From Gordonia sihwensis NBRC 108236 (GTDB lineage Bacteria > Actinomycetota > Actinomycetes > Mycobacteriales > Mycobacteriaceae), in the NCBI RefSeq assembly GCF_000333035.1, contig NZ_BANU01000013.1, positions 62,001 to 126,000 on the forward strand: 64,000 nt of DNA, read 5' to 3'. Of this stretch, positions 1 to 64,000 are shown in pieces. Both the position numbers and the translations under genes were made by a program. The notes under the pieces were generated by a model. The model made no database searches and was not told the DNA's origin. It saw nothing but the letters and a program-made list of their open reading frames with translations. The number at the start of each line of letters is the position of its first letter. Position 1 is the first letter of the stretch.

Positions 1-631
1 CGCCGGGGATGGGCTCGAAATGCTCGTTGTGCGGCATGAGCCAGACGTGACCGTCGGTGCGCTTGAAGGTCTTCACGGTGGCTTCGCCGTCGATCATCGC
101 GGCGACGATGTCACCGTTCTCCGCCACGTTCTGCTGGCGCACGACCACCCAGTCGCCGTCGCAGATCGCCGCGTCGATCATCGATTCGCCGACCACGCGA
201 AGCATGAACAGGGAACCGTCGCCGACCAGTTCGCGCGGCATCGGGAAGACCTCCTCCACGGCCTGTTCGGCGAGAATCGGTCCGCCGGCGGCGATCCGGC
301 CGAGCACCGGAACGAAGGTCGGCGTGGGGAGTGACTCTCCGTCGGCCTCGGCACCGCCCGAGGGCGGTGTCCGCTGATCGTCCCGAACGTTCACCGCACG
401 CGGACGGTGCGGATCGCGCTTGAGAAGGCCGCGGCGCTCGAGCGTGCGGAGCTGATGGGCCACCGACGACGTGGAGGTGAGTCCGACGGCCTCGCCGATC
501 TCACGGATGCTCGGCGGGTAGCCGCGCTCGCGGACCGACTGACGGATGACCTCGAGCACCTCGCGCTGACGCTGGGTCAATGAGGCCTCGAGCGTCGCGG
601 TGGAGAGCATCGGATCGGGCGTGTCGGTCAC
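1..631 (-). CDS. lexA: LexA repressor, SOS master regulator (3' end outside the window)
   Basis: This gene encodes the SOS repressor that self-cleaves on RecA-ssDNA filaments. The GTG start at 631 gives about 210 codons in the window, and only the last residues lie beyond base 1. The N-terminal winged HTH spans residues 20–80. The Ala115-Gly116 autocleavage bond sits in RIAAGGP. The catalytic dyad is Ser150 (in GESM) and Lys187 (in ATVKTF). All hallmarks of an active S24 protease are therefore present. It is divergent from the LysM gene, and the shared intergenic region has two SOS boxes, so autoregulation is expected. There is no in-frame stop in the window because the gene runs off the edge. 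Confidence 0.97.
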
Positions 632-696
632 GGTCGGGCCTTTCGTCAGCTGTGTTCGATCGATGGTCCAAAGGCTAGTTGAGTAGGTCACAAAAC

Positions 697-712
697 TCAA
701 ACAATTGTTCGA
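697..712. promoter_or_regulatory. SOS box, lexA-proximal
   Basis: On the minus strand it reads TCGAACAATTGTTTGA, one mismatch from the actinobacterial LexA site TCGAAC-N4-GTTCGA. It lies 66 bp upstream of the lexA start and is the likely autoregulatory operator. Confidence 0.85.
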
Positions 713-749
713 CGCGTGTCGGCGTTTGTCGGACCCCTCGTGTTAACTA

Positions 750-765
750 TCGAACAAGAGTTCTT
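750..765. promoter_or_regulatory. SOS box, LysM-gene-proximal
   Basis: TCGAACAAGAGTTCTT keeps the left half-site of the LexA consensus and has two mismatches in the right half-site. It lies 29 bp before the ATG at 794 and probably controls the divergent LysM gene, as for Rv2719c in M. tuberculosis. Confidence 0.7.
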
Positions 766-793
766 CGAACACGCGATCGATTGGAGACGAGTC

Positions 794-1369
794 ATGAGCA
801 CGAGGACGGCACCCGCCCCGACCGGACGCGCCACTGCTGCGCACTCCACTGCTGTGCACTCCACTGCTGTGCACTCCACTGCGTCGGCGATGACCTGCGA
901 CATCCCGGTGGTCCGTGGCTCGCTGGTCCGTGATCGGGGAGTACGCGGAGCGGGGCGAGGCGACTCGAGCGGAACGTGCTTCCCGACCGGCCGCCCCGAG
1001 CGGCGTCGCCCGGTCGCGGACCGGCGAGTGATGTTCGATGCGCCGCCGGCCGGCCGGACCGCGCTGTCGCCCGCGGTGTACCGCAGGCGCCGGTGGGCCG
1101 GGGCCGCGGTGGTCGGCGGCACCCTCGCCGGCATGGTGTGGCTGCTCGCCCTCGTCGGAGCGGGCTACCAGGATGCGGCGACGCCGGAGTCGCCGGCGGC
1201 GACGCACGTGGTGTACGTCCGGTCGGGGGAGTCGCTCACCGCGCTCGCTGAGCGGATCGCTCCGGAGTTGCCGTCCGCGGGCGTCATCGCCCAGCTGCGC
1301 GACCTGAACGGCCTCGAGACATCGGGACTGCATGTCGGACAAGCGCTTATCGCCCCGCAGTACGGCTGA
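794..1369 (+). CDS. LysM-domain membrane protein, ChiZ-like SOS-induced cell-division protein
   Basis: This is a 191-residue protein. One membrane helix lies at about residues 98–122 ([19 protein letters not shown] region). A C-terminal extracytoplasmic LysM domain follows ([15 protein letters not shown] ... LHVGQALI), which binds peptidoglycan. The position divergent from lexA and the SOS boxes match M. tuberculosis Rv2719c (ChiZ), which delays division under DNA damage; the functional transfer is inference. ATG 794 is chosen because GGAGACGA precedes it and because the upstream frame (from 716) would run through the SOS box. The cytoplasmic N-terminus contains an unusual Ala-Val-His-Ser-Thr tandem repeat. 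Confidence 0.85.
832..883 (+). repeat. 15-bp tandem repeat inside the ChiZ-like gene
   Basis: Three near-identical 15-bp units (CACTGCTGYGCACTC, at 832, 847 and 862) plus a 7-bp remnant encode STA(A/V)H repeats. The period is a multiple of three, so copy-number change would keep the frame. Confidence 0.9.
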
Positions 1370-1391
1370 GGCGGGCGGGTATTGTCATGGC

Positions 1392-1841
1392 ATGCGCTGC
1401 CCGTTCTGCAAGAACGACGACACCCGTGTCGTCGACTCCCGAGTCGCCGACGACGGCCAGGTGATCCGTCGCCGCAGGTCGTGCAATGAATGCGGGCGGC
1501 GGTTCAGCACGGTCGAGACGGCTGTGCTGTCCGTGGTGAAGCGCAACGGCATCTCCGAGCCCTTCAGTCGCGAGAAGGTGATGCAGGGCGTGCGCCGCGC
1601 CTGCCAGGGCCGTCAGGTGGACGAGGACGCACTGGCGAAGCTTGCGGTGCAGGTGGAGGACACCGTGCGCTCGTCGGGTTCGGCCGAGATACCGAGCAAT
1701 GAGGTCGGTCTCGCGATCCTCGGTCCGCTGCGCGACCTCGACGAGGTGGCCTATCTGCGGTTCGCCTCGGTCTACCGGTCGTTCGAGTCGGCCGACGACT
1801 TCCAGCGCGAGATCGATTCGCTGCGCCGCGACCGTCACTGA
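1392..1841 (+). CDS. nrdR: Transcriptional repressor NrdR
   Basis: This 149-residue protein has the NrdR architecture: a zinc ribbon with Cys3, Cys6, Cys31 and Cys34, then an ATP-cone domain (residues about 46–136). The ATP cone senses ATP/dATP, and NrdR represses ribonucleotide reductase genes. The start is placed at ATG 1392 so that the protein begins MRCPFC as in all family members; the open frame extends upstream to 1332 but would overlap the LysM gene. Genomic order next to lexA and the LysM gene matches mycobacterial Rv2718c. Confidence 0.96.
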
Positions 1842-1894
1842 CACTCACGGCACCGGCGCCACCGGTCCGAGCAGTCAGCCACCGCCCCGAGCAG

Positions 1895-4800
1895 TCAGCT
1901 GAACTTGTCGATCGCCTTGATTATCCGCTGCTCGGAGACTGGACCGTTGGTGCCGAGCTGCTGAGCGAACAGGCTCACGCGGAGTTCCTCCAGGCGCCAC
2001 TGCACCAACTCGTTCAGCGCCTCGTGGCGTGCGGCCGGAAGCTGGGCGAGGCGCCTATTCCAGACCGCCACCACCCTGTCGATGGCGCCCATCGCCTCGT
2101 TGTCCCGGCCGGCGGCGGTGTTGAGGGACTCGAGGCGCAGCCGCGCGGCGGTCAGATAGCGCGGCAGCGAGCGCAGATGCTCCAATGCCGTCGCGCCGAC
2201 GAAGCCGTCGAAGATCAGATCGTTGACCTGATCGGAGACGTCGTCGGCGGCGAGAGTCCCGGACCGGGCGTCGACGGCCCGGCGCACCGGGGAGTATTCG
2301 GCGAGCGCCGCGACGGCGGCGTCGAAGTACTCGGGTGCGCGCGACCGGATCACCGGCCCCAGCCGCGCCGAGAGCGCGCCGAAGTCACCGGGACTGCGCA
2401 GGGCGGCCAACTCCGGCTCCCGTGCCAGGGTGTCGGTGACCGCCCGTGCCGTGCAGTCGGCCAGCAACGCGTCCACGTCCGGATACGGGCTCTGGCTCAG
2501 CGCGAGCTTGGCCGGCGGCGGCAGAGTCGACGCCAGCTTGCGGCTGGGCGGCGCGATCGCGAGTCGCAGGAGTTCTCCGGCGGCGGCGGCGATGCCGGCG
2601 TCGCGCTCGGTGGAGGTGGCGGCCTTCGCGATGCGTACGCCCTGTCCCGGCACGGTCGCGAGCGTGGGATAGCGGGTGATCGTCTGTCCCGCAACGGTCG
2701 CCGTCTCGGAGTCGGCGAGGGTGCCCAGACCGTCGGCGGTCCATTCGCGGTGCAGGGGCGCACGGCGGTCGCGGTCGGCGTCGGCAGACAGGTCGGTGCG
2801 AAGCGCGGCGAGCCGGTCGCCGCGCGCGATGATCGCGCCGTCTGTGCCGGTGACTGCGAAGTGCATCCGCAGATGCGGGGGGAGTGCCGACGGATTGAAA
2901 TCGCGCGGAGCCAGGGTGACCCCGCTGATCGACGACAGCTCGCGAGCCAGGCCGGTGAGCAGTGGCTCGCTGCGCACCGAGAGTCGGCTGAGAGCGAGTT
3001 CGGCGTACCGGGACGCCGGGGACATGGACTTGCGCAGGCCCTTGGGCAACGACTTGATCAGCTGCGTCGCGAGTTCGGCGCGCATCCCGGGTACGAGCCA
3101 GTCGAATCCGGTGTCTCGCACATGTGCCAGGAGCGGCCCGGGGATGATCGCGGTCACGCCGTCATCGGGTGCGCCGGGCTCGAAGTGGTAGCGGAGCTCC
3201 AGGCGGGTCTCGCCCTGCTGCCAGGCGGCCGGATAGTCGGCGGCCGTGGGGACGTCGTCTCCGAGCAAGTCCTCGGGCCGGAGGTTGAGCAGCGCCGGAT
3301 CGGTGCGGCCCGCCTTCTTCCACCACGAGTCGAAATGCCGTGTCGACACCACGGTGGACGGTATGCGCGCCGCGTAGAACTCGAAGAGCTCGTCGTCGGA
3401 GATGCGCAGGTCCCTACGCCGCGCGCGATGTTCGGTCTCGGACGCGTCGCGGAGCAGCTCGGCGTTGTGGGCGAAGAACGCATGACGGTTACGCCAGCGT
3501 CCGGCGACCAGTGCCTCCTGGATGAAGATCTCGCGCGAGGTCTTCGGGTCGATCGACCCGTAGTTCACGCGGCGCTGTACCACCAGGGGAACTCCGTACA
3601 GGCTGACCTTCTCGTACGCCATCACCGCGCCGCGGCGGGTGGACCAGTGCGGCTCGGAGTAGGTGCGCGTCACCAGGTCGCCGGCCAACTCCTCGACCCA
3701 GGCCGGATCGATCGAGGCCACGGTGTGTGCGAACAGGCGCGAGGTCTCGACGAGTTCGGCGGCCACGACGAAGGCGGGCGGTTTGTTCGCGAGGAAGGAT
3801 CCGGGGAAGATCGCGAACTTCGTGCCTCGGGTGCCCAGATAGTCGCGTGAGTCGCCTTGCCGCGCACCGATGTTGGTCAGCAGGCCGGAGAGCACGCTGC
3901 GATGAACGGCTGCCGGGTCCACCTCGGTGTCCGGGATCTGCCACTTGAGGTCGCTGACGGTGCGCCGCAGCTGCCGGTGCAGATCGATCCATTCGCGGAT
4001 CCGCAGGAAGTGCAGGAACTCTCGCTCGCACATCTTGCGGAACTGGCTGCTTGAGAGTTCCGCGCGCCTGGCCGTCAGATACTCCCAGAGCTTGAGGTGC
4101 CCGAGGAACTCCGACCCCGGCACCGCGTGCCGGCGATGGGCGGCGGTGGCGGCCTCCCGCTTGTCGCTGGGGAACTCCCGAACGTCGGGCAGGGCCAGCG
4201 CCGCAGTGATGACGAGCAGGTGATCGAGGCAGCCGTTGTCGTGTCCGGCAACCAGCATCCGGCCCAACCTCGGGTCGACGGGCAGCCGCGCGAGCTGCTT
4301 GCCGATCTTGGTCAGCCGCGCGGACGCGGAATCGGTGCCGGTGACCGCTCCCAGTTCGGACAGCTGTGCCATGCCGTCGCGGACCGCTCGCGGGTCGGGC
4401 GCCTGCACGAACGGGAAGTCGTTGATGTCGCCCAGCCGCAGCGACAGCATCGACAGGATGACGGCGGCGAGATTGCTCCGCAGGATCTCCGGGTCGGTGT
4501 ACTCCGGACGAGCGTCGAAATCGTCTTCCGAGTACAGGCGGATGCAGATGCCCGGCGCCACCCGGCCGCAGCGACCCGCGCGCTGACGGGCGCTGGCCTG
4601 TGAGACCCGTTCCACGGGAAGACGAGTCACCTTGGTGCGGGTCGAATAGCGGGAGATGCGAGCCGTACCCGCATCGATCACGTACCGGATGCCGGGAACG
4701 GTCAATGACGTCTCGGCGACATTCGTGGCCAGCACGATCCGCCGACCGTTGGACGGGGCGAACACCCGTTGCTGCTCACCGACCGACAGCCGGGCGAACA

Positions 4801-5599
4801 GCGGAACGATCTCGGCCGCGCTGCGTCGGCGGAGGGCATCGGCCGTGTCCCGGATGTCGCGCTCGGTCGGCAGGAACACCAGGATGTCGCCCGGGGCGTG
4901 CGACCACAGCTCGCCGACCGCCGCGTCGATCGCCGCGATCTGATCGAGGTCGTCGTGGTCGGAGTCGTCGCTCTCGCGCGGCCGATACCGAATCTCGACC
5001 GGGTACGTCCGCCCCGAGACCTCCAAGATCGGCACCGTGTCCGCGGTGGTGGCGAAATGCCGGGCGAAGCGGTCGGGCTCGATGGTCGCCGAGGTGATGA
5101 TGAGCTTGAGATCCGGTCTGGTCGGCAGCAACTGCTTGAGATAGCCGAGCAGGAAGTCGATGTTGAGGCTGCGCTCGTGCGCCTCGTCGATGATGATCGT
5201 GTCGTAACCGGACAGCCGCGGATCCCGGCCGATCTCGCGCAGCAGGATGCCGTCGGTCATCACCTTGATGCGGGTGTCCTTGCCGACCTTGTCGGAGAAG
5301 CGCACCTGATACCCGACGGTCCCGCCGATCTCGGTGCCCAACTCGTCGGCGATCCGCCGGGCCACCGACGTCGCCGCGATCCGCCGAGGCTGCGTATGAC
5401 CGATCGAGGTGCGGCCGAGTTCGAGGCAGATCTTCGGCAACTGGGTCGTCTTGCCCGAACCGGTCTCGCCCGCGATCACGACCACCTGGTGTGCGGAGAC
5501 GGCCTCGGCGATCTCGTCGCGGCAGGCGCTGACCGGGAGTTCCGGCGGATAGGAGATCGTCAGGGCGGACAGGTCCGGAGACGGGATCGCGGAAGGCAT
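1895..5599 (-). CDS. hrpA: ATP-dependent RNA helicase HrpA (DEAH-box)
   Basis: This 1234-residue SF2 DEAH helicase carries Walker A GETGSGKTTQ (residues 45–53), DEAH at 138–141, SAT (ITSATIE) and the ATNVAETSLT motif. HA2/OB-fold domains and the long DUF3418 tail typical of HrpA follow. HrpA is thought to remodel RNA or ribosome complexes. The start ATG at 5599 gives MPSAIPSP; the open frame further upstream runs into the divergent SRPBCC gene and was not used. Length is close to other actinobacterial HrpA proteins. A 13-bp direct repeat (CCGAGCAGTCAGC) lies at its stop codon. Confidence 0.96.
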   Translation of the reverse strand: MPSAIPSPDLSALTISYPPELPVSACRDEIAEAVSAHQVVVIAGETGSGKTTQLPKICLELGRTSIGHTQPRRIAATSVARRIADELGTEIGGTVGYQVRFSDKVGKDTRIKVMTDGILLREIGRDPRLSGYDTIIIDEAHERSLNIDFLLGYLKQLLPTRPDLKLIITSATIEPDRFARHFATTADTVPILEVSGRTYPVEIRYRPRESDDSDHDDLDQIAAIDAAVGELWSHAPGDILVFLPTERDIRDTADALRRRSAAEIVPLFARLSVGEQQRVFAPSNGRRIVLATNVAETSLTVPGIRYVIDAGTARISRYSTRTKVTRLPVERVSQASARQRAGRCGRVAPGICIRLYSEDDFDARPEYTDPEILRSNLAAVILSMLSLRLGDINDFPFVQAPDPRAVRDGMAQLSELGAVTGTDSASARLTKIGKQLARLPVDPRLGRMLVAGHDNGCLDHLLVITAALALPDVREFPSDKREAATAAHRRHAVPGSEFLGHLKLWEYLTARRAELSSSQFRKMCEREFLHFLRIREWIDLHRQLRRTVSDLKWQIPDTEVDPAAVHRSVLSGLLTNIGARQGDSRDYLGTRGTKFAIFPGSFLANKPPAFVVAAELVETSRLFAHTVASIDPAWVEELAGDLVTRTYSEPHWSTRRGAVMAYEKVSLYGVPLVVQRRVNYGSIDPKTSREIFIQEALVAGRWRNRHAFFAHNAELLRDASETEHRARRRDLRISDDELFEFYAARIPSTVVSTRHFDSWWKKAGRTDPALLNLRPEDLLGDDVPTAADYPAAWQQGETRLELRYHFEPGAPDDGVTAIIPGPLLAHVRDTGFDWLVPGMRAELATQLIKSLPKGLRKSMSPASRYAELALSRLSVRSEPLLTGLARELSSISGVTLAPRDFNPSALPPHLRMHFAVTGTDGAIIARGDRLAALRTDLSADADRDRRAPLHREWTADGLGTLADSETATVAGQTITRYPTLATVPGQGVRIAKAATSTERDAGIAAAAGELLRLAIAPPSRKLASTLPPPAKLALSQSPYPDVDALLADCTARAVTDTLAREPELAALRSPGDFGALSARLGPVIRSRAPEYFDAAVAALAEYSPVRRAVDARSGTLAADDVSDQVNDLIFDGFVGATALEHLRSLPRYLTAARLRLESLNTAAGRDNEAMGAIDRVVAVWNRRLAQLPAARHEALNELVQWRLEELRVSLFAQQLGTNGPVSEQRIIKAIDKFS

Positions 5600-5635
5600 G
5601 ATGACATTGATTCTACGGTGGGCCACAATGCGGTG

Positions 5636-6097
5636 ATGACACCCGGAACAGAGTCCTCCGCACGCGTCGTCTCCGCCGAGCGGATCGTCGCCGCACCGCG
5701 CAGCCGGATCTTCGAGCTCATCGCGGACCCCGCCCGTCAGCCCGAGTGGGACGGCAACGACAACCTCACCGCGGCCGAGCGAGGCCGGCGGGTGCGCCGC
5801 GTCGGCGACGTCTTCACCATGCGGCTCACCAAACCCGGTGCGGTGCGCGAGAATCACGTCGTCGAGTTCGACGAGGGACGTCTCATCGCGTGGCTGCCGT
5901 CGGAGGTGGGGAAGAATCCGCCCGGCCATCTCTGGCGTTGGGAACTCTTCGAGCACGCCGACGGCACCCGTGTGGTGCACACGTACGACTGGACGGAACT
6001 GCACGACCCCAAGCGCGAAGCCCGCGCCAGGGCGACGACGAGCGAACGGCTGGCGTCGTCGATCGACCGTCTCGCCCGGCTCGCGGAGTCCGGCTGA
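5636..6097 (+). CDS. SRPBCC (START/Bet v1-like) family protein
   Basis: The 153-residue product fits the polyketide-cyclase/SRPBCC fold: an N-terminal strand and helix (VSAERIVAAPRSRIFELIADP), a long beta region (GDVFTMRLTKPG, NHVVEFDEGRLIAW, GHLWRWELFEHADGTRVVHTY) and a C-terminal amphipathic helix. Family members bind small hydrophobic ligands; no specific substrate can be assigned. It is divergent from hrpA with 36 bp between the start codons. ATG 5636 is chosen over a GTG one codon earlier. Confidence 0.85.
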   Translation: MTPGTESSARVVSAERIVAAPRSRIFELIADPARQPEWDGNDNLTAAERGRRVRRVGDVFTMRLTKPGAVRENHVVEFDEGRLIAWLPSEVGKNPPGHLWRWELFEHADGTRVVHTYDWTELHDPKREARARATTSERLASSIDRLARLAESG

Positions 6098-6137
6098 GAG
6101 GGAAGCACAACCCGGGGTGAAGTGCGATATTCAAGGC

Positions 6138-7370
6138 ATGGGTTCTCTCTGGCACGGCTTTGCAGACATGGGTGCGGTGACCGCGGACGGACCGTTCATC
6201 GTGACGCGCGGACGCGGGACGCGTGTCTACGACGACAGCGGCAGGGAATACATCGACGCCACCGCGGGTCTGTGGTTCGCCAACATCGGTCACGGTCGCA
6301 CCGAGGTGGCCGACGCGGTGGCGCGGCAGCTGTCGACGCTCGCGCACTACTCGAACTTCGGCGACGTGGCGTCGGAGATCACCGTCGAACTCGCCGAGCG
6401 CATCGCCGCGATCGCGCCGGTACCGGGTTCGAAGGTGCTGTTCACCTCTGGCGGCAGTGATTCGGTCGAGTCGGCGGTCAAACTGGCGCGCCGGTACTGG
6501 GTCGAGCAGGGCGCGCCCGACAAGACGATCGTCGTCGGACGCAGCCGGGCGTATCACGGGATGCACGTCGCGGGCACTTCGCTCGCGGGCATAGACGCCA
6601 ACGGCGAGGGCTACGGCGAGTTGATGTCCGACACCGAGACCGTCGCGTGGGATGACGCGAAGAGTCTCCTGGGGCTGGTCGAGCGGATCGGAGCCGATCG
6701 CATCGCGGCCTTCATCGCCGAGCCGATCCTGGGCGCGGGCGGAGTGTATCCGCCGCCGGAGGGCTACCTGCGCGAAGTCCGCGAGATCTGCCGCGACCAC
6801 GACGTGCTGTTCATCGCCGACGAGGTGGTCACCGGGTTCGGCCGTATCGGGGCCCGGGAGTGGTTCGCCTCCTCCCGATTCGGTCTCGATCCCGACATGA
6901 TGACCACGGCCAAGGGACTCACCAGCGGGTATGTGCCGATGGGCGCATTGGTGGTCGCGCCGCGGGTGGCGGCGCCGTTCTTCGCCGGCGGCACGTGGTG
7001 GCGCCACGGATACACCTACGGCGGCCACGCCGCAGCGGCAGCGGCCGCACTGGTGAACCTCGACATCATCGAGCGCGAGGGACTGCTCGAGACGGCGAGC
7101 CGTCTCGAGTCCGACCTCGCCGCGGCGTTCGCGCCGCTCGCGGAGCTGTCTCAGGTCGGCGAGGTCCGCACCGGTCTGGGAGCAGTGACGGCGGTACAGC
7201 TCGCCGACCCGTCGAAGGGAGCGGCCGCCGTGACGAAGCTGCGCGAGCACGGTGTCAGCGGCCGGGTGGCCGGTCAGGGCGCACTGCAGATCTCGCCGGC
7301 GTTCATCATGACCGCGGACGAGGTGGGGGAGCTCGCCGATCGGGTGGCGAAAGCCGTGCGGGAGCTGTAG
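6138..7370 (+). CDS. Class-III (omega) aminotransferase, PLP-dependent
   Basis: This 410-residue fold-type-I aminotransferase has the family landmarks: IDATAGLWFANIGHG, the phosphate-binding FTSGGSDSVESAVKLAR, the PLP-ring Asp in FIADEVVTGFGR, and the Schiff-base lysine in TTAKGLTSGYVPMGAL. It transfers an amino group between an omega-amino compound (for example beta-alanine, GABA or a polyamine) and an oxo-acid; the donor cannot be read from sequence. It stands alone between the SRPBCC gene and the peroxide-defence block. Confidence 0.9.
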   Translation: MGSLWHGFADMGAVTADGPFIVTRGRGTRVYDDSGREYIDATAGLWFANIGHGRTEVADAVARQLSTLAHYSNFGDVASEITVELAERIAAIAPVPGSKVLFTSGGSDSVESAVKLARRYWVEQGAPDKTIVVGRSRAYHGMHVAGTSLAGIDANGEGYGELMSDTETVAWDDAKSLLGLVERIGADRIAAFIAEPILGAGGVYPPPEGYLREVREICRDHDVLFIADEVVTGFGRIGAREWFASSRFGLDPDMMTTAKGLTSGYVPMGALVVAPRVAAPFFAGGTWWRHGYTYGGHAAAAAAALVNLDIIEREGLLETASRLESDLAAAFAPLAELSQVGEVRTGLGAVTAVQLADPSKGAAAVTKLREHGVSGRVAGQGALQISPAFIMTADEVGELADRVAKAVREL

Positions 7371-7425
7371 CCACCGATATCGACGGCCACCACATCGATA
7401 CCCCGAAGCCTCCCCGGAAAACCCG

Positions 7426-7455
7426 TTGCGGCCGCTCCGGGCATCGGCGTAGCGT
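7426..7455 (+). promoter_or_regulatory. Candidate SigA-type promoter for a short transcript
   Basis: TTGCGG (7426–7431) and TAGCGT (7450–7455) are separated by 18 bp, fitting the actinobacterial housekeeping pattern TTGnnn–TAnnnT. It would start RNA just upstream of the strong Shine-Dalgarno at 7471. Sequence evidence only. Confidence 0.4.
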
Positions 7456-7490
7456 TCTGCTCGTCAACAGGGAAGGAGGTGGTCCGAGAA

Positions 7491-7529
7491 ATGGTGAATT
7501 TCAGGACTGAGGAGGTGGCCGCCGCCTGA
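7491..7529 (+). CDS. Tiny ORF (12 aa) with an extended Shine-Dalgarno
   Basis: The ORF encodes MVNFRTEEVAAA. It is preceded at 7473–7485 by AAGGAGGTGGTCC, which matches the full complement of the 16S rRNA 3' end (AAGGAGGTGATCC) at 12 of 13 bases, five bases before the ATG. A strong hairpin overlaps its 3' end (7514–7563) and a candidate promoter sits upstream. I do not recognise the peptide. It may be a leader peptide, a regulatory RNA that mimics a ribosome-binding site, or a non-functional coincidence. Confidence 0.4.
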   Translation: MVNFRTEEVAAA

Positions 7530-7563
7530 CCGACTGACTGACGTCAGACGGCGGTTGCCCACC
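7514..7563 (+). other. RNA hairpin overlapping the end of the tiny ORF
   Basis: GGTGGCCGCCGCCTGAC (7514–7530) pairs with GTCAGACGGCGGTTGCCCACC (7543–7563) with a small mismatch/bulge near the base. The loop is 12 nt. There is no T-run after it, so it may be a structured RNA end rather than a classical intrinsic terminator. Confidence 0.6.
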
Positions 7564-7572
7564 TGAAATGAC

Positions 7573-7615
7573 GGCAGGCCCCGAGCACGTGAAGTTCACG
7601 CGCTCGGGGCCTGCC
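7573..7615 (-). terminator. Hairpin terminator of ahpC-ahpD
   Basis: A perfect 14-bp inverted repeat (GGCAGGCCCCGAGC at 7573–7586; GCTCGGGGCCTGCC at 7602–7615) has a further 5-bp stem inside the loop (CGTGA/TCACG). It lies 36 bp after the ahpD stop. Confidence 0.85.
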
Positions 7616-7650
7616 CGCATGTGGCCCGCAGTGGTGCGGGCGGCAGTCCG

Positions 7651-8190
7651 TCAGACTCCCGCGGCGGCGAGTGCCTCGGCGGAGGTGATCGCCTGGCCGA
7701 CGCCGGCCACGATCGACGCGGCCTTGAGGGCCTCGAACACGACCTCGCGGTCCTGCCCGCCCTCACGGACGACGTTCTCGTGCGCGCCGACGCAGTGCTC
7801 GCAGCCGTTGATCGCCGACACCGCCAGCGACCAGAGCTCGAAGTTCACCTTGTCCACGCCCGGGTTGCCGATGATGTTCATCCGCAGACCGGGACGCAGG
7901 TCGTCGTACTTGCCGTCGAGGAAGCCGCGGCCGCGGTAGAACACGTTGTTCATGCCCATGATCGAGGCGGCGCCGAGGGCGGCGTTGTACGCCTCCGCCG
8001 ACAGGTTGTCGGCGGCTTCGTCGGCGATCTCACGCAGCACGGTGGCGTTGCGGGTCGCCGCGGCGGTGGCCAGCAGCGTGCCCCACAGCTGCTCCTCGTT
8101 CAGCACCGTGGTGCGGCTGATCGAGGAGAGGTTCAGCTTGAGATCCTTGGCGTACTCGGGGAGTGCGTTCTTCAGGTTGTCGATGCTCAT
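7651..8190 (-). CDS. ahpD: Alkyl hydroperoxide reductase AhpD
   Basis: This 179-residue CMD-fold protein has the redox pair Cys130-x-x-Cys133 (GCEHCVGAH), the same numbering as M. tuberculosis AhpD, and the conserved His two residues after. AhpD passes electrons from the lipoamide/dihydrolipoamide system to oxidised AhpC. It sits 55 bp downstream of ahpC on the same strand and a strong hairpin follows, so the two form one transcription unit. Confidence 0.96.
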
Positions 8191-8245
8191 ATCGCTCGAT
8201 CCCTTCGAGTGTGAGGTGGCGTGGGAGATCCGGGAACGGCCGGAA

Positions 8246-8833
8246 TCAGACGCCCGCGCTCATGAGCTCGCCCGCGTTGATGGTCGGGTCGCCCTTGCGC
8301 CAGTTGCAGGCGCACAGCTCGTCGGACTGCAGGGCGTCGAGCACGCGCAGGACCTCGTCGACGTTGCGGCCGACCGAGCCCGCGGTGACCGACACGAACT
8401 GGATCTCGTTGTTCGGGTCGATGATGAAGGTGGCGCGATCGGCGACGCCGTCGGCGTTGAGGACGCCGGTGGCCTCGACCAGCTCGCGCTTGAGGTCCGA
8501 GAGCATCGGGAAGGGGAGGGTCTTGAGGTCCTCGTGCTGGGCGCGCCACTGGAAGTGGACGAACTCCGAGTCGATCGAGGCGCCGAGCACCTGGGTGTCG
8601 CGGTCGGCGAACTCGTCGTTCAGCTTGCCGAAGGCGGCGATCTCGGTGGGGCAGACGAAGGTGAAGTCCTTCGGCCAGAAGAAGACGACGCGCCACTTGC
8701 CCGCGTGGTCGTCGCTGGTGACCGTGGTGAAGTAGTCGTCCGGCTGCTGCGCGTCGACCTTCGAGAGGTCGCCGCCGATGACGGCGGTGAGGTTGTAGGC
8801 CGGGAACTGGTCGCCGATGGTGAGCAGAGCCAT
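8246..8833 (-). CDS. ahpC: Alkyl hydroperoxide reductase AhpC (2-Cys peroxiredoxin)
   Basis: This 195-residue peroxiredoxin has peroxidatic Cys61 in FTFVCPTE and resolving cysteines Cys174 and Cys176 in LCACNW. This is the same three-cysteine layout as M. tuberculosis AhpC, which uses AhpD as reductant. It reduces hydrogen peroxide, alkyl hydroperoxides and peroxynitrite. The gene is divergent from an apparently intact oxyR, unlike M. tuberculosis where oxyR is defunct, so peroxide induction through the shared intergenic region is expected. Confidence 0.97.
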
Positions 8834-8947
8834 GTGTGTACTCCTTCAATTCGGATTCATGTTGCGGGAGAGAAGATTCCGGCGGAGAAACGGTCGGTTT
8901 CCCGCCTGGAGTCCATTCTGCCCGAAACCCAGTGAAAAGCAAATGCG

Positions 8948-8969
8948 ATAGTAGTCACTATATTGATAG
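8948..8969. promoter_or_regulatory. Candidate OxyR operator between ahpC and oxyR
   Basis: ATAG-TAGTCA-CTAT followed by a further ATAG (8966–8969) resembles the ATAG/CTAT half-sites of OxyR operators. It ends two bases before the oxyR start, fitting autorepression. The spacer is one base shorter than the E. coli consensus. Confidence 0.5.
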
Positions 8970-8971
8970 GC

Positions 8972-9958
8972 ATGACCGATCAAAGTTATCAGCCGCCCAT
9001 CACCGCACTGAGGGCGTTCGTGTCCGTGGCGAAGCACTTGCACTTCGGCTCCGCCGCAGCCGAACTCGGGGTCAGTCAGCCCTCGCTGTCACAGGCGCTG
9101 GCCGGACTGGAGGCGGGGCTCGGACTCCGGCTCGTCGAACGGACCACCCGGCGGGTGATGCTGACGGCGGAGGGCCGCCGGCTGCTCGGGTCGGCGATCG
9201 CGGTGTGCGACGCCGTCGACGACTTCCTGCTCGATGCCGCCGGCGACCTCGACCCGCTGTCGGGGACTCTCCGGTTGGGATTGATCCCGACGATCGCGCC
9301 CTACATCCTGCCCCGGGTGCTGCACGGGCTCGCCGAGCGCCGACCGGCGCTCGATCTGCTGGTGGTGGAGGATCAGACCGACCGTCTGCTCGGACAATTG
9401 CGCGACGGAGCCCTCGATGCGGCGGTCCTCGCCCTGCCCGCCGGCGCACCGGGGATCGGCGAGATCCCGATGTACGCCGAGGACTTCGTCCTCGCGCTGC
9501 CGCAAGGACATCCGCTCGCCGGACGGAAGCGGCTGTCGCCGAAGATGCTGGAGGATCTTCCGCTGCTGCTGCTCGACGAAGGACACTGCCTGCGCGACCA
9601 GGCTCTCGAAGTGTGTCAGCTCGCCGGCGTCTCACCCGATCTGCGTCAGACGCGGGCCGCGTCGCTCACGACCGCCGTGCAGTGTGTCGAAGGCGGTCTG
9701 GGAGTGACGCTGATCCCGCAGACCGCGGTGGCCGTCGAGACCGCGGCGGGCGGACTCGCCACGGCCGAGTTCGCGCGTCCGCGGCCCGGCCGCACGATCG
9801 GCCTCGTGTACCGGGAGTCGTCGGGCCGGGGCGAGGCCTACCGCGCGCTGGCCGCCGACATCGCCGAACTGGTGGCCGACGGAGGCGCGGTGACCCCGGC
9901 GGGCACGCGGTCCGGCGGCACCGACGGCACCGCCGTCGACCTCACACCTGAGCGGTGA
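8972..9958 (+). CDS. oxyR: OxyR, LysR-type peroxide sensor
   Basis: This 328-residue LysR-family activator has an N-terminal winged HTH (residues about 8–66; [19 protein letters not shown]) and an effector domain. Cys206 and Cys215 in [12 protein letters not shown] correspond in spacing and context to E. coli OxyR Cys199/Cys208, which form the peroxide-sensing disulfide. ATG 8972 is preferred to the TTG at 8963. The stop overlaps the convergent helicase gene by 17 bp. The gene looks intact and is divergent from its expected target ahpC. Confidence 0.95.
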
Positions 9959-12086
9959 GCTGCTCCCACTCGTCGATGAGGCTGGAGTCGACGTCGCGGA
10001 TCAGATCGCCGAGTTCGTCGGTGATGTCCTCGATCTCGTCGGTGACCGCCGACATCGGCAACCCGCTGTTCAGTGCGCGGTAGCAGTCGGTCAGGTACCG
10101 CAGGACGACGCCCTCGCTGCGCGCGAGCCCTAGGTCGGAGATGAGCTCGGTGAAGGTCATCGACCGCTCCCGCATGTACCGCAGGACGGATTTGGGCGAC
10201 GGGGGAGTGTTCGCCAGCCAGGGATGGCCCCGGCGATAGGTCTCGTATGCGAAACCGATCTCCTCGGCGAGCGGCTGCGGCCACGTGATCTGCTCGAGTC
10301 GCTCCATGCGCTCCTCGTACTCGATCCCGTCGGCCTTCATCTCGGCGACGGCGGCGTCGCGCGCCTGCTTGCGCTGCGCGACGAGCACGGGGCGCGGATC
10401 GTCGAGGGTGCATTCGAGTATCGAGATCACATCGAGCGCGTAGGTGTCCGAATCGGTGTCGAGGAGTTCGAACGCGGCGACCGCGAACGCCGAGAGCGGA
10501 TTGGTGAGGGCGAAGTTCTCCGGCAGGTCGATGGAGAGTTCCACGTGCTTCCCGTCCGCCGCGGGCCGGTCGAGCTTCGTCACGATCCCGGTCTCGCACA
10601 GGTCGCGGTACAGCGCGATGGTGTGCTTGATGTGGCGCAGTTGCCGCGAGCGCGGTTCGTGGTTGGTCTCGAGCAGATGCCGCAGCGCCGCGAAGCAGTC
10701 GCCGGGCCGTTCGAGCACTTCCATCAGCATCGCGGTGGTCATCCGGAAATGCGACTTCAACTCTTCGTCGGGAGCGTCGATCAGCGTTTCGAAGGTCTTC
10801 TCGCCCCAGCTGACGAACCCCTCGGGGGCTTTGCGGCGCACCACCTTCCGCAGCTTCTTGGGGTCGTCGCCCGCCTTCGCCACGGCGCGCGCGTTCTCGA
10901 CGTCGTGTTCGGGTGCCTGGGCCACCACGTAGCCGACGGTGTCGAAACCCGCCCGGCCGGCACGGCCGGCGATCTGGTGGAACTCCCGCGCTCGCAGCCG
11001 GCGCACCCGGTGGCCGTCGTACTTGGTCAGGCCCGCGAACAGCACGGTGCGGATCGGTACGTTGATGCCCACGCCGAGGGTGTCGGTTCCGGCGACCACC
11101 TTCAGCAGGCCGGCCTGCGCCAGCCGTTCGACGAGCCGCCGGTAGCGGGGGAGCATGCCCGCGTGATGCACGCCGATGCCCGACCGCAGGAGTTTCGACA
11201 GGGTGCCACCGAAGCCGGTCTGGAACCGGAAGTCGCCGATCGCCTCGGCGATGGCCGCCTTCTCCTCCTTGTCACAGATCTTCACCGACAGCAGCGCCTG
11301 GGCGCGTTCGACGGCCTGCTGCTGCGTGAAATGAACCACGTAGACCGGCGCCCGGCCGGCGTCGATCAGCTCGGCGATCGTCTCGTGGATCGGGGTGATC
11401 GCGTATCGGTACTGCAGTGGCACGGGCCGCTGCGCACCGGTCACCGGCACGGTGGTGCGGCCGGTGCGGCGAGTGAGGTCGTCGACGAAGAAGTCCATGC
11501 TGCCCAGCGTCGCCGACATCAGCAGGAACTGCGGCTGCCGGTCGACAGCGGTCTCGGGCGACGGATCCGGCAGTTCGATCAGGGGGACCTGCCAGGCCCA
11601 GCCGCGGTCGGACTCGCCGTAATAGTGGAATTCGTCGGCCACCAGGACGCCGACGTCGGATCCGGCGCCGTCGCGCAGGGCGATGTTGGCGACGATCTCG
11701 GCGGTCGCGCACACGATCGGCGCGTCGGCGTTGACCGACGCGTCGCCGGTGAGCAGACCGACATTGGCGGCACCGAACTGATCGCACAGATCGAAGAACT
11801 TCTCGCTGACCAGGGCTTTGATCGGCGCTGTGTAATACGCGCGCCGCCCCCGGCAGAGCGCGAAATAGATGGCGCCGGAGGCGACGAGCGACTTGCCCGA
11901 TCCGGTCGGCGTCGCCAGGATCACGTTGCTGCCCGAGACGAGCTCGAGGAGCGCCTCCTCCTGATGCGGGTACAGGTCGAGCCCGCGAGACGCCCACCAC
12001 GTCGTGAACCTCTCGAATGCGAGATCTTCGTCAGTGGTGGGCGTCAGCGGAACGGTGTCGCTCGGTTCCGTGGCCGGCGTCGTCAG
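9942..12086 (-). CDS. SF2 DEAD/DEAH-box helicase, DUF3516 type
   Basis: About 714 residues: a DExH core with [10 protein letters not shown] (Q-motif region), Walker [10 protein letters not shown], motif [17 protein letters not shown], and a helicase C domain ending in [17 protein letters not shown]-terminal region like DUF3516 follows. RNA remodelling is probable but the substrate is unknown. No ATG/GTG/TTG lies in frame upstream of the Q-motif; the first GTG (11924) would delete the motif. The only fitting start is a CTG at 12086 that overlaps the TGA of the upstream PAC2 gene as CTGA, so non-canonical initiation by translational coupling is proposed. Confidence 0.85.
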
Positions 12087-13099
12087 CTCGGATCACGTCC
12101 TTGTGTGTCGTCGGGTCCGGTGTCGCTCTCGTCGTCCGGCTCCGGGAAGGCGCCGTCGCCGAGTCCGTCGAACTCCGCGGCGTGTTCGGCCAGGAACCGC
12201 TCGAACTCCGCACCCAGTTCGTCGCCCGAGGGGACGTCCTGGTCGGCGGCCAGCAGCGAGGCCTGCTCGTTCTTCGCGCGCATGTAGGCGTCGTACTGGT
12301 TCTCCAGCGACGTGACGACGGCCGCGACCTCCGCATTGGAGGCCACCTCGCCGTCGATCTGCTCGCGCATCTGCTCCGCGGCGTTCTCGAGCGCCGCGAC
12401 CGGCAGATCGAGACCGGCGACCTTTCCGATCGCCTGGATCAGTGCGGCGGACGCGCCGGGATAGTTGGCCTGCGCCAGGTAGTGCGGAACGTGCGCGGAC
12501 AGGCCCGCGGTGCGGTAGCCGGCCTGGCCGAGCCGCAGTTCGAGGAGCATCGACGCGCTGGCGGGCAGCTTCATCGGGTTGCCCCAGCGGTTCAGGTCGC
12601 CGAGAGCGTCCGAATCGTTGCCGTGCGCGGTGATCGAGGCAGGCCGCGTGTGCGGAACCGCCATCGGGATCGAGTTCAGACCGACCACCTGCGAGACGCC
12701 GAACCGCTCGGCGAGTGCGGTGATCGCGGTGGTGAACTGCTCCCAGCGCAGGTCGGGCTCGGGTCCGTCCAACAGCAGGAACGGAACCCCGGCGTTGTCG
12801 CGCACCGCGTGGACGGTGAGCTTGTGCATGTCGATCCCGTCGAACTCCACACCGCTGAAGGAGATCATCGGCCGCCGCGACCGGTAGTCGATCAACTCGT
12901 CGGTGTTGAACGTCGCGACCAGTTCGGAGTCGAGGGCCTCGCGCAGGTGCGTCGCGGCCAGCGCGACGGCGTGTCCGGCGTCGGCGTAGCCCTCGAGGGC
13001 GTGGATCAGCACCGGTCCGTCGCCGTCGGCGCCGTACACGGCGGGAGCCGGGAACTCGAGATCGTAGAGCTTGCGGGGGTCGTCCTGCCGCTCGTCCAT
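12083..13099 (-). CDS. PAC2-family protein (Rv2714-like)
   Basis: This 338-residue protein belongs to the PAC2 (proteasome assembly chaperone 2-like) superfamily found across Actinobacteria. Features include PVLIHALEGYADAGHAV near the N-terminus, RRPMISFSGV, VVGLNSIPMAVPHTRP and a C-terminal helical region. The fold is known for homologues but the biochemical role is not settled. ATG 13099 is preceded by AAGGGAGAG. It is the first gene of a two-gene unit with the helicase, whose start overlaps its stop. Confidence 0.9.
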   Translation of the reverse strand: MDERQDDPRKLYDLEFPAPAVYGADGDGPVLIHALEGYADAGHAVALAATHLREALDSELVATFNTDELIDYRSRRPMISFSGVEFDGIDMHKLTVHAVRDNAGVPFLLLDGPEPDLRWEQFTTAITALAERFGVSQVVGLNSIPMAVPHTRPASITAHGNDSDALGDLNRWGNPMKLPASASMLLELRLGQAGYRTAGLSAHVPHYLAQANYPGASAALIQAIGKVAGLDLPVAALENAAEQMREQIDGEVASNAEVAAVVTSLENQYDAYMRAKNEQASLLAADQDVPSGDELGAEFERFLAEHAAEFDGLGDGAFPEPDDESDTGPDDTQGRDPS

Positions 13100-13214
13100 G
13101 GTCTCTCCCTTCGAATGTGACATCTCATTGTCCCGTACGGGACTCATCGCGTTCAACACGGCTCCGCGGCGGGTCATTCCCGTGTCGCGGCCGCGCGGAT
13201 GGCACAGTGGTGGT

Positions 13215-13874
13215 GTGCGACTTGTTGCTGGAGTGAAGTCTGTGGCTGCCGTGTTGATGGTGGCCGGGGCGGCGTCGGCGTGCGCCGTGACGGGAGAGGC
13301 AGTCCCGTCACTGGACCTCTCGTCGAAGTCGGTACCGAGTTCGGCATTCCCCTACGGCCCCGGGCAGCCGGTCCCGTCCGCCCAGGTCCCGGGCATCCTG
13401 GCGGACATCACGTTCCGTCCGCTCCGCGGTGAGAACACCCCGGCCGACTGCACTCCGGCGCCGGTGGATGCGCCGACGGCGAGGGTGCTCGTGGGGCCGG
13501 GAGGGCCCGCGCAGGGGACGCTGACCACGATGGTGGTGCGCGCCACCGACAGCTTCGACGACTTCGTCGCGCGGGCTCGCCGGTGCGGGGAGTTCGCTCT
13601 CGGCGGAACGGTCGGCACGTCGGTAGCGACCGAGGTCACTCCCGTCGACGGCGGTGTTCCCGGAGTCCGGCTCGAGCGCCGCATCCGAATGGGACCGGCC
13701 GATCAGCCCGCGCCGCCGCCGACGAGTTCGGTGACCGAGTTCGTGGCGCAGCAGGGGGACATCCGCGTCTACGTGCAGAATCGGCGTCCGGGCGGCGACG
13801 ATCTCGGCGCCGAGGAACTGGGCGCCACTCGCACGCTGTTCGACGCCGCACGGACACGCGCGTTCGGCGGCTGA
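13215..13874 (+). CDS. Putative secreted lipoprotein
   Basis: About 219 residues: a short charged start, a hydrophobic stretch (VAAVLMVAGAASA) and a lipobox-like Cys (AASAC) near residue 25, so export and lipidation are likely. The mature part is Pro/Thr/Val-rich with two further cysteines (DCTP, RRCGEF) that could form a disulfide. I do not recognise a catalytic motif. The GTG start at 13215 is uncertain; another GTG lies a few codons downstream. Confidence 0.65.
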   Translation: MRLVAGVKSVAAVLMVAGAASACAVTGEAVPSLDLSSKSVPSSAFPYGPGQPVPSAQVPGILADITFRPLRGENTPADCTPAPVDAPTARVLVGPGGPAQGTLTTMVVRATDSFDDFVARARRCGEFALGGTVGTSVATEVTPVDGGVPGVRLERRIRMGPADQPAPPPTSSVTEFVAQQGDIRVYVQNRRPGGDDLGAEELGATRTLFDAARTRAFGG

Positions 13875-13935
13875 CGCACTACCGACGGGCGAACGCCCAG
13901 GTCGATCTGTGCATCGACGCCTTGTCGGTCAACAT

Positions 13936-13964
13936 CGGCCGGCGGGGTCTTCCCGGCCGGCCGC
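13936..13964 (+). terminator. GC-rich hairpin after the lipoprotein gene
   Basis: GGCCGGCGGG and CCCGGCCGGCC flank a 5-nt loop, 62 bp after the lipoprotein stop and just before the DUF4192 gene. No T-run follows, so termination is only possible. Confidence 0.4.
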
Positions 13965-13984
13965 GTCGAGGCCAGCGTGGGTGC

Positions 13985-15097
13985 ATGACCAATTCACTCA
14001 GCATTCCCGCAGGCGGCCACACCGACGGTCGCTCCGATCCCGACAAGTTGCTCGCCGCGGTCCCGGGACTGCTCGGCTTCGTGCCCGAACAGTCGATCGT
14101 GCTGCTGGTGTTCGGTGCCGACCGCACTGTCGTGGCGACCATGCGGCACGATCTGTGCCTGACCAAGAACGGTTCGCCGTCCGCCGGCATGCGGCAACTG
14201 TTCATCCGGTTGGGGACGCTCGCGGCCTCCTACGGGGCCATCGGCACCGTCGCGGTGATCGTCGACGACCGCTACCCGCCCGACGACGACCGCTACCGCG
14301 CCGTCGCGGCGGCTGCGAACAAGGGCTTCGGCCCCGCGGGCGGACTGTCCGCGGCGTTCGCGATGGCACAGGCCGCCTCGGGCAGCCGGTGGCACACCGT
14401 GTGGCGACCGGCCGGGGGCCGAGCGGCGCCCTATCCGTTCACCGCGGCGGTGCCGGCCACCGGAGTGCTGTCGGACCCCAACGCCTCGCCGACCGCGCTG
14501 GAGCGCGCGGTCCACTCCGGCAGACGGATTCTGGCGCGGCGGTCGGAGATGCTTGCGCTGCTGTCGCCGGAACCGCACTGCGCCCGGGCGGGCTGCCGCG
14601 GCGTGTCACCGGTTCCGGTGCGGCACGAACCCGGCCGCGTCGACGCGCAGGGGCTCGCATTCGCGCTGGGAACGCTGGCCCGTTTCAGCGCCGGCGACAC
14701 CGATCTGACGTGCGCGGACGTGAACACCCTCGCCGAAGCGCTGGTGTCGGTACATGTGCGCGACGCGCTGCTCGGACTCTCGCTCACCGAACAGCGCGGC
14801 GCGGCGGAGGATCTGTGGCGCACCCTGACCAGACGGCTCGACGGCCATGCCCGCGCGGCGGCGGCCACACTGCTCGGGCATCTGCACTACATGGCCGGGG
14901 AGGGCGCGTACGCGGGCGTGGCGTTCGGCGTGGCGCACGACGCCGACCCCGACTACCATCTCGCGAACCTGCTCGACACCGCACTGATCAACGGCATGCG
15001 ACCGAGGGAACTGCGCGGACTCGCCGAACTCGCATACGAGATCGCCGAGAGCCTCGGCGGCCCTCTGCCCGCCCCGGTGCACGAGCCGGCCGGCTGA
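13985..15097 (+). CDS. DUF4192 family protein (Rv2712c-like)
   Basis: This 370-residue protein has the DUF4192 opening (DKLLAAVPGLLGFVPEQSIVLLVF) and a helical C-terminal half. The family is restricted to Actinobacteria and its function is unknown. It is convergent with ideR, as Rv2712c is next to ideR in M. tuberculosis. No signal peptide or membrane segment is seen. Confidence 0.9.
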   Translation: MTNSLSIPAGGHTDGRSDPDKLLAAVPGLLGFVPEQSIVLLVFGADRTVVATMRHDLCLTKNGSPSAGMRQLFIRLGTLAASYGAIGTVAVIVDDRYPPDDDRYRAVAAAANKGFGPAGGLSAAFAMAQAASGSRWHTVWRPAGGRAAPYPFTAAVPATGVLSDPNASPTALERAVHSGRRILARRSEMLALLSPEPHCARAGCRGVSPVPVRHEPGRVDAQGLAFALGTLARFSAGDTDLTCADVNTLAEALVSVHVRDALLGLSLTEQRGAAEDLWRTLTRRLDGHARAAAATLLGHLHYMAGEGAYAGVAFGVAHDADPDYHLANLLDTALINGMRPRELRGLAELAYEIAESLGGPLPAPVHEPAG

Positions 15098-15108
15098 CCG
15101 TGCGGTGA

Positions 15109-15789
15109 TCAGGTCTTGTTGACGAAGATCGCGTGCGAGATCTCCGAGGACAGCGTCAGCCCCTCGTGTCCGGGAGTGTTGATGATGACCGCACGGGGTG
15201 TCACGTTCACCGACACGCGTGCGTTCGGCACCACGCCGGCCTGCCGCAGCTCGGAGATCAACTCCGGGTCGGCCTGCGCGTGCTCGGACATACGCGTGAT
15301 CACGACGGTGCTCTCGCCCTGAGGGAGGTCGACGAGCCGCACCGAGGTGTCCTCGCGCGCACTGGCCTCGACCCCGAGCTGCTCCAGCCCGGGAATCGGA
15401 TTGCCGTACGGCGACGTCGTCGGGTTGTCGAGGACCTCGACGATGCGCCGCTCGACGTTCTCGCTCATCACGTGTTCCCAGCGGCAGGCCTCGTCGTGCA
15501 CCTCGTCCCACGGCAGACCGATCACGTCCACCAGCAGCCGCTCGGCCAATCGGTGCTTGCGCATCACTGAGATGGCCAGATTGCGGCCCTTGTCCGTGAG
15601 TTCGAGATGCCGATCGCCCGCGACGCGCAGGAGCCCGTCGCGCTCCATGCGGGCCACCGTCTGCGAGACCGTCGGTCCACTCTGTTCCAGGCGCTCGGCG
15701 ATGCGAGCGCGCAGCGGGATGATCCCCTCCTCCTCAAGGTCGTAGATCGTCCGCAGATACATCTCTGTGGTATCGACAAGATCGTTCAC
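15109..15789 (-). CDS. ideR: Iron-dependent repressor IdeR/DtxR
   Basis: This 226-residue protein shows the three DtxR-family regions: an N-terminal winged HTH (TTEMYLRTIYDLEEEG, SGPTVSQTVARMERDGLL), a dimerisation/metal-binding domain with HRLAERLL and DEACRWEHVMSE, and a C-terminal SH3-like FeoA domain. It represses siderophore and iron-uptake genes and activates storage genes under iron sufficiency. The GTG start at 15789 matches family starts. Its position next to DUF4192 and near sigB is the mycobacterial order. Confidence 0.97.
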   Translation of the reverse strand: MNDLVDTTEMYLRTIYDLEEEGIIPLRARIAERLEQSGPTVSQTVARMERDGLLRVAGDRHLELTDKGRNLAISVMRKHRLAERLLVDVIGLPWDEVHDEACRWEHVMSENVERRIVEVLDNPTTSPYGNPIPGLEQLGVEASAREDTSVRLVDLPQGESTVVITRMSEHAQADPELISELRQAGVVPNARVSVNVTPRAVIINTPGHEGLTLSSEISHAIFVNKT

Positions 15790-15815
15790 GAAGCCTCAGT
15801 CCTTTCGCCTCAGTT

Positions 15816-15826
15816 CAGGTTACCTG
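15816..15826. promoter_or_regulatory. Palindrome upstream of ideR
   Basis: CAGGTTACCTG is a perfect 11-bp palindrome 27 bp upstream of the ideR start. It shares AGGTTA with the DtxR/IdeR box but is shorter than the 19-bp consensus, so autoregulation is only suggested. Confidence 0.3.
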
Positions 15827-15914
15827 TAAGGCAGGGCGTCAGGGGCACCTGATGCAGTCCCCGAGTGGCGTGAAACCGTTAGCGTGACAGGGTGATGCGA
15901 AAAGAGGCGAGGCG

Positions 15915-17159
15915 ATGAGTGCGGCGATCATCTGGAGCGAGCACTTCATGGAGTACAAGTGGGCCTACACCCACCCGATGAGTCCGGTGCGCCTCGCCCT
16001 CACGATGTCGCTGGCGCGCAGCCTCGGTGTGCTCGACGACGTGGACACGATCGAGCCGCTGCCGGTGGACGACGGGCTCCTGACCACCGTCCACACGCAG
16101 GGTTACGTCGACGCGGTCCGGGCCGTCAGCTACGGCACCGCCTCGCTCAACGGCCCGGTCCTCGAGCGTCTCTTCGGCCTCGGCAGCGCGGACAACCCGA
16201 TCTTCGAGGGCATGCACGATGCGGGAGCGATGCTGGTCGGCGGCTCGGTGGCCGCGGCCGCGGCGATCGCGTCCGGAAGTGTGCGCCGAGCGGTCAACAT
16301 CGGCGGCGGCATGCATCACGCGATGAAGGGCCACGCCGCCGGCTTCTGCATCTACAACGACTGTTCGATCGCGATCCGCTGGCTGCTCGAGCACGGCTAC
16401 GACCGGATCGCCTACATCGACGTCGACGCGCACCACGGAGACGGCGTGCAGGCCGAGTTCATCGGCGACCCGCGGGTGATGACGGTGTCGCTGCATCAGC
16501 ACCCCGCGACGCTGTGGCCCGGCACCGGCTGGGCCACCGAAGTGGGCGAGGGACCGGCCACGGGCACCGCGGTGAACGTCGGACTGATGCCCGGGCTGCC
16601 GGACTCGTTGTGGCTGCGCGCCTTTCACGCCGTCGTTCCGTCGATGGTGGAGGCGTTCAAGCCGCAGATCCTGGTGACGCAGATCGGTGTCGACAGCCAC
16701 CGCGACGACCCGCTCACCGACCTGGCACTGACCGTCGACGGCCACGCCGCCGCGGTCCGGGCGTTGCGCGAACTCGCCGACCGGTACTGCGAGGGACGCT
16801 GGCTGGCCGTCGGCGGCGGGGGATACGGCGTGATCAACGTGGTCCCGCGCAGCTGGACGCATCTGATCGGCGCGGCGCTCGATCGCGACGTGCCCGCGCA
16901 GACCCGCATCGGGGACGACTGGCTCGCCGGCGCGCAGGATCTGGCGAAGACGGTTCACCCCGACTACGCGCGGCCGCCGGAGGCCACGATGGGAGACGGC
17001 GGCGTCACCGACTTCGTCCGCTGGGACGGCGACGGCAGCGCAGAACCACCCGACGGCGTCTCGGAGACCGCCCAGCGGCAGACCGACAAAGCCATCATCG
17101 CCACCCGCCGAGCGGTGTTCCCGCTGCACGGCCTGGACCCGGAGGATCCTCGTGACTGA
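15915..17159 (+). CDS. acuC: AcuC-type zinc-dependent deacetylase (class I HDAC-like)
   Basis: This 414-residue histone-deacetylase-fold protein carries the catalytic GGGMHHAMKGHAAGFCIYND segment (paired His), the zinc ligands in DVDAHHGDGVQ, and a later Asp/Gly-rich loop (GVDSHRDDPL) and GGGGYG. AcuC enzymes deacetylate acyl-lysines, classically reactivating acetyl-CoA synthetase. Its last 8 bp overlap the start of the adjoining acetyltransferase gene, so writer and eraser are translated together. Confidence 0.93.
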   Translation: MSAAIIWSEHFMEYKWAYTHPMSPVRLALTMSLARSLGVLDDVDTIEPLPVDDGLLTTVHTQGYVDAVRAVSYGTASLNGPVLERLFGLGSADNPIFEGMHDAGAMLVGGSVAAAAAIASGSVRRAVNIGGGMHHAMKGHAAGFCIYNDCSIAIRWLLEHGYDRIAYIDVDAHHGDGVQAEFIGDPRVMTVSLHQHPATLWPGTGWATEVGEGPATGTAVNVGLMPGLPDSLWLRAFHAVVPSMVEAFKPQILVTQIGVDSHRDDPLTDLALTVDGHAAAVRALRELADRYCEGRWLAVGGGGYGVINVVPRSWTHLIGAALDRDVPAQTRIGDDWLAGAQDLAKTVHPDYARPPEATMGDGGVTDFVRWDGDGSAEPPDGVSETAQRQTDKAIIATRRAVFPLHGLDPEDPRD

Positions 17160-19944
17160 CACGCCCGACACCGGATCGACGGACACCGCGAGCGATACGG
17201 AGGACACGCCGACGACCGAGGACGCGCTCCCGCGCGAGTACCCGCGGCAGTGGAGCGCCGACGTCCTCGCCTCGGACGGAGGCGTGGTTCACATCCGGCC
17301 CATCATGCCCGCCGACGCCGACCTGCTCGTCGAGTTCCACAACGGTCTCAGCGAACGCACCCGCTACATGCGGTACTTCGGTCCGACGCCGACGCTCCCG
17401 CCGCGTGAAGTGGTGCGCATGACGACGGTGGACTACCGCAACCGCGTCGCCCTGCTGGCCTTCCTCGGCGACCGGGTGATCGCGATGGGGCTGTACGAGG
17501 GGCTCGCGGCGGACGGTAAACCGACGTCCGCCGAGGTGGCCTTCGTGGTCGCCGACGATCACCAGGGCCGTGGGTTGGGTCCGATCCTGCTCGAGCACCT
17601 GGCGGGTGCGGCGGCGGAGAACGGCTTCACCCGGTTCGAGGCGGAGGTGCTGTCGGAGAACCCCAACATGGTGGCCGTCTTTCGTGATGCGGGATATCAG
17701 ATCAGCCGGGCCTTCGACGGCAGCACCGTGCACGTCGAGTTCCTGATCGATCCCACCGAGGCGCTGACGGCGGTGCGCAACGCCCGCGAGCGTGCCTCGG
17801 AGGCACGCAGCATCGCGAATCTGCTGCGTCCTTCGTCGGTGGCCGTCATCGGTGCCTCCGCCGACCCCAAGAAGGTCGGCAACGTGTTGCTGGCGAATGT
17901 GCTCGCGGCCGGCTTCACCGGGCCGGTGTTCCCGGTGAACGGTTCGGCGGTGGCGTCCGAACCGGACGACGCTCAGCCGCGCCGCGGTCCCGGACGACCG
18001 CCGCGCACCGCACCGCCGTCGGTGCGCGGGATCCGCTCCTATTCGACGGTGCGCGACATCCCCGACCCGGTGGATCTGGCCGTCATCGCGGTGCCTGCCG
18101 CCCGCATAGACCAAGTGCTCGACGACTGTCTCGCCAAAGGCGTGCGGACCCTGGTGGTGGTGTCGGCGGGCTTCGGTGAGAAAGGCGAGGCCGGGCTGGA
18201 GAACGAGAAGCGGCTCGCCGAACAGGTCCGCGCCCACGGAATGCGCCTGGTGGGGCCCAATGCGCTCGGCGTGGTCAACAACCATCCCGACATCGCGCTG
18301 AACGCGTCATTGGCTCCCCGCATTCCGGGGGCGGGCCGCGTCGGATTCTTCTGCCAGTCCGGTGCGCTCGGCATCGCGATCCTCGACACCGCCGCCCACC
18401 GCCGGCTCGGCCTGTCGACGTTCGTCTCCGCGGGCAACCGCGCCGATGTGTCCGGGAACGACGTGCTTCAGTACTGGGACACCGACGACGACACAGACGT
18501 GGTGCTGCTGTACCTGGAGAGCTTCGGCAATCCGCGCAAGTTCGGGCGGATCGCTCGCCGGGTGGCGTCCAAGAAGCCGATCGTCGCGATCAAGTCGGGC
18601 AGCGGGGCGATGTCGCCGGTACACGCCCAGCGCACCGGTCCGGTGCGCGACGACCGCGTGGCACAGATGGTGCTGGAACAGGCCGGGGTGATCCAGGTCG
18701 AGACGATCGCGGAGCTCTTCGACTCCGCTACCGTGCTGGCCTACCAGCCGCTGCCCGACGGTCCCCGGACGGCCATCCTCGGAAACTCGTCGGTCATCGC
18801 GTCCCTGGCTGCCAACACCGCCCGCAGCTCGGGCCTCGAAGTGGTCTCGATCGTGGATCTGGGGCCGGCCGTGACACACGACGCACTGTCGGCCGCCGTC
18901 GCCGAGGCGATGAACGACGACGCGATCGACGCGGTGATCGTGGTGTTCGTCCCGCCGGTGGCCGTCGACTCGTCCGACTACGCGTTGGGCCTGCTGGAAG
19001 CGACCCGCCCGGCCGACGGAGGCGACGTTCCGACCAAACCGGTCGTGACGACCTTCCTCGCGGTGGAGGGTGTTCCGCCCGGTCTGTCGCGCACCGGACC
19101 GGACGGGCTGCCCGTGCGCGGGTCGATCCCGTCGTACCCGACGCCCGAGCGCGCTGCGAGCGCGCTGGCGCAGGCGTGGCGCTACTCCCGGTGGCGGTCG
19201 CGGCCGGCCGCCGCGCCCGCACCCATCCCGGATTCGCGGCCGGAGGACGCGCGCAGCTTCGTGCGAGAGGCGATGGCCGACGGCCCGCGCTCGCTCACTC
19301 CGCGCGAGGGGTCGTACGTGCTCGGGCACTTCGGCATCGAAGTGGTTCCGTTCCGGGACGTCCGGACGATGCACGAGGCGTCTGCGGCGGCGCGTGAGCT
19401 GGGATTCCCGGTCGTGGTGAAGTCCACCTCGCCGGCCTGGGTCGGTCGGGTGGACCGGGAGGGCGCCCGGCTGGACCTGTCCGACGCGACCGCGGTCATC
19501 ACCGCGTTCAACGAACTGCAGACCCTCACCGGCGACTCGTCGCTCCAGGTGCAGCGGATGGCGCCGAAAGGCGTCGGGATGTACCTCCGCGTCTCCGACA
19601 GTCCGTCGTTCGGTCCGCTGATGTCGTTCGGCCTCTCCGGACGACTGTTCGAGGCGCTCGGTGACCGGAGCTTCCGGTCGATCCCGCTGACTGAGCACGA
19701 TGCCAGGGAACTGGTCGACGAGCCGAGTGTCCGGACGCTGCTGGCCGAGGACCACACCGATCCGGACGCGCTGGTGGAGTTGCTGCAGCGGGTGTCGGCG
19801 CTGATCGACGACGTCCCCGAGATCCGCGAGCTCACGCTCGACCCGATCCTCGCCTCGCCCGACGGGATCTCGGTCCTGGGGTCGCACATAGATGTCGGCC
19901 CGGTGCCCACACTCGCGGACACCGGGCCGAGGCGGCTGGGTTGA
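17152..19944 (+). CDS. GNAT acetyltransferase fused to an acyl-CoA-ligase-like (ACD) module
   Basis: 930 residues. An N-terminal GNAT domain (about 45–195; acetyl-CoA loop DHQGRGLGP) is followed by a CoA-binding Rossmann domain (about 220–365), a succinyl-CoA-ligase-like domain (about 370–690) and an ATP-grasp-like domain (about 710–920). It resembles Pat-type protein lysine acetyltransferases that control acyl-CoA synthetases. The catalytic phospho-His motif of NDP-forming ligases (SHTG) reads QRTG here, with Arg494 at the His position. The ATP-grasp loop also lacks the usual His-Lys (TSPAWVGRVD). The ligase half is therefore probably a sensory pseudoenzyme. It is coupled to acuC by an 8-bp overlap. 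Confidence 0.9.
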   Translation: MTDTPDTGSTDTASDTEDTPTTEDALPREYPRQWSADVLASDGGVVHIRPIMPADADLLVEFHNGLSERTRYMRYFGPTPTLPPREVVRMTTVDYRNRVALLAFLGDRVIAMGLYEGLAADGKPTSAEVAFVVADDHQGRGLGPILLEHLAGAAAENGFTRFEAEVLSENPNMVAVFRDAGYQISRAFDGSTVHVEFLIDPTEALTAVRNARERASEARSIANLLRPSSVAVIGASADPKKVGNVLLANVLAAGFTGPVFPVNGSAVASEPDDAQPRRGPGRPPRTAPPSVRGIRSYSTVRDIPDPVDLAVIAVPAARIDQVLDDCLAKGVRTLVVVSAGFGEKGEAGLENEKRLAEQVRAHGMRLVGPNALGVVNNHPDIALNASLAPRIPGAGRVGFFCQSGALGIAILDTAAHRRLGLSTFVSAGNRADVSGNDVLQYWDTDDDTDVVLLYLESFGNPRKFGRIARRVASKKPIVAIKSGSGAMSPVHAQRTGPVRDDRVAQMVLEQAGVIQVETIAELFDSATVLAYQPLPDGPRTAILGNSSVIASLAANTARSSGLEVVSIVDLGPAVTHDALSAAVAEAMNDDAIDAVIVVFVPPVAVDSSDYALGLLEATRPADGGDVPTKPVVTTFLAVEGVPPGLSRTGPDGLPVRGSIPSYPTPERAASALAQAWRYSRWRSRPAAAPAPIPDSRPEDARSFVREAMADGPRSLTPREGSYVLGHFGIEVVPFRDVRTMHEASAAARELGFPVVVKSTSPAWVGRVDREGARLDLSDATAVITAFNELQTLTGDSSLQVQRMAPKGVGMYLRVSDSPSFGPLMSFGLSGRLFEALGDRSFRSIPLTEHDARELVDEPSVRTLLAEDHTDPDALVELLQRVSALIDDVPEIRELTLDPILASPDGISVLGSHIDVGPVPTLADTGPRRLG

Positions 19945-19981
19945 CTCGGGGGATCATCGACCGCAGCCGCCGGTCTGGGGC

Positions 19982-20000
19982 GGGACCGCGGCGCGGTCCC
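19982..20000 (-). terminator. Hairpin between convergent acetyltransferase gene and sigB
   Basis: A perfect 8-bp stem (GGGACCGC/GCGGTCCC) with a 3-nt loop sits 9 bp after the sigB stop and could end both convergent transcripts. Confidence 0.6.
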
Positions 20001-20008
20001 TCATCGGA

Positions 20009-21007
<999 letters not shown>

Positions 21008-21051
21008 GCGACCTCCTGGAGATGCGTTTCATCAGTGCGTTCACCAGGTCC

Positions 21052-21078
21052 AACGTCGCGGGTGCCGGAAAGGTTCCC
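21052..21078 (-). promoter_or_regulatory. ECF (SigE/SigH-type) promoter of sigB
   Basis: On the minus strand GGGAAC (21073–21078) and CGTT (21052–21055) are 17 bp apart, matching the known SigE/SigH promoter form of mycobacterial sigB. The predicted RNA start lies about 35 bp upstream of the ATG. Confidence 0.75.
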
Positions 21079-21127
21079 CGTGGTTGCTGAGAAGTTGCTT
21101 AGTCTACCGCTGCGCGGTGGAATCGGC

Positions 21128-21718
21128 TCATTGGACCAGGTCAGGAAAGTAACGACCGATCGCATCCCGAAGTTCCCGCGCATCGCGCACCGTGCCGGAG
21201 AAGTAGGCGAGAGCCGTGACGCCCTCGCAGAACACCATCAGATCCTCGGCCAGATCGTCCGCACCCCGCTCGCGAGAGACACGGGAACGGGCGGCGAAGA
21301 GCGCGATGGCTGCGGACCGGGAGAAGAGGCACTCGCTCAGCGCCGTCGCCGTGCCGGCTTCGGCGGCGTCCGGGGCGAGGGCGTAACGGGCACGCACATC
21401 GCGCATCCGCACGCCGGTCAGATGGTGAAGATAGTCGGCGATGACCGTGCCCGGTGACGTGCCCGACGACTCGGCGGTCGCCGACACGCGGTGGAAGGCG
21501 GCGCGCGAGGTCCGGGTCAGATGCGCGATCGCGCCGCCGAGGAGTGCTGCACGGGTGCGGAAGTAGTAGGACGTCGATCCCTTGGGCAGGTCGAGAGTCC
21601 GGTCGACGGCCGAGTGGGTCACCGCGCGGTTGCCGCCGGCGGCGGCGAGGTCGAGCGCGGCCTCGCAGATCGCCTCACGGCGATCGGTCCTGGGAGTGAG
21701 ATCGGGCACGGCACTCAT
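21128..21718 (-). CDS. TetR-family regulator
   Basis: This 196-residue protein has a TetR HTH (residues about 10–56; TDRREAICEAALDLA, DRTLDLPKGSTSYYFRTRAALL) and a C-terminal ligand domain (TetR_C-like). ATG 21718 is chosen from the MSAVPDLTPRTDRRE start typical of the family. It is divergent from the ZapE-like ATPase gene, and a 7-bp-arm palindrome between them is the probable operator. The ligand is unknown. Confidence 0.88.
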   Translation of the reverse strand: MSAVPDLTPRTDRREAICEAALDLAAAGGNRAVTHSAVDRTLDLPKGSTSYYFRTRAALLGGAIAHLTRTSRAAFHRVSATAESSGTSPGTVIADYLHHLTGVRMRDVRARYALAPDAAEAGTATALSECLFSRSAAIALFAARSRVSRERGADDLAEDLMVFCEGVTALAYFSGTVRDARELRDAIGRYFPDLVQ

Positions 21719-21731
21719 TGAATCACCCTCT

Positions 21732-21750
21732 ACGAACATAGAGTGTTCGT
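21732..21750. promoter_or_regulatory. Palindromic operator candidate, TetR/ZapE-like intergenic
   Basis: ACGAACA-TAGAG-TGTTCGT is a perfect inverted repeat in the 33-bp gap between the divergent starts. It would allow one TetR dimer to control both genes. Confidence 0.65.
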
Positions 21751-21751
21751 T

Positions 21752-22825
21752 ATGTGGAAGTGGCGAGAGCAGCGAGCGATGCGTGCGGACCGGGAGCGCC
21801 GCGCCGCGGTCCGTGCGGCAGTGCATCAGCGCGCGGCACGGGAAGGGCTGCGTCTCACCGATGGACAACTCGCCGTGCTGCGGTTGCTGTCCGGTGAGGA
21901 GAACGTCTACCTCCACGGTCCGCCCGGCCGCGGTAAGAGTTGGCTCGTCGACGCCGTGATCGCGGCACTCGGTGCGCGCCGATGGCATCTGCACGAGTTC
22001 TTCCGGGATCTGCACGACGGTATCGGTGCGACCGGCGGGCTCGCCCCGAGCGTGTCCGCACTGGTCGGTTCGGCGCGGGCGGTCTGCCTGGACGAGTTCA
22101 CCGTCCACGACCCGGCCGACGGAGTGCTGCTCGACCGAGTGCTGCGTGAGTTGCACCGCCGCCGGATCCGTATCATCGTGACCTCGAATCGCGCGCCCGC
22201 CGAGCTGATGCCGAACCCGTTGTTCCACTCTGCATTCGAGCCGACCATCGCGACGATCGAAGACATCTTCACCGTCGCGACCCTGGACGACGGCCGCGAT
22301 CTGCGGGAGGCGGGTGCGGCGGTCGTCCTCGCCGCCGGCGGCTTCCGTCGGGGGCGTTGGACGATCTGCGGTGCGGGATCCGTGCGACGCGCCGGGGGCG
22401 GCCGCCCGGTCCCCTCCGGCGAAGAGATGGACGAAGAGGGGACGGTGGAGTTCGGGTTCGGCGAGTTGTGCGAGGTCCCCGCCCATGTATCGGACTACCT
22501 GTCGCTGGCCGAGCGCTTTCCGCGCTGGCGGGTGACGATGCCCGACGAGTGCGTCGCCGGCCCCGACGCGCTCGCCCGGTGGGCGGCACTGCTCGACGTC
22601 GCCCACGATCGCGACGTGGAGTTGACCGTCGTCGCGAGCTTCGGGCCCGGCGAACTCGCGGACCTGCTGCGTTCTCGGCTGCCCGACGCCGCTCGCGCCG
22701 TCAGCCGAATGTCGGCGTGGACGGTCGAGACTGCAGCGACGGTGGAGACTGCAGGCACTGTCGAGACTGCGGACACTGTGGAGACTGCAGACACTGTGGA
22801 CACGGCGGCTGTCAGCGAGCGGTGA
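21752..22825 (+). CDS. zapE: AFG1/ZapE-like AAA+ ATPase
   Basis: 357 residues with Walker A (YLHGPPGRGKSWLVDAV), Walker B (AVCLDEFTVHDPAD), sensor-like IIVTSNRAPAELMPNPL and the downstream FGFGELCEVPAHVSDYLSLAERF region, all AFG1/ZapE family marks. E. coli ZapE acts on the Z-ring; mitochondrial Afg1 aids protein turnover. The start ATG 21752 follows the operator; an in-frame GTG at 21743 lies inside it and is unlikely. The C-terminus ends in five Thr-Val-Glu-Thr-Ala repeats. Control by a divergent TetR gene is unusual for this family. Confidence 0.85.
   Translation: MWKWREQRAMRADRERRAAVRAAVHQRAAREGLRLTDGQLAVLRLLSGEENVYLHGPPGRGKSWLVDAVIAALGARRWHLHEFFRDLHDGIGATGGLAPSVSALVGSARAVCLDEFTVHDPADGVLLDRVLRELHRRRIRIIVTSNRAPAELMPNPLFHSAFEPTIATIEDIFTVATLDDGRDLREAGAAVVLAAGGFRRGRWTICGAGSVRRAGGGRPVPSGEEMDEEGTVEFGFGELCEVPAHVSDYLSLAERFPRWRVTMPDECVAGPDALARWAALLDVAHDRDVELTVVASFGPGELADLLRSRLPDAARAVSRMSAWTVETAATVETAGTVETADTVETADTVDTAAVSER
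22721..22810 (+). repeat. 18-bp tandem repeat, five units, at the ZapE-like C-terminus
   Basis: Five 18-bp units (consensus ACTGTGGAGACTGCAGAC; the last is diverged) encode TVETA(A/G/D). The third and fourth units are most alike. The tail is acidic and low-complexity, suggesting recent slippage expansion. Confidence 0.88.
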
Positions 22826-23597
22826 GGACGGTCGGTCCGTCCTCGGTAATCGCCACGGTGTGCTCGGAGTGCGCGGTGTTGCTCCCGTCGGCCGAGCGGA
22901 TCGTCCAGCCGTCGGCGTCGTAGACGATCTCGTCGGTTCCCGCAGCCCACCACGGTTCGAGAGCCAGTACCATTCCGGGCTTCAATCGGAGGCCGCGGCC
23001 GGCGCGTCCGACGTTCGGGACATGTGGATCCTCGTGCATGGTGCGGCCGAGACCGTGGCCGCCGAAGTCGGTGTTCACGCGGTAGCCGTCGGCGGCGGCG
23101 ACGGCGCCGATGGCGGCGGAGATGTCGCCGAGTCGGCCTCCGGGAAGGGCGGCCGCGATGCCGGCCTCGAGAGCACGGCGAGTGGAGTCGATCAGTCGTG
23201 CGTCGGGATCGTCGGTGCGGGACGCGACGTCGTCGTCGAAGCCGACTTGAACGGTGATCGCCGAATCTGCAGTCCAGCCATCGATCGAGACGGCGAAATC
23301 CATGGTCAGGAGATCGCCGCGTGCGAGGACGTGCGGGGCGGGCAGGCCGTGCAGCACGGCGTCGTTCACGGACAGGCAGACGACGTTGCGGAACGGTCCT
23401 CGGCCGAAGGAGGGGGAGTAGTCCCAATAGCAACTGACCGCGCCGCGATCGGCGATCAGCCGTCGTGCGTGATGTTCCAGATCCATCACGTCGACGCCCG
23501 GGCGCGCGAGACGTGAGAGGTCGGTGAGGACCTCGGCGACGAACGCGCCGGTGACCGCCATCTTCCCGATCTCATCCGGCGTTTTGAGCTCCATCAT
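22812..23597 (-). CDS. map: Methionine aminopeptidase, type I
   Basis: About 261 residues of pita-bread fold. Metal ligands are visible in order: Asp in MDFAVSIDGWTADSA, the second Asp in the same stretch, His in GGHGLGRTMHEDP, Glu in ALEPWWAAG and Glu in HSEHTVAI. It removes initiator Met. Several ATGs cluster at the start; ATG 23597 has GGGAG at a usable distance. It is divergent from an XRE-family regulator with twin palindromic operators between them, suggesting a regulated secondary Map. Its 3' end overlaps the convergent ZapE-like gene by 14 bp. Confidence 0.94.
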   Translation of the reverse strand: MMELKTPDEIGKMAVTGAFVAEVLTDLSRLARPGVDVMDLEHHARRLIADRGAVSCYWDYSPSFGRGPFRNVVCLSVNDAVLHGLPAPHVLARGDLLTMDFAVSIDGWTADSAITVQVGFDDDVASRTDDPDARLIDSTRRALEAGIAAALPGGRLGDISAAIGAVAAADGYRVNTDFGGHGLGRTMHEDPHVPNVGRAGRGLRLKPGMVLALEPWWAAGTDEIVYDADGWTIRSADGSNTAHSEHTVAITEDGPTVLTAR

Positions 23598-23614
23598 CGT
23601 CATCTCCCAGCGTT

Positions 23615-23628
23615 GGTATTTAAATACC
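23615..23628. promoter_or_regulatory. Operator palindrome 1, map/XRE intergenic
   Basis: GGTATTTAAATACC is a perfect 14-bp palindrome 18 bp upstream of the map start and shares GGTATT/AATACC half-sites with the second palindrome. Confidence 0.8.
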
Positions 23629-23645
23629 GACACTGTAGCAGCCCC

Positions 23646-23663
23646 GCGGTATTCGAATACCGC
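23646..23663. promoter_or_regulatory. Operator palindrome 2, map/XRE intergenic
   Basis: GCGGTATTCGAATACCGC is a perfect 18-bp palindrome. Its centre is 33 bp from that of palindrome 1, about three helical turns, so two dimers would bind the same DNA face. It ends 12 bp before the XRE start. Confidence 0.8.
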
Positions 23664-23675
23664 TAAGCTGCGGGT

Positions 23676-23987
23676 ATGGTTCGTCTCCCGTTGACTCCCG
23701 AGCAACTCGCCGCAGGCAGACGCCTCGGAGTCCTCTTCCGCTCCGCACGGGCCGACCGCGATCCCGTGCGGGTGGCGGCCGCAGCCGGGATCTCGCCGGA
23801 GACATTGCGCAAGCTCGAGTCCGGCCGGATGCCGAGCCCGAGTTTCGGGACCGTCGTCGGGCTGTGCGCGGCGCTGGAGATGCCGGTCGACGATGCGGTC
23901 GCGACCTGGCTGGCCGACGGCGTGGACGGCGACCGAGTGGACGGCGACCGTATCGGCGGCGGACGCGACGAACGCGCGGTGGGCTGA
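23676..23987 (+). CDS. XRE-family helix-turn-helix regulator
   Basis: This 103-residue protein has a Cro/CI HTH (residues about 10–70; RLGVLFRSARADRD, VAAAAGISPETLRKLESGRMPSPSFGTVVGLCAAL). The C-terminal tail contains VDGDR-type repeats. It starts 12 bp from an 18-bp palindrome and is divergent from map, so it probably represses both genes. No ligand domain is present; the inducing signal is unknown. Confidence 0.9.
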   Translation: MVRLPLTPEQLAAGRRLGVLFRSARADRDPVRVAAAAGISPETLRKLESGRMPSPSFGTVVGLCAALEMPVDDAVATWLADGVDGDRVDGDRIGGGRDERAVG

Positions 23988-23990
23988 GCC

Positions 23991-24407
23991 CTACTCGCGT
24001 TCCGGGCGCTCGGGATCGGGACGTCCCTCCACCTCGGATTCGATGATCCGGTGCGACCGGTCGTCGTAGCGATCGCGATGCGGCTCGGGCGCGATCTCCG
24101 GCTGCACGGTGCGGGTGCTGCCGTAGTGATACATCGGGACCTCGCCGTGCTTGCGGGGTTCCCGGTCGTTGGCCTTGAGGACGGCGATCCACGGAATCGG
24201 GATGGACGCGACGATGATCGCCAGTGCGATCCAGCCGTTCTGCGTGACGCCGTACACGATCGACGCGATGATCAGTGCGGGGATGCGGATCGACATCATC
24301 AGGAAATAGCGGCGCTTGCGGGCGCGGAAGACGGCGTCGCGGTCGGGTTCAGCGCTGGTGATCAGGAAGCTGTCGCCGTCACCATCGCGTCCTCGTCGTT
24401 CCGCCAT
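23991..24407 (-). CDS. DUF3099 membrane protein (Rv2709-like)
   Basis: A 138-residue protein with SFLITSAEPDRDAVFRARKRRYF, then two membrane helices (about residues 37–56 and 60–78) and a hydrophilic C-terminal tail rich in Arg, Glu and Pro. DUF3099 proteins are actinobacterial with no assigned function. Position near sigB and the DUF3039 gene matches M. tuberculosis. Confidence 0.88.
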   Translation of the reverse strand: MAERRGRDGDGDSFLITSAEPDRDAVFRARKRRYFLMMSIRIPALIIASIVYGVTQNGWIALAIIVASIPIPWIAVLKANDREPRKHGEVPMYHYGSTRTVQPEIAPEPHRDRYDDRSHRIIESEVEGRPDPERPERE

Positions 24408-24442
24408 ACCTCCATGGTTGCACAGTGGTCCACAATGGAGTC

Positions 24443-24673
24443 ATGGCTACTCAGACGATCGAACGCCCGGACATCGATGAACGCACTGAGGAGGACGATG
24501 ACACTCCGAAAGTCTTCCACTATGTGAAGAAGGACAAGATCGCCGAGAGCGCGGTCATGGGTACTCACGTGGTCGCCCTGTGCGGTGAGGTCTTCCCGGT
24601 CACCAAGTCCGCGAAACCCGGCTCGCCGGTCTGCGAGAAGTGCAAGAAGATCTACCAGAAGATGAAGAAGTAA
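24443..24673 (+). CDS. DUF3039 protein (Rv2708c-like)
   Basis: A 76-residue protein with VFHYVKKDKIAESAVMGTHV, LCGEVFPV and a CEKCKKIY knuckle. The three cysteines plus a His suggest a small metal-binding fold. It is conserved in Actinobacteria with unknown function. ATG 24443 gives the usual MATQ-type start. It is divergent from the DUF3099 gene and convergent with the YihY gene (7-bp gap). Confidence 0.9.
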   Translation: MATQTIERPDIDERTEEDDDTPKVFHYVKKDKIAESAVMGTHVVALCGEVFPVTKSAKPGSPVCEKCKKIYQKMKK

Positions 24674-24680
24674 CCGATTC

Positions 24681-25790
24681 TCAGCGGGCGGTCGGGGCGG
24701 GTCCGTCGGGATCGTCCCCGTCCCGGCCGTCGTCTCTGTCCCGGCCGTCGCCCGACCCGCGGCCGTTCAGTGCGCGATTGCGCAGTGTGTCGGTCAGTTC
24801 GGTGGTCTGGCTGGTGACCCAGTTGCGCACCACCCCGCCGCCGCGCGGCGCCGGCCACAGTTCCTCGATCGAGGCGTTCAACTCGGCTCCTACGACGATC
24901 GCGAAGCCGAGGAAGAAGGTGAACAGGAGGAACGCGATCGGCGTCGCGAGGGCGCCGTAGGTGTAGCCGGCGCGGGTGAGCGCGGTCAGGTAGAAGCGCA
25001 GGACGTACGTCGCGACCCAGAAGAAGACACCCGCGAACAGGGCGCCCGGCAGCAGCCGGTGCCAGGGCGCCGGATGCGGCAGCGCGAACCGGTACAGCGT
25101 CACCAGCGCGCCGATCAACAGCACCCCCACGAACGGGAAGTAGCCCCAGTCGACCAGATCGGAGATCGCTGGATCCCACGCGTCGGGCAGGATCTGGTGC
25201 AGATACGTCGGCCCCAGTGCCACCAGCGGCAGCACCAGGACGCCGGAGACCAGGAAGACCATGTAGATGAGCAGCGCGAAGATGCGTTGCCACACCGGGT
25301 GGCGGATCTCGTGCTGTCCGTGTGCGTGCACGATCGAGGAGACGAAGCACGACATCGCCGACGATCCCGCCCACAGCGACATCACGAAGCTCACCGACAT
25401 GATCGCCACTCGGCCCCGCCCGAGGACGTTCTCGACGGTCGGAGCGATGAGGTCGTCGACCACGTTCGGTGTGAAGGCGTGTTCGGAGAACGAGATGATG
25501 CGCTCCGTGATGATCTGCACGGTGTCGGGGCCGAACCAGTCGGCGATGTATCCGAGGCTGCCCAGTACGCCGAGCAGTAGCGGGGGGAGCGACAGAGCCT
25601 GCCAGAACGCCGCCTGCGCGGCCCAGCCGATGATCGAGTCGTCCCAGGACTTGACCGTCGTCCGCCACGCCAGACGAGGGATTCCACGTATCACTTCGGG
25701 CAGGCTCGCCCGGCTCTGCCGGTCGTCCTGACTCGCGTTCTCCTCGCCGTCGGTGGGCGCGTGGTGCTCGGTGTCGATGCCTACCAGCAT
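24681..25790 (-). CDS. YihY/UPF0761-family inner membrane protein (Rv2707-like)
   Basis: 369 residues with about six membrane helices in the central 250 residues (for example FWQALSLPPLLLGVLGSLGY, IMSVSFVMSLWAGSSAMSCF, IFALLIYMVFLVSGVLVLPL, FLLFTFFLGFAIVVGAELNA), flanked by charged termini. The Asp/Gly/Arg-rich tail carries RDGDD-type repeats. The family is often called ribonuclease BN by mistake; its real function is unsettled. ATG 25790 starts 138 bp from the divergent helicase gene. Confidence 0.88.
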   Translation of the reverse strand: MLVGIDTEHHAPTDGEENASQDDRQSRASLPEVIRGIPRLAWRTTVKSWDDSIIGWAAQAAFWQALSLPPLLLGVLGSLGYIADWFGPDTVQIITERIISFSEHAFTPNVVDDLIAPTVENVLGRGRVAIMSVSFVMSLWAGSSAMSCFVSSIVHAHGQHEIRHPVWQRIFALLIYMVFLVSGVLVLPLVALGPTYLHQILPDAWDPAISDLVDWGYFPFVGVLLIGALVTLYRFALPHPAPWHRLLPGALFAGVFFWVATYVLRFYLTALTRAGYTYGALATPIAFLLFTFFLGFAIVVGAELNASIEELWPAPRGGGVVRNWVTSQTTELTDTLRNRALNGRGSGDGRDRDDGRDGDDPDGPAPTAR

Positions 25791-25927
25791 GGCGGATGGG
25801 CGCCACGCCCGGAGCGAGCGCCCCGCCGGCGGGCGTGGCGCGCAGGCGTGCGGCGGCGACCGCGAGGATGTCCGGCGGCCGGGATAGACTCGTGGAGGTT
25901 TTCTCGCGAGGAGGGTGCAGGAGCAGG

Positions 25928-27727
25928 GTGACCAGCACGGAGACAGAAGTCGGGTCCGGGACGACAATCGGTGACGGGGTGGACGAGGTCGACGGTGAGA
26001 CTGCTCGGCGCGTGGGATCGGGCGCGCCGCTGCGCGCCTGGCAGCGGCGGGCGCTGACGAAATACCTGACCAGACGGCCGAAGGACTTCCTCGCCGTCGC
26101 GACGCCGGGTGCCGGAAAGACGACCTTCGGGCTGCGCGTGGCCTCGGAACTGCTGGCCGACCGGACCGTGGAACGGATCACCGTCGTCGCGCCGACCGAG
26201 CATCTCAAGCACCAGTGGGCACAGTCGGCCGCGCGCGTCGGCATCGCGCTGGACTCGAACTTCTCCAACTCGACGGGGTCGACCAGCTCGGACTTCGACG
26301 GTGTGGTCCTGACGTACGCACAGGTGGCGGCGCACCCGTCCCGCCACCGCGTCCGCACCGAGCAGTACCGGACGCTGGTGATTCTCGACGAGATCCACCA
26401 CGGCGGCGACGCGAAATCGTGGGGCGACGGGATCCGGGAGGCGTTCAGCGATGCGGAACGACGGCTGTCGCTGACCGGAACACCGTTCCGCTCGGACGAT
26501 TCCCCGATCCCGTTCGTGACCTACGAACCGGAGCCGGGCGGTGGGCAGCGCTCGAAGGCCGATCACTCCTACGGCTACGCCGACGCCCTGCGCGACGGCG
26601 TGGTCCGGCCGGTGGTCTTCCTCGCATACTCCGGTCAGGCGAGCTGGCGGACCAGCGCGGGTGAGGAGTTCACCGCCCGGCTCGGTGAGCCGCTCTCGGC
26701 CGAGCAGACCTCGCGCGCCTGGCGCACCGCGCTCGACCCCCACGGCGACTGGATCCCCGCGGTCCTCTCGGCAGCCCACCGCCGGCTGATGAAGCTGCGG
26801 GACTCGGGTGTGCCGGACGCGGGCGGACTGGTGATCGCGACCGACCAGCAGACCGCACGCGACTACGCCGAGCTGCTGCTGTCGATGACCGGCAAGAAGC
26901 CCGCGCTGATCCTGTCCGACGATCCGAAGTCGTCCTCGCGGATCGCCGAGTTCTCGGCGAGTCAGGACGAGTGGATGGTCGCGGTGCGCATGGTGTCCGA
27001 AGGCGTCGACGTGCCGCGGCTGGCGGTCGGGGTGTACGCGACCAATGCGTCGACCCCGCTGTACTTCGCGCAGGCGATCGGCCGATTCGTGCGGTCGCGG
27101 CGCCCGGGGGAGACGGCGAGCGTCTTCCTGCCCTCCGTGCCGGTGCTGCTCGACCTGGCGAGCAAGCTCGAGGCGCAGCGCGATCACGTGCTGGGCAAGC
27201 CGCATCGCGAGTCGGACGGACTCGAGGACGGGCTCCTGGCTCAGGCCAACAAGCGCGAGGACGAGCCGGGCGAGGACGAGAAGACCTTCGAATCACTGCA
27301 CGCCGACGCCGAACTGGATCAGGTGATCTACGACGGTTCCTCGTTCGGCACCACGACACTCGTCGGTTCCGACGAGGAGTCGGACTATCTGGGACTTCCC
27401 GGACTGCTGGACGCCGACCAGGTGCGAACGCTGCTGCAGCAGCGGCAGGCCGACCAGGTGACACGACGGTCGGCCGCGGCCAAGGCGCGTCCCGCCGATG
27501 ACGCTCAGGCGCAGGCCGCTCCGAACGCCGCTGAACGGCAGACGGGGGAGAACTTGCACGCCCTGCGAAAGGAGCTGAACACCCTCGTCGCGCTCCATCA
27601 CCACCGGACGGGCAAGCCGCACGGCCAGGTCCACAACGAGCTGCGCACTCGCCTGGGCGGTCCGCCGACGGCGATGGCGACCGCCGAACAGTTGCGCGAA
27701 AGGATCAAAGCCCTGCGAACCTGGTAG
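25928..27727 (+). CDS. SF2 DEAD/DEAH-box helicase (Rv2706/Rv2917-like)
   Basis: About 599 residues: RAWQRRALTKYL, Walker A ATPGAGKTTFGLR, motif II ILDEIHHGGD, motif III SLTGTPFR, and a helicase C domain with VRMVSEGVDVPRL and QAIGRFVRSRR. It resembles the RadD/UvrB-like SF2 ATPases of Actinobacteria, probably acting on nucleic acids in repair; substrate unknown. GTG 25928 follows a GGAG-containing leader; further upstream frame is Arg/Ala-rich and antisense to the YihY start. The stop codon lies inside the loop and stem edge of a 14-bp hairpin. Confidence 0.87.
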   Translation: MTSTETEVGSGTTIGDGVDEVDGETARRVGSGAPLRAWQRRALTKYLTRRPKDFLAVATPGAGKTTFGLRVASELLADRTVERITVVAPTEHLKHQWAQSAARVGIALDSNFSNSTGSTSSDFDGVVLTYAQVAAHPSRHRVRTEQYRTLVILDEIHHGGDAKSWGDGIREAFSDAERRLSLTGTPFRSDDSPIPFVTYEPEPGGGQRSKADHSYGYADALRDGVVRPVVFLAYSGQASWRTSAGEEFTARLGEPLSAEQTSRAWRTALDPHGDWIPAVLSAAHRRLMKLRDSGVPDAGGLVIATDQQTARDYAELLLSMTGKKPALILSDDPKSSSRIAEFSASQDEWMVAVRMVSEGVDVPRLAVGVYATNASTPLYFAQAIGRFVRSRRPGETASVFLPSVPVLLDLASKLEAQRDHVLGKPHRESDGLEDGLLAQANKREDEPGEDEKTFESLHADAELDQVIYDGSSFGTTTLVGSDEESDYLGLPGLLDADQVRTLLQQRQADQVTRRSAAAKARPADDAQAQAAPNAAERQTGENLHALRKELNTLVALHHHRTGKPHGQVHNELRTRLGGPPTAMATAEQLRERIKALRTW

Positions 27728-27740
27728 GTTCGCAGGGCTT
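27708..27740. terminator. Perfect 14-bp hairpin spanning the helicase stop codon
   Basis: AAGCCCTGCGAACC (27708–27721) and GGTTCGCAGGGCTT (27727–27740) pair around a TGGTA loop. The last five codons of the helicase form the left arm. It lies between convergent genes and can terminate in both directions. Confidence 0.85.
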
Positions 27741-27777
27741 CGAGCCTGGAGTCAGCCGGCCGTGACCGGCGCGGCGG

Positions 27778-27963
27778 TCAGCCGACCACCGCCCCGATCT
27801 CGACGAGGCGGGCCTCGTGATCGTTGTAGTGGTGGAGGCAGAAGAGCAGCTCTCCACCGGTCGGCAGGGTGGCGCGCACCTTGGCAGCGGCGCTGCAGCG
27901 ATCGCAGCGGTCTGCGGCAGTCAGCGGCGTCCTCGCGGGTGCGGTCGTGGCGATGTCGCTCAT
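27778..27963 (-). CDS. Small Cys/His protein, DUF7455-type
   Basis: A 61-residue protein with DRCDRCSAAAKVRA and LLFCLHHYNDHE: a CxxC plus a CxHH-type pair, which is a likely treble-clef or zinc-ribbon metal site. It is widespread as a short gene near sigA in Actinobacteria, with no known function. It is convergent with the helicase; the shared hairpin lies between them. The left edge of the first catabolic island begins upstream of it. Confidence 0.8.
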   Translation of the reverse strand: MSDIATTAPARTPLTAADRCDRCSAAAKVRATLPTGGELLFCLHHYNDHEARLVEIGAVVG

Positions 27964-28087
27964 GTCGTCCTCCGTCCCATAGCCGGCGAACCGCGAATCG
28001 GTTCGTCGTCCTTCACTCTGTCAGACGAATACCGGCCCCTGAATGTTCCCGGTTGGCCTCGGTGTGTCGCAAATCAATTCATTCGGA

Positions 28088-28711
28088 CTACGGATCGGGC
28101 CGATCGGCGCGCACCGGAGCGGCGCCGACCACGCGGAGGGCGATGCCCGCGTAGAAGTCGCCGAGCCGGCTCGGGTCGAGCGGGCCGGACTCGGAGTACC
28201 AGCGAGCGATGTCGATCCCCATCGACAGGAGCGAGTTGGTGGTCGTGTGGGGATCGTCGACGTCGAATGCGCCCGAGGCGATCCCGGCGTCGACGATCGC
28301 CCGCACGCGCCGAGTGATCTCGCGGCGGAGTTCGACGATCTCGCGGCGGTGTTCGGGAGTCAGGCTCGTGAGTTCGTAGTTCACGATCCGTGCGCTGGTG
28401 TGTCCCCTCGCGTGCCACTCGGCGAATGCGCGTATCACCGAGGCGAGCCGCTCTGCCGGGTCCGCACCGGGGTCGTCGGCCTGCTCGACGGTCGCGAGGG
28501 TGGCCTGGTGGCCGGTGTGCGAGAGCTCGAAGAGCAAGTCTTCCTTGCTGCGGTAGTGGACGTACACCGCCGCCGGACTCATGCCGGCGGCCGACGCGAT
28601 GTCGCGCGTCGTGGTGCCGTGGAAGCCGCGTTCGGCGAAGGCCTCCAATGCGGCGTCGAGCAGACGCCGCCGGGTGAGCTCGGATCGGGACGGAATGCTC
28701 TCGTCGTTCAC
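28088..28711 (-). CDS. TetR-family regulator of the acyl-CoA catabolic operon
   Basis: This 207-residue regulator has an HTH at residues about 10–57 (LTRRRLLDAALEAFAERGFHGTTTRDIASAAGMSPAAVYVHYRSKEDLL split across helices) and a TetR C-terminal domain of the acyl-CoA-responsive kind (ELTSLTPEHRREI). GTG 28711 is preceded by AGGAGG. It is divergent from the SDR operon, with a palindrome between them that probably binds this protein. The effector is likely a pathway acyl-CoA (inference). Confidence 0.9.
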   Translation of the reverse strand: MNDESIPSRSELTRRRLLDAALEAFAERGFHGTTTRDIASAAGMSPAAVYVHYRSKEDLLFELSHTGHQATLATVEQADDPGADPAERLASVIRAFAEWHARGHTSARIVNYELTSLTPEHRREIVELRREITRRVRAIVDAGIASGAFDVDDPHTTTNSLLSMGIDIARWYSESGPLDPSRLGDFYAGIALRVVGAAPVRADRPDP

Positions 28712-28824
28712 GCTCGCCTCCTGTGTGCCGGGTCGGTGCCGCACGGTCTCGGATATGAGCCGGGCCGCATCCGGCGAGACCGGTTGACGGATGTCTCACC
28801 GTGGTGCAAGGTGGATCGTAACAG

Positions 28825-28840
28825 CTAAGCAAGCGCTTAG
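28825..28840. promoter_or_regulatory. TetR operator candidate upstream of the SDR operon
   Basis: CTAAGC-AAGC-GCTTAG is an inverted repeat with 6-bp arms, 35 bp before the first SDR start and in the gap with the divergent TetR gene. CTAAGC/GCTTAG arms are common in TetR sites of acyl-CoA metabolism. Confidence 0.7.
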
Positions 28841-28875
28841 TCAGAGTTCACCGCAGTTCATGACAAGGAGACTCC

Positions 28876-29643
28876 GTGGCACAGATCGATCCTCAGCGCT
28901 TCAAGGGCCAGACGGCCATCGTGACGGGCGCCAGCCGCGGCATCGGGTTCGCGATCGCCGAGCGGCTGATCGCCGAAGGCGCCAAGGTCACGATCACCGC
29001 TCGCAAGAAGGAGGCCCTCGACGACGCCGTCGAACGGCTCGGCGGTGCGGACGTGGCACTCGCGGTACCCGGTCGCGGCGACGACCCCGACCATCAGGCC
29101 GATGCGGTGGCGAAGACCGTCGAGCGCTTCGGCAGTGCGGATCTGCTCGTCAACAACACCGGTATCAACCCGGTCTACGGACCGCTGATGGACATCGATC
29201 CCGAGGCCGCACGCAAGATCATGGACGTCAACGTTATCTCGGCGCTGCGCTGGGCGCAGGCGGTCAACCGGGCCTGGCAGGGCGAGCACGGCGGTGCGAT
29301 CGTCAACGTCGCCTCCATCGCGGGTCTGCGCCCCGCACCGGGCATCGCCTTCTACGGGGTGTCGAAGGCCGCGGTCATCCATCTCACCGAAGAGCTCGCG
29401 TGGGAGCTCGGACCGAACATCAGGGTCAACGCGGTGGCTCCGGCGGTGGTGAAGACGCGGTTCGCCACCGCCCTCTACGAGGGTCGCGAGGAGCAGGTCG
29501 CCTCGGCGTACCCGCTCAAGCGATTGGGGGAGCCGGACGACATCGGTTCGGTGGTGGCCTTCCTGCTGTCGGCCGACGCGGGCTGGATGACCGGACAGAC
29601 GCTCGTCGTGGACGGCGGCGTGCTCCTCGGCGGCGGCGCCTGA
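28876..29643 (+). CDS. Short-chain dehydrogenase/reductase (SDR) 1
   Basis: 255 residues of classical SDR: cofactor motif TGASRGIG, NNTG, catalytic Ser in NVASIAG, Tyr-x-x-x-Lys in YGVSK, and the PAVVKTRFA loop. It probably oxidises or reduces a hydroxyacyl/oxoacyl intermediate with NAD(P). GTG 28876 follows AAGGAG. It opens a nine-gene operon in which most neighbours overlap by 1–4 bp. Confidence 0.9.
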   Translation: MAQIDPQRFKGQTAIVTGASRGIGFAIAERLIAEGAKVTITARKKEALDDAVERLGGADVALAVPGRGDDPDHQADAVAKTVERFGSADLLVNNTGINPVYGPLMDIDPEAARKIMDVNVISALRWAQAVNRAWQGEHGGAIVNVASIAGLRPAPGIAFYGVSKAAVIHLTEELAWELGPNIRVNAVAPAVVKTRFATALYEGREEQVASAYPLKRLGEPDDIGSVVAFLLSADAGWMTGQTLVVDGGVLLGGGA

Positions 29644-30473
29644 TGAGCGGCGCGGACCCGGCGGCCTTCGATCCGGCCGGTAAGACGGTCGTCGTCACCG
29701 GAGCGGGCAACGGCATCGGCGCCGGGCTCGCCGTCGCAATGGGTGCGCGGGGTGCTCGGGTGGTGGTGGCCGATCTCGATGCGCAGGGCGCCGAACGCAC
29801 GGTGGCGTCGATCGCGGGCGCGGGCGGAACCGCGGTGGCCGCACCGGGCGACGCCGCGTCGCAGGACGGCGTGGACGCCCTGATCGCGACGGCCCGCGAA
29901 GCCTACGGTCCGATCGACGCGTGGTTCGCCAACGCGGGAGTCGACCGAGGGCGCGGGCTCGAGGCTGACGACGCCGACTGGGAGCTCTCGTGGAATGTCA
30001 ACGTGCTCGCGCACGTGCACGCGGCGCGCCGGCTCGTCCCGGAGTGGATCGAGCGCGGCGGCGGACGGTTCGTCGTCACCGCTTCGGCGGCCGGACTGCT
30101 GACCATGCTCGGCGCTCCCGCGTATTCGGTGACCAAACACGGCGCCGTCGCCTTCGCCGAATGGCTGTCGGCGACCTATCGGCATCGAGGAGTCGTGGTG
30201 CAGGCGATCTGTCCGCAGGGCGTGCGCACCCGGATGCTCGATCAGTCCGGGCCCCTCGAAGAACTGCTCAGCCATGACGTCGCACTCTCCGTGGACGACG
30301 TGGCGGCGGCGGTCGAGGCGGCCCTCGACGGCGACGACTTCCTGATCCTGCCGCACCCCGAGGTGTCCGGCTACTACCGGGCGAGGGCCGGCGACACCGA
30401 CCGCTGGCTCGCGGGCATGAACAAACTGCAGCGCAGGCTCGACTCGGCCCGGTCCGCGGGAGAGCCGCGATGA
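29643..30473 (+). CDS. Short-chain dehydrogenase/reductase 2
   Basis: 276 residues with TGAGNGIG, ANAGVDRG, catalytic Ser in VTASAAG and Tyr in YSVTK. The C-terminal region beyond the fold (PHPEVSGYYRARAGDTDRWLAGM) is longer than in FabG-type enzymes and is found in many actinobacterial acyl-CoA-pathway SDRs. The start ATG overlaps the previous TGA by one base (TGATG). Substrate unknown. Confidence 0.88.
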   Translation: MSGADPAAFDPAGKTVVVTGAGNGIGAGLAVAMGARGARVVVADLDAQGAERTVASIAGAGGTAVAAPGDAASQDGVDALIATAREAYGPIDAWFANAGVDRGRGLEADDADWELSWNVNVLAHVHAARRLVPEWIERGGGRFVVTASAAGLLTMLGAPAYSVTKHGAVAFAEWLSATYRHRGVVVQAICPQGVRTRMLDQSGPLEELLSHDVALSVDDVAAAVEAALDGDDFLILPHPEVSGYYRARAGDTDRWLAGMNKLQRRLDSARSAGEPR

Positions 30474-31546
30474 AGGCGTGGCGGGTGCAACGGCTCGGCG
30501 AGCCCTCTGAGGTGCTGCACCTCGCCGACGTCGACCTCCCGGAGCCGGGACCTGGGCAGGTGGTGGTGCGGGTACTCGCCTCCGCGGCGAACTTCCCGGA
30601 CGTCCTCATGTGCCGCGGGCTTTATCAGGTGCGGCCGGAACTGCCGTTCACCCCGGGAGTGGAACTGTGCGGTGAGGTGACCGCTCTCGGTGAGGGCGTC
30701 GCCGGGCTGTCGGTCGGCGACCGGGTGCTCGGCGGCGCGGTGCTGCCGTACGGCGGTTTCGGCGAGTACGCGGTGATGGCCGCCGCCGAGACCTTCCCGG
30801 CGCCGGAGTCCCTGGACGATGCGCAGGCCTCGTCGCTGTTCATCGGGTACCAGACCGGCTGGTTCGGACTGCACCGTCGAGCCCGGATCCAACCGGGGGA
30901 GACCCTGCTGGTGCACGCCGCGGCCGGCGGGGTCGGCAGTGCCGCGATTCAACTGGGCAAGGCCGCCGGCGCGAAGGTGATCGGCGTGGTCGGCGGATCG
31001 GCCAAGGCCGGGGTGGCTCGCGCGCTCGGCGCCGATGTCGTGGTGGACCGGCACGCGGAAGACTTCGTCGAGGTCGTCAAGTCCGAAACCGGCGGTCGCG
31101 GCGCCGACGTGATCTACGACCCGGTCGGCGGCGACACCTACCTGCGGTCCACCAAGTGCATCGCATTCGAGGGGCGGATCCTGGTGATCGGCTTCGCCGG
31201 CGGCACCATCACCGAGACGGCGCTGAACCACGCGCTCATCAAGAACTACTCGGTGGTCGGACTGCACTGGGGTCTGTACAACAGGTACGCGCCCGACCTC
31301 GTCCGCGAATGCCACGCCGAGCTCACCGCGCTCGCCGACTCCGGAGCCATCGCGCCCCTCGTCAGTGAGCGGCTGCCACTGGAGGAAATCCCCGACGGCC
31401 TGCAACGGCTCGCCGACGGCAATACCGTCGGACGCGTGGCGTATCAGGCCACCCCGAGCGGACTCACCGGCCGCTCCGCCCGATCCCGCACACCCGAATC
31501 CCGCACATCCGAATCAAGTACGTCCTCGAAGGAGAGAACTCTATGA
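30470..31546 (+). CDS. Medium-chain NADPH:quinone oxidoreductase-like reductase
   Basis: 358 residues: a GroES-like N-domain (ANFPDVLMCRGLYQ, PFTPGVELCGEV) and a Rossmann domain with AAAGGVGSAAIQLGKAAGA. No zinc-ligand pattern is seen, so it is of the zinc-free quinone-oxidoreductase type, which reduces C=C bonds conjugated to a carbonyl such as enoyl-CoA. The C-terminal 25 residues are Ser/Thr/Arg repeats outside the fold. It overlaps its neighbours by ATGA at both ends. Confidence 0.9.
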   Translation: MKAWRVQRLGEPSEVLHLADVDLPEPGPGQVVVRVLASAANFPDVLMCRGLYQVRPELPFTPGVELCGEVTALGEGVAGLSVGDRVLGGAVLPYGGFGEYAVMAAAETFPAPESLDDAQASSLFIGYQTGWFGLHRRARIQPGETLLVHAAAGGVGSAAIQLGKAAGAKVIGVVGGSAKAGVARALGADVVVDRHAEDFVEVVKSETGGRGADVIYDPVGGDTYLRSTKCIAFEGRILVIGFAGGTITETALNHALIKNYSVVGLHWGLYNRYAPDLVRECHAELTALADSGAIAPLVSERLPLEEIPDGLQRLADGNTVGRVAYQATPSGLTGRSARSRTPESRTSESSTSSKERTL

Positions 31547-32298
31547 CCACCCAGCGCATTGCGATCGTGACCGGCGCCGCTCGAGGCATCGGTGCCCAGG
31601 TGGCGCGCCGTCTGGCCGACGACGGTCACGCCGTGGCCGTCTTCGATCTCGACGAAGCGGCCTGCCAGAGCGTCGCCGACGAGATCACCGCCGCCGGCGG
31701 CAGAGCGATCGGTGTGGGCGTCGACGTCTCGGACGAAGTCAAGGTGGAGGCCGGCGTCAGCCGGGTCGCGGCCGAACTCGGGCCGCCGACGATCCTGGTC
31801 AACAATGCGGGCATCATCCGCGACAACCTGCTGTTCAAGATGAGCGTCTCCGACTGGGACTCGGTGATGGCGGTGCACCTGCGCGGTGCCTTCCTGATGT
31901 CGCGCGAGGTGCAGCAGTACCAGACCAAGGAGGGCTGGGGGCGCATCGTGAACCTGTCGAGCACCTCGGCGCTCGGCAACCGCGGCCAGGCCAACTACTC
32001 GGCGGCCAAGGCGGGGATGCAGGGCTTCACCAAGACCCTGGCGCTGGAGCTGGGCCGCTTCGGCGTCACCGCCAACGCGATCGCTCCGGGATTCATCGCG
32101 ACCGATATGACCGCAGCGACCGCCGAGCGCATCGGCGTCTCCTTCGACGACTTCAAGACCGCCGCGGCCAAGGAGATCCCGGTCCAGCGCGTGGGCGAGC
32201 CCGCCGACATCGCGCACACCGTGAGCTTCTTCGCGAGCGAAGGCGCCGGCTTCGTCTCCGGTCAGGTCATCTACGTCGCCGGCGGACCGAAGGCCTGA
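31543..32298 (+). CDS. 3-oxoacyl-ACP/CoA reductase-like SDR (FabG type)
   Basis: 251 residues with TGAARGIG, NNAG, catalytic Ser in NLSSTSALGNRGQANYS, YSAAK and PGFIATDMT. This is the FabG subtype used for 3-oxoacyl-CoA or ACP reduction, or 3-hydroxyacyl-CoA oxidation in a degradative setting. It starts four bases before the stop of the upstream reductase gene and is followed two bases later by the MaoC gene. Confidence 0.92.
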   Translation: MTTQRIAIVTGAARGIGAQVARRLADDGHAVAVFDLDEAACQSVADEITAAGGRAIGVGVDVSDEVKVEAGVSRVAAELGPPTILVNNAGIIRDNLLFKMSVSDWDSVMAVHLRGAFLMSREVQQYQTKEGWGRIVNLSSTSALGNRGQANYSAAKAGMQGFTKTLALELGRFGVTANAIAPGFIATDMTAATAERIGVSFDDFKTAAAKEIPVQRVGEPADIAHTVSFFASEGAGFVSGQVIYVAGGPKA

Positions 32299-32300
32299 CG

Positions 32301-32753
32301 ATGATCGAGATCAACAGTGCCGAAGACCTCGTCGCCGCCGCCGGAACGCATCTGGGCTACTCCGACTGGTACGAGGTGACTCAGGAGAAGGTGAACCTGT
32401 TCGCCGACGCCACCGGTGACCACCAGTGGATCCACGTCGACCCGGAGAGGGCCGCGAAGGGACCCTTCGGCACCACCATCGCACACGGCTATCTGACCCT
32501 GTCGTTGATTCCGGTGCTGCGCCAGAGCGCCTGGCGTGCGGTCGGAACCACGATGGGCGTCAACTACGGCACCGACAAGGTGCGGTTCCCCGCGCCCGTC
32601 CCGGTCGGATCGAAGGTACGGGCCGGCTTCGAACTCGTCGAGGTGAAGGCGAGTTCGGCCGGTCAGCAGGTGGTCGAGAAGGTCACCATCGAGATCGACG
32701 GCGGCGAGAAGCCGGTGTGCATCGCCGAGACCGTCTCGGTGCTGGTGTTCTGA
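32301..32753 (+). CDS. MaoC-family (R)-enoyl-CoA hydratase
   Basis: 150 residues of single hot-dog fold with the hydratase-2 motif FADATGDHQWIHVDPERA followed by GPFGTTIAHGYLTLSL. Asp and His of this motif are the catalytic pair. It hydrates trans-2-enoyl-CoA to (R)-3-hydroxyacyl-CoA. The start ATG 32301 fits the MIEINSAEDL family start. The stop overlaps the kinase start. Confidence 0.92.
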   Translation: MIEINSAEDLVAAAGTHLGYSDWYEVTQEKVNLFADATGDHQWIHVDPERAAKGPFGTTIAHGYLTLSLIPVLRQSAWRAVGTTMGVNYGTDKVRFPAPVPVGSKVRAGFELVEVKASSAGQQVVEKVTIEIDGGEKPVCIAETVSVLVF

Positions 32754-33778
32754 TGGCGGCCACCGGTTCACGCGAATTGCCCGGTCTCGATCTGGCCCGG
32801 CTGACTCCGTGGTTCATCGAGAACGTCGGCCCGATCGACGGCGCGCTCGACGCGGAGCTGATCGCCGGCGGCAAGTCGAACCTCACCTACCGCCTCACGG
32901 ACGGAGAGAACCGCTGGATACTGCGCCGCCCGCCCGTCGGCAAGCTGCTGGCGACGGCGCACGACATGGGACGCGAGTACACGATGATGTCGGCGCTGGC
33001 GCCGACGGAGGTGCCCGTGCCGCGGATGTACGCGATCTGCGACGACACCGACCTGCTCGGCGCGCGGTTCTATGTCATGGAGGCCGTCGACGGGACTCCT
33101 TACCGTAAGGCCGCCGAACTGGCCGAGCTGGGCAGCAGCCGCACCCGTGCGATCTCCGAGCGGCTCGTCGACACGCTGGCCGCTCTGCACCGCGTGGATC
33201 CGGCCGAGGTGGGACTGGGCGACTTCGGCCGTCCCGAAGGGTTTCTGGCCCGGCAGGTCGCGCGGTGGCGCAAACAGTTCGACGCCGCGCACACCCGCGA
33301 CCTCCCGGACATGCAGCGACTGCACGGGCTGCTGGCCGAGCGGGTACCCGCCGACGCCGCCCCGGGAATCGTCCACGGCGACTACCGCCTCGACAACGTG
33401 CTCGTCGACGACGCCGATCAGGCCCGGGCGGTGCTCGACTGGGAACTGTCGACGATCGGGGACTCGCTCACCGATCTGGCGCTGATGTGCGTCTACCACC
33501 GTCTCGGTGCTGCGGGCGGCGGCGTCACCGACGTCTCGCTGGCGCCCGGCTTCCTCACCGAGGACGAGGTCCTCGCGCGCTATTCCGCCGAGTCCGGCCG
33601 TGACCTCTCGGACTTCGGGTTCTACCTCGCGTTCGGCTGCTTCAAGCTGGCCGGGATCGTCGAGGGCATTCACTACCGCTACGTCAACGGTCAGACGGTC
33701 GGCGAAGGATTCGCCGACGCCGGACAGGCCGTGGGTCCGCTGCTGAACGCGGGCCTGGACGCTCTGAAGGAGAGCTGA
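32753..33778 (+). CDS. ACAD10/11-type phosphotransferase (putative 4-hydroxyacyl-CoA kinase)
   Basis: 341 residues of the APH/choline-kinase fold: [10 protein letters not shown] (nucleotide loop), the catalytic loop HGDYRLDN (His208, Asp210, Asn215) and the metal-binding [11 protein letters not shown] (Asp229). It matches the N-terminal kinase half of mammalian ACAD10/ACAD11 and bacterial LvaA, which phosphorylate the 4-hydroxyl of 4-hydroxyacyl-CoAs. The following gene encodes the matching dehydrogenase half, one base after this stop. Substrate is inferred from family knowledge. Confidence 0.88.
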
Positions 33779-33779
33779 G

Positions 33780-35000
33780 ATGGATTTCGAGTTCGACGCG
33801 AAGACCGAGGAACTGCGGGAGAACCTCCTGGAGTTCATGGATCAGTTCGTGTACCCGGCCGAGCCGGTGTTCGCCGAGCAGCTGGCCGCGCTCGAGGACC
33901 CGTGGGATTGGGACAGCGTGCCGGTCCTCGCCGAACTGCGGGCCGAGGCCCGCAGGCGCGGACTGTGGAATCTGTTCCTGCCGGGCGAACACGGGGCGGG
34001 ACTGACCAATCTGCAGTACGCGCCGCTGGCGGAGATCACCGGCCGCAGCCCCGGGCTGGCCCCCGCCGCACTCAACTGTGCCGCGCCCGACACCGGCAAC
34101 ATGGAGGTCCTGGCCCAATACGCGAACGCCGAGCAGCAGCGCAAATGGCTGACCCCGCTGCTCAACGGCGAGATCCGCTCGGCGTTCGCGATGACCGAGC
34201 CGGATGTCGCCAGCTCGGACGCGACCAACATCGAACTGTCGATCGTCCGCGACGGTGACGAGTACGTCATCAACGGGCGCAAGTGGTGGATCACCGGTGC
34301 CATGAGCCCCAACGCGAAGATCTTCATCGTGATGGGGAAGACCGATCCGTCCGCGGAGCGGCACGCGCAGCAGTCTATGATCCTCGTCGAGCGCGACACC
34401 CCGGGTTTCGAGGTGGTGCGCGGGATGCACGTGCTCGGCTACGACGACCACGATCACGGCGGCCACGCCGAACTGCGGTTCACCGACGTGCGCGTCCCGG
34501 CGGCGAACCTGATCGGGGCGGAGGGCGACGGATTCGCCATCGCTCAGGGCCGGCTCGGACCGGGCCGCATCCACCACTGCATGCGGTCGATCGGCATGGC
34601 CGAGCGTGCGCTGGAGATGATGTGCCGGCGAGCCGCGAGCCGCGTCGCCTTCGGCAAACCGCTCGCCGAACAAGGTGTGATCCGCAACTGGATCGCCGAA
34701 TCGCGGGTCAAGATCGAGCAGTTGCGGCTGTTGGTCCTGAAGACCGCGTGGCTGATGGACACCGTCGGCAACCGCGGCGCCCACACCGAGATCCAGGCCA
34801 TCAAGATCGCCACCCCGTCGACGGTCGAGTGGATCCTGGACAAGGCGATTCAGACGCACGGCGCCGGCGGACTCTCCCAGGACTTCCCGCTCGCCAACTA
34901 CATCGCGGGCATCCGGACGCTGCGGTTCGCCGACGGGCCGGACGAGGTGCACAAGAATTCCCTCGCGCGCGCCGAACTCCGCAGGCAAGGGACTCGCTGA
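33780..35000 (+). CDS. ACAD11/LvaC-type acyl-CoA dehydrogenase-like enzyme
   Basis: 406 residues. The ACAD11 signature stretches are all present: [43 protein letters not shown] and [10 protein letters not shown]. The Glu-Gly-Thr catalytic loop of ordinary acyl-CoA dehydrogenases is replaced by ADGPDE, as in ACAD11. Family members convert 4-phosphoryl-acyl-CoA, losing phosphate and rearranging toward an enoyl- or 3-hydroxyacyl-CoA. It pairs with the upstream kinase (split version of the fused animal protein). Confidence 0.9.
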
Positions 35001-36190
35001 TGACGGAGGCGACCGCGGCGGCCGATCTCGCGCGGACGGTGGCGGACTTCCTGGCCGCACACGATCCCGCGACCACCGATCCGCTGGAGTTCCTCCGAGC
35101 CCGGTACGACGCGGGTCTGGCCTGGGTGGCGTACCCGGTGGGCCGCGGCGGACTGGGGCTGTCGCGGTCGCTGCAGCCCGAGGTGGACCGACTCTTCGCG
35201 GAGGCCGGCGCACCCGGAAACCGGAGCGAGGTCAACGGCATCGGCCTGGGCATGGCCGCGCCGACGATCCTGCGCTACGGCACACCCGAGCAGCTCGACC
35301 GCTACCTGCGCCCGCTCTGGACCGGCGAGGAGGTGTGGTGCCAGCTGTTCAGCGAACCCGGGGCCGGCTCCGATCTGGCGGCCGTGGCCACCCGGGCCGT
35401 CCGCGACGGCGACGAGTGGGTGGTGAACGGGCAGAAGGTGTGGACCTCGGGCGCGCACAACGCCCGAATGGCGATCCTCGTCGCCCGCACCGACGGCGAT
35501 GTGCCCAAGCACCGCGGACTGACGTACTTCCTGTGCGATATGACCGACCCCGGCGTCGACGTCCGGCCGCTGCGCCAGATCACCGGCGAGGCGGAGTTCA
35601 ACGAGGTCTTCCTCACCGACGTGCGCATCCCGGACAGCCAGCGGCTGGGGGAGATCGGTCAGGGCTGGGAAGTCGCCAATGCGACCCTGAACAACGAACG
35701 GGTGGCGATCGGGGGCCGGGCCGCCCGGCGTGAGGACGGGATGATCGGCGTGGTCGCGCGGACCTGGCGCGACCGCCCCGACCTGCGTACCCCGGAACTG
35801 CACGGCGAACTGCTGAAGCTCTGGGTCGATTCCGAGGTGGCTCGTCTCACCGGCGTCCGGCTCGGCCAGAAGCTCGCCTCCGGCCAGCCCGGTCCGGAGG
35901 GAGCGGCGATGAAACTCTCGTTCGCACGCATCAACCAGGAACTGTCCGGGCTGGAGCTGGAGATCCTCGGCGCCGAGGGACTGCGCTACTCGGATTGGAC
36001 GATGGTCCGGCCGCAGCGCGTCGACTTCTTCGGCCGCGACGCGGGCTACCGGTATCTGCGAGCCAAGGGCAACTCGATCGAGGGCGGGACATCGGAGATC
36101 CTGCGCAACATCGTGGCCGAACGCATCCTCGGACTGCCGCCCGAACACCGAGTCGACAAGGACATTCCATGGAAGGACGTGCCGAGATGA
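35000..36190 (+). CDS. Acyl-CoA dehydrogenase, FadE-like (subunit A candidate)
   Basis: 396 residues with FAD-binding LFSEPGAGSDLA and VNGQKVWTSGAHNA and the C-terminal catalytic-base loop SIEGGTSEILRNI. This is the full-length, catalytically competent type. It overlaps the next dehydrogenase by ATGA. Paired FadE genes of this form often make alpha2-beta2 heterotetramers in Actinobacteria that oxidise bulky or branched acyl-CoAs. Confidence 0.9.
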   Translation: MTEATAAADLARTVADFLAAHDPATTDPLEFLRARYDAGLAWVAYPVGRGGLGLSRSLQPEVDRLFAEAGAPGNRSEVNGIGLGMAAPTILRYGTPEQLDRYLRPLWTGEEVWCQLFSEPGAGSDLAAVATRAVRDGDEWVVNGQKVWTSGAHNARMAILVARTDGDVPKHRGLTYFLCDMTDPGVDVRPLRQITGEAEFNEVFLTDVRIPDSQRLGEIGQGWEVANATLNNERVAIGGRAARREDGMIGVVARTWRDRPDLRTPELHGELLKLWVDSEVARLTGVRLGQKLASGQPGPEGAAMKLSFARINQELSGLELEILGAEGLRYSDWTMVRPQRVDFFGRDAGYRYLRAKGNSIEGGTSEILRNIVAERILGLPPEHRVDKDIPWKDVPR

Positions 36191-37284
36191 GCGTCGCGGC
36201 GGACTACGTGCCGCACCTGGTGACCGACGAGGCGGAGGAGGATCTGCGGGCCGCCGTGCGCGATCTGCTGTCCCGGCGAGTCAGCACGGACGCCCTCATC
36301 GCCGCCTACGACGGCGCCGCGCCGCCCGACCTCTGGCGGGAGATGGCCGGACTGGGGCTCGCGGGCCTGTTGATCGGTGAGCAGCACGGCGGTGCCGGAG
36401 CCACCCCGGCGGTGGCGGCGGTGGTCCTCGAGGAACTCGGCGCGATACCGGCGCACACCCCGATGCTCACCAGCGCCGTGATCGCGACCACCGTGCTCGA
36501 GGAGGCGGGCGACACCGAACTGCTCCCGGGGCTGGCCGACGGATCCGTCGTCGCCGCGCTCGCCGTCCCGTTCTCCGCCGATCCGTATTCGGTCATCGCG
36601 ACGGTGGCGGCGGCCGACGCGCGCCTGTCCGGGCGGGTGCAGAGCGTGGCCGGCGCCGAGGACGCCCATGTCTTCCTGGTTCCCGGTTCGGACGGCGCCC
36701 TGTACGCGGTGCCGTCGGAGTCGGTCGTGGTCACGCCGGTCACATCGCTCGACATGACCCGACCGGTCAGCGACCTCGAGTTCGACGGGGCCGAGGGGAG
36801 GCGTGTGTCGGACGACGGCGCGGCGGCGATCCGCTCCGGTCTCGCGATGGGCGCGGCCCTGCTGGCGTCCGAACAAGCGGGCATCGCGCGGTGGTGTGTC
36901 ACCGAAACCGTGGCTTACCTGCGGCAGCGACGCCAGTTCGGGCGCGTCGTCGGTGGCTTCCAGGCGATCAAGCACCGGCTGGCGGACCTGTACGCGGACA
37001 CCGAACAGGCCTCGGCGGCGGCGCGCGCAGCCGCGGTCGTCTCGACCGATCTCGGAGTGGACTCTGACGAGTCGGCGCTGACGACGGCGGTCGCGGCGGC
37101 CTACTGCGGCGACCACGCCGTCCGTGCCGCCGAGGAAGCCGTCCAGTTGCACGGCGGCATCGGAATGACCTGGGAGCATCCCGCGCACCTCTACCTCAAG
37201 CGGGCGAAGGCCGATCAGATCGCTCTCGGTACTCCCGGACGGCATCGGGCGGCGCTGGCGATCCTCGCCGATCTGCCCGCCTGA
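36187..37284 (+). CDS. Acyl-CoA dehydrogenase, FadE-like (subunit B candidate)
   Basis: 365 residues; shorter than the upstream partner and weakly conserved in the N-terminal FAD loop (no SEPGxGSD). It keeps the C-terminal RRQFGRVVGGFQAIKHRLAD and VQLHGGIGMTWEHPAHLYLKRAK stretches. This is the pattern of the second subunit of heteromeric FadE enzymes. It closes the operon; a 20-bp hairpin with a T-run follows at once. Confidence 0.88.
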   Translation: MSVAADYVPHLVTDEAEEDLRAAVRDLLSRRVSTDALIAAYDGAAPPDLWREMAGLGLAGLLIGEQHGGAGATPAVAAVVLEELGAIPAHTPMLTSAVIATTVLEEAGDTELLPGLADGSVVAALAVPFSADPYSVIATVAAADARLSGRVQSVAGAEDAHVFLVPGSDGALYAVPSESVVVTPVTSLDMTRPVSDLEFDGAEGRRVSDDGAAAIRSGLAMGAALLASEQAGIARWCVTETVAYLRQRRQFGRVVGGFQAIKHRLADLYADTEQASAAARAAAVVSTDLGVDSDESALTTAVAAAYCGDHAVRAAEEAVQLHGGIGMTWEHPAHLYLKRAKADQIALGTPGRHRAALAILADLPA

Positions 37285-37308
37285 CCTCGGCGAACCGGAG
37301 GCGACGAG

Positions 37309-37354
37309 ACGCGCCGTCGGCGGACGTGACCACGTCCGCCGACGGCGCGTTTTC
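37309..37354 (+). terminator. Intrinsic terminator of the nine-gene operon
   Basis: A perfect 20-bp inverted repeat (37309–37328 and 37331–37350, arms beginning ACGCGCCGTC) with a 2-bp centre is followed by TTTC. It lies 24 bp after the last stop. Confidence 0.92.
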
Positions 37355-37402
37355 GCTGTGCACGACGGTCGTCTCCTCGGACGCTCGCGCTGGGCGTTCA
37401 GG

Positions 37403-37422
37403 CATTGACGTTGACGTCAATG
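37403..37422. promoter_or_regulatory. TetR operator candidate upstream of the MHS transporter
   Basis: CATTGACGT-TG-ACGTCAATG is a perfect inverted repeat with 9-bp arms, 48 bp before the transporter start. The likely ligand is the TetR protein encoded two genes on at 38887. Confidence 0.8.
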
Positions 37423-37470
37423 TAAAGCATGATGAGTGTCACGCATCACACTTCGAGACCGAGGAGGGTC

Positions 37471-38856
37471 ATGAGAAATCCAACTGGTGCGGTGGCAGCG
37501 CAGGGGACCGAGGAACTGTCCGCGCACCGCAAACTGCTGGCCGCCGGTCTGTTCGGAAGCTCCATCGAGTGGTACGACTTCTTCGTCTACGGCACCGCAG
37601 CGGCGCTCGTCTTTCCGAAGATCTTCTTCCCGGACGCCTCGGCGCTGGTCGGCACCCTGCTCGCGTTCAGCACCTTCGCGGTCGGATTCATCGCCCGCCC
37701 GCTGGGCGGCATCCTCGCCGGCCACTTCGGCGACAGGATCGGCCGCAAGCCGATGGTCCTGGCCTGCCTGATCTCGATGGGACTGGCGACCTTCCTGATC
37801 GGATGCCTGCCGTCGGCGGCCGCGATCGGCTCGGCCGCGCCGATCCTTCTCGTGACCCTGCGATTCATCCAGGGGCTCGCGTGCGGCGGCCAGTGGGGCG
37901 GCATCGTCCTGCTGCTCACCGAATCGGCAGGCCCCAAGCGCCGCGGATTCGCCGGGACGTTCGGTCAGATGGGAGTGCCGCTGGGTCTGGTGATGGGCAA
38001 CCTGGCGATGATCATCGTCAACGCCTCGACGTCGGATGCGGCCTTCCTGAGCTGGGGCTGGCGGATCCCGTTCTGGGCCAGTGCCGCCCTCATCCCGCTG
38101 GTGCTGTACATCCACTTCAAGGTCGAGGACTCACCGGAGTTCCGTCGACTGCAGGAGACCGCCGCGGCCAGGCGTGATACCGAGCAGATCGCCCAGGCGC
38201 CGCTGTCGGAGGCCATCCGCTTCCACTGGCGCAAGATCCTGCTCGGCGCGGGTCTGCTGGCCGCGACCAACTCGGCCTTCTATGTGGCGATCGCCGGATT
38301 CCTGGCCTACGGCACCAAGTCCGCGGCGGACAACGGCCTCGGCATGGACCGGACCACCGTGCTCGCCGCCATCATGGTGGTCTCCGTCCTGATGCCCGTG
38401 GTGATCGCGTGGGCGGGTAAGGCGTCCGATTCGATCGGCCGCCGACCGTTGATCCTGCTCGGCGGCGGCGTGCTGCTCCTGTGGGCGTTCCCGTTCTTCT
38501 GGCTCGCGAACTCCGCATCGGGCGTTCTCCTCTTCTTCGCGATGATGATCAGCAGCATCGGGCAGGCGTTGACGTACGGACCGCTCGCCGCCTTCATGGC
38601 CGAACTGTTCGAGCCCCGGCTGCGCTACTCCGGCGCCTCACTCGGCTACCAGATCGCCGCCGTCGCCGTCTCCGGCGTCGCCCCGCTCGTCATGACCTGG
38701 ATCATCGCCGAGACGGCGTCGACCACCGGAGTGTCGATCTATCTGGCGGCGATGGCACTGGTCACCGTGGTCTGCGCCTGGCGGCTGCCGGAGACCAACG
38801 GTGCGGCCGTCCGCACCGATCCGGAGGCGGTGCCGGGCGTGCCGGCCGCCGCTTGA
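37471..38856 (+). CDS. MHS-family (MFS) organic-acid:H+ symporter
   Basis: 461 residues with 12 predicted membrane helices and MHS marks: GSSIEWYDFFVYGTAAAL, GHFGDRIGRKPM between helices 2 and 3, RFIQGLACGGQWGG, and SDSIGRRP in the second half. Relatives import dicarboxylates, shikimate, aromatic or other organic acids with protons. ATG 37471 follows GAGGAGG. It starts the transport-ligase-carboxylase operon and sits under a palindromic operator. Confidence 0.9.
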   Translation: MRNPTGAVAAQGTEELSAHRKLLAAGLFGSSIEWYDFFVYGTAAALVFPKIFFPDASALVGTLLAFSTFAVGFIARPLGGILAGHFGDRIGRKPMVLACLISMGLATFLIGCLPSAAAIGSAAPILLVTLRFIQGLACGGQWGGIVLLLTESAGPKRRGFAGTFGQMGVPLGLVMGNLAMIIVNASTSDAAFLSWGWRIPFWASAALIPLVLYIHFKVEDSPEFRRLQETAAARRDTEQIAQAPLSEAIRFHWRKILLGAGLLAATNSAFYVAIAGFLAYGTKSAADNGLGMDRTTVLAAIMVVSVLMPVVIAWAGKASDSIGRRPLILLGGGVLLLWAFPFFWLANSASGVLLFFAMMISSIGQALTYGPLAAFMAELFEPRLRYSGASLGYQIAAVAVSGVAPLVMTWIIAETASTTGVSIYLAAMALVTVVCAWRLPETNGAAVRTDPEAVPGVPAAA

Positions 38857-38886
38857 CGGCGCTCCGGCGTCCTTGAAAGGCCGACC

Positions 38887-39537
38887 GTGTCACAGCAGAC
38901 TGTCACAGTGAGCACCACTCAAGAGCGTGCCCGTGCCAGCCGCAAGGACGCCGGAGCAGCCCGCCGCAACCAACTCCTCGCCGCCGCCGCCGAGTGCTTC
39001 GACGAGTTCGGCTACTCCGCGGTCACCGTCGAGATGATCGCGAACCGCGCGCACACCTCGCGCCCCACGTTCTACGCCTACTTCCGATCGAAGGACGAGG
39101 TCTTCCTGGCCCTGGTGGAGAAGCTGGCAGACGAGCTGAACGTGACGCAGAGCCTCACCGGGCTGGAGGACGCCGGTGCACGCGAGATCCTCGCCGCGAC
39201 CACTCGCGCGTACCTGGACGCCATCTTCTCGATGGGCGGCATCGTCGGGCTGATCGACGTCACCGCGTCCGTGCGGCCGGAGGTCGCCGAGATCTGGACC
39301 TCGGGAGCCGACCGCCGGATCCGCGGTTACGCGCGATTCCTCCGGAACCTTCCCGGCGGAACCCTCGATCCGGCGATCGAGCCGGAACGACTGGTGCAGA
39401 TCATCGGCGACGCCATCCACCACGGCGCCAAGCGGCTCGCCGGGGCGGATGAGGAGGCCAAGGAGCGGTTCGTCCTCGACATCATCGCGGTCACCGAGCG
39501 TCTGCTCGGACTGACCGACGACCACCCGGCCCCGTAG
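38887..39537 (+). CDS. TetR-family regulator
   Basis: 216 residues with an HTH at about 25–72 (RRNQLLAAAAECFDEFGYSA, RAHTSRPTFYAYFRSKDEVF) and a ligand domain. GTG 38887 is preceded by GAAAGG. It lies inside the operon between transporter and ligase genes and probably binds the 37403–37422 palindrome. The inducer would be the imported acid or its CoA ester (inference). Confidence 0.88.
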   Translation: MSQQTVTVSTTQERARASRKDAGAARRNQLLAAAAECFDEFGYSAVTVEMIANRAHTSRPTFYAYFRSKDEVFLALVEKLADELNVTQSLTGLEDAGAREILAATTRAYLDAIFSMGGIVGLIDVTASVRPEVAEIWTSGADRRIRGYARFLRNLPGGTLDPAIEPERLVQIIGDAIHHGAKRLAGADEEAKERFVLDIIAVTERLLGLTDDHPAP

Positions 39538-39568
39538 CGGGCCACCCTGAACAGGAGCAGTTCCACCC

Positions 39569-41296
39569 ATGTCCCCACAGAGCACGCCGGCTGACGTCCG
39601 GGCCACCGACAGCACACAGACGCCACCGGCAGCGGTTCTCGAGGCGGCGGCCGCGGAGCTCGCGGCCCGGCAGCTGGCGAATTGGCCGGCCGCCGTGCCC
39701 CGAGAATTCGAGTACCCGGCCGGACGTCCGACGATGGTCGACCACCTGCGGCATTGGGCCGCACTCCGTCCCGACGCGCCGGCGATCACCTTCTACGACC
39801 GCGACGTCTCCTATGCGGAGTACGACGAGTTCTCGGACCGGTTCGCGGGTTGGCTCGAGTCGGTGGGCGTTCGGGCGGGGGACCGGGTCGGAATCCACCT
39901 CGCCAACTGCCCGCAGTTCCACATCGCGATGCTCGGCGTGCTCAAGCTCGGCGCTGTCCATGTTCCGGTGAACCCGCTGTTCAAAGGCTTCGAACTCGAG
40001 CACGAGCTCACGGATGCGAACGTGACGGTGCTGCTCACCTCACCCGAGCAGCGTGACCTCGTCGAGTCGGTGCGTGCCCGCACCCCGGTGCGACTGGTCG
40101 CGACGACGGCACTGGACGACATGCGCGCACATCCGTCGTCGACCGCGTCGGACTGGGCCGAGATCATGCGCGCCCCGCGTGCGCAGGTGCGCCCGGCCGA
40201 TCCGGACGTGCTCGCGGCGTTGAACTACACGGGCGGCACCACCGGTATGCCGAAGGGGTGCGAACACACGCAGCGGCACATGGCGTACACGGCCGCCACG
40301 GCCACCCTCGCCGGCGGAACCGGCCTGGGCGACGCGGACGCGGTCTCGATGAACTTCCTGCCCGTCTTCTGGATCGCCGGCGAGGACTTCGGCATCATCA
40401 AGCCGCTGATCAACGGCCAAAGGGTGGTGCTGCTGACCCGGTGGGACGCCGCAACGGTCGTCGACCAGGTGGCCGCCTACGGTGTCACCGACCTCGTGGC
40501 CACCGTCGACAGTTACCTGGAGATCCTCGACCTGCCCGGCCTGGACCCGGCTGCGCTGCGCTCATTGAGGTCCACTCTCGCCGTGTCGTTCGTGACCCGG
40601 CTCGATCCGCCGATCCGGGCCCGATGGCGGGCCGCGGTCGGATCGGTCCTGCGCGAGGCCTCGTACGGCATGACCGAGACGCACACCGCCGACACGTTCA
40701 CCCTCGGCTTCCAGGACGGCGACCGCGATCTGCTCGCCGATCCGGTGTTCTGCGGTCTGCCGGTTCCCGGAACCGACATCCTGGTCGTCGACGACGACGG
40801 CCGTCCGCTGCCGGTCGGCGAGGTCGGCCAGATCATCGTCCGGAGTCCGTCGATCCTGAGCGGTTACCTCGACGATCCCCGGGCCACCGCCGACGCGCTC
40901 CGCGACGGGTGGCTGTACACGGGCGACCTCGGCCGCTTCGACGAGTGGGGTGCGCTGCACTACCTGGCGCGGACCAAGGAGATGATCAAGATCAACGGCA
41001 TGAGTGTGTTCCCGTCGGAGGTCGAGGCACTGATGCGCCGCCACGAGGGGATCGAGGCGATCTCGGTGGTTCCTCGGCCGGACCCCGACAGGGGGCAGGT
41101 CCCGGTCGCCTTCGTCGTGGTCACCGAGAACGGCCCGGACGAGCGGTCGCTGGTGGCCTGGGCGAGGGAGAACCTCGCGACCTACAAGGTGCCGGAGGTG
41201 ATCGTCGTCGACGCGCTGCCGATGACGGCCACCGGCAAGGTCCGCAAGGGCGAACTCCTCGAGCGCGCCGCGGCGACGACCGGGGGCGCGGCATGA
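39569..41296 (+). CDS. AMP-forming acyl-CoA ligase
   Basis: 575 residues of the ANL superfamily: P-loop LNYTGGTTGMPKG, SYGMTETH, YTGDLGRFDEWG and the C-terminal catalytic Lys in MTATGKVRKGEL. It activates a carboxylic acid to its CoA thioester via an acyl-adenylate. An extra 50-residue N-terminal segment precedes the fold. The stop overlaps the carboxylase start (ATGA), so product and next enzyme are made together. Confidence 0.92.
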   Translation: MSPQSTPADVRATDSTQTPPAAVLEAAAAELAARQLANWPAAVPREFEYPAGRPTMVDHLRHWAALRPDAPAITFYDRDVSYAEYDEFSDRFAGWLESVGVRAGDRVGIHLANCPQFHIAMLGVLKLGAVHVPVNPLFKGFELEHELTDANVTVLLTSPEQRDLVESVRARTPVRLVATTALDDMRAHPSSTASDWAEIMRAPRAQVRPADPDVLAALNYTGGTTGMPKGCEHTQRHMAYTAATATLAGGTGLGDADAVSMNFLPVFWIAGEDFGIIKPLINGQRVVLLTRWDAATVVDQVAAYGVTDLVATVDSYLEILDLPGLDPAALRSLRSTLAVSFVTRLDPPIRARWRAAVGSVLREASYGMTETHTADTFTLGFQDGDRDLLADPVFCGLPVPGTDILVVDDDGRPLPVGEVGQIIVRSPSILSGYLDDPRATADALRDGWLYTGDLGRFDEWGALHYLARTKEMIKINGMSVFPSEVEALMRRHEGIEAISVVPRPDPDRGQVPVAFVVVTENGPDERSLVAWARENLATYKVPEVIVVDALPMTATGKVRKGELLERAAATTGGAA

Positions 41297-44200
41297 AGCT
41301 GCTGATCGCCAATCGGGGCGAGATCGCCCTGCGCATCATCCGCACCGCCCGCGAGATGGGCGTATACACCGTCGCGGTGTACGCACCGGACGACGCCGCC
41401 ACACCGCACGTCGCCGCCGCCGACGAGGCCGTCGGACTGCCCGGTGAGGGCCCGGCCGCGTATCTCGACATCGACGCGGTGTGCAGCGCCGCGATCCGGA
41501 CGGGTGCCGACACCGTGCATCCGGGTTACGGCTTCCTGTCGGAGAACGCCGACTTCGCGCAGGCGTGCGCGGACGCTGGCATCACGTTCGCGGGCCCCGC
41601 ACCCGAGGTACTGCGGCGTTTCGGCGACAAGCAGGCCGCGCGCGCGGCCGCCGTCGAATGCGGGCTCGATGTGCTCGCCGCGACCGACGGCGCCGCCGAT
41701 CTCGCGCGGATCAGGGAGTTCGCGGGACGATGCCCCGGCGGTGTGATGCTCAAGGCGCTCGCCGGCGGCGGAGGGCGCGGGATGCGTCCGGTTACCGGCG
41801 ACGCAGATCTGGACGCCGCGTTCCGGTCCGCGGTCGCCGAGGCCGAACTCGGATTCGGCGACGGGCGGGTGTTCGCCGAGGAACTCCTCACCGGCGGTCG
41901 GCACATCGAGGTGCAGGTGGTCGGCGACGGCGCTGAGGCGGTGGCGGTCGGCGACCGCGACTGCAGCGTCCAGCGCCGTCGACAGAAACTCATCGAGGTG
42001 GCGCCCGCACCGGGACTGGGCGACGGCTTGCGCACTCGGTTGCACGACGACGCCGCGCGACTGGTCGCGGCGGCCGGGTACCGCGGGCTCGCGACGGTCG
42101 AGTTCCTGGTGCAGGGGTCGCGCGCGGTGTTCCTCGAAGTGAATCCCCGCATCCAGGTGGAACACACGATCACCGAGGAGGTCACCGGTCTGGATCTGGT
42201 GGCGATCGGACTGACCCTGGCCGGCGGGGGCCGGCTCGCCGATTGCGGTCTGGCCACGATCCCGCCCACGACTGCCTGCGCGGTGCAGACGCGCGTCAAC
42301 CTCGAGACGATGAGCGCCGACGGTTCGGCGATGCCGACAGCGGGCAGGCTCGACGCCTTCACGCCGCCGACCGGACCCGGCGTCCGCGTCGACACCTTCG
42401 GCGCGCCCGGCCTGGAGACCTCGTTGCGGTACGACTCCCTACTCGCCAAGGTCGTCGTTCGCGCGCCGACTCTCTCGTCGGCCTACGCGAAAGCCGACCG
42501 CGCGCTGTCGGAGTTCGTCATCGACGGGCCGCAGACCAACATCGGGCTGCTGCGGGCGATCCTCGCGGACGCCGAGTTCGCTCAGGGGCCGGTCGACACC
42601 GGATTCCTCGACCGCAGGCTCGCCGACCTGCTGCCCGCGTGCGACGACGACGACGGCGCGCGGCAGACCGTCGCCGCCGACCTCGACGAGGACGAACAGG
42701 CGGTGGCCGCGCCGCTGACCGCCACCGTCATCCACGTCGCCGAACCGGGACGCGTGGTCGCCGCCGGCGAGCCGCTGGCGGTACTCGAAGCGATGAAGAT
42801 GCAGCACGAGGTGATCGCCGAGACCTCGGTGCGGGTGATGCGGGTGCTCGCGGCCGAAGGCGCGACGGTGCGCGCGGGCACCCCTCTGGTGGTCTACCGC
42901 CCGGACGCTGCGGCGAGCGGCGCAGCCGACACCGCGGCCGACGACCTCGACCGGAACCGCGCCGACCTCGACGAGGTGAACGCACGGCATCGTCTCACCC
43001 GGGACGAGGCCCGCCCCGATGCGATCGCCCGTCGCCATCGGATCGGCAGGCGCTCCGCACGGGAGAACATCGCCGACCTGGTCGATCCCGGCAGCTTCGT
43101 CGAGTACGGCGGGCTCGTCATCGCCGCGCAGAAGGCGCGGCGGTCGGAGGACGATCTGATCGCCAACACCCCGGCCGACGGGTTGGTGGGCGGAATCGCG
43201 ACCATCGCCGCCGACGCCTTCGGTGCCGACCGTGCCGCCGCGGTGGTCATGTCCTACGACTACACCGTCCTCGCGGGCACCCAGGGTTGGCGCAACCACG
43301 CCAAGACCGATCGCATGCTCGACATCGCGCTCAAGCGGGAGATCCCCGTCGTCTTCTTCACCGAGGGCGGCGGCGGCCGTCCGGGCGACACCGACCTCGA
43401 CATCGTCGCGGGCCTGGATGTGTCGACCTTCCGGTCGATGGCCCGTGTGCGCGATCGCGCACCGTCGATCGCCGTGGTGTCCGGCCGGTGTTTCGCGGGC
43501 AACGCGGCGCTGGCGGGCGCCTGCGACATCCTCATCGCCACCCCCGACGCGAACATCGGCATGGGCGGTCCGGCGATGATCTCCGGCGGCGGGCTCGGCG
43601 AGTACCCGCCCGAGGCGATCGGCCCGATCGACGTGCAGCGCCGCAACGGCGTGGTCGACCTCGTCGCCGACGACGAGGCGCACGCCGTCCAGCTCGCTCG
43701 GCAGGTGCTGGGCTACTTCCGGGGCGCGGTGGACGAGTGGACCGCCCCCGACGGGCGTCAGGCGCGCCACGCGGTACCGGAGAACCGGCTGCGGGCATAC
43801 GACGTGCACGCCGCGGTGAGGGCGGTCGCGGACGTCGATTCGGTTCTGGAACTGCGCCCGGATCACGCACCCGGAATCGTCACCGGTTTCCTGCGCGTGG
43901 AGGGCCGGCCGTTCGGATTCGTCGCCAACAGCAGCCTTCATCTCGGCGGCGCGATCGACGCCGCCGGAGCCGACAAACTCGCCGAGTTCCTGGAACTGTG
44001 TCAGCTGCGCGGACTCCCCGTGGTCTCGTTCTGCGACACCCCGGGTTTCATGGTCGGGCCGGAATCGGAGGAGCAGGCCACCGTGCGCCGCTTCTCCCGC
44101 CTCTTCTCGGTCGGCGCCCGACTGACCGTGCCGTTCGGCGCGGTGATCCTGCGCAAGGGCTACGGACTCGGCGCGATGGCGATGGTGGGCGGGAGCTTCC

Positions 44201-44448
44201 GGGCGCCGCAGTTCACAGTGGCCTGGCCGACCGGTGAGATCGGCGGCATGGGTCTGGAGGGCGCCGTGCGGCTCGGCTTCTCGAAGGAACTCGCCGCGGC
44301 CCCGGACGAGGGTGCGCGGACCGAACTGTACGACCGACTGGTCGCGACGATGTACGCGCGCGGACGCGCCCTGAGCGCGGCGGCGACCTTCGAACTCGAC
44401 GACGTGATCGACCCGGCCGACACCAGATCGTGGATCCGCACGCTGTAG
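41293..44448 (+). CDS. Single-chain biotin-dependent acyl-CoA carboxylase (LCC-type)
   Basis: 1051 residues in one chain: biotin carboxylase (1–445; ANRGEIALRI, GGGGRGMR, EVNPRIQVEHTITEE), a linker, a BCCP domain with EAMKM and biotinyl Lys502, then fused carboxyltransferase N and C halves (about 560–1051; GGGGRPGDT, NIGMGGPAM, CDTPGFMVGPESEEQ, GYGLGAMAM). The layout matches the long-chain acyl-CoA carboxylase of Mycobacterium avium. Substrate chain cannot be read; the coupled ligase probably supplies it. ATG 41293 is used; the longer upstream open frame is antisense-like filler. Confidence 0.9.
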   Translation: MKLLIANRGEIALRIIRTAREMGVYTVAVYAPDDAATPHVAAADEAVGLPGEGPAAYLDIDAVCSAAIRTGADTVHPGYGFLSENADFAQACADAGITFAGPAPEVLRRFGDKQAARAAAVECGLDVLAATDGAADLARIREFAGRCPGGVMLKALAGGGGRGMRPVTGDADLDAAFRSAVAEAELGFGDGRVFAEELLTGGRHIEVQVVGDGAEAVAVGDRDCSVQRRRQKLIEVAPAPGLGDGLRTRLHDDAARLVAAAGYRGLATVEFLVQGSRAVFLEVNPRIQVEHTITEEVTGLDLVAIGLTLAGGGRLADCGLATIPPTTACAVQTRVNLETMSADGSAMPTAGRLDAFTPPTGPGVRVDTFGAPGLETSLRYDSLLAKVVVRAPTLSSAYAKADRALSEFVIDGPQTNIGLLRAILADAEFAQGPVDTGFLDRRLADLLPACDDDDGARQTVAADLDEDEQAVAAPLTATVIHVAEPGRVVAAGEPLAVLEAMKMQHEVIAETSVRVMRVLAAEGATVRAGTPLVVYRPDAAASGAADTAADDLDRNRADLDEVNARHRLTRDEARPDAIARRHRIGRRSARENIADLVDPGSFVEYGGLVIAAQKARRSEDDLIANTPADGLVGGIATIAADAFGADRAAAVVMSYDYTVLAGTQGWRNHAKTDRMLDIALKREIPVVFFTEGGGGRPGDTDLDIVAGLDVSTFRSMARVRDRAPSIAVVSGRCFAGNAALAGACDILIATPDANIGMGGPAMISGGGLGEYPPEAIGPIDVQRRNGVVDLVADDEAHAVQLARQVLGYFRGAVDEWTAPDGRQARHAVPENRLRAYDVHAAVRAVADVDSVLELRPDHAPGIVTGFLRVEGRPFGFVANSSLHLGGAIDAAGADKLAEFLELCQLRGLPVVSFCDTPGFMVGPESEEQATVRRFSRLFSVGARLTVPFGAVILRKGYGLGAMAMVGGSFRAPQFTVAWPTGEIGGMGLEGAVRLGFSKELAAAPDEGARTELYDRLVATMYARGRALSAAATFELDDVIDPADTRSWIRTL

Positions 44449-44463
44449 GGGAGCCCGACGCAG

Positions 44464-44517
44464 AACGCCGGCGAGTCGACGCCGCCCGGGACGGGTGGGG
44501 GTCGACTCGCCGGCGTT
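44464..44517. terminator. Perfect 17-bp hairpin between the carboxylase gene and sigA
   Basis: AACGCCGGCGAGTCGAC (44464–44480) pairs exactly with 44501–44517 around a 20-nt GC-rich loop. It lies between convergent genes and can act in both directions. Confidence 0.85.
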
Positions 44518-44545
44518 CGTCGATCTGCCGGGCGGGGCCTGCTGC

Positions 44546-45943
<1,398 letters not shown>

Positions 45944-46053
45944 GTACAACCTTTCGACATAACTCACGGGCGGCACGGCTGCGCGCGTCCCGAACAGGAC
46001 GTGACGCCGTGGGCGAAGGGGCTTGAGGGCTCGGTGCGAGACCGACGTGTTCC

Positions 46054-46059
46054 ATTGTA
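46054..46059 (-). promoter_or_regulatory. -10 element of the sigA promoter
   Basis: TACAAT on the minus strand, giving a leader of about 100 nt before the GTG at 45943. No good -35 match lies 17 bp upstream. Confidence 0.55.
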
Positions 46060-46122
46060 ACGACATCGCCGTGACGAGCACATGCGCATGCCGGTCTCAC
46101 GCCCCCGACGAGCGGCCGACGA

Positions 46123-46929
46123 TCAGAACGAAAGACCCTCGTCGACGGCGATCGCAGCGCCGACGATTCCCGCGGTGTTGCGCAGCTCAGCAGCGACGAC
46201 GGGGGTCTGGTTGGTCAGCAGCGGAATCCACTGATCGGCTTTGCGGCTGATCCCGCCGCCCGCGATGAACAGGGTGGGGGAGAAGATCGCCTCGTAGTGC
46301 CGCAGCACTTTGGAGACCTTCTTGCTCCACTTCTCCAGTGACCACCCGTGGTCCTCGCGCACCTTCGCCGACGCGCGGTGCTCGGCCTCCTTGCCGTCGA
46401 TCTCGAGATGGCCGAGCTCGGTGTTCGGTACGAGCGTTCCGTTGTACAGGAGCGCCGAACCGATGCCGGTGCCGAAGGTCAGGAGGATCACCGTGCCCTC
46501 GGCGTCGCCGACACCGCTGCCGAACCGGTACTCGGCGATTCCGGCGGCGTCGGCGTCGTTGAGCACCGTGACGCGGCGCCCGCCCAACCGGTCGCTGAAC
46601 AAGGCATACAGGTCGGTGCCCTTCCACGACTCGTCGATGTTGGCGGCGCTGCGCATGATCTGCTGCCGGACCACGCCGGGGACGGTCAGCCCGACCGGGC
46701 CGGTCCAGCCGAAGTGCTCGACGATCTCGGCGACCGTGTCGGCGACCGCGGCCGGGGTGGCGGGCTGCGGGGTGGCGATGCGGTGGCGTTCTCCCACGAA
46801 CTGTCCGGTTCGCAGGTCGACGATCGCCCCCTTGACTCCCGAGCCGCCGATGTCGATGCCGAAGCCGAGGTCGGATGACGGACTCGGCGAACGGTCGGAG
46901 GCAAGCACGGTGAATCGCGCGTCGGTCAT
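46123..46929 (-). CDS. ppgK: Polyphosphate glucokinase (ROK family)
   Basis: 268 residues with the phosphate-binding [17 protein letters not shown], the catalytic ND in [21 protein letters not shown] and the sugar loop [11 protein letters not shown]. PpgK phosphorylates glucose from polyphosphate or ATP. No ROK-type zinc Cys cluster is expected in this subfamily. Its place next to sigA matches Rv2702. It is divergent from suhB. Confidence 0.96.
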
Positions 46930-47011
46930 CGGTACGGTCCGCCCTTCTTGGCAGGTCGAGGCTCGATCGGTGGACGATGGCGGCGGGAGACGGCCTGCGC
47001 CGTGCTCCCGT

Positions 47012-47046
47012 CGGACACTCTAGACTCGCAACTCTAGACTCTAGGT
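47012..47046 (+). promoter_or_regulatory. Promoter of the suhB-like gene, giving a leaderless mRNA
   Basis: CGGACA (47012–47017) and TAGACT (47035–47040) are 17 bp apart; RNA would start at the GTG (47047). The 11-bp ACTCTAGACTC occurs twice (47017–47027 and 47031–47041), duplicating the -10-like hexamer. Confidence 0.55.
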
Positions 47047-47949
47047 GTGACGTCTCCCGGCTTCTCCACCCCGTCCGATCCCATCGATACGCCCACGGCC
47101 GCGCCTGCCGAACTCGCCGAGATCGCCCGGCGGGTGGCCGAACGGGCCGCCGAGCACGTCCGGACGCGGCGGGTGGAACTGTTCGCGCCGACGGGCACGA
47201 GGGTCGCCGACGGCTCGGTCGAGTCGAAGTCGACCCCGACGGATCCGGTCACGGTCGCCGACCGGGAGTCCGAGGCACTGATCCGGAACCTGCTGCGCGC
47301 CGAGCGGCCCGACGACGAGGTCCTCGGCGAAGAGGACGGCGGGTCCGTCGACGTCCCCACCGGGGTCCGCTGGGTGGTCGACCCGATCGACGGCACGGTG
47401 AACTTCCTGTACGGGATACCGGCGTTCGCCGTGTCGGTGGCGGCACAGATCGACGGACGCTCGGTGGCCGGCGCGGTGGTCGACGTCGCCCGCGGGGTGA
47501 CGTATTGGGCGAGCGCCGGCGGGGGAGCGTGGGCGACGGGACTCGGGCCGGACGCGATCCGACTGTCGTGCAATCCGATCACCGACGTCGGGCTGGCTCT
47601 CGTGGCCACCGGATTCGGGTACTCGCGCGAGCGTCGCGTGCGCCAGGGCGCGCTGATCGCGCAGCTGCTGCCCGAAGTGCGCGACATCCGGCGAGTCGGC
47701 GCCGCGGCGCTGGACCTGTGCATGGTGGCATCGGGTGCCGCCGATGCCCACATCGAGCACGGACTGAGCCCGTGGGACTGGGCGGCGGGCGGACTGATCG
47801 CAGCGGAGGCCGGGGCGACGGTCCTCCTGCCGCCCGCGGACTCGCGATCGAGCGACGGCCACGTGACGGTCGCCGCAGCCGGCGGCATCGCCGACGAGTT
47901 CGTCGACGTCCTCGAGCGGATCGGAGCGCTGCGCGCGTTGCCCGACTGA
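47047..47949 (+). CDS. suhB: Inositol-1-monophosphatase family protein (SuhB-like)
   Basis: 300 residues with the IMPase metal sites GEEDGG, WVVDPIDGTVNF and LSPWDWAAGGLIAAEAG. It dephosphorylates inositol monophosphate or a related sugar phosphate with Mg2+. Position next to ppgK-sigA matches M. tuberculosis suhB (Rv2701). No ribosome-binding site precedes the GTG, and a promoter is placed to start transcription at the codon. In mycobacteria the next gene is cei; here 8.3 kb of catabolic genes intervene. Confidence 0.92.
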   Translation: MTSPGFSTPSDPIDTPTAAPAELAEIARRVAERAAEHVRTRRVELFAPTGTRVADGSVESKSTPTDPVTVADRESEALIRNLLRAERPDDEVLGEEDGGSVDVPTGVRWVVDPIDGTVNFLYGIPAFAVSVAAQIDGRSVAGAVVDVARGVTYWASAGGGAWATGLGPDAIRLSCNPITDVGLALVATGFGYSRERRVRQGALIAQLLPEVRDIRRVGAAALDLCMVASGAADAHIEHGLSPWDWAAGGLIAAEAGATVLLPPADSRSSDGHVTVAAAGGIADEFVDVLERIGALRALPD

Positions 47950-47973
47950 GCCCGCGTACCGCCGGCCGGCCCG

Positions 47974-48891
47974 TCATTCGTCGGTTGCGGCTCCGGGCGC
48001 CAGCACCACGTCGAACCGCACTCGTGACCACGGTCCGTCGATCACTCGGCCGTCCGGAGTCGGTGTGCCCGCCGGCTGCTCGATGAAATCCTTGACCAGC
48101 GAATCCTTGACTCCGAACACGCTGTCGCGGTCCAGCAGCTCGTCGCCGCGGACGAAGATGTGCGTCACCAGGCGCCGGCAGCCCGGCGCGGTGACCATGA
48201 AGTGCAGGTGCGAGGCGCGGTAGGGCGATCGGCCCACGGCCTGCAGCATCTTGCCTACCCGGCCGTCGTAGGGGATCGGATACGGCGTCGGCTTGATCCC
48301 CCAGAACCGGTACCCGCCGTCGTCGTCGGTGAACAGGTGGGCGCGCGCCGCGACGCGCCCGTCGTCGTGCTGAACGTCGTAGAGACCCTCATCGTCGGCC
48401 TCCCACACCTCGATCCTGGCGTTGCGGACCGGATCGCCGTCGACGTCGCGGACGGTGCCCTCCACCCAGCACGGCTGTCCCGCAGCGCCGAACGCCACGT
48501 CGCCGCCGAGTTCGATGCGGGGGGCTCCGTCGACGAAGAACGGGCCGAAGACGGTCGCCTCGGTCGCATCTCCGTAGGCCTCGTTGTTGATGGCGATGGT
48601 CTGCATCGACGCGCCCAGCGTGTCCGAGAGCAGCACGAACTCCTGTCGCTTGTCATCGGTGATGTGACCGGCGTCGGTGAGGAAGTCGATGGCGACCTGC
48701 CACTCGTCCTCGGTCAGCCGCACATCGCGGAGAAGGGCGTGCAGATGTTCGACGAGCGAGACCATCACCCGTCGCAGACGCGGATCGGCGCAGTCGTCGA
48801 AGGAGTGGACGACGCGCTGTACGACGTCCTCTTCGACCGCCCGTTGGCGTTCGGAGATCGGGTGGTTCGAGTGGTCGGGGATGGTGGTCAT
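47974..48891 (-). CDS. Hydroxyquinol 1,2-dioxygenase (intradiol)
   Basis: 305 residues. An N-terminal helical dimerisation domain (about 1–105) precedes the beta-sandwich. The iron ligands can be seen in [10 protein letters not shown] (Tyr), [12 protein letters not shown] (Tyr and His pair), while [11 protein letters not shown] marks the intradiol core. It cleaves benzene-1,2,4-triol to maleylacetate. The start overlaps the stop of the maleylacetate reductase gene (ATGA). The intradiol plus reductase pair defines the lower hydroxyquinol pathway. Confidence 0.9.
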
Positions 48892-49949
48892 CGGGGTTCG
48901 TCTCCTTCCCACGCCGCGCGGAGCAACGCGGTGAGGTCGTCGGTGCTGACGGGTTTCGGGTTGTTCGTCGGGATGGCTGCCAGAATGGGCGGGACCGCTG
49001 CGGCGATACCTTCTCCGGGCATGCCGTAGTCCTTGAGCGCGCGGGGCGCCGACACGGCGCGGCGCAGGGCGGCCAGACCGGCGACCGCGGTCTGGCTGCC
49101 GAACGCGCGAGAGATGCGTGCGGCGGCCTCCGGTGCGCCGGGCGCGTTGAAGGCCAGCACGTGAGGCAGGACCACCGCGTGCGTCTGCGCGTGGGGCAGG
49201 TCGTACATCCCGCCCAGGACATGACAGATCTTGTGATGCATGCCCGAACCCGCCGAGGCGAACGACACCGCCGCGAGGTACGCACCGTAGAGCGTCTGCT
49301 CGATGGCGTCGAGGCCTCCGGCGCCGTCGACCAGCCCGATCATCCCGGCTCGCAGTCCGCGGATCCCCTCCTCGGCCAGCGCTCGGTCGATCGGATCCGC
49401 GCGCGGGCCCCACATCGAGTCGACGCAGTGGGCGAGCGCGTTGAGCCCGCTGGCGACGGAGAGATCGGCGGGCAGGGACTGCAGGAGGGTCGCGTCGTAC
49501 ACGATCGACGTGGGCAGGACGCGCCGGTCGGTTCCAGTGGTCTTGACTCCGTTATCGGTCATCCCCCAGACGTTCGTGGCTTCGCTGCCCGCGTAGGTCG
49601 TCGGCACGGCGACGATCGGCACACCGCTGCGCAGGGCCACGGCTTTGGCCAGGCCGGTGGCCGAGCCGCCGCCCACGCTGACGAGGACGTCGACGTCACC
49701 GGTGCGGGCAGCGGCCCGGGCGCGCTCGGCGACCTCGATCGGCACGTGCATGGCGACGTCGTCGTGCCGCACCGCGAGCGGGAGCTGCGCGGCGACGGCC
49801 TCCACCTGTTCGGCGCTCGGACCGGAGTGGATCAGCATGGCCCGAGTGCCGCCGACCGCCGCGACCTCCGCGGCCACGGCTCCCGGCGCGTCGCCCCGCG
49901 CGAACACCACGCGCTGCGGCAGCGTCTCGTGAATGAAGTCGAAGCTCAT
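48888..49949 (-). CDS. Maleylacetate reductase
   Basis: 353 residues of the iron-containing alcohol dehydrogenase fold: [30 protein letters not shown], and metal-ligand region [10 protein letters not shown] with [19 protein letters not shown]. It reduces maleylacetate to 3-oxoadipate with NAD(P)H, feeding the beta-ketoadipate route. ATG 49949 lies 2 bp after the hydroxylase stop. Confidence 0.9.
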
Positions 49950-49951
49950 CG

Positions 49952-51740
49952 TCAGCGCCCCAAGACCGTTCGCATCGCCGTCGACAGTTCGCGGGTCGGG
50001 TCGTCGGGCAGCTGGTTCGAGCGCCAGGCGATGTGCTTGTCGGGCCGCACGAGGAGCGCCCCGGACTCCGAGACCTCGCGGAGCTTCGCCCAGTCGTAGT
50101 ACAGATCGGTCACGTCGCGGCCGGGACCGATCACGACTGCTTCCAGAGGTACTCCGAGCTCGCGGGCGACGGCGTCGGCCGCCTGCGTCCACGGACTGCC
50201 CGCGACGCCGGTGACGAGGGTCCAGCGATCGTACGGCGCCAGGTCGAGCATCGCTTTGCGCGAGACGTTGTCGCCGACCCAGGCGTGGGGCAGATGTGCA
50301 CCCGGCGACGTGGACGGGACGTAGTACAGATCGCGATCCTCACGCCCGGCCGGCGGCTGCGGCTCGGTGCCGTCGGAGACGATCGCAGCCGAACGGTAGA
50401 ACTGGCCGAGTTCCACCCCGTGCGCGTTGAACTCGTAGTTCTTGGTGTTCATGGCTTTGACGAGGGCAGCCCGTTTCGCCTCACCGGCCGGCGAGTCGGC
50501 TTTCCGCTCGGCGATCGCGGCGGCCATCTCGTCGCCCTCCAGACCGACGACGCCGAGTGCGGTGAACATGTCGGAGAACTCTCGCGCCGACTTGTTCGCC
50601 CGGGTGACGATCTGTTCGGCGACGGGGGCGCGTTCGGCGGTGTAGGAATCGAGCAGCGACGGTGCCGCCTGCCCGCGCAGAACCGCGGCGATCTTCCAGG
50701 CCAGATTGTACGAGTCCTGCACCGAGGTGTTGGACCCCAGACCGTTCGACGGCGGGTGCCGATGAATGGCGTCGCCGACGCAGAACACCCGGCCCTTCTG
50801 CAGGTCGGTGGCGTACATCTCGTTCACGCCCCACAGGCTGTAGCCGGTGATCTCCGGCTCGAGATCCGGCACCCCCAGCAGGTCGCGAATGATGCCGGTG
50901 GCCATCTCGTCGTCCAGATCCGGCGGCGGCTGGTTGATGTCGTAGCCCCATACGATGAGCCACTCGTCCCACGGGCGCACCATGCGCACCAGTCCGGTTC
51001 CGATGCCGCCGACATTCGATCCGGGCTGGATCACCCAGTAGAGAACACTCGGTCGATGGTCAACCAGGGAGGCGATGTCGGCTTTGAGATGTTCATCGAT
51101 CCGGCGATGTCCATCGCGCCTTCGAACGTCAGACCGATGTCCTCGGCCACGCGTGAGCGGGCGCCGTCGGCCCCGATCAGGTACTTCGCGCGGATCCGGT
51201 ACTCCTGGCCGGTGAGACGGTCCCGCACGTCGACGGTGACGCCGTTCTCGTCCTGCGAGTGGCCGAGATACTCGGTGGAGAAGCGGGTCTGCGTTCCGCG
51301 GACGGTCGCGTTGCGGACCAGGATGGGCTCGAGGTAGGTCTGCGGGATGTCCACCGTGAGGCACGGCGAGGCGAGCCGGTAGTCGCCTCGCGGTCGGGGC
51401 GGGTGCCCCAGGTTCGGATCCGGCCGATCTCCTCGCCTGCGATCGACGTGCAGAAGACGGTGTCGCCGATCAACTCGTGGGGAGTGGCCTCGGCGAGGAC
51501 CTGATCCTCGATGCCCATGTCCCGGAAGACCTCCATCGAGCGTTGGTTGGTGATGTGCGCTCGGGGCGTGTTCGCGGTCCAGCGGTACTTGGTGATCACG
51601 ATGTTCGGGATGCCCAGCGTCGACAGGAACAGCGCTGCCGACGCGCCTCCGGGTCCGGAACCGACGATCAGGACATCGGTCTCGACGATGTCCCCCTCGG
51701 GCACCTCGGTTGCGGCGATGCCGTCGTTGAAAACAGCCAT
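49952..51740 (-). pseudogene. Aromatic-ring FAD monooxygenase (phenol/resorcinol-hydroxylase-like), two frameshifts
   Basis: Three reading frames together encode one PheA/TfdB-like hydroxylase. Frame A (51740 to about 51386) has the FAD motif VGSGPGGASAALFL and RAHITNQRSMEVFRDMG. Frame B (about 51386 to 51087) carries GADGARSRVAEDIGL. Frame C (about 51087 to 49952) has HRPSVLYWVIQPGS, VGDAIHRHPPSNGLGSN and a thioredoxin-like C-terminus. The span is 1789 bp; adding one base at each break restores 597 codons. ATG 51740 follows AGGAAGG. It would have made hydroxyquinol for the next two enzymes. Real mutation or assembly error cannot be told apart here. Confidence 0.9.
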
Positions 51741-51805
51741 GATCTGGCCTTCCTGTGAGATTTGATGCCTGTGCGATGTGCTGCGGTCGTGCGCCGGCGG
51801 GCGGT

Positions 51806-52876
51806 TCAGCGGGGCTCGCCGAGACCGAAATGCATGAGGTCTTCTCCCACCACCAGGTGGCCGGAGAACCCCTGCTGCGCCTGCTGCCACTTCTCGACCG
51901 GCGTATTGCCCGGCACCAGGTGTGTGAGGACCAGGGTGTCGACGCCCGCGGCCTCGGCTTGAGCGCCGACCTCCTCGATCGCGGTGTGCGCAGCGAGCAT
52001 GTGCTGCATGAGGTTGGGGTCGGGTCTGGCGGAGTTCGGCCCGAGCAGGGAGTCCACCCAGTCCATGTCGATGCACTCGTGGAGGAGGATGTCCGCGCCG
52101 TCCGCGATCGTCACCAGATTGCTGCACACGCCGGTGTCGCCCGAGACGACGATCGAGCCGTCCGGGGTGTCGAAGCGGAAGGCGAAGGCCGGGAAGATCG
52201 GCCGGTGGTCGACGAGGATGGCGGTCACCCGGACGTTCTCGTCCGCATAGACCTCGAACGGTTCCATCGCCGGACTCGGGTCGCCGTTGGGGTCGTCGCC
52301 GGTCGTTCCCGGGAGCACGATGTCGTGGAACTCGAAGATCTCGCGCAGATCCTGCTTGGCGTTGTCGCGCATCCGGTCGTTGATGTCGAGGGCGTACGCC
52401 TGGAGCAGCCTGGCCGTCGACTCCTCGAGACCGGGTGTCGGCGACTCCGGATTGAAGACCTCGGGGATCGGATCCCGATTGGTCTCGTCGAAGATCGGCG
52501 GCAGGACGCGACGATCGCCGGGGCCGTAGACCTGCACCGGCTGCCGGAGACCGTCGGAACCGTTGTGCCAGGCGAGGAGCAACAGGTTCGGATAGTCGAC
52601 CATGTGGTCGGAGTGGTGATGGGTGATGAACACGCCGCGGAGGTCGTCGAGACCCTTCTGGAATCCGGCCGGGCCGAGACCGGCCTTGCGGTACCGGGGA
52701 CCCCACCCCTCACCGCAGTCGATCAGGTACACCGAGTCGTTCACCGTGATCGCGGTCGAAATGCCGGCGCGGTCCGATCCGTCCCACCACGGCGGTCCGC
52801 CGGAGGTGCCGAGCAGGGTGACCCGGGTGCGATAGGCGGTGGCCTGGGCGTTGTCGAGAGGCTGATGAGTTGTCAT
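51806..52876 (-). CDS. Metallo-beta-lactamase-fold hydrolase
   Basis: 356 residues with VTLLGTSGGPPWW, the zinc motif FITHHHSDHMVDYP, SGDTGVCSNLV and LTHLVPGN. It resembles RNase Z/arylsulfatase-like MBL proteins. A role as lactonase or ester hydrolase on an imported aromatic precursor is possible, but nothing in the sequence settles it. It lies between the ABC transporter and the hydroxylase on the same strand. Confidence 0.82.
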   Translation of the reverse strand: MTTHQPLDNAQATAYRTRVTLLGTSGGPPWWDGSDRAGISTAITVNDSVYLIDCGEGWGPRYRKAGLGPAGFQKGLDDLRGVFITHHHSDHMVDYPNLLLLAWHNGSDGLRQPVQVYGPGDRRVLPPIFDETNRDPIPEVFNPESPTPGLEESTARLLQAYALDINDRMRDNAKQDLREIFEFHDIVLPGTTGDDPNGDPSPAMEPFEVYADENVRVTAILVDHRPIFPAFAFRFDTPDGSIVVSGDTGVCSNLVTIADGADILLHECIDMDWVDSLLGPNSARPDPNLMQHMLAAHTAIEEVGAQAEAAGVDTLVLTHLVPGNTPVEKWQQAQQGFSGHLVVGEDLMHFGLGEPR

Positions 52877-52922
52877 GGCGGCGTTCTCCTAGAGGGCTTT
52901 CTCCTGCTGGCGTTTCGGGTGG

Positions 52923-53732
52923 TCAGGCGATGCTCGCGTGCGACTGCGCGGCCTGGATGAGCTCGAAGACCTCGGTGCGGTACTTCGCGTACGCGGGCAG
53001 CGTCTTGGTCTCGAGTTGGTCCCGTGGCTGCGGTAGATCGACGTCGATGTTCCGCGTCACTCGGGTCGGAGCACCGGAGAGGACGATGACTCGATCACCG
53101 AGGTACACGGCCTCGTCGATGTCGTGGGTGACGAAGACGATGGTGGTGTCGAAGTCCTTCCGCACACGCAGCACCAGGTCCTCGAGTTCGATGCGGGTCT
53201 GCGCGTCGACGGCGGCGAACGGCTCGTCCATCAGCAGCACATCCGGCTGATACGCGAGACCCCGGGCGATCGCCGCGCGCTGCTGCATGCCGCCCGACAT
53301 CTGCCAGGGGTACAGGTCGTGCTTGCCCGCCAGGCCCACCGCTGTGAGAACCGAATCGATCCGGACCGCGCGCTCGGCCTTGCGGACCGTGCGGCGCAGC
53401 GGAAGTTCGATGTTGTCGGCGACGCTCAGCCACGGGAACAGGGAGCGACTGTAGTCCTGGAAGACGACGGCCAGCTTCGCGGGCGGTCCGGTCACCGTGT
53501 CACCCTCGAACAGGCAGGCGCCGTCGGTGGGTGCGAGCAGGCCGGCCATGCACCGCAGCAGGGTGGTCTTGCCCGAGCCCGAGGGGCCGACCACGCAGAC
53601 GAACTCGCCGCGGCGCACGGTGAAGTCGATTCCGGCCAGGATCTGGACATCGCCGTAGGATTTGCGCAGGTCGCGCAGTTCCATGAGCGTCGTCGGTGCG
53701 GTGACATCGGTTTCGGTGGCGTCGACAGACAT
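52923..53732 (-). CDS. ABC transporter ATPase, NitT/TauT type
   Basis: 269 residues with Walker [15 protein letters not shown]-loop [12 protein letters not shown], signature [15 protein letters not shown], Walker B VLLMDEPF and H-loop [10 protein letters not shown]. It is SsuB/TauB-like. ATG 53732 has AAAGGA upstream; an in-frame ATG lies two codons earlier. It ends a permease-permease-ATPase set whose solute-binding gene is truncated. Confidence 0.93.
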
Positions 53733-53734
53733 GA

Positions 53735-54517
53735 TCATCCTTTTGCGTTCAGGGCCCGCATGCCGTACTGCCAGCGCAGCACGTACTTCTCGATGCGGAC
53801 GAAGACGAGATTGGCGAGGTATCCGAGCAGGCCGAGCAGAACGGTGCCCGCCCAGGTCTCCGGGACCGCGAAGGTCTGCTGGGAGTTCAGGAGGTAGAAG
53901 CCGATGCCGTTGGTCGACGCCACCATCTCGGAGACGACGATCAGGATGATCGAGATCTGCAGAGTGGTGCGCAGGCCGGCGAAGATGGCGGGGCCGGCAT
54001 GCGGGAGCAGAACGTACCGGATGTATTGCGGGAGCGTCAGTCGGTACGACCGCGACATGTCCTTGACGAGCGGGTCGAGGGATCGAACTCCGTCGATGGT
54101 GTTGAGCAGGGTCGGCCAGACCGCACCCACGACGATGATCGAGATGTTCATCGCCGGACCGATGCCGAAGACCAGCAGGCCGATCGGCAGCAGAACGGGA
54201 GGCGGCAGCGAGCGCAGGAACTGGATGATCGGCTCGCACGCGGCACGCAGGACCGGCGACAGCCCGATCAGCAGTCCGAAGACTATCCCCAGTGCGCCGG
54301 CGATGAGGAATCCGATGAGGAACTTCTCCACGCTGGGGACCACGTCGGTCCGCATGCCGTGGACGATCAGGTCGTCCCACATCGTGGTGAGGATGGTCTT
54401 CAGGGAGGGAAAGTACAGCGATTCACTCGTCGCCGAGGCGAACCACCAGGTCAGAACCAATGCGGCGGGCAGCCAGGCGCGAAGGAGGATCGCCCGCCAG
54501 AGACGACCGGTCTTCAT
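53735..54517 (-). CDS. ABC transporter permease (SsuC/TauC-like) 1
   Basis: 260 residues with about six membrane helices and the EAA loop region (DMSRSYRLTLPQYIRYVLLPHAGPAIFAGL). ATG 54517 overlaps the TGA of the other permease gene as TGATG. It pairs with permease 2 and the ATPase for uptake of a small organic acid, sulfonate or aromatic. Confidence 0.9.
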   Translation of the reverse strand: MKTGRLWRAILLRAWLPAALVLTWWFASATSESLYFPSLKTILTTMWDDLIVHGMRTDVVPSVEKFLIGFLIAGALGIVFGLLIGLSPVLRAACEPIIQFLRSLPPPVLLPIGLLVFGIGPAMNISIIVVGAVWPTLLNTIDGVRSLDPLVKDMSRSYRLTLPQYIRYVLLPHAGPAIFAGLRTTLQISIILIVVSEMVASTNGIGFYLLNSQQTFAVPETWAGTVLLGLLGYLANLVFVRIEKYVLRWQYGMRALNAKG

Positions 54518-55383
54518 CACTTCGCCTCCTCTCGGTGACTCGGGTGCCAGAACAGCAGCGGCTTCTCGGCTGCCTTGAACACGGTGTTGACCAGGAGCCC
54601 GAGCAGGCCCGCGGCGAAGATCAGGGCGTACATCTCCTTGATCGCGCCTGCCGACTGAGCGACCACGATGTCCTGGCCCAGACCTGCGGCGCCGCCGATC
54701 ATCTCGGTGACGATGGAGATGATGAGTGCGATGGCGGCCGCGATCCGCAAGCCGGTCATCGCGAACGGCGTCATCGACGGAATGACGATTCGGCTCGTGG
54801 TGAGCCACCAACCGAGGTGGTAGCTGCGCGCCATGTCGAGACTGGTGGCGTTCACCTCACGGACGCCGTAGACCAGCTGGGTCAGCAGCGGCCAGATCGC
54901 GCCGAACACGATCAGGACCATCTTCATTCCCGGCGTCGGGCCCCACAGCAGCAGACCGAGCGGGATCAGGGCCACCGGCGGGATGGGTTTGAGGAACTCC
55001 ACGACGAGCCAGGTCGATTCCTCGGCGAATCGCGACAGGCCGAGGAGGATGGACAGCGGCGCGGCGATGACGATGATGACCACGAGACCGAGGATCACGA
55101 TCGACACCGTCGACCAGACGGACGCCCAGAAGGCTCCCGATCCGAGCAGGTCGAGCAAGGCGCCGAGCATCTGGCCTGCGGAGGGCAGTGCGGTGGCCGG
55201 CAGGACGCCGAGTGACCAGAGCACCTGCCACACGGCGAAGACGAGGGCGACGGCGCCGGCACCGTAGAGGAATCGTCCGAGACGGGACTCGGCAGATGCG
55301 TTGATCGTCCGCACCCATCGCCGGATCGGCCGGTGCATGGTCGTGGCCGAGGTGGAGTCGGTCACGGTGACGAGCTGACTCAC
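54517..55383 (-). CDS. ABC transporter permease (SsuC/TauC-like) 2
   Basis: 288 residues with about six membrane helices and the EAA-type loop (DMARSYHLGWWLTTSRIVIPSMTPFAMTGL). The GTG start 55383 overlaps the stop of the solute-binding remnant (GTGA), the normal coupling in such operons. Since the upstream gene has lost its 5' end, translation and transcription of this gene are probably impaired. Confidence 0.88.
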   Translation of the reverse strand: MSQLVTVTDSTSATTMHRPIRRWVRTINASAESRLGRFLYGAGAVALVFAVWQVLWSLGVLPATALPSAGQMLGALLDLLGSGAFWASVWSTVSIVILGLVVIIVIAAPLSILLGLSRFAEESTWLVVEFLKPIPPVALIPLGLLLWGPTPGMKMVLIVFGAIWPLLTQLVYGVREVNATSLDMARSYHLGWWLTTSRIVIPSMTPFAMTGLRIAAAIALIISIVTEMIGGAAGLGQDIVVAQSAGAIKEMYALIFAAGLLGLLVNTVFKAAEKPLLFWHPSHREEAK

Positions 55384-55648
55384 GGCCAGATCATCTCCTT
55401 CGTATCGACGGGCTTCGAGGTGAAGCCGAGGTGGTTCATGAGGTCCGCGGTGCCCTGGAGAGCGTCGGCGCTGATCTGGTCCGTGTAGACCGGGAGACGC
55501 ATCTTGGCGAAGACCTGTGGCGGCAGCTTTCCGTACTTCTCCAGCACGGCGCCCACCGCTGCGGGATCCTTCGCTGCGACGAGATCGGCGCGGTTGACCG
55601 CCCGGACGAACGCTTTCACCAGCTCCGGGTTGGTTTCGGCGAACGGGC
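55380..55648 (-). pseudogene. ABC solute-binding protein, C-terminal remnant
   Basis: About 88 codons remain (FAETNPELVKAFVRAVNR ... TKEMIWP), matching the last third of an SsuA/TauA (NMT1) solute-binding protein. Homology stops near 55648, where plus-strand LysR homology begins. About two-thirds of the gene, with signal peptide and ligand pocket, is missing. The frame continues past the junction only as the antisense of the LysR remnant. Confidence 0.85.
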
Positions 55649-56207
55649 CCGCGCTCCGGACGTGTCGGTCGAACTCTCCGATCCCGACCCGGCCGGAGTC
55701 CTCGGCATCGTGGCGGAGGGTCGGGCGGACGTCGGATTCGTCGCCACCGCGGACGTCTCCCGCCTGGCCTCCGCATTCCCCGGACTCCACGTCCGATTCC
55801 TGGTGGATCTGCCCCTGGTCCTGGTGGTCTCAAGCGGTCGGCATGTCGCCGGCCTGCGTGATCTGGAGTCGGAGACGTGGATCGTGCCCGCGGCGATTCA
55901 GGGATTCCCCGGGCTCGACGAGCTGACCGATCAGTTCTGGCGACGGAACGACGTGACCCCCGCCCGTATCCAGCAGGTGTCGACTCTCCAGACGGCGCTG
56001 CCGCTCATCGCCGCGGACATGGCCGTGGGGCTGCTGCCGCGTGACGGATTCGAGGTGGTCGGCGGGCAGGTCGCGGCGATCGATCTGGCCCTCGACATCC
56101 CGCCGTTGCGCGCCGCGATGGTCTGGTCCGCCGAGATGCAGCCCGCACCCAGTCTCGATCTGTTGTTCCAGGTGATCGATCAGGCGGTCGCCGACGCCGC
56201 CATCTGA
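55646..56207 (+). pseudogene. LysR-family regulator, C-terminal remnant
   Basis: About 187 codons of a LysR effector domain remain (ARAPDVSVELSDPD, GIVAEGRADVGFVA, LVLVVSSGRHVAGL, STLQTALPLIAADMAVGLLPRDG). The HTH DNA-binding domain and start are absent. Open frame continues to the left only through the antisense of the solute-binding remnant, with no plausible start. A divergent LysR gene next to an ABC operon is the usual layout, so both genes were cut by one deletion. Confidence 0.85.
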
Positions 56208-56227
56208 CCGCGGCGGCGCCGTGACCG

Positions 56228-56917
56228 CTAGCAGGCCTGGTTGTGCACCGCTTCGATGAGTGATCGATCGATCGCCGTCTTCGGGTTCTTCGGGTCCACC
56301 GACCGCAGGGCCTCGAGTGCGGCCTGCGAATCCTGAGTCGGACGTCCCTGCGTGTAGTACTCGCCCAGTGCGAGGTCGACGTCGGTACCGGTGCGGCCGT
56401 CGTCGACCAACTGAGCGCACGGCGCGGCGAGCCACACCGCCGCCGCGCCCGCCTGACCGGCCTGACCGAATCGGATCTGAGCGACGCAATGCAGATTCTG
56501 GTCGGGGTAGACGGTGTCGTCGGCGTACGCGGGATCGCCGGGGGTGAACCCCTCGGCCACGAGATCGTCGCTCACCGAACGCGCCGAACCACGGGGCGCG
56601 GCGGAGTTGAAGACGCGCACCTTGAACGTCGACAGACCCGCCGGCGCGACGCTGAGCATCTCGGTGGAGCTGACCGGCTTCAGATTCGGCGGGGGCGTCG
56701 CCGGTGCCCCGGAGCGGTCCGACGGCGACGCGGCCTCGGGCATGTTGCAGTCCGTGGGGCGCGCCTCGTCACCGCCGCCGGTCAGCGCGACCGACCAGGC
56801 GGTGATGGCCGCCACGGCGAGGACCGCGACGACGATGAGGGCGGGCATCAGGTGGCGGCGCCGGAACGGACGGCCCTTCACATCGGTGGTGTAGCCGGTG
56901 GCGATCTTCGAGACCAA
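56228..56917 (-). CDS. cei: Cei-like envelope integrity protein (LytR_C domain)
   Basis: 229 residues: a cytoplasmic start (VKGRPFRRRHL), one membrane helix (about residues 24–45) and an extracytoplasmic LytR_C-like domain (FKVRVFNSAAPRGSARSVSDDL), with three or more cysteines (DCNM, LHCVAQ, APCAQL, NQAC) that may form disulfides. It matches M. tuberculosis Rv2700 (Cei), needed for envelope integrity. Normally adjacent to suhB. Confidence 0.88.
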   Translation of the reverse strand: MVSKIATGYTTDVKGRPFRRRHLMPALIVVAVLAVAAITAWSVALTGGGDEARPTDCNMPEAASPSDRSGAPATPPPNLKPVSSTEMLSVAPAGLSTFKVRVFNSAAPRGSARSVSDDLVAEGFTPGDPAYADDTVYPDQNLHCVAQIRFGQAGQAGAAAVWLAAPCAQLVDDGRTGTDVDLALGEYYTQGRPTQDSQAALEALRSVDPKNPKTAIDRSLIEAVHNQAC

Positions 56918-57053
56918 GACGCTCTAGCACCTTCTTCCGGAATCAGGGGTCGCCGACCACTGTAGAGGGCTCCGCGACGACGGTGCGGGAAGGTGTCCGG
57001 CGCGCCCTCATAAGTCGAGTTCGGTGCCTCTGACCGGCGCATTCGACGAGTGG

Positions 57054-57082
57054 TTGACTTCCGGGGTGGGTGCACCTAGAAT
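57054..57082 (+). promoter_or_regulatory. SigA-type promoter of the DUF4193 gene
   Basis: TTGACT (57054–57059) and TAGAAT (57077–57082) are 17 bp apart, close to consensus. The predicted leader is about 107 nt and contains an imperfect hairpin (CATCATCGCG/CGCGACGATG at 57096–57113). Confidence 0.75.
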
Positions 57083-57195
57083 TCGGGCGCCCAACATCAT
57101 CGCGCGACGATGTGGGGGCCGGGGGAACGAGGCCACAAGTGTGTTCTCCCACAGCAATCCGCATCCACACCTACAGAACCCAGGTTAGGCACACT

Positions 57196-57495
57196 ATGGC
57201 AACCGATTACGACGCTCCGCGCCGCAGCAACGACGACGACATCGCGGAGGACTCGCTGGAGGAGCTGAAGGCTCGCCGCAATGAAGCGAAGTCCGCCGAC
57301 GTCGATGTCGACGAGGGCGACACCGCCGAATCGTTCGAACTGCCGGGCGCGGACCTGTCGGGCGAGGAGTTGTCGGTGCGCGTGGTCCCGAAGCAGGACG
57401 ACGAGTTCACATGCTCGAGCTGCTTCCTCGTGTACCACCGCAACCGTCTCGCCGAACAGCACGGCAACGAGATGATCTGCGTCGACTGCGCCTGA
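57196..57495 (+). CDS. DUF4193 protein (Rv2699c-like)
   Basis: 99 residues: an acidic N-terminal half (DDDIAEDSLEELKARR) and a C-terminal four-Cys zinc-knuckle (EFTCSSCFLVYHR ... MICVDCA). The protein is universal in Mycobacteriales and essential-looking in context with dut and cei; its role is not known. It has a near-consensus promoter, so it should be highly expressed. Confidence 0.92.
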   Translation: MATDYDAPRRSNDDDIAEDSLEELKARRNEAKSADVDVDEGDTAESFELPGADLSGEELSVRVVPKQDDEFTCSSCFLVYHRNRLAEQHGNEMICVDCA

Positions 57496-57513
57496 TGCAC
57501 CCCTGTGCCGCGA

Positions 57514-57551
57514 ACCGACCGCGGCTCCGGTGATCCCGGACCGCGGTCGGT
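57514..57551. terminator. Hairpin between convergent DUF4193 and DUF3093 genes
   Basis: ACCGACCGCGG (57514–57524) and CCGCGGTCGGT (57541–57551) form a perfect 11-bp stem with a 16-nt loop. Confidence 0.75.
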
Positions 57552-57581
57552 GAATCGCGACCCCCGTGCGCCGCGTAGGGC

Positions 57582-58160
57582 TCAGCCCTGCGCGGCGTCG
57601 TCCTTTCCGTGACCCTCATCTCCGGACTCCTCATCTCCGGACTCCCGGTCTGCGGGTTCCTGACCGGGGACGCGGCCCGCGTCACCCATGCCCAGGGCGG
57701 CCAGCACCCGATCGGGATGGCGGGTCGAGATGAGCCAGTAGGGCGTCGGGTCGTCGGGGTCGTCCAACACCACGAGCACCATCGTCTTGACCCAGGTGCG
57801 ATGGAGTACGAACGCTGCCGGATCGAGCTGCCTGCCCATGGCCGCGCTGCGCTGTGCCGCCGAGACCGTGGCGCCGCGGGCGATCACCTCGCTGGGCAGC
57901 ATGGCCTTCCCCGCGTGCAGCGAGCCGTTCGCGTCCACGCGAACGGGCGTCCGCCCCATCGAATACAGTCCCCAGCCGATGAGGGCCGCGATGACGGGAT
58001 AGGCGACGACGCTCCACGGCTCCCGGTAGGCGGCGAGTTGGACCTCGTAGCCGAAGATCGCGGTGATGGCGAGGCCGGCGAGCCACCACCACCACGGGAC
58101 GATGAGGCGCTCGCTGTAGCGGTCCTGCTGCGGGGCGGGTGTCGAGGCTGCTTGCGTCAC
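57582..58160 (-). CDS. DUF3093 membrane protein (Rv2698-like)
   Basis: 192 residues with RYSERLIVPWWWWLAGLAI, two membrane helices in the first 75 residues and a soluble C-terminal domain (PYWLISTRHPDRVLAAL). The tail carries SGDEESGDE repeats. Family function unknown. The GTG start 58160 lies 42 bp from the divergent dut start, as in mycobacteria. Confidence 0.9.
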   Translation of the reverse strand: MTQAASTPAPQQDRYSERLIVPWWWWLAGLAITAIFGYEVQLAAYREPWSVVAYPVIAALIGWGLYSMGRTPVRVDANGSLHAGKAMLPSEVIARGATVSAAQRSAAMGRQLDPAAFVLHRTWVKTMVLVVLDDPDDPTPYWLISTRHPDRVLAALGMGDAGRVPGQEPADRESGDEESGDEGHGKDDAAQG

Positions 58161-58202
58161 GCGGACAAGCCTAATGCGGTAGCGCCCTAGTAGTCTGCGG
58201 GG

Positions 58203-58685
58203 GTGACCACGCCAGTGACGCCCGATACGTATCCGCCGTTGCGAATCCGCCGACTCGATCCCGACCTCCCGCTTCCCGTGCGCGCCCATCCGGGCGATGC
58301 GGGCATCGATCTGTACGCCGCCACCGACCTCGTGCTGGCGCCGGGACGTCGTCAGCTCGTCGGGACCGGTATCGCGATCGGGCTGCCGTACGGCACCGTC
58401 GGACTGATCCATCCGCGCTCCGGTCTGGCGGCGCGCGCGGGACTGTCGATCGTCAACGCGCCGGGAACGATCGACGCGGGCTACCGCGGCGAGATCAAGG
58501 TGTGCCTGATCAACCTGGATCCGGAGGCTCCGATCACCATCACGCGCGGCGACCGGATCGCCCAGCTGATCGTGCAGCGTGTCGAGTTGCCAGACGTGGT
58601 CGAAGTCGATGAACTCGACGACACCGAGCGCGGCGCCGGAGGCTACGGCTCCAGTGGCGGCCACGCGATTCTGACGGAGGGATGA
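58203..58685 (+). CDS. dut: dUTP pyrophosphatase
   Basis: 160 residues with all five trimeric dUTPase motifs: [48 protein letters not shown] and [10 protein letters not shown]. It hydrolyses dUTP to dUMP, keeping uracil out of DNA. GTG 58203. The stop overlaps the DUF3710 start (ATGA). Confidence 0.97.
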
Positions 58686-59578
58686 CGATGGCACAGCGTG
58701 CGACCGGCGCCGCGGGCGACAAGTACTCGATCGGCGACACCGCGGGACCCTACGACATCGCGGATCTGGCGACGCCCCTCGCCGAACTCGCGAACTCCCA
58801 TCTGGATCTGGGCTCCCTGCTGATGCCGGTGGTGGAGGGCGGGCAGGTGACCGTCGAGATGTCCGCGACGCATGAGCCCGAGGCCGTCTACCTCGTGACG
58901 CCGGTCGGCCGCATCGGACTGCACGCCTTCGCCGCCCCGCGCAGCGGGGGACTGTGGCGCGAAGTGGTGCGCGAACTGGCCGAGTCGCTCCGCAGCGACG
59001 GAGCGCAGACCTCGATCGAGGACGGTCACTGGGGCCGCGAAGTGGTGGCCCGGGTGCCCGGCGGCAGTCACCGGTTCATCGGTGTCGACGGTCCTCGCTG
59101 GATGGTGCGCTGCGTCGCGAGCGGCCCCGAGGAGTCCGAGGTGCAGCTGGCCCAGCTCGCCCGCGCCGTCCTCGCCGAGACGGTGGTGCGTCGAGGCAGT
59201 GAACCGTGCCCGCCGCGGGAGTTGCTGCCGATCGTGTTGCCGCCGGTCCTCGCCGAACAGGTCGCGGCCGCCCAGCAGCAACTGGCCGAGCAGGCGGCCG
59301 AGCAGGCCGGGGTGGACGCCGAGACCGGAGCCTTCCCCTCGCAGCCGCTGCCCGCACAGCCGTCCGGTGACGACTCCGGAGTGCCGGAGGTGATTCCCGG
59401 CGGCGCCGTGGAGCAGAGCGCCTCGGCCACCGTCTACTCCGATCAACCGGACGCGGATGCGCCGTCGGCGACAGCGGAGGAGACGTCGGCTCCGCCCGCA
59501 GTGGAGCCGGAGGAGGCACCCACCGCGCCGCCGTCGCGCGGTTCGGCGATGTCACGCTTCCGCCGGCGCCGCCGCTGA
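58682..59578 (+). CDS. DUF3710 protein (Rv2696c-like)
   Basis: 298 residues. The conserved DUF3710 domain is residues about 20–200 ([47 protein letters not shown]); the C-terminal 100 residues are Pro/Ala/Glu-rich and end in an Arg-rich tip (RFRRRRR). Function unknown. It is translationally coupled to dut, and its last 27 bp overlap the convergent hydrolase gene. Confidence 0.9.
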
Positions 59579-60265
59579 CGCGTCCCTCCAGGCGGCGGCA
59601 CAGGCGTCGCCGAGCCGATGCGGTGCCGGCCCGAACTCGGTGAGCGGCACGGCGCGCACCGCCGCCCGCGGTGCATACGCGGCCCAGGCCCGTCCCACCT
59701 CGACGGGATGCAGCGGGTCGTCGGGGGCGGCGGCGACGCCCAGCGGCACCGTCAGTGCGGACAGTTCGCTCTCGGCGGGCGCGGCGTGCGCGGCCGCGGC
59801 ACGCAACTGCTCGACCAGTCCGCGGTCGGCGAGCGAGCGCCACGACCGTGACAGCTCCGCCCCGAGCCATGCGGGGCTGGTCCGGACCATCTGCGCCACC
59901 GCGGCCGCCAGACCGTCGCGTTCGATCGCGTCGGCGGTCAGCCGCGCCGACAGCGCGGCGAGTGAGTCCGCGGCCGGGCCCGACCACGGCGGCAGGGCGG
60001 CAAGCACTCCGCGGCAGTGCTGCGCGAGCGGTGATCGCAGTGCCCATTCGACGGCGATCGCCGCACCTATCGAGATGCCGCCGACGAGTAGGTCATCGCC
60101 TTCGGCGGCGACCTGGTCCAGGCGCGTAGAATAGCTGTTGACCAGGTCAGATTCTGGTTCGAGTGACACCAGTCGAGCGCCGATCGAGGCGGCGGCGGGG
60201 CCGAAGACCCGTGCGGCGTAATCGGCGTCCGACCCGGTGCCCGGCATCACGATCAGCGTGGTCAT
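59552..60265 (-). CDS. Alpha/beta-hydrolase fold protein (Rv2695-like)
   Basis: 237 residues beginning MTTLIVMPGTGSDADYA with the nucleophile elbow GGISIGAAIA (Ser in GxSxG) and C-terminal PLTEFGPAPHR as the probable His region. A hydrolase activity is likely but the substrate is unknown. ATG 60265 is taken over an ATG five codons upstream. Confidence 0.85.
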   Translation of the reverse strand: MTTLIVMPGTGSDADYAARVFGPAAASIGARLVSLEPESDLVNSYSTRLDQVAAEGDDLLVGGISIGAAIAVEWALRSPLAQHCRGVLAALPPWSGPAADSLAALSARLTADAIERDGLAAAVAQMVRTSPAWLGAELSRSWRSLADRGLVEQLRAAAAHAAPAESELSALTVPLGVAAAPDDPLHPVEVGRAWAAYAPRAAVRAVPLTEFGPAPHRLGDACAAAWRDASAAAPAEA

Positions 60266-60336
60266 ACTTCGATCATGCACGGGTAGTATGGTGAGTTTGC
60301 AAGTGAGTTCGATTGCGACACCCCGCGGAGGATGGG

Positions 60337-60711
60337 ATGGCTAATTCGGGTCTGCTCAAGCGGCTCGGACGGATGCTGACCGAAGATCTCGACGAGATCG
60401 AAGAGGGTCGCATCCAGCGCGAGTGCCAGGCACATGGTGCGCAGCGCGCGGTCGACTGCGCCCGCGGCGACGAGGCGACGATGGTCGGCGAGCTCCGCGC
60501 GGTCGAGACGTGTTCGCGCAACACCAAGACCGGTGTGGTCGCGGAGTTCTTCGACGGCACCGACACGGTGATCCTCAAGTGGATGGGCCGGAACCGGATC
60601 CCGGGCATCGAACCCGGTCGACGGGTGACGATCCGCGGCCGGGTGGCGAACTCGGACGGCATGAAGGTGATCTACAACCCCTATTACGAACTGCACGCCA
60701 CCGACGAGTGA
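60337..60711 (+). CDS. OB-fold nucleic-acid-binding protein (Rv2694c-like)
   Basis: 124 residues with RECQAHGAQRAVDCARGDEATMVGEL and an OB-fold core (VILKWMGRNRIPGIEPGRRVTIRGRV, NPYYEL). It is the DUF-type RecG-like OB protein typical of this locus. ATG 60337 has GGAGGATGG before it. A 16-bp tandem repeat begins in its final codons. Confidence 0.88.
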   Translation: MANSGLLKRLGRMLTEDLDEIEEGRIQRECQAHGAQRAVDCARGDEATMVGELRAVETCSRNTKTGVVAEFFDGTDTVILKWMGRNRIPGIEPGRRVTIRGRVANSDGMKVIYNPYYELHATDE

Positions 60712-60750
60712 GCGCCTGACCGAGTGAGCGCATGACCGAGTGAGCATGAC
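60705..60750 (+). repeat. 16-bp tandem repeat at the OB-fold gene stop
   Basis: Three units (CGAGTGAGCGCMTGAC at 60705 and 60721, and a 14-bp copy at 60737) span the stop codon and intergenic gap. The stop is repeated in each unit. Confidence 0.85.
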
Positions 60751-60778
60751 GACGCCGGCCTCCGTGGAGACCGGCGTC
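60751..60778. terminator. Hairpin between convergent OB-fold and membrane-protein genes
   Basis: GACGCCGGCCTCC and GGAGACCGGCGTC pair with one mismatch and a 2-nt tip. Confidence 0.7.
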
Positions 60779-60793
60779 GCGTCGTGCAGTACT

Positions 60794-61234
60794 TCAGATG
60801 CTCAGCAGCAGCGAGGTCCCGAGCGTGATCAGCGCCGCGACCTTGATCAGATCGAATCCGACATACCAGTAGTGCGCCGTGCTGCGGTGTTCGGGAACCG
60901 ACTCCGGGTGGGCCAGGACCAGATCGGTGCGCTTGGAGAGCACCGGCCTGATCGCCGCCACCTGAACGATCAGCGCCGCGGCCGCCACACCGAGTCCGAT
61001 CAACGTACCCGTCGACCAGTCGTCGCCGACGGCGACCGCGACGATCAGTGCGATCGCCCAGAGCGCCTCGACCGCGTTCAGCGCGCGGAACACGAGGCGG
61101 CCGATACCCAGGCCGAGCGGGATGGTGATCCCGGGGGCCTGGAACTTGAGCGGCGCCTCGATGAACGAGATGCCGAACACCATGCCGAGCCAGATGAAGG
61201 AGCCGGCTGTCGCCAGGGCCTGGGTCACGGTCAT
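60794..61234 (-). CDS. Four-helix membrane protein downstream of hmp
   Basis: 146 residues with four predicted membrane helices (about 7–27, 50–70, 77–95, 122–143) and a His-rich loop (HPESVPEHRSTAHYWYVG). I do not recognise a named family. It begins 10 bp after the flavohaemoglobin stop on the same strand, so it is likely co-expressed under nitric-oxide stress. Confidence 0.7.
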   Translation of the reverse strand: MTVTQALATAGSFIWLGMVFGISFIEAPLKFQAPGITIPLGLGIGRLVFRALNAVEALWAIALIVAVAVGDDWSTGTLIGLGVAAAALIVQVAAIRPVLSKRTDLVLAHPESVPEHRSTAHYWYVGFDLIKVAALITLGTSLLLSI

Positions 61235-61244
61235 CGGATCACGC

Positions 61245-62405
61245 TCACTTCATCACGCTGAAGGACTCGTAGTGGATGCGGTCCTCGGGCACGTCCCGCT
61301 CCAGCAGGGCGTCGCGGATCGCGCCGAGGAAGCCGGACGGTCCGCACAGGAGCGCGGTGGTGTCGGGTGCGATGTCGACGCCCTCGAGATCCATGTAGCC
61401 GATCCGCGTCGCCTCGTCGGTCGCCAGTCCGTGCTCGTACCACTGCAGCAGTTCGGCCTGGGGGAGGCGATCGACGAGCTGTGCGAGGTCGCCTCGGTGC
61501 GGCTGCCTGCTGCGCGAGCGGTCGGCGTGCAGGACCGTGACCGGACGGGTGTCGCCGGTGGAGACCAGGTGGTTCAGCAGACCGATCACCGGGGTGCAGC
61601 CGATCCCCGCCGAGGCCAGCAGCAGCGGATCGTCTCCCTCGGGGAGGGTGAGGTCGCCGAAGGGCGTGCTCACGGTCATGAGATCGCCCTCGAAGACGTG
61701 CTCGTGCAGATGGCTGGACACCTCGCCGTCGAGCTTGACGCTGATGTGCCACGCGGGATCGGAGGTCGACCCGGTGAGGCTGTACTGCCGGATCTGCCGC
61801 GCGCCGTCGTCCATCGTCGCCTGGACCGAGATGTACTGACCGGGGACGAAGGCGCCGAGCGGCTCGCCGTCGAGGCTCTCGAGCGTGAAGGCCACGGCGT
61901 CGGGGGCCACCTGCTCGCGTTCGACGACGCGCGCCGACTTCCACACATCGCCGGGTTCGACGCCGGCAGCCCGGTACAGCTCGGTCTCCCGGCCGATCAG
62001 GACGTGTGCCATCTCCCAGTACAGCTCGTCCCATGCGGCCGCGACCTCCGGGGTGACGGCCTCACCGAGGACGTCGACGATCGCGGCGAACAGGTGCTCG
62101 TGGACGATCGGGTACTGGTCGGCGACGATGCCGAGGGAGGCGTGCTTATGGGCGATCCGGTCGATGATGAAGCGCATCCGGCCGGCATCGGGCTCGAGCT
62201 GCAGTCGGGCGAAGGCCGCGACCGCACCCGCCAGCACCTGCGGCTGACCGCCGGTGGCCTGGTTGGTCCGATTGAACAGATCGCGGAGCAGTTCGGGCCG
62301 CGCGGTGAACATCCGGTCGTAGAACCGCGGCGTGATCTCCGGCAACGCGGCTTCGACGACGGGGACAGTGGCTTCGAGCACCAGTTTCGTATCCGACGAG
62401 ATCAT
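61245..62405 (-). CDS. hmp: Flavohaemoglobin, nitric oxide dioxygenase
   Basis: 386 residues: an N-terminal globin (proximal His88 in KHASLG, distal region FYDRMF, YWEMAHVL), an FAD domain (RQYSLTG) and an NAD-binding domain (ASAGIGCTPVIGLLN, LLCGPSGFLGAI). It converts NO to nitrate with O2 and NADPH. ATG 62405 follows AGTGAGGAT. It lies 10 bp after nsrR, so the repressor and its main target are one operon. Confidence 0.96.
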   Translation of the reverse strand: MISSDTKLVLEATVPVVEAALPEITPRFYDRMFTARPELLRDLFNRTNQATGGQPQVLAGAVAAFARLQLEPDAGRMRFIIDRIAHKHASLGIVADQYPIVHEHLFAAIVDVLGEAVTPEVAAAWDELYWEMAHVLIGRETELYRAAGVEPGDVWKSARVVEREQVAPDAVAFTLESLDGEPLGAFVPGQYISVQATMDDGARQIRQYSLTGSTSDPAWHISVKLDGEVSSHLHEHVFEGDLMTVSTPFGDLTLPEGDDPLLLASAGIGCTPVIGLLNHLVSTGDTRPVTVLHADRSRSRQPHRGDLAQLVDRLPQAELLQWYEHGLATDEATRIGYMDLEGVDIAPDTTALLCGPSGFLGAIRDALLERDVPEDRIHYESFSVMK

Positions 62406-62415
62406 CGATTTATCC

Positions 62416-62919
62416 TCACTTCGCTGCGATTGAATCGGGAGCCGCCGCATCCACGGTGGTCGTGGTCGGCGGGGTATCGGTGGACCGGAGAGTCGGCAGC
62501 AGCGTCAGCAGCTGGGCTCCGGTCGGATCGGCGATCAGGTCTTCGACGCTGAGCCGATCGAGGCTGGTGTAGAACGCCTCCTGGGCGGTCGCGAGTGCGC
62601 GGCGCAGACGGCAGGCGTTGCGCAGGGGACACGGTGCGGGGCCTTCGCAGTCGACGACTTCGGCATCGCCCTCGAGATGACGGGCGAGCCAGCCGACGCC
62701 TGCTCGCCTGCCGAGCTCGGTGATGCCCAGGCCGCCGGAGCGGCCGCGGCGCGAGTGCACCACGCCGAGTTCGGCCAGTCGACTGACCACCTTGGCCACG
62801 TGCGTGTAGCTCAGCTGCAGATCGGCCGCGATCTGCTTGGAGGTGTGGCTGGCATCCGGGTCGGCGGTCAGCGCCATGACGACCCGCAGGCCGATGTCGG
62901 TGAACCGTGTCAGCTGCAT
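62416..62919 (-). CDS. nsrR: Rrf2-family NO-sensing repressor NsrR
   Basis: 167 residues with a winged HTH (TSKQIAADLQLSYTHVAKVVSRL) and three cysteines spaced Cys91-x5-Cys97-x5-Cys103 (CEGPAPCPLRNAC), the Fe-S cluster ligand pattern of NsrR. NO destroys the cluster and derepresses hmp. The promoter region holds a long inverted repeat likely bound by this protein. Confidence 0.94.
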   Translation of the reverse strand: MQLTRFTDIGLRVVMALTADPDASHTSKQIAADLQLSYTHVAKVVSRLAELGVVHSRRGRSGGLGITELGRRAGVGWLARHLEGDAEVVDCEGPAPCPLRNACRLRRALATAQEAFYTSLDRLSVEDLIADPTGAQLLTLLPTLRSTDTPPTTTTVDAAAPDSIAAK

Positions 62920-62934
62920 GAATCGATCAGAACA

Positions 62935-62959
62935 TAATTGGAACCCGGGACTCCAATTA
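62935..62959. promoter_or_regulatory. NsrR operator candidate
   Basis: TAATTGGA-N9-TCCAATTA is a perfect 8-bp inverted repeat 16 bp upstream of the nsrR start. Confidence 0.65.
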
Positions 62960-63011
62960 ATGTGTCGGACCTCTCATGACCTGCGGAAACAGGTAATTTC
63001 GGCCTTTGAGA

Positions 63012-63029
63012 CGGGGACGAAAGTCCCTA
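63012..63029. promoter_or_regulatory. DosR (DevR)-type box upstream of nsrR-hmp
   Basis: GGGAC-GAAA-GTCCC (63014–63027) matches the core of the DosR consensus GGGACTWWAGTCCC. It lies about 100 bp upstream of nsrR, a normal distance for DosR activation. Confidence 0.5.
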
Positions 63030-63051
63030 CCGCTACTACAGCGTGTAGGAG

Positions 63052-63714
63052 TTAAATGGGTGACTTGATCGTCCGGTGGAGCTCTTCTTCGGCTTCCTCC
63101 GGTGCGATGAACACCAGCTCGTCGCCGCCCTCGAGAGGGTCGTCCGACTCGGGCACGATCACTCGCCGGCCGCGGATGATCGCCACCAGCGCGACGTCGT
63201 GCGGGAGCTGCAACCGCCGCACCGCCTTCCCCGCGAGCGGGGTGTCGTTCGGCAGGGTCAGCTCGACGAGGTTGGCCTGGCCCTGGCGGAAGGTCATCAC
63301 CCGCACCAGATCGCCGACGGTCACCGCCTCTTCGACCAGCGAGGCCAGCATCCGCGGTGTCGAGACGGCGACGTCGACGCCCCAGTCCTCATTGAAGAGC
63401 CACTCATTGCGCGGATCGTTGACGCGGGCGACCACCCGATTCACGGCGAACTCCGTCGTCGCGAGCAGGCTCACCACCAGATTCGCCTTGTCATCTCCCG
63501 TGGCCGCGATCATCACGTCGTATGTCTGCAGCTGCGCCAGCTCCAGGTCCGACAGTTCGCACGCGTCGGCGTGCACCCAGTCGGCCCCGGGTACCGCGAC
63601 CGGATCGATGTGCGTGCGGTTCCGTTCGAACAGCGTCACGTCGTGATCGTTCACGAGCAGTTCGCGGGCGATGGCCCGGCCGACGGCCCCGGCTCCGGCG
63701 ATGGCGACTTTCAC
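63052..63714 (-). CDS. ceoC: TrkA-type K+ transport regulator CeoC
   Basis: 220 residues: a TrkA-N (RCK) Rossmann domain (VAIAGAGAVGRAIARELL) and a TrkA-C domain (VELTLPNDTPLAGKAVRRL, DELVFIAPEE). It is a soluble NAD(H)-binding regulatory subunit of potassium uptake. GTG 63714 overlaps-adjoins the ceoB stop (2-bp gap). In mycobacteria ceoB-ceoC form a pair (Rv2691–Rv2692). Confidence 0.92.
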   Translation of the reverse strand: MKVAIAGAGAVGRAIARELLVNDHDVTLFERNRTHIDPVAVPGADWVHADACELSDLELAQLQTYDVMIAATGDDKANLVVSLLATTEFAVNRVVARVNDPRNEWLFNEDWGVDVAVSTPRMLASLVEEAVTVGDLVRVMTFRQGQANLVELTLPNDTPLAGKAVRRLQLPHDVALVAIIRGRRVIVPESDDPLEGGDELVFIAPEEAEEELHRTIKSPI

Positions 63715-63716
63715 AG

Positions 63717-64000
63717 TTACTCCCGGGGCATCTCGGCGCCGGCGACGGCGCGCGCGTTGTCGACATTGGAGGCGAGGGTCGCGACGTAGAGCACGTCGTC
63801 GTCCTGAATCACGGTCCGCGGATCGGGCAGCACGGTGTTGCCCATCCGCGACAGGAACGCCACCCGCGCCCCGGTCAGTTCCTGGAACTTGCCCGCGTCG
63901 GTGCCGACCCACGATTCGTGGAAGTCCAGAACGGCCATCACCACCGAACCCGACGGATCGGTCCAGACCGGCGTGCTGGAGGTCTCGCCGAGGGCGGCGA
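63717..64000 (-). CDS. ceoB: TrkA-type K+ transport regulator CeoB (5' end outside the window)
   Basis: Only the C-terminal 94 residues or so are visible (VVMAVLDFHESWVG, GARVAFLSRMGNTVLPD, DDDVLYVATLASNVDNARAV), fitting a TrkA-C domain. The reading frame is open through the right edge. It partners with ceoC. Confidence 0.88.
   Translation of the reverse strand, partial: AALGETSSTPVWTDPSGSVVMAVLDFHESWVGTDAGKFQELTGARVAFLSRMGNTVLPDPRTVIQDDDVLYVATLASNVDNARAVAGAEMPRE

Follow-up and report, generated by a model that had tools for sequence, protein, structure and literature searches.

Truncated solute-binding and LysR genes meet at a single joint in a catabolic island of Gordonia sihwensis that is very probably in decay

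Gene content of the locus

The window, that is, the whole stretch of 64,000 nucleotides of Gordonia sihwensis NBRC 108236 DNA that was analysed, corresponds to bases 62001-126000 of contig C52 in a 4.14 Mb draft assembly of 64 contigs that is rated 100% complete, and this one draft is the only sequence for the species compared here. The locus lies between a suhB-like gene and cei and is described with reference to three related clusters: a complete cluster in genome G850, of the same family and another genus (L134); a cluster in genome G053, of the same order and another family (L064); and a segment of a Streptomyces sp. NBC_01340 plasmid (L100 12001-15692). Coordinates are those of the window, and percentages refer to the corresponding gene of the cluster named.

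47047..47949, plus strand: left flank, a suhB-like gene of the native chromosome that adjoins cei in loci of the genus
47974..48891, minus strand: intradiol dioxygenase, interpreted as hydroxyquinol 1,2-dioxygenase and free of internal stops (68% to L134, 66% to L100)
48888..49949, minus strand: iron-type alcohol dehydrogenase, interpreted as maleylacetate reductase and free of internal stops (58% to L134, 61% to L100)
49952..51740, minus strand: flavin monooxygenase broken into pieces that lie in frames -3, -2 and -1 (alignment to the intact L100 and L134 homologues)
51806..52876, minus strand: MBL-fold hydrolase, no internal stop (PF12706; 77% to L134, 65% to L064)
52923..53738, minus strand: ABC ATPase, no internal stop (PF00005; 76% to L134)
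53735..54517, minus strand: ABC permease 2, no internal stop (PF00528; 68% to L134)
54517..55383, minus strand: ABC permease 1, no internal stop, with a GTG start that overlaps the stop of the solute-binding gene and AAGGAG upstream (PF00528; 57% to L134)
55380..55650, minus strand: C-terminal remnant (about 90 aa) of an NMT1/SsuA-type solute-binding protein (SBP), from pairwise matches to intact relatives and DNA alignment
55646..55650, no strand: putative deletion joint, where the SBP and LysR homologies meet with no evident filler, from base-by-base DNA alignment to L134
55650..56207, plus strand: LysR effector-binding-domain remnant (about 185 aa) with C-terminus and stop present and HTH and linker missing (PF03466, L134 LysR)
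56228..56917, minus strand: right flank, cei, encoding an envelope integrity protein (NF035953, 266.6 bits, cut-off 150)

The left-flank gene is one that we take to be suhB, and the transport genes presumably belong to the NitT/TauT (SsuABC-type) class of importers, with which the window shares the families PF00528 and PF00005; PF09084 is the SBP family of the relatives. The window differs from these importers in that its SBP is cut to about the last quarter to third. Of the permease, ATPase and cognate SBP that make up such an importer, the permeases and ATPase are free of stops, and no PF09084 match exceeds its cut-off.

The types and synteny of the enzyme genes fit a hydroxyquinol-type catabolic cluster, the substrate being predicted from sequence; the pathway name hydroxyquinol (resorcinol-type) is our assumption, drawn from the kinds of gene present and their synteny. 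Neither the dioxygenase nor the reductase is named by a curated model above its cut-off: catechol/chlorocatechol dioxygenase models match the former below cut-off, and for the latter only dehydrogenase models of the Fe-ADH kind match, all of them below cut-off. The frame breaks of the flavin monooxygenase lie near 51384-51408 and 51085-51088 when it is compared with its homologues in L100 and L134. The L100 homologue, which is intact (597 aa) unlike that of the window, resembles 2-hydroxybiphenyl 3-monooxygenase and 2,4-dichlorophenol 6-monooxygenase in matches to PDB sequences. Sequencing error is conceivable as the cause of the frame breaks; it would not make a deletion of 1.15 kb.

The six other island genes have no internal stops, and the GC3 of the two remnants (0.875 and 0.849) is still coding-like, nine intact genes within the island or next to it having values of 0.87-0.90. 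These two features suggest that decay of the island is probably recent, or that some of its genes are still selected. Elsewhere in the window, to the left of a sigA-like gene, positions 34283-44448 hold ORFs that by eye appear acyl-CoA dehydrogenase-, MFS-, TetR-, AMP-ligase- and carboxylase-like, perhaps another catabolic cluster.

Two gene remnants, their joint and the intact form

The SBP remnant keeps only the residues that match about 246-334 of the 336 residues of the L134 SBP, about the last quarter to third of the protein. The intact L134 SBP aligns with the window at 44% identity over 89 aa (E 4.9e-17) up to 55655, which corresponds to residue 246/336, and the intact L064 SBP at 41% over 98 aa (E 1.2e-16) up to 55679, which corresponds to residue 232/335, the last few residues being a weak tail. 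At the DNA level the homology to L134 reaches 55646. The export signal and the complete pair of lobes of a functional NMT1/SsuA SBP are lacking from this remnant. Because the Pfam NMT1 match to the remnant alone falls below its cut-off (16.3 bits versus 20.5), the SBP assignment rests on pairwise matches and synteny.

On the plus strand, the frame 55431-56204 matches PF03466 LysR_substrate with E 1.7e-20 over profile positions 29-207/209, and positions 31-207/209 are still covered when only 55650-56204 is profiled. The LysR homology begins at 55650 with the L134 query (residue 116/305, 44% identity) and at 55647 with the L064 query (residue 115/312). HTH_1 (PF00126), the N-terminal domain of a functional LysR-type regulator, is absent from the window frame in a profile search at E <= 1 and present in the LysR of both L134 and L064.

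The two truncated genes meet at a single joint, ordered and oriented as in the intact relative. In steps of 10 bases from 55620, identity to L134 on the SBP side runs 10, 9, 8 and then 3, 3, 3, while on the LysR side it runs 3, 4, 3 and then 9, 7, 6, which places the switch at 55646-55650. A sequence-only reading of this DNA had put the end of the solute-binding homology near 55648 and the start of the LysR homology near 55646, with the 5′ part missing from both genes; the truncations are as it described and its positions are right within a few bases. Aligning the flanks to relatives with an intact cluster, as it had proposed, is what maps the breakpoints to this interval. Even in the closest relative without the deletion, LysR and SBP are only about 44% identical to the window, so that neither the exact breakpoint bases nor any microhomology can be fixed. 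Microhomology at the joint was considered on account of an overlap of about 6 bp between the protein homologies (55650-55655) and set aside, as the DNA alignment to L134 gives abutting homology only. Two ORFs cross the joint, one of 136 aa on the minus strand and one of 258 aa on the plus strand, and neither looks like a sensible fusion protein because each starts in sequence antisense to the other gene.

The intact divergent arrangement is present in two relatives. L134 has a complete cluster with divergent LysR and SBP genes in the same orientation as in the window, and it shares with the window the two permeases, the ATPase, the MBL hydrolase, the maleylacetate reductase, the hydroxyquinol dioxygenase and the flavin monooxygenase. 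Its SBP ORF (336 aa, minus strand, 9737-10747) and its LysR gene (305 aa, plus strand, 10816-11733) carry their Pfam domains, HTH_1 included, and the SBP starts with a hydrophobic stretch ending in LAAC, which we take to be a lipoprotein-like signal. Unlike the window, L134 has full-length LysR and SBP genes and an unbroken monooxygenase frame, and the 19 kb examined contain no match to suhB or cei. In L064, the LysR gene (3890-4828, minus strand) is divergent from an SBP-permease-permease-ATPase-MBL hydrolase series, as in the intact form, and it and the SBP gene (4952-5959, plus strand) are both full length; unlike the window, this locus gives no dioxygenase, reductase or monooxygenase match in the 14 kb examined.

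The difference in alignment offset against L134 implies a deletion of 1,154 bp, and the coordinates of L064 imply about 1.19 kb. The implied deletion spans the LysR HTH, the SBP N-terminus with its lipoprotein-like signal (as in L134) and the entire intergenic stretch. The sequence-only reading had pictured an undeleted form in which the two genes diverge from a promoter region, and had explained both losses by a single deletion of roughly 1 kb or more. Two relatives have such an arrangement, and that both truncations are the outcome of one deletion of about 1.15 kb is supported by these alignments as the simplest reading, if not proven. Loss of the regulator's HTH and of the SBP signal peptide is likewise borne out by the intact relatives; the further claim that the operon promoter went too is more conditional, as read-through from cei may occur.

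No evident copy of the missing 5′ parts lies elsewhere in the host genome. At E <= 1, the whole L064 SBP finds only the remnant (residues 236-328), and no protein of the host genome exceeds the PF09084 cut-off, although 12/14 control genomes have one; a single NMT1-like place on contig C60 scores below it (16.8 bits versus 20.5). The permeases and ATPase therefore appear to have been left without a binding protein of the PF09084 family, the one family that the search covered, and a substitute from another SBP family is conceivable. With the LysR query there are 16 matching places, and the 15 besides the remnant are all in open frames of at least 307 aa. No evident orphan LysR N-terminal piece is found among these 15, a result that is less certain since LysR genes are many: four of them (L107, L110, L116 and L118) align with the N-terminal part of the query alone, although the frames in which they lie are long. 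The window itself holds a second, distant LysR-like match at 9008-9724 (27% to the L134 LysR), at about the same place as C52:71014-71820 among the hits of the LysR query.

Chromosomal setting and distribution of the island

Genomes of the genus have suhB and cei next to each other in convergent orientation. The 21 loci examined are those of the best matches in a search of 61 genomes with the DNA of 53800-56950, which hit 48 of them, together with two further stretches of G024. The two genes are adjacent in 18/18 loci that show both, with 9-198 bp between the aligned ends; the three loci without both genes are L005 and L068, which represent one G024 contig end, and L006, the ABC locus of G053. 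In G024, which has the best genus match to cei, a contig ends where cei does, and the empty site is therefore split over two contigs, seen in L005/L068 and L069; suhB adjoins the tail of cei on L069, which is counted among the 18. In the window, by comparison, 8,284 bp separate suhB from cei and are filled by the cluster (47950-56227, an island of about 8.28 kb).

At E <= 1e-45, none of the 58 genus genomes other than the host's has permease 2, and permease 1 is found at E <= 1e-60 in 2/389 family genomes, the host's own and G850. Because suhB and cei are adjacent in relatives and permease 2 is absent from the other genus genomes, the island is most simply explained as a horizontal acquisition in this lineage: it is missing from the genus relatives searched, and the empty suhB/cei site is present. 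At 0.676, the G+C content of the island is a little lower than in the flanks (0.703 and 0.696). No mobility gene is shown for the island and no target duplication is seen, the 125 bases at each island end sharing at most 6 nt, a value equalled or exceeded by 100/100 random window pairs.

Parts of the cluster recur in other combinations. The plasmid segment L100 has the dioxygenase, reductase and flavin monooxygenase in the same gene order as the window, with about 75% DNA identity to window 47994-51681, while the permeases, ATPase and MBL hydrolase of the window are unmatched in the 27.7 kb examined. The flavin monooxygenase lies between the MBL hydrolase and the reductase in the window and after the dioxygenase in L134, and this difference in position suggests modular assembly of such clusters. 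At class level, the MBL hydrolase is found in the host's own genome only (1/394 at E <= 1e-110); at order level it is found in 9/394 genomes at E <= 1e-80, the host included, of which G053 is nearest. Six of the eight other carriers were examined, and in the five besides G053 (G458, G140, G446, G413 and G230) there is no permease match. Plasmid relatives of the MBL hydrolase are all below 60% identity (57 records; best among those listed 51.7%), and the plasmid search gives no LysR relative at E <= 1e-5. A contig profile scan with a two-sequence permease alignment gives one distant locus, in the Hamadaea MAG L071 (44%).

The fused arrangement is not seen elsewhere, either with the DNA of 53800-56950 in 61 genomes or in the permease searches of 59, 397 and 389 genomes. 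At E <= 1e-60, permease 2 has 52 carriers in the order, the host included (397 genomes), and the neighbourhoods of 4 of the 51 others were read: L064 has the intact divergent pair, L096 (G341) has a LysR gene divergent from permease 1 with the SBP gene after the ATPase, and L097 and L098 have no LysR match. A relative that conserves the fusion, named by the sequence-only reading as evidence against itself, has thus not come to light in this partial search. The arrangement of L096 indicates that the position of the SBP gene varies between clusters; the order in the window is that of L134 and L064.

Readings of the scar

Taken together, the locus is very probably an acquired catabolic island in decay, in which lysR and the SBP gene lost their 5′ parts, together with the promoter region between them, to a single deletion of about 1.15 kb. 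We infer one event, after acquisition, in which regulation and import were lost, and decay rather than rewiring.

The island may instead have been deleted already on its arrival in the lineage, which we regard as unlikely. At the search thresholds applied, the island is found in no relative within the genus, so that the order of events is unreadable, but both carriers found with the SBP gene beside a divergent lysR, L134 and L064, are intact. Less likely again is regulatory rewiring, in which the operon, lying downstream of cei on the same strand, is transcribed by cei read-through. The shared minus strand, the count of 0 terminator-like sites in a simple scan of 54000-57000, the retained AAGGAG and GTG start of permease 1 and the six genes without internal stops are all compatible with such read-through. 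However, the terminator count means little when shuffles average 0.7, the monooxygenase is broken, cei is separated from permease 1 by about 0.85 kb of remnant sequence, and an ABC importer without its SBP is not expected to work. An adaptive form of promoter capture appears very unlikely; in it, the deletion would have excised regulator and promoter and put the remaining genes under cei read-through, so that the MBL hydrolase and the enzymes of the hydroxyquinol pathway would be expressed constitutively at a low level, the importer and the monooxygenase being lost meanwhile.

An assembly artefact, in which the contig misjoins two places or drops about 1.15 kb, would be in keeping with a 64-contig draft but is highly improbable, as the joint lies within contig C52, at a distance of more than 8 kb from the window end, between colinear island genes and cei; a misjoin should also leave the missing SBP part somewhere in a genome rated complete, where it finds no match, and the joint is not spanned by the longest direct repeat reported for 55300-55950, which measures 17 nt. 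Two or more independent losses, for which the two separate frame breaks in the monooxygenase of the same island provide a precedent, are just as improbable, since the homologies come within about 5 bp of each other without evident filler, ordered and oriented as in the intact cluster, which is what one deletion predicts.

The preferred reading, a single deletion in an island acquired earlier, would then run as follows. An island of about 8.28 kb, comprising an importer, an MBL hydrolase, a monooxygenase, a reductase, a dioxygenase and a divergent LysR gene, would have been acquired horizontally between suhB and cei. One deletion of about 1.15 kb would have cost lysR its 5′ part and the SBP gene its 5′ two thirds, along with the promoter region between the two. 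Most likely this abolished inducible expression, with regulator and promoter gone, and import, with the SBP gone, and the pathway would then have been without value; the monooxygenase is broken too, and the scheme sets no order between its breaks and the deletion.

The kind of event is well known, ordinary gene decay, though unusually clean, and the general interest of the case is small. For annotation, the ORFs of 136 and 258 aa should not be taken as real genes, and neither a working importer nor aromatic degradation should be predicted from this genome. With its breakpoints mapped, the case shows an acquired catabolic cluster that has lost a regulator, a promoter region and an SBP, a single step being the simplest account.
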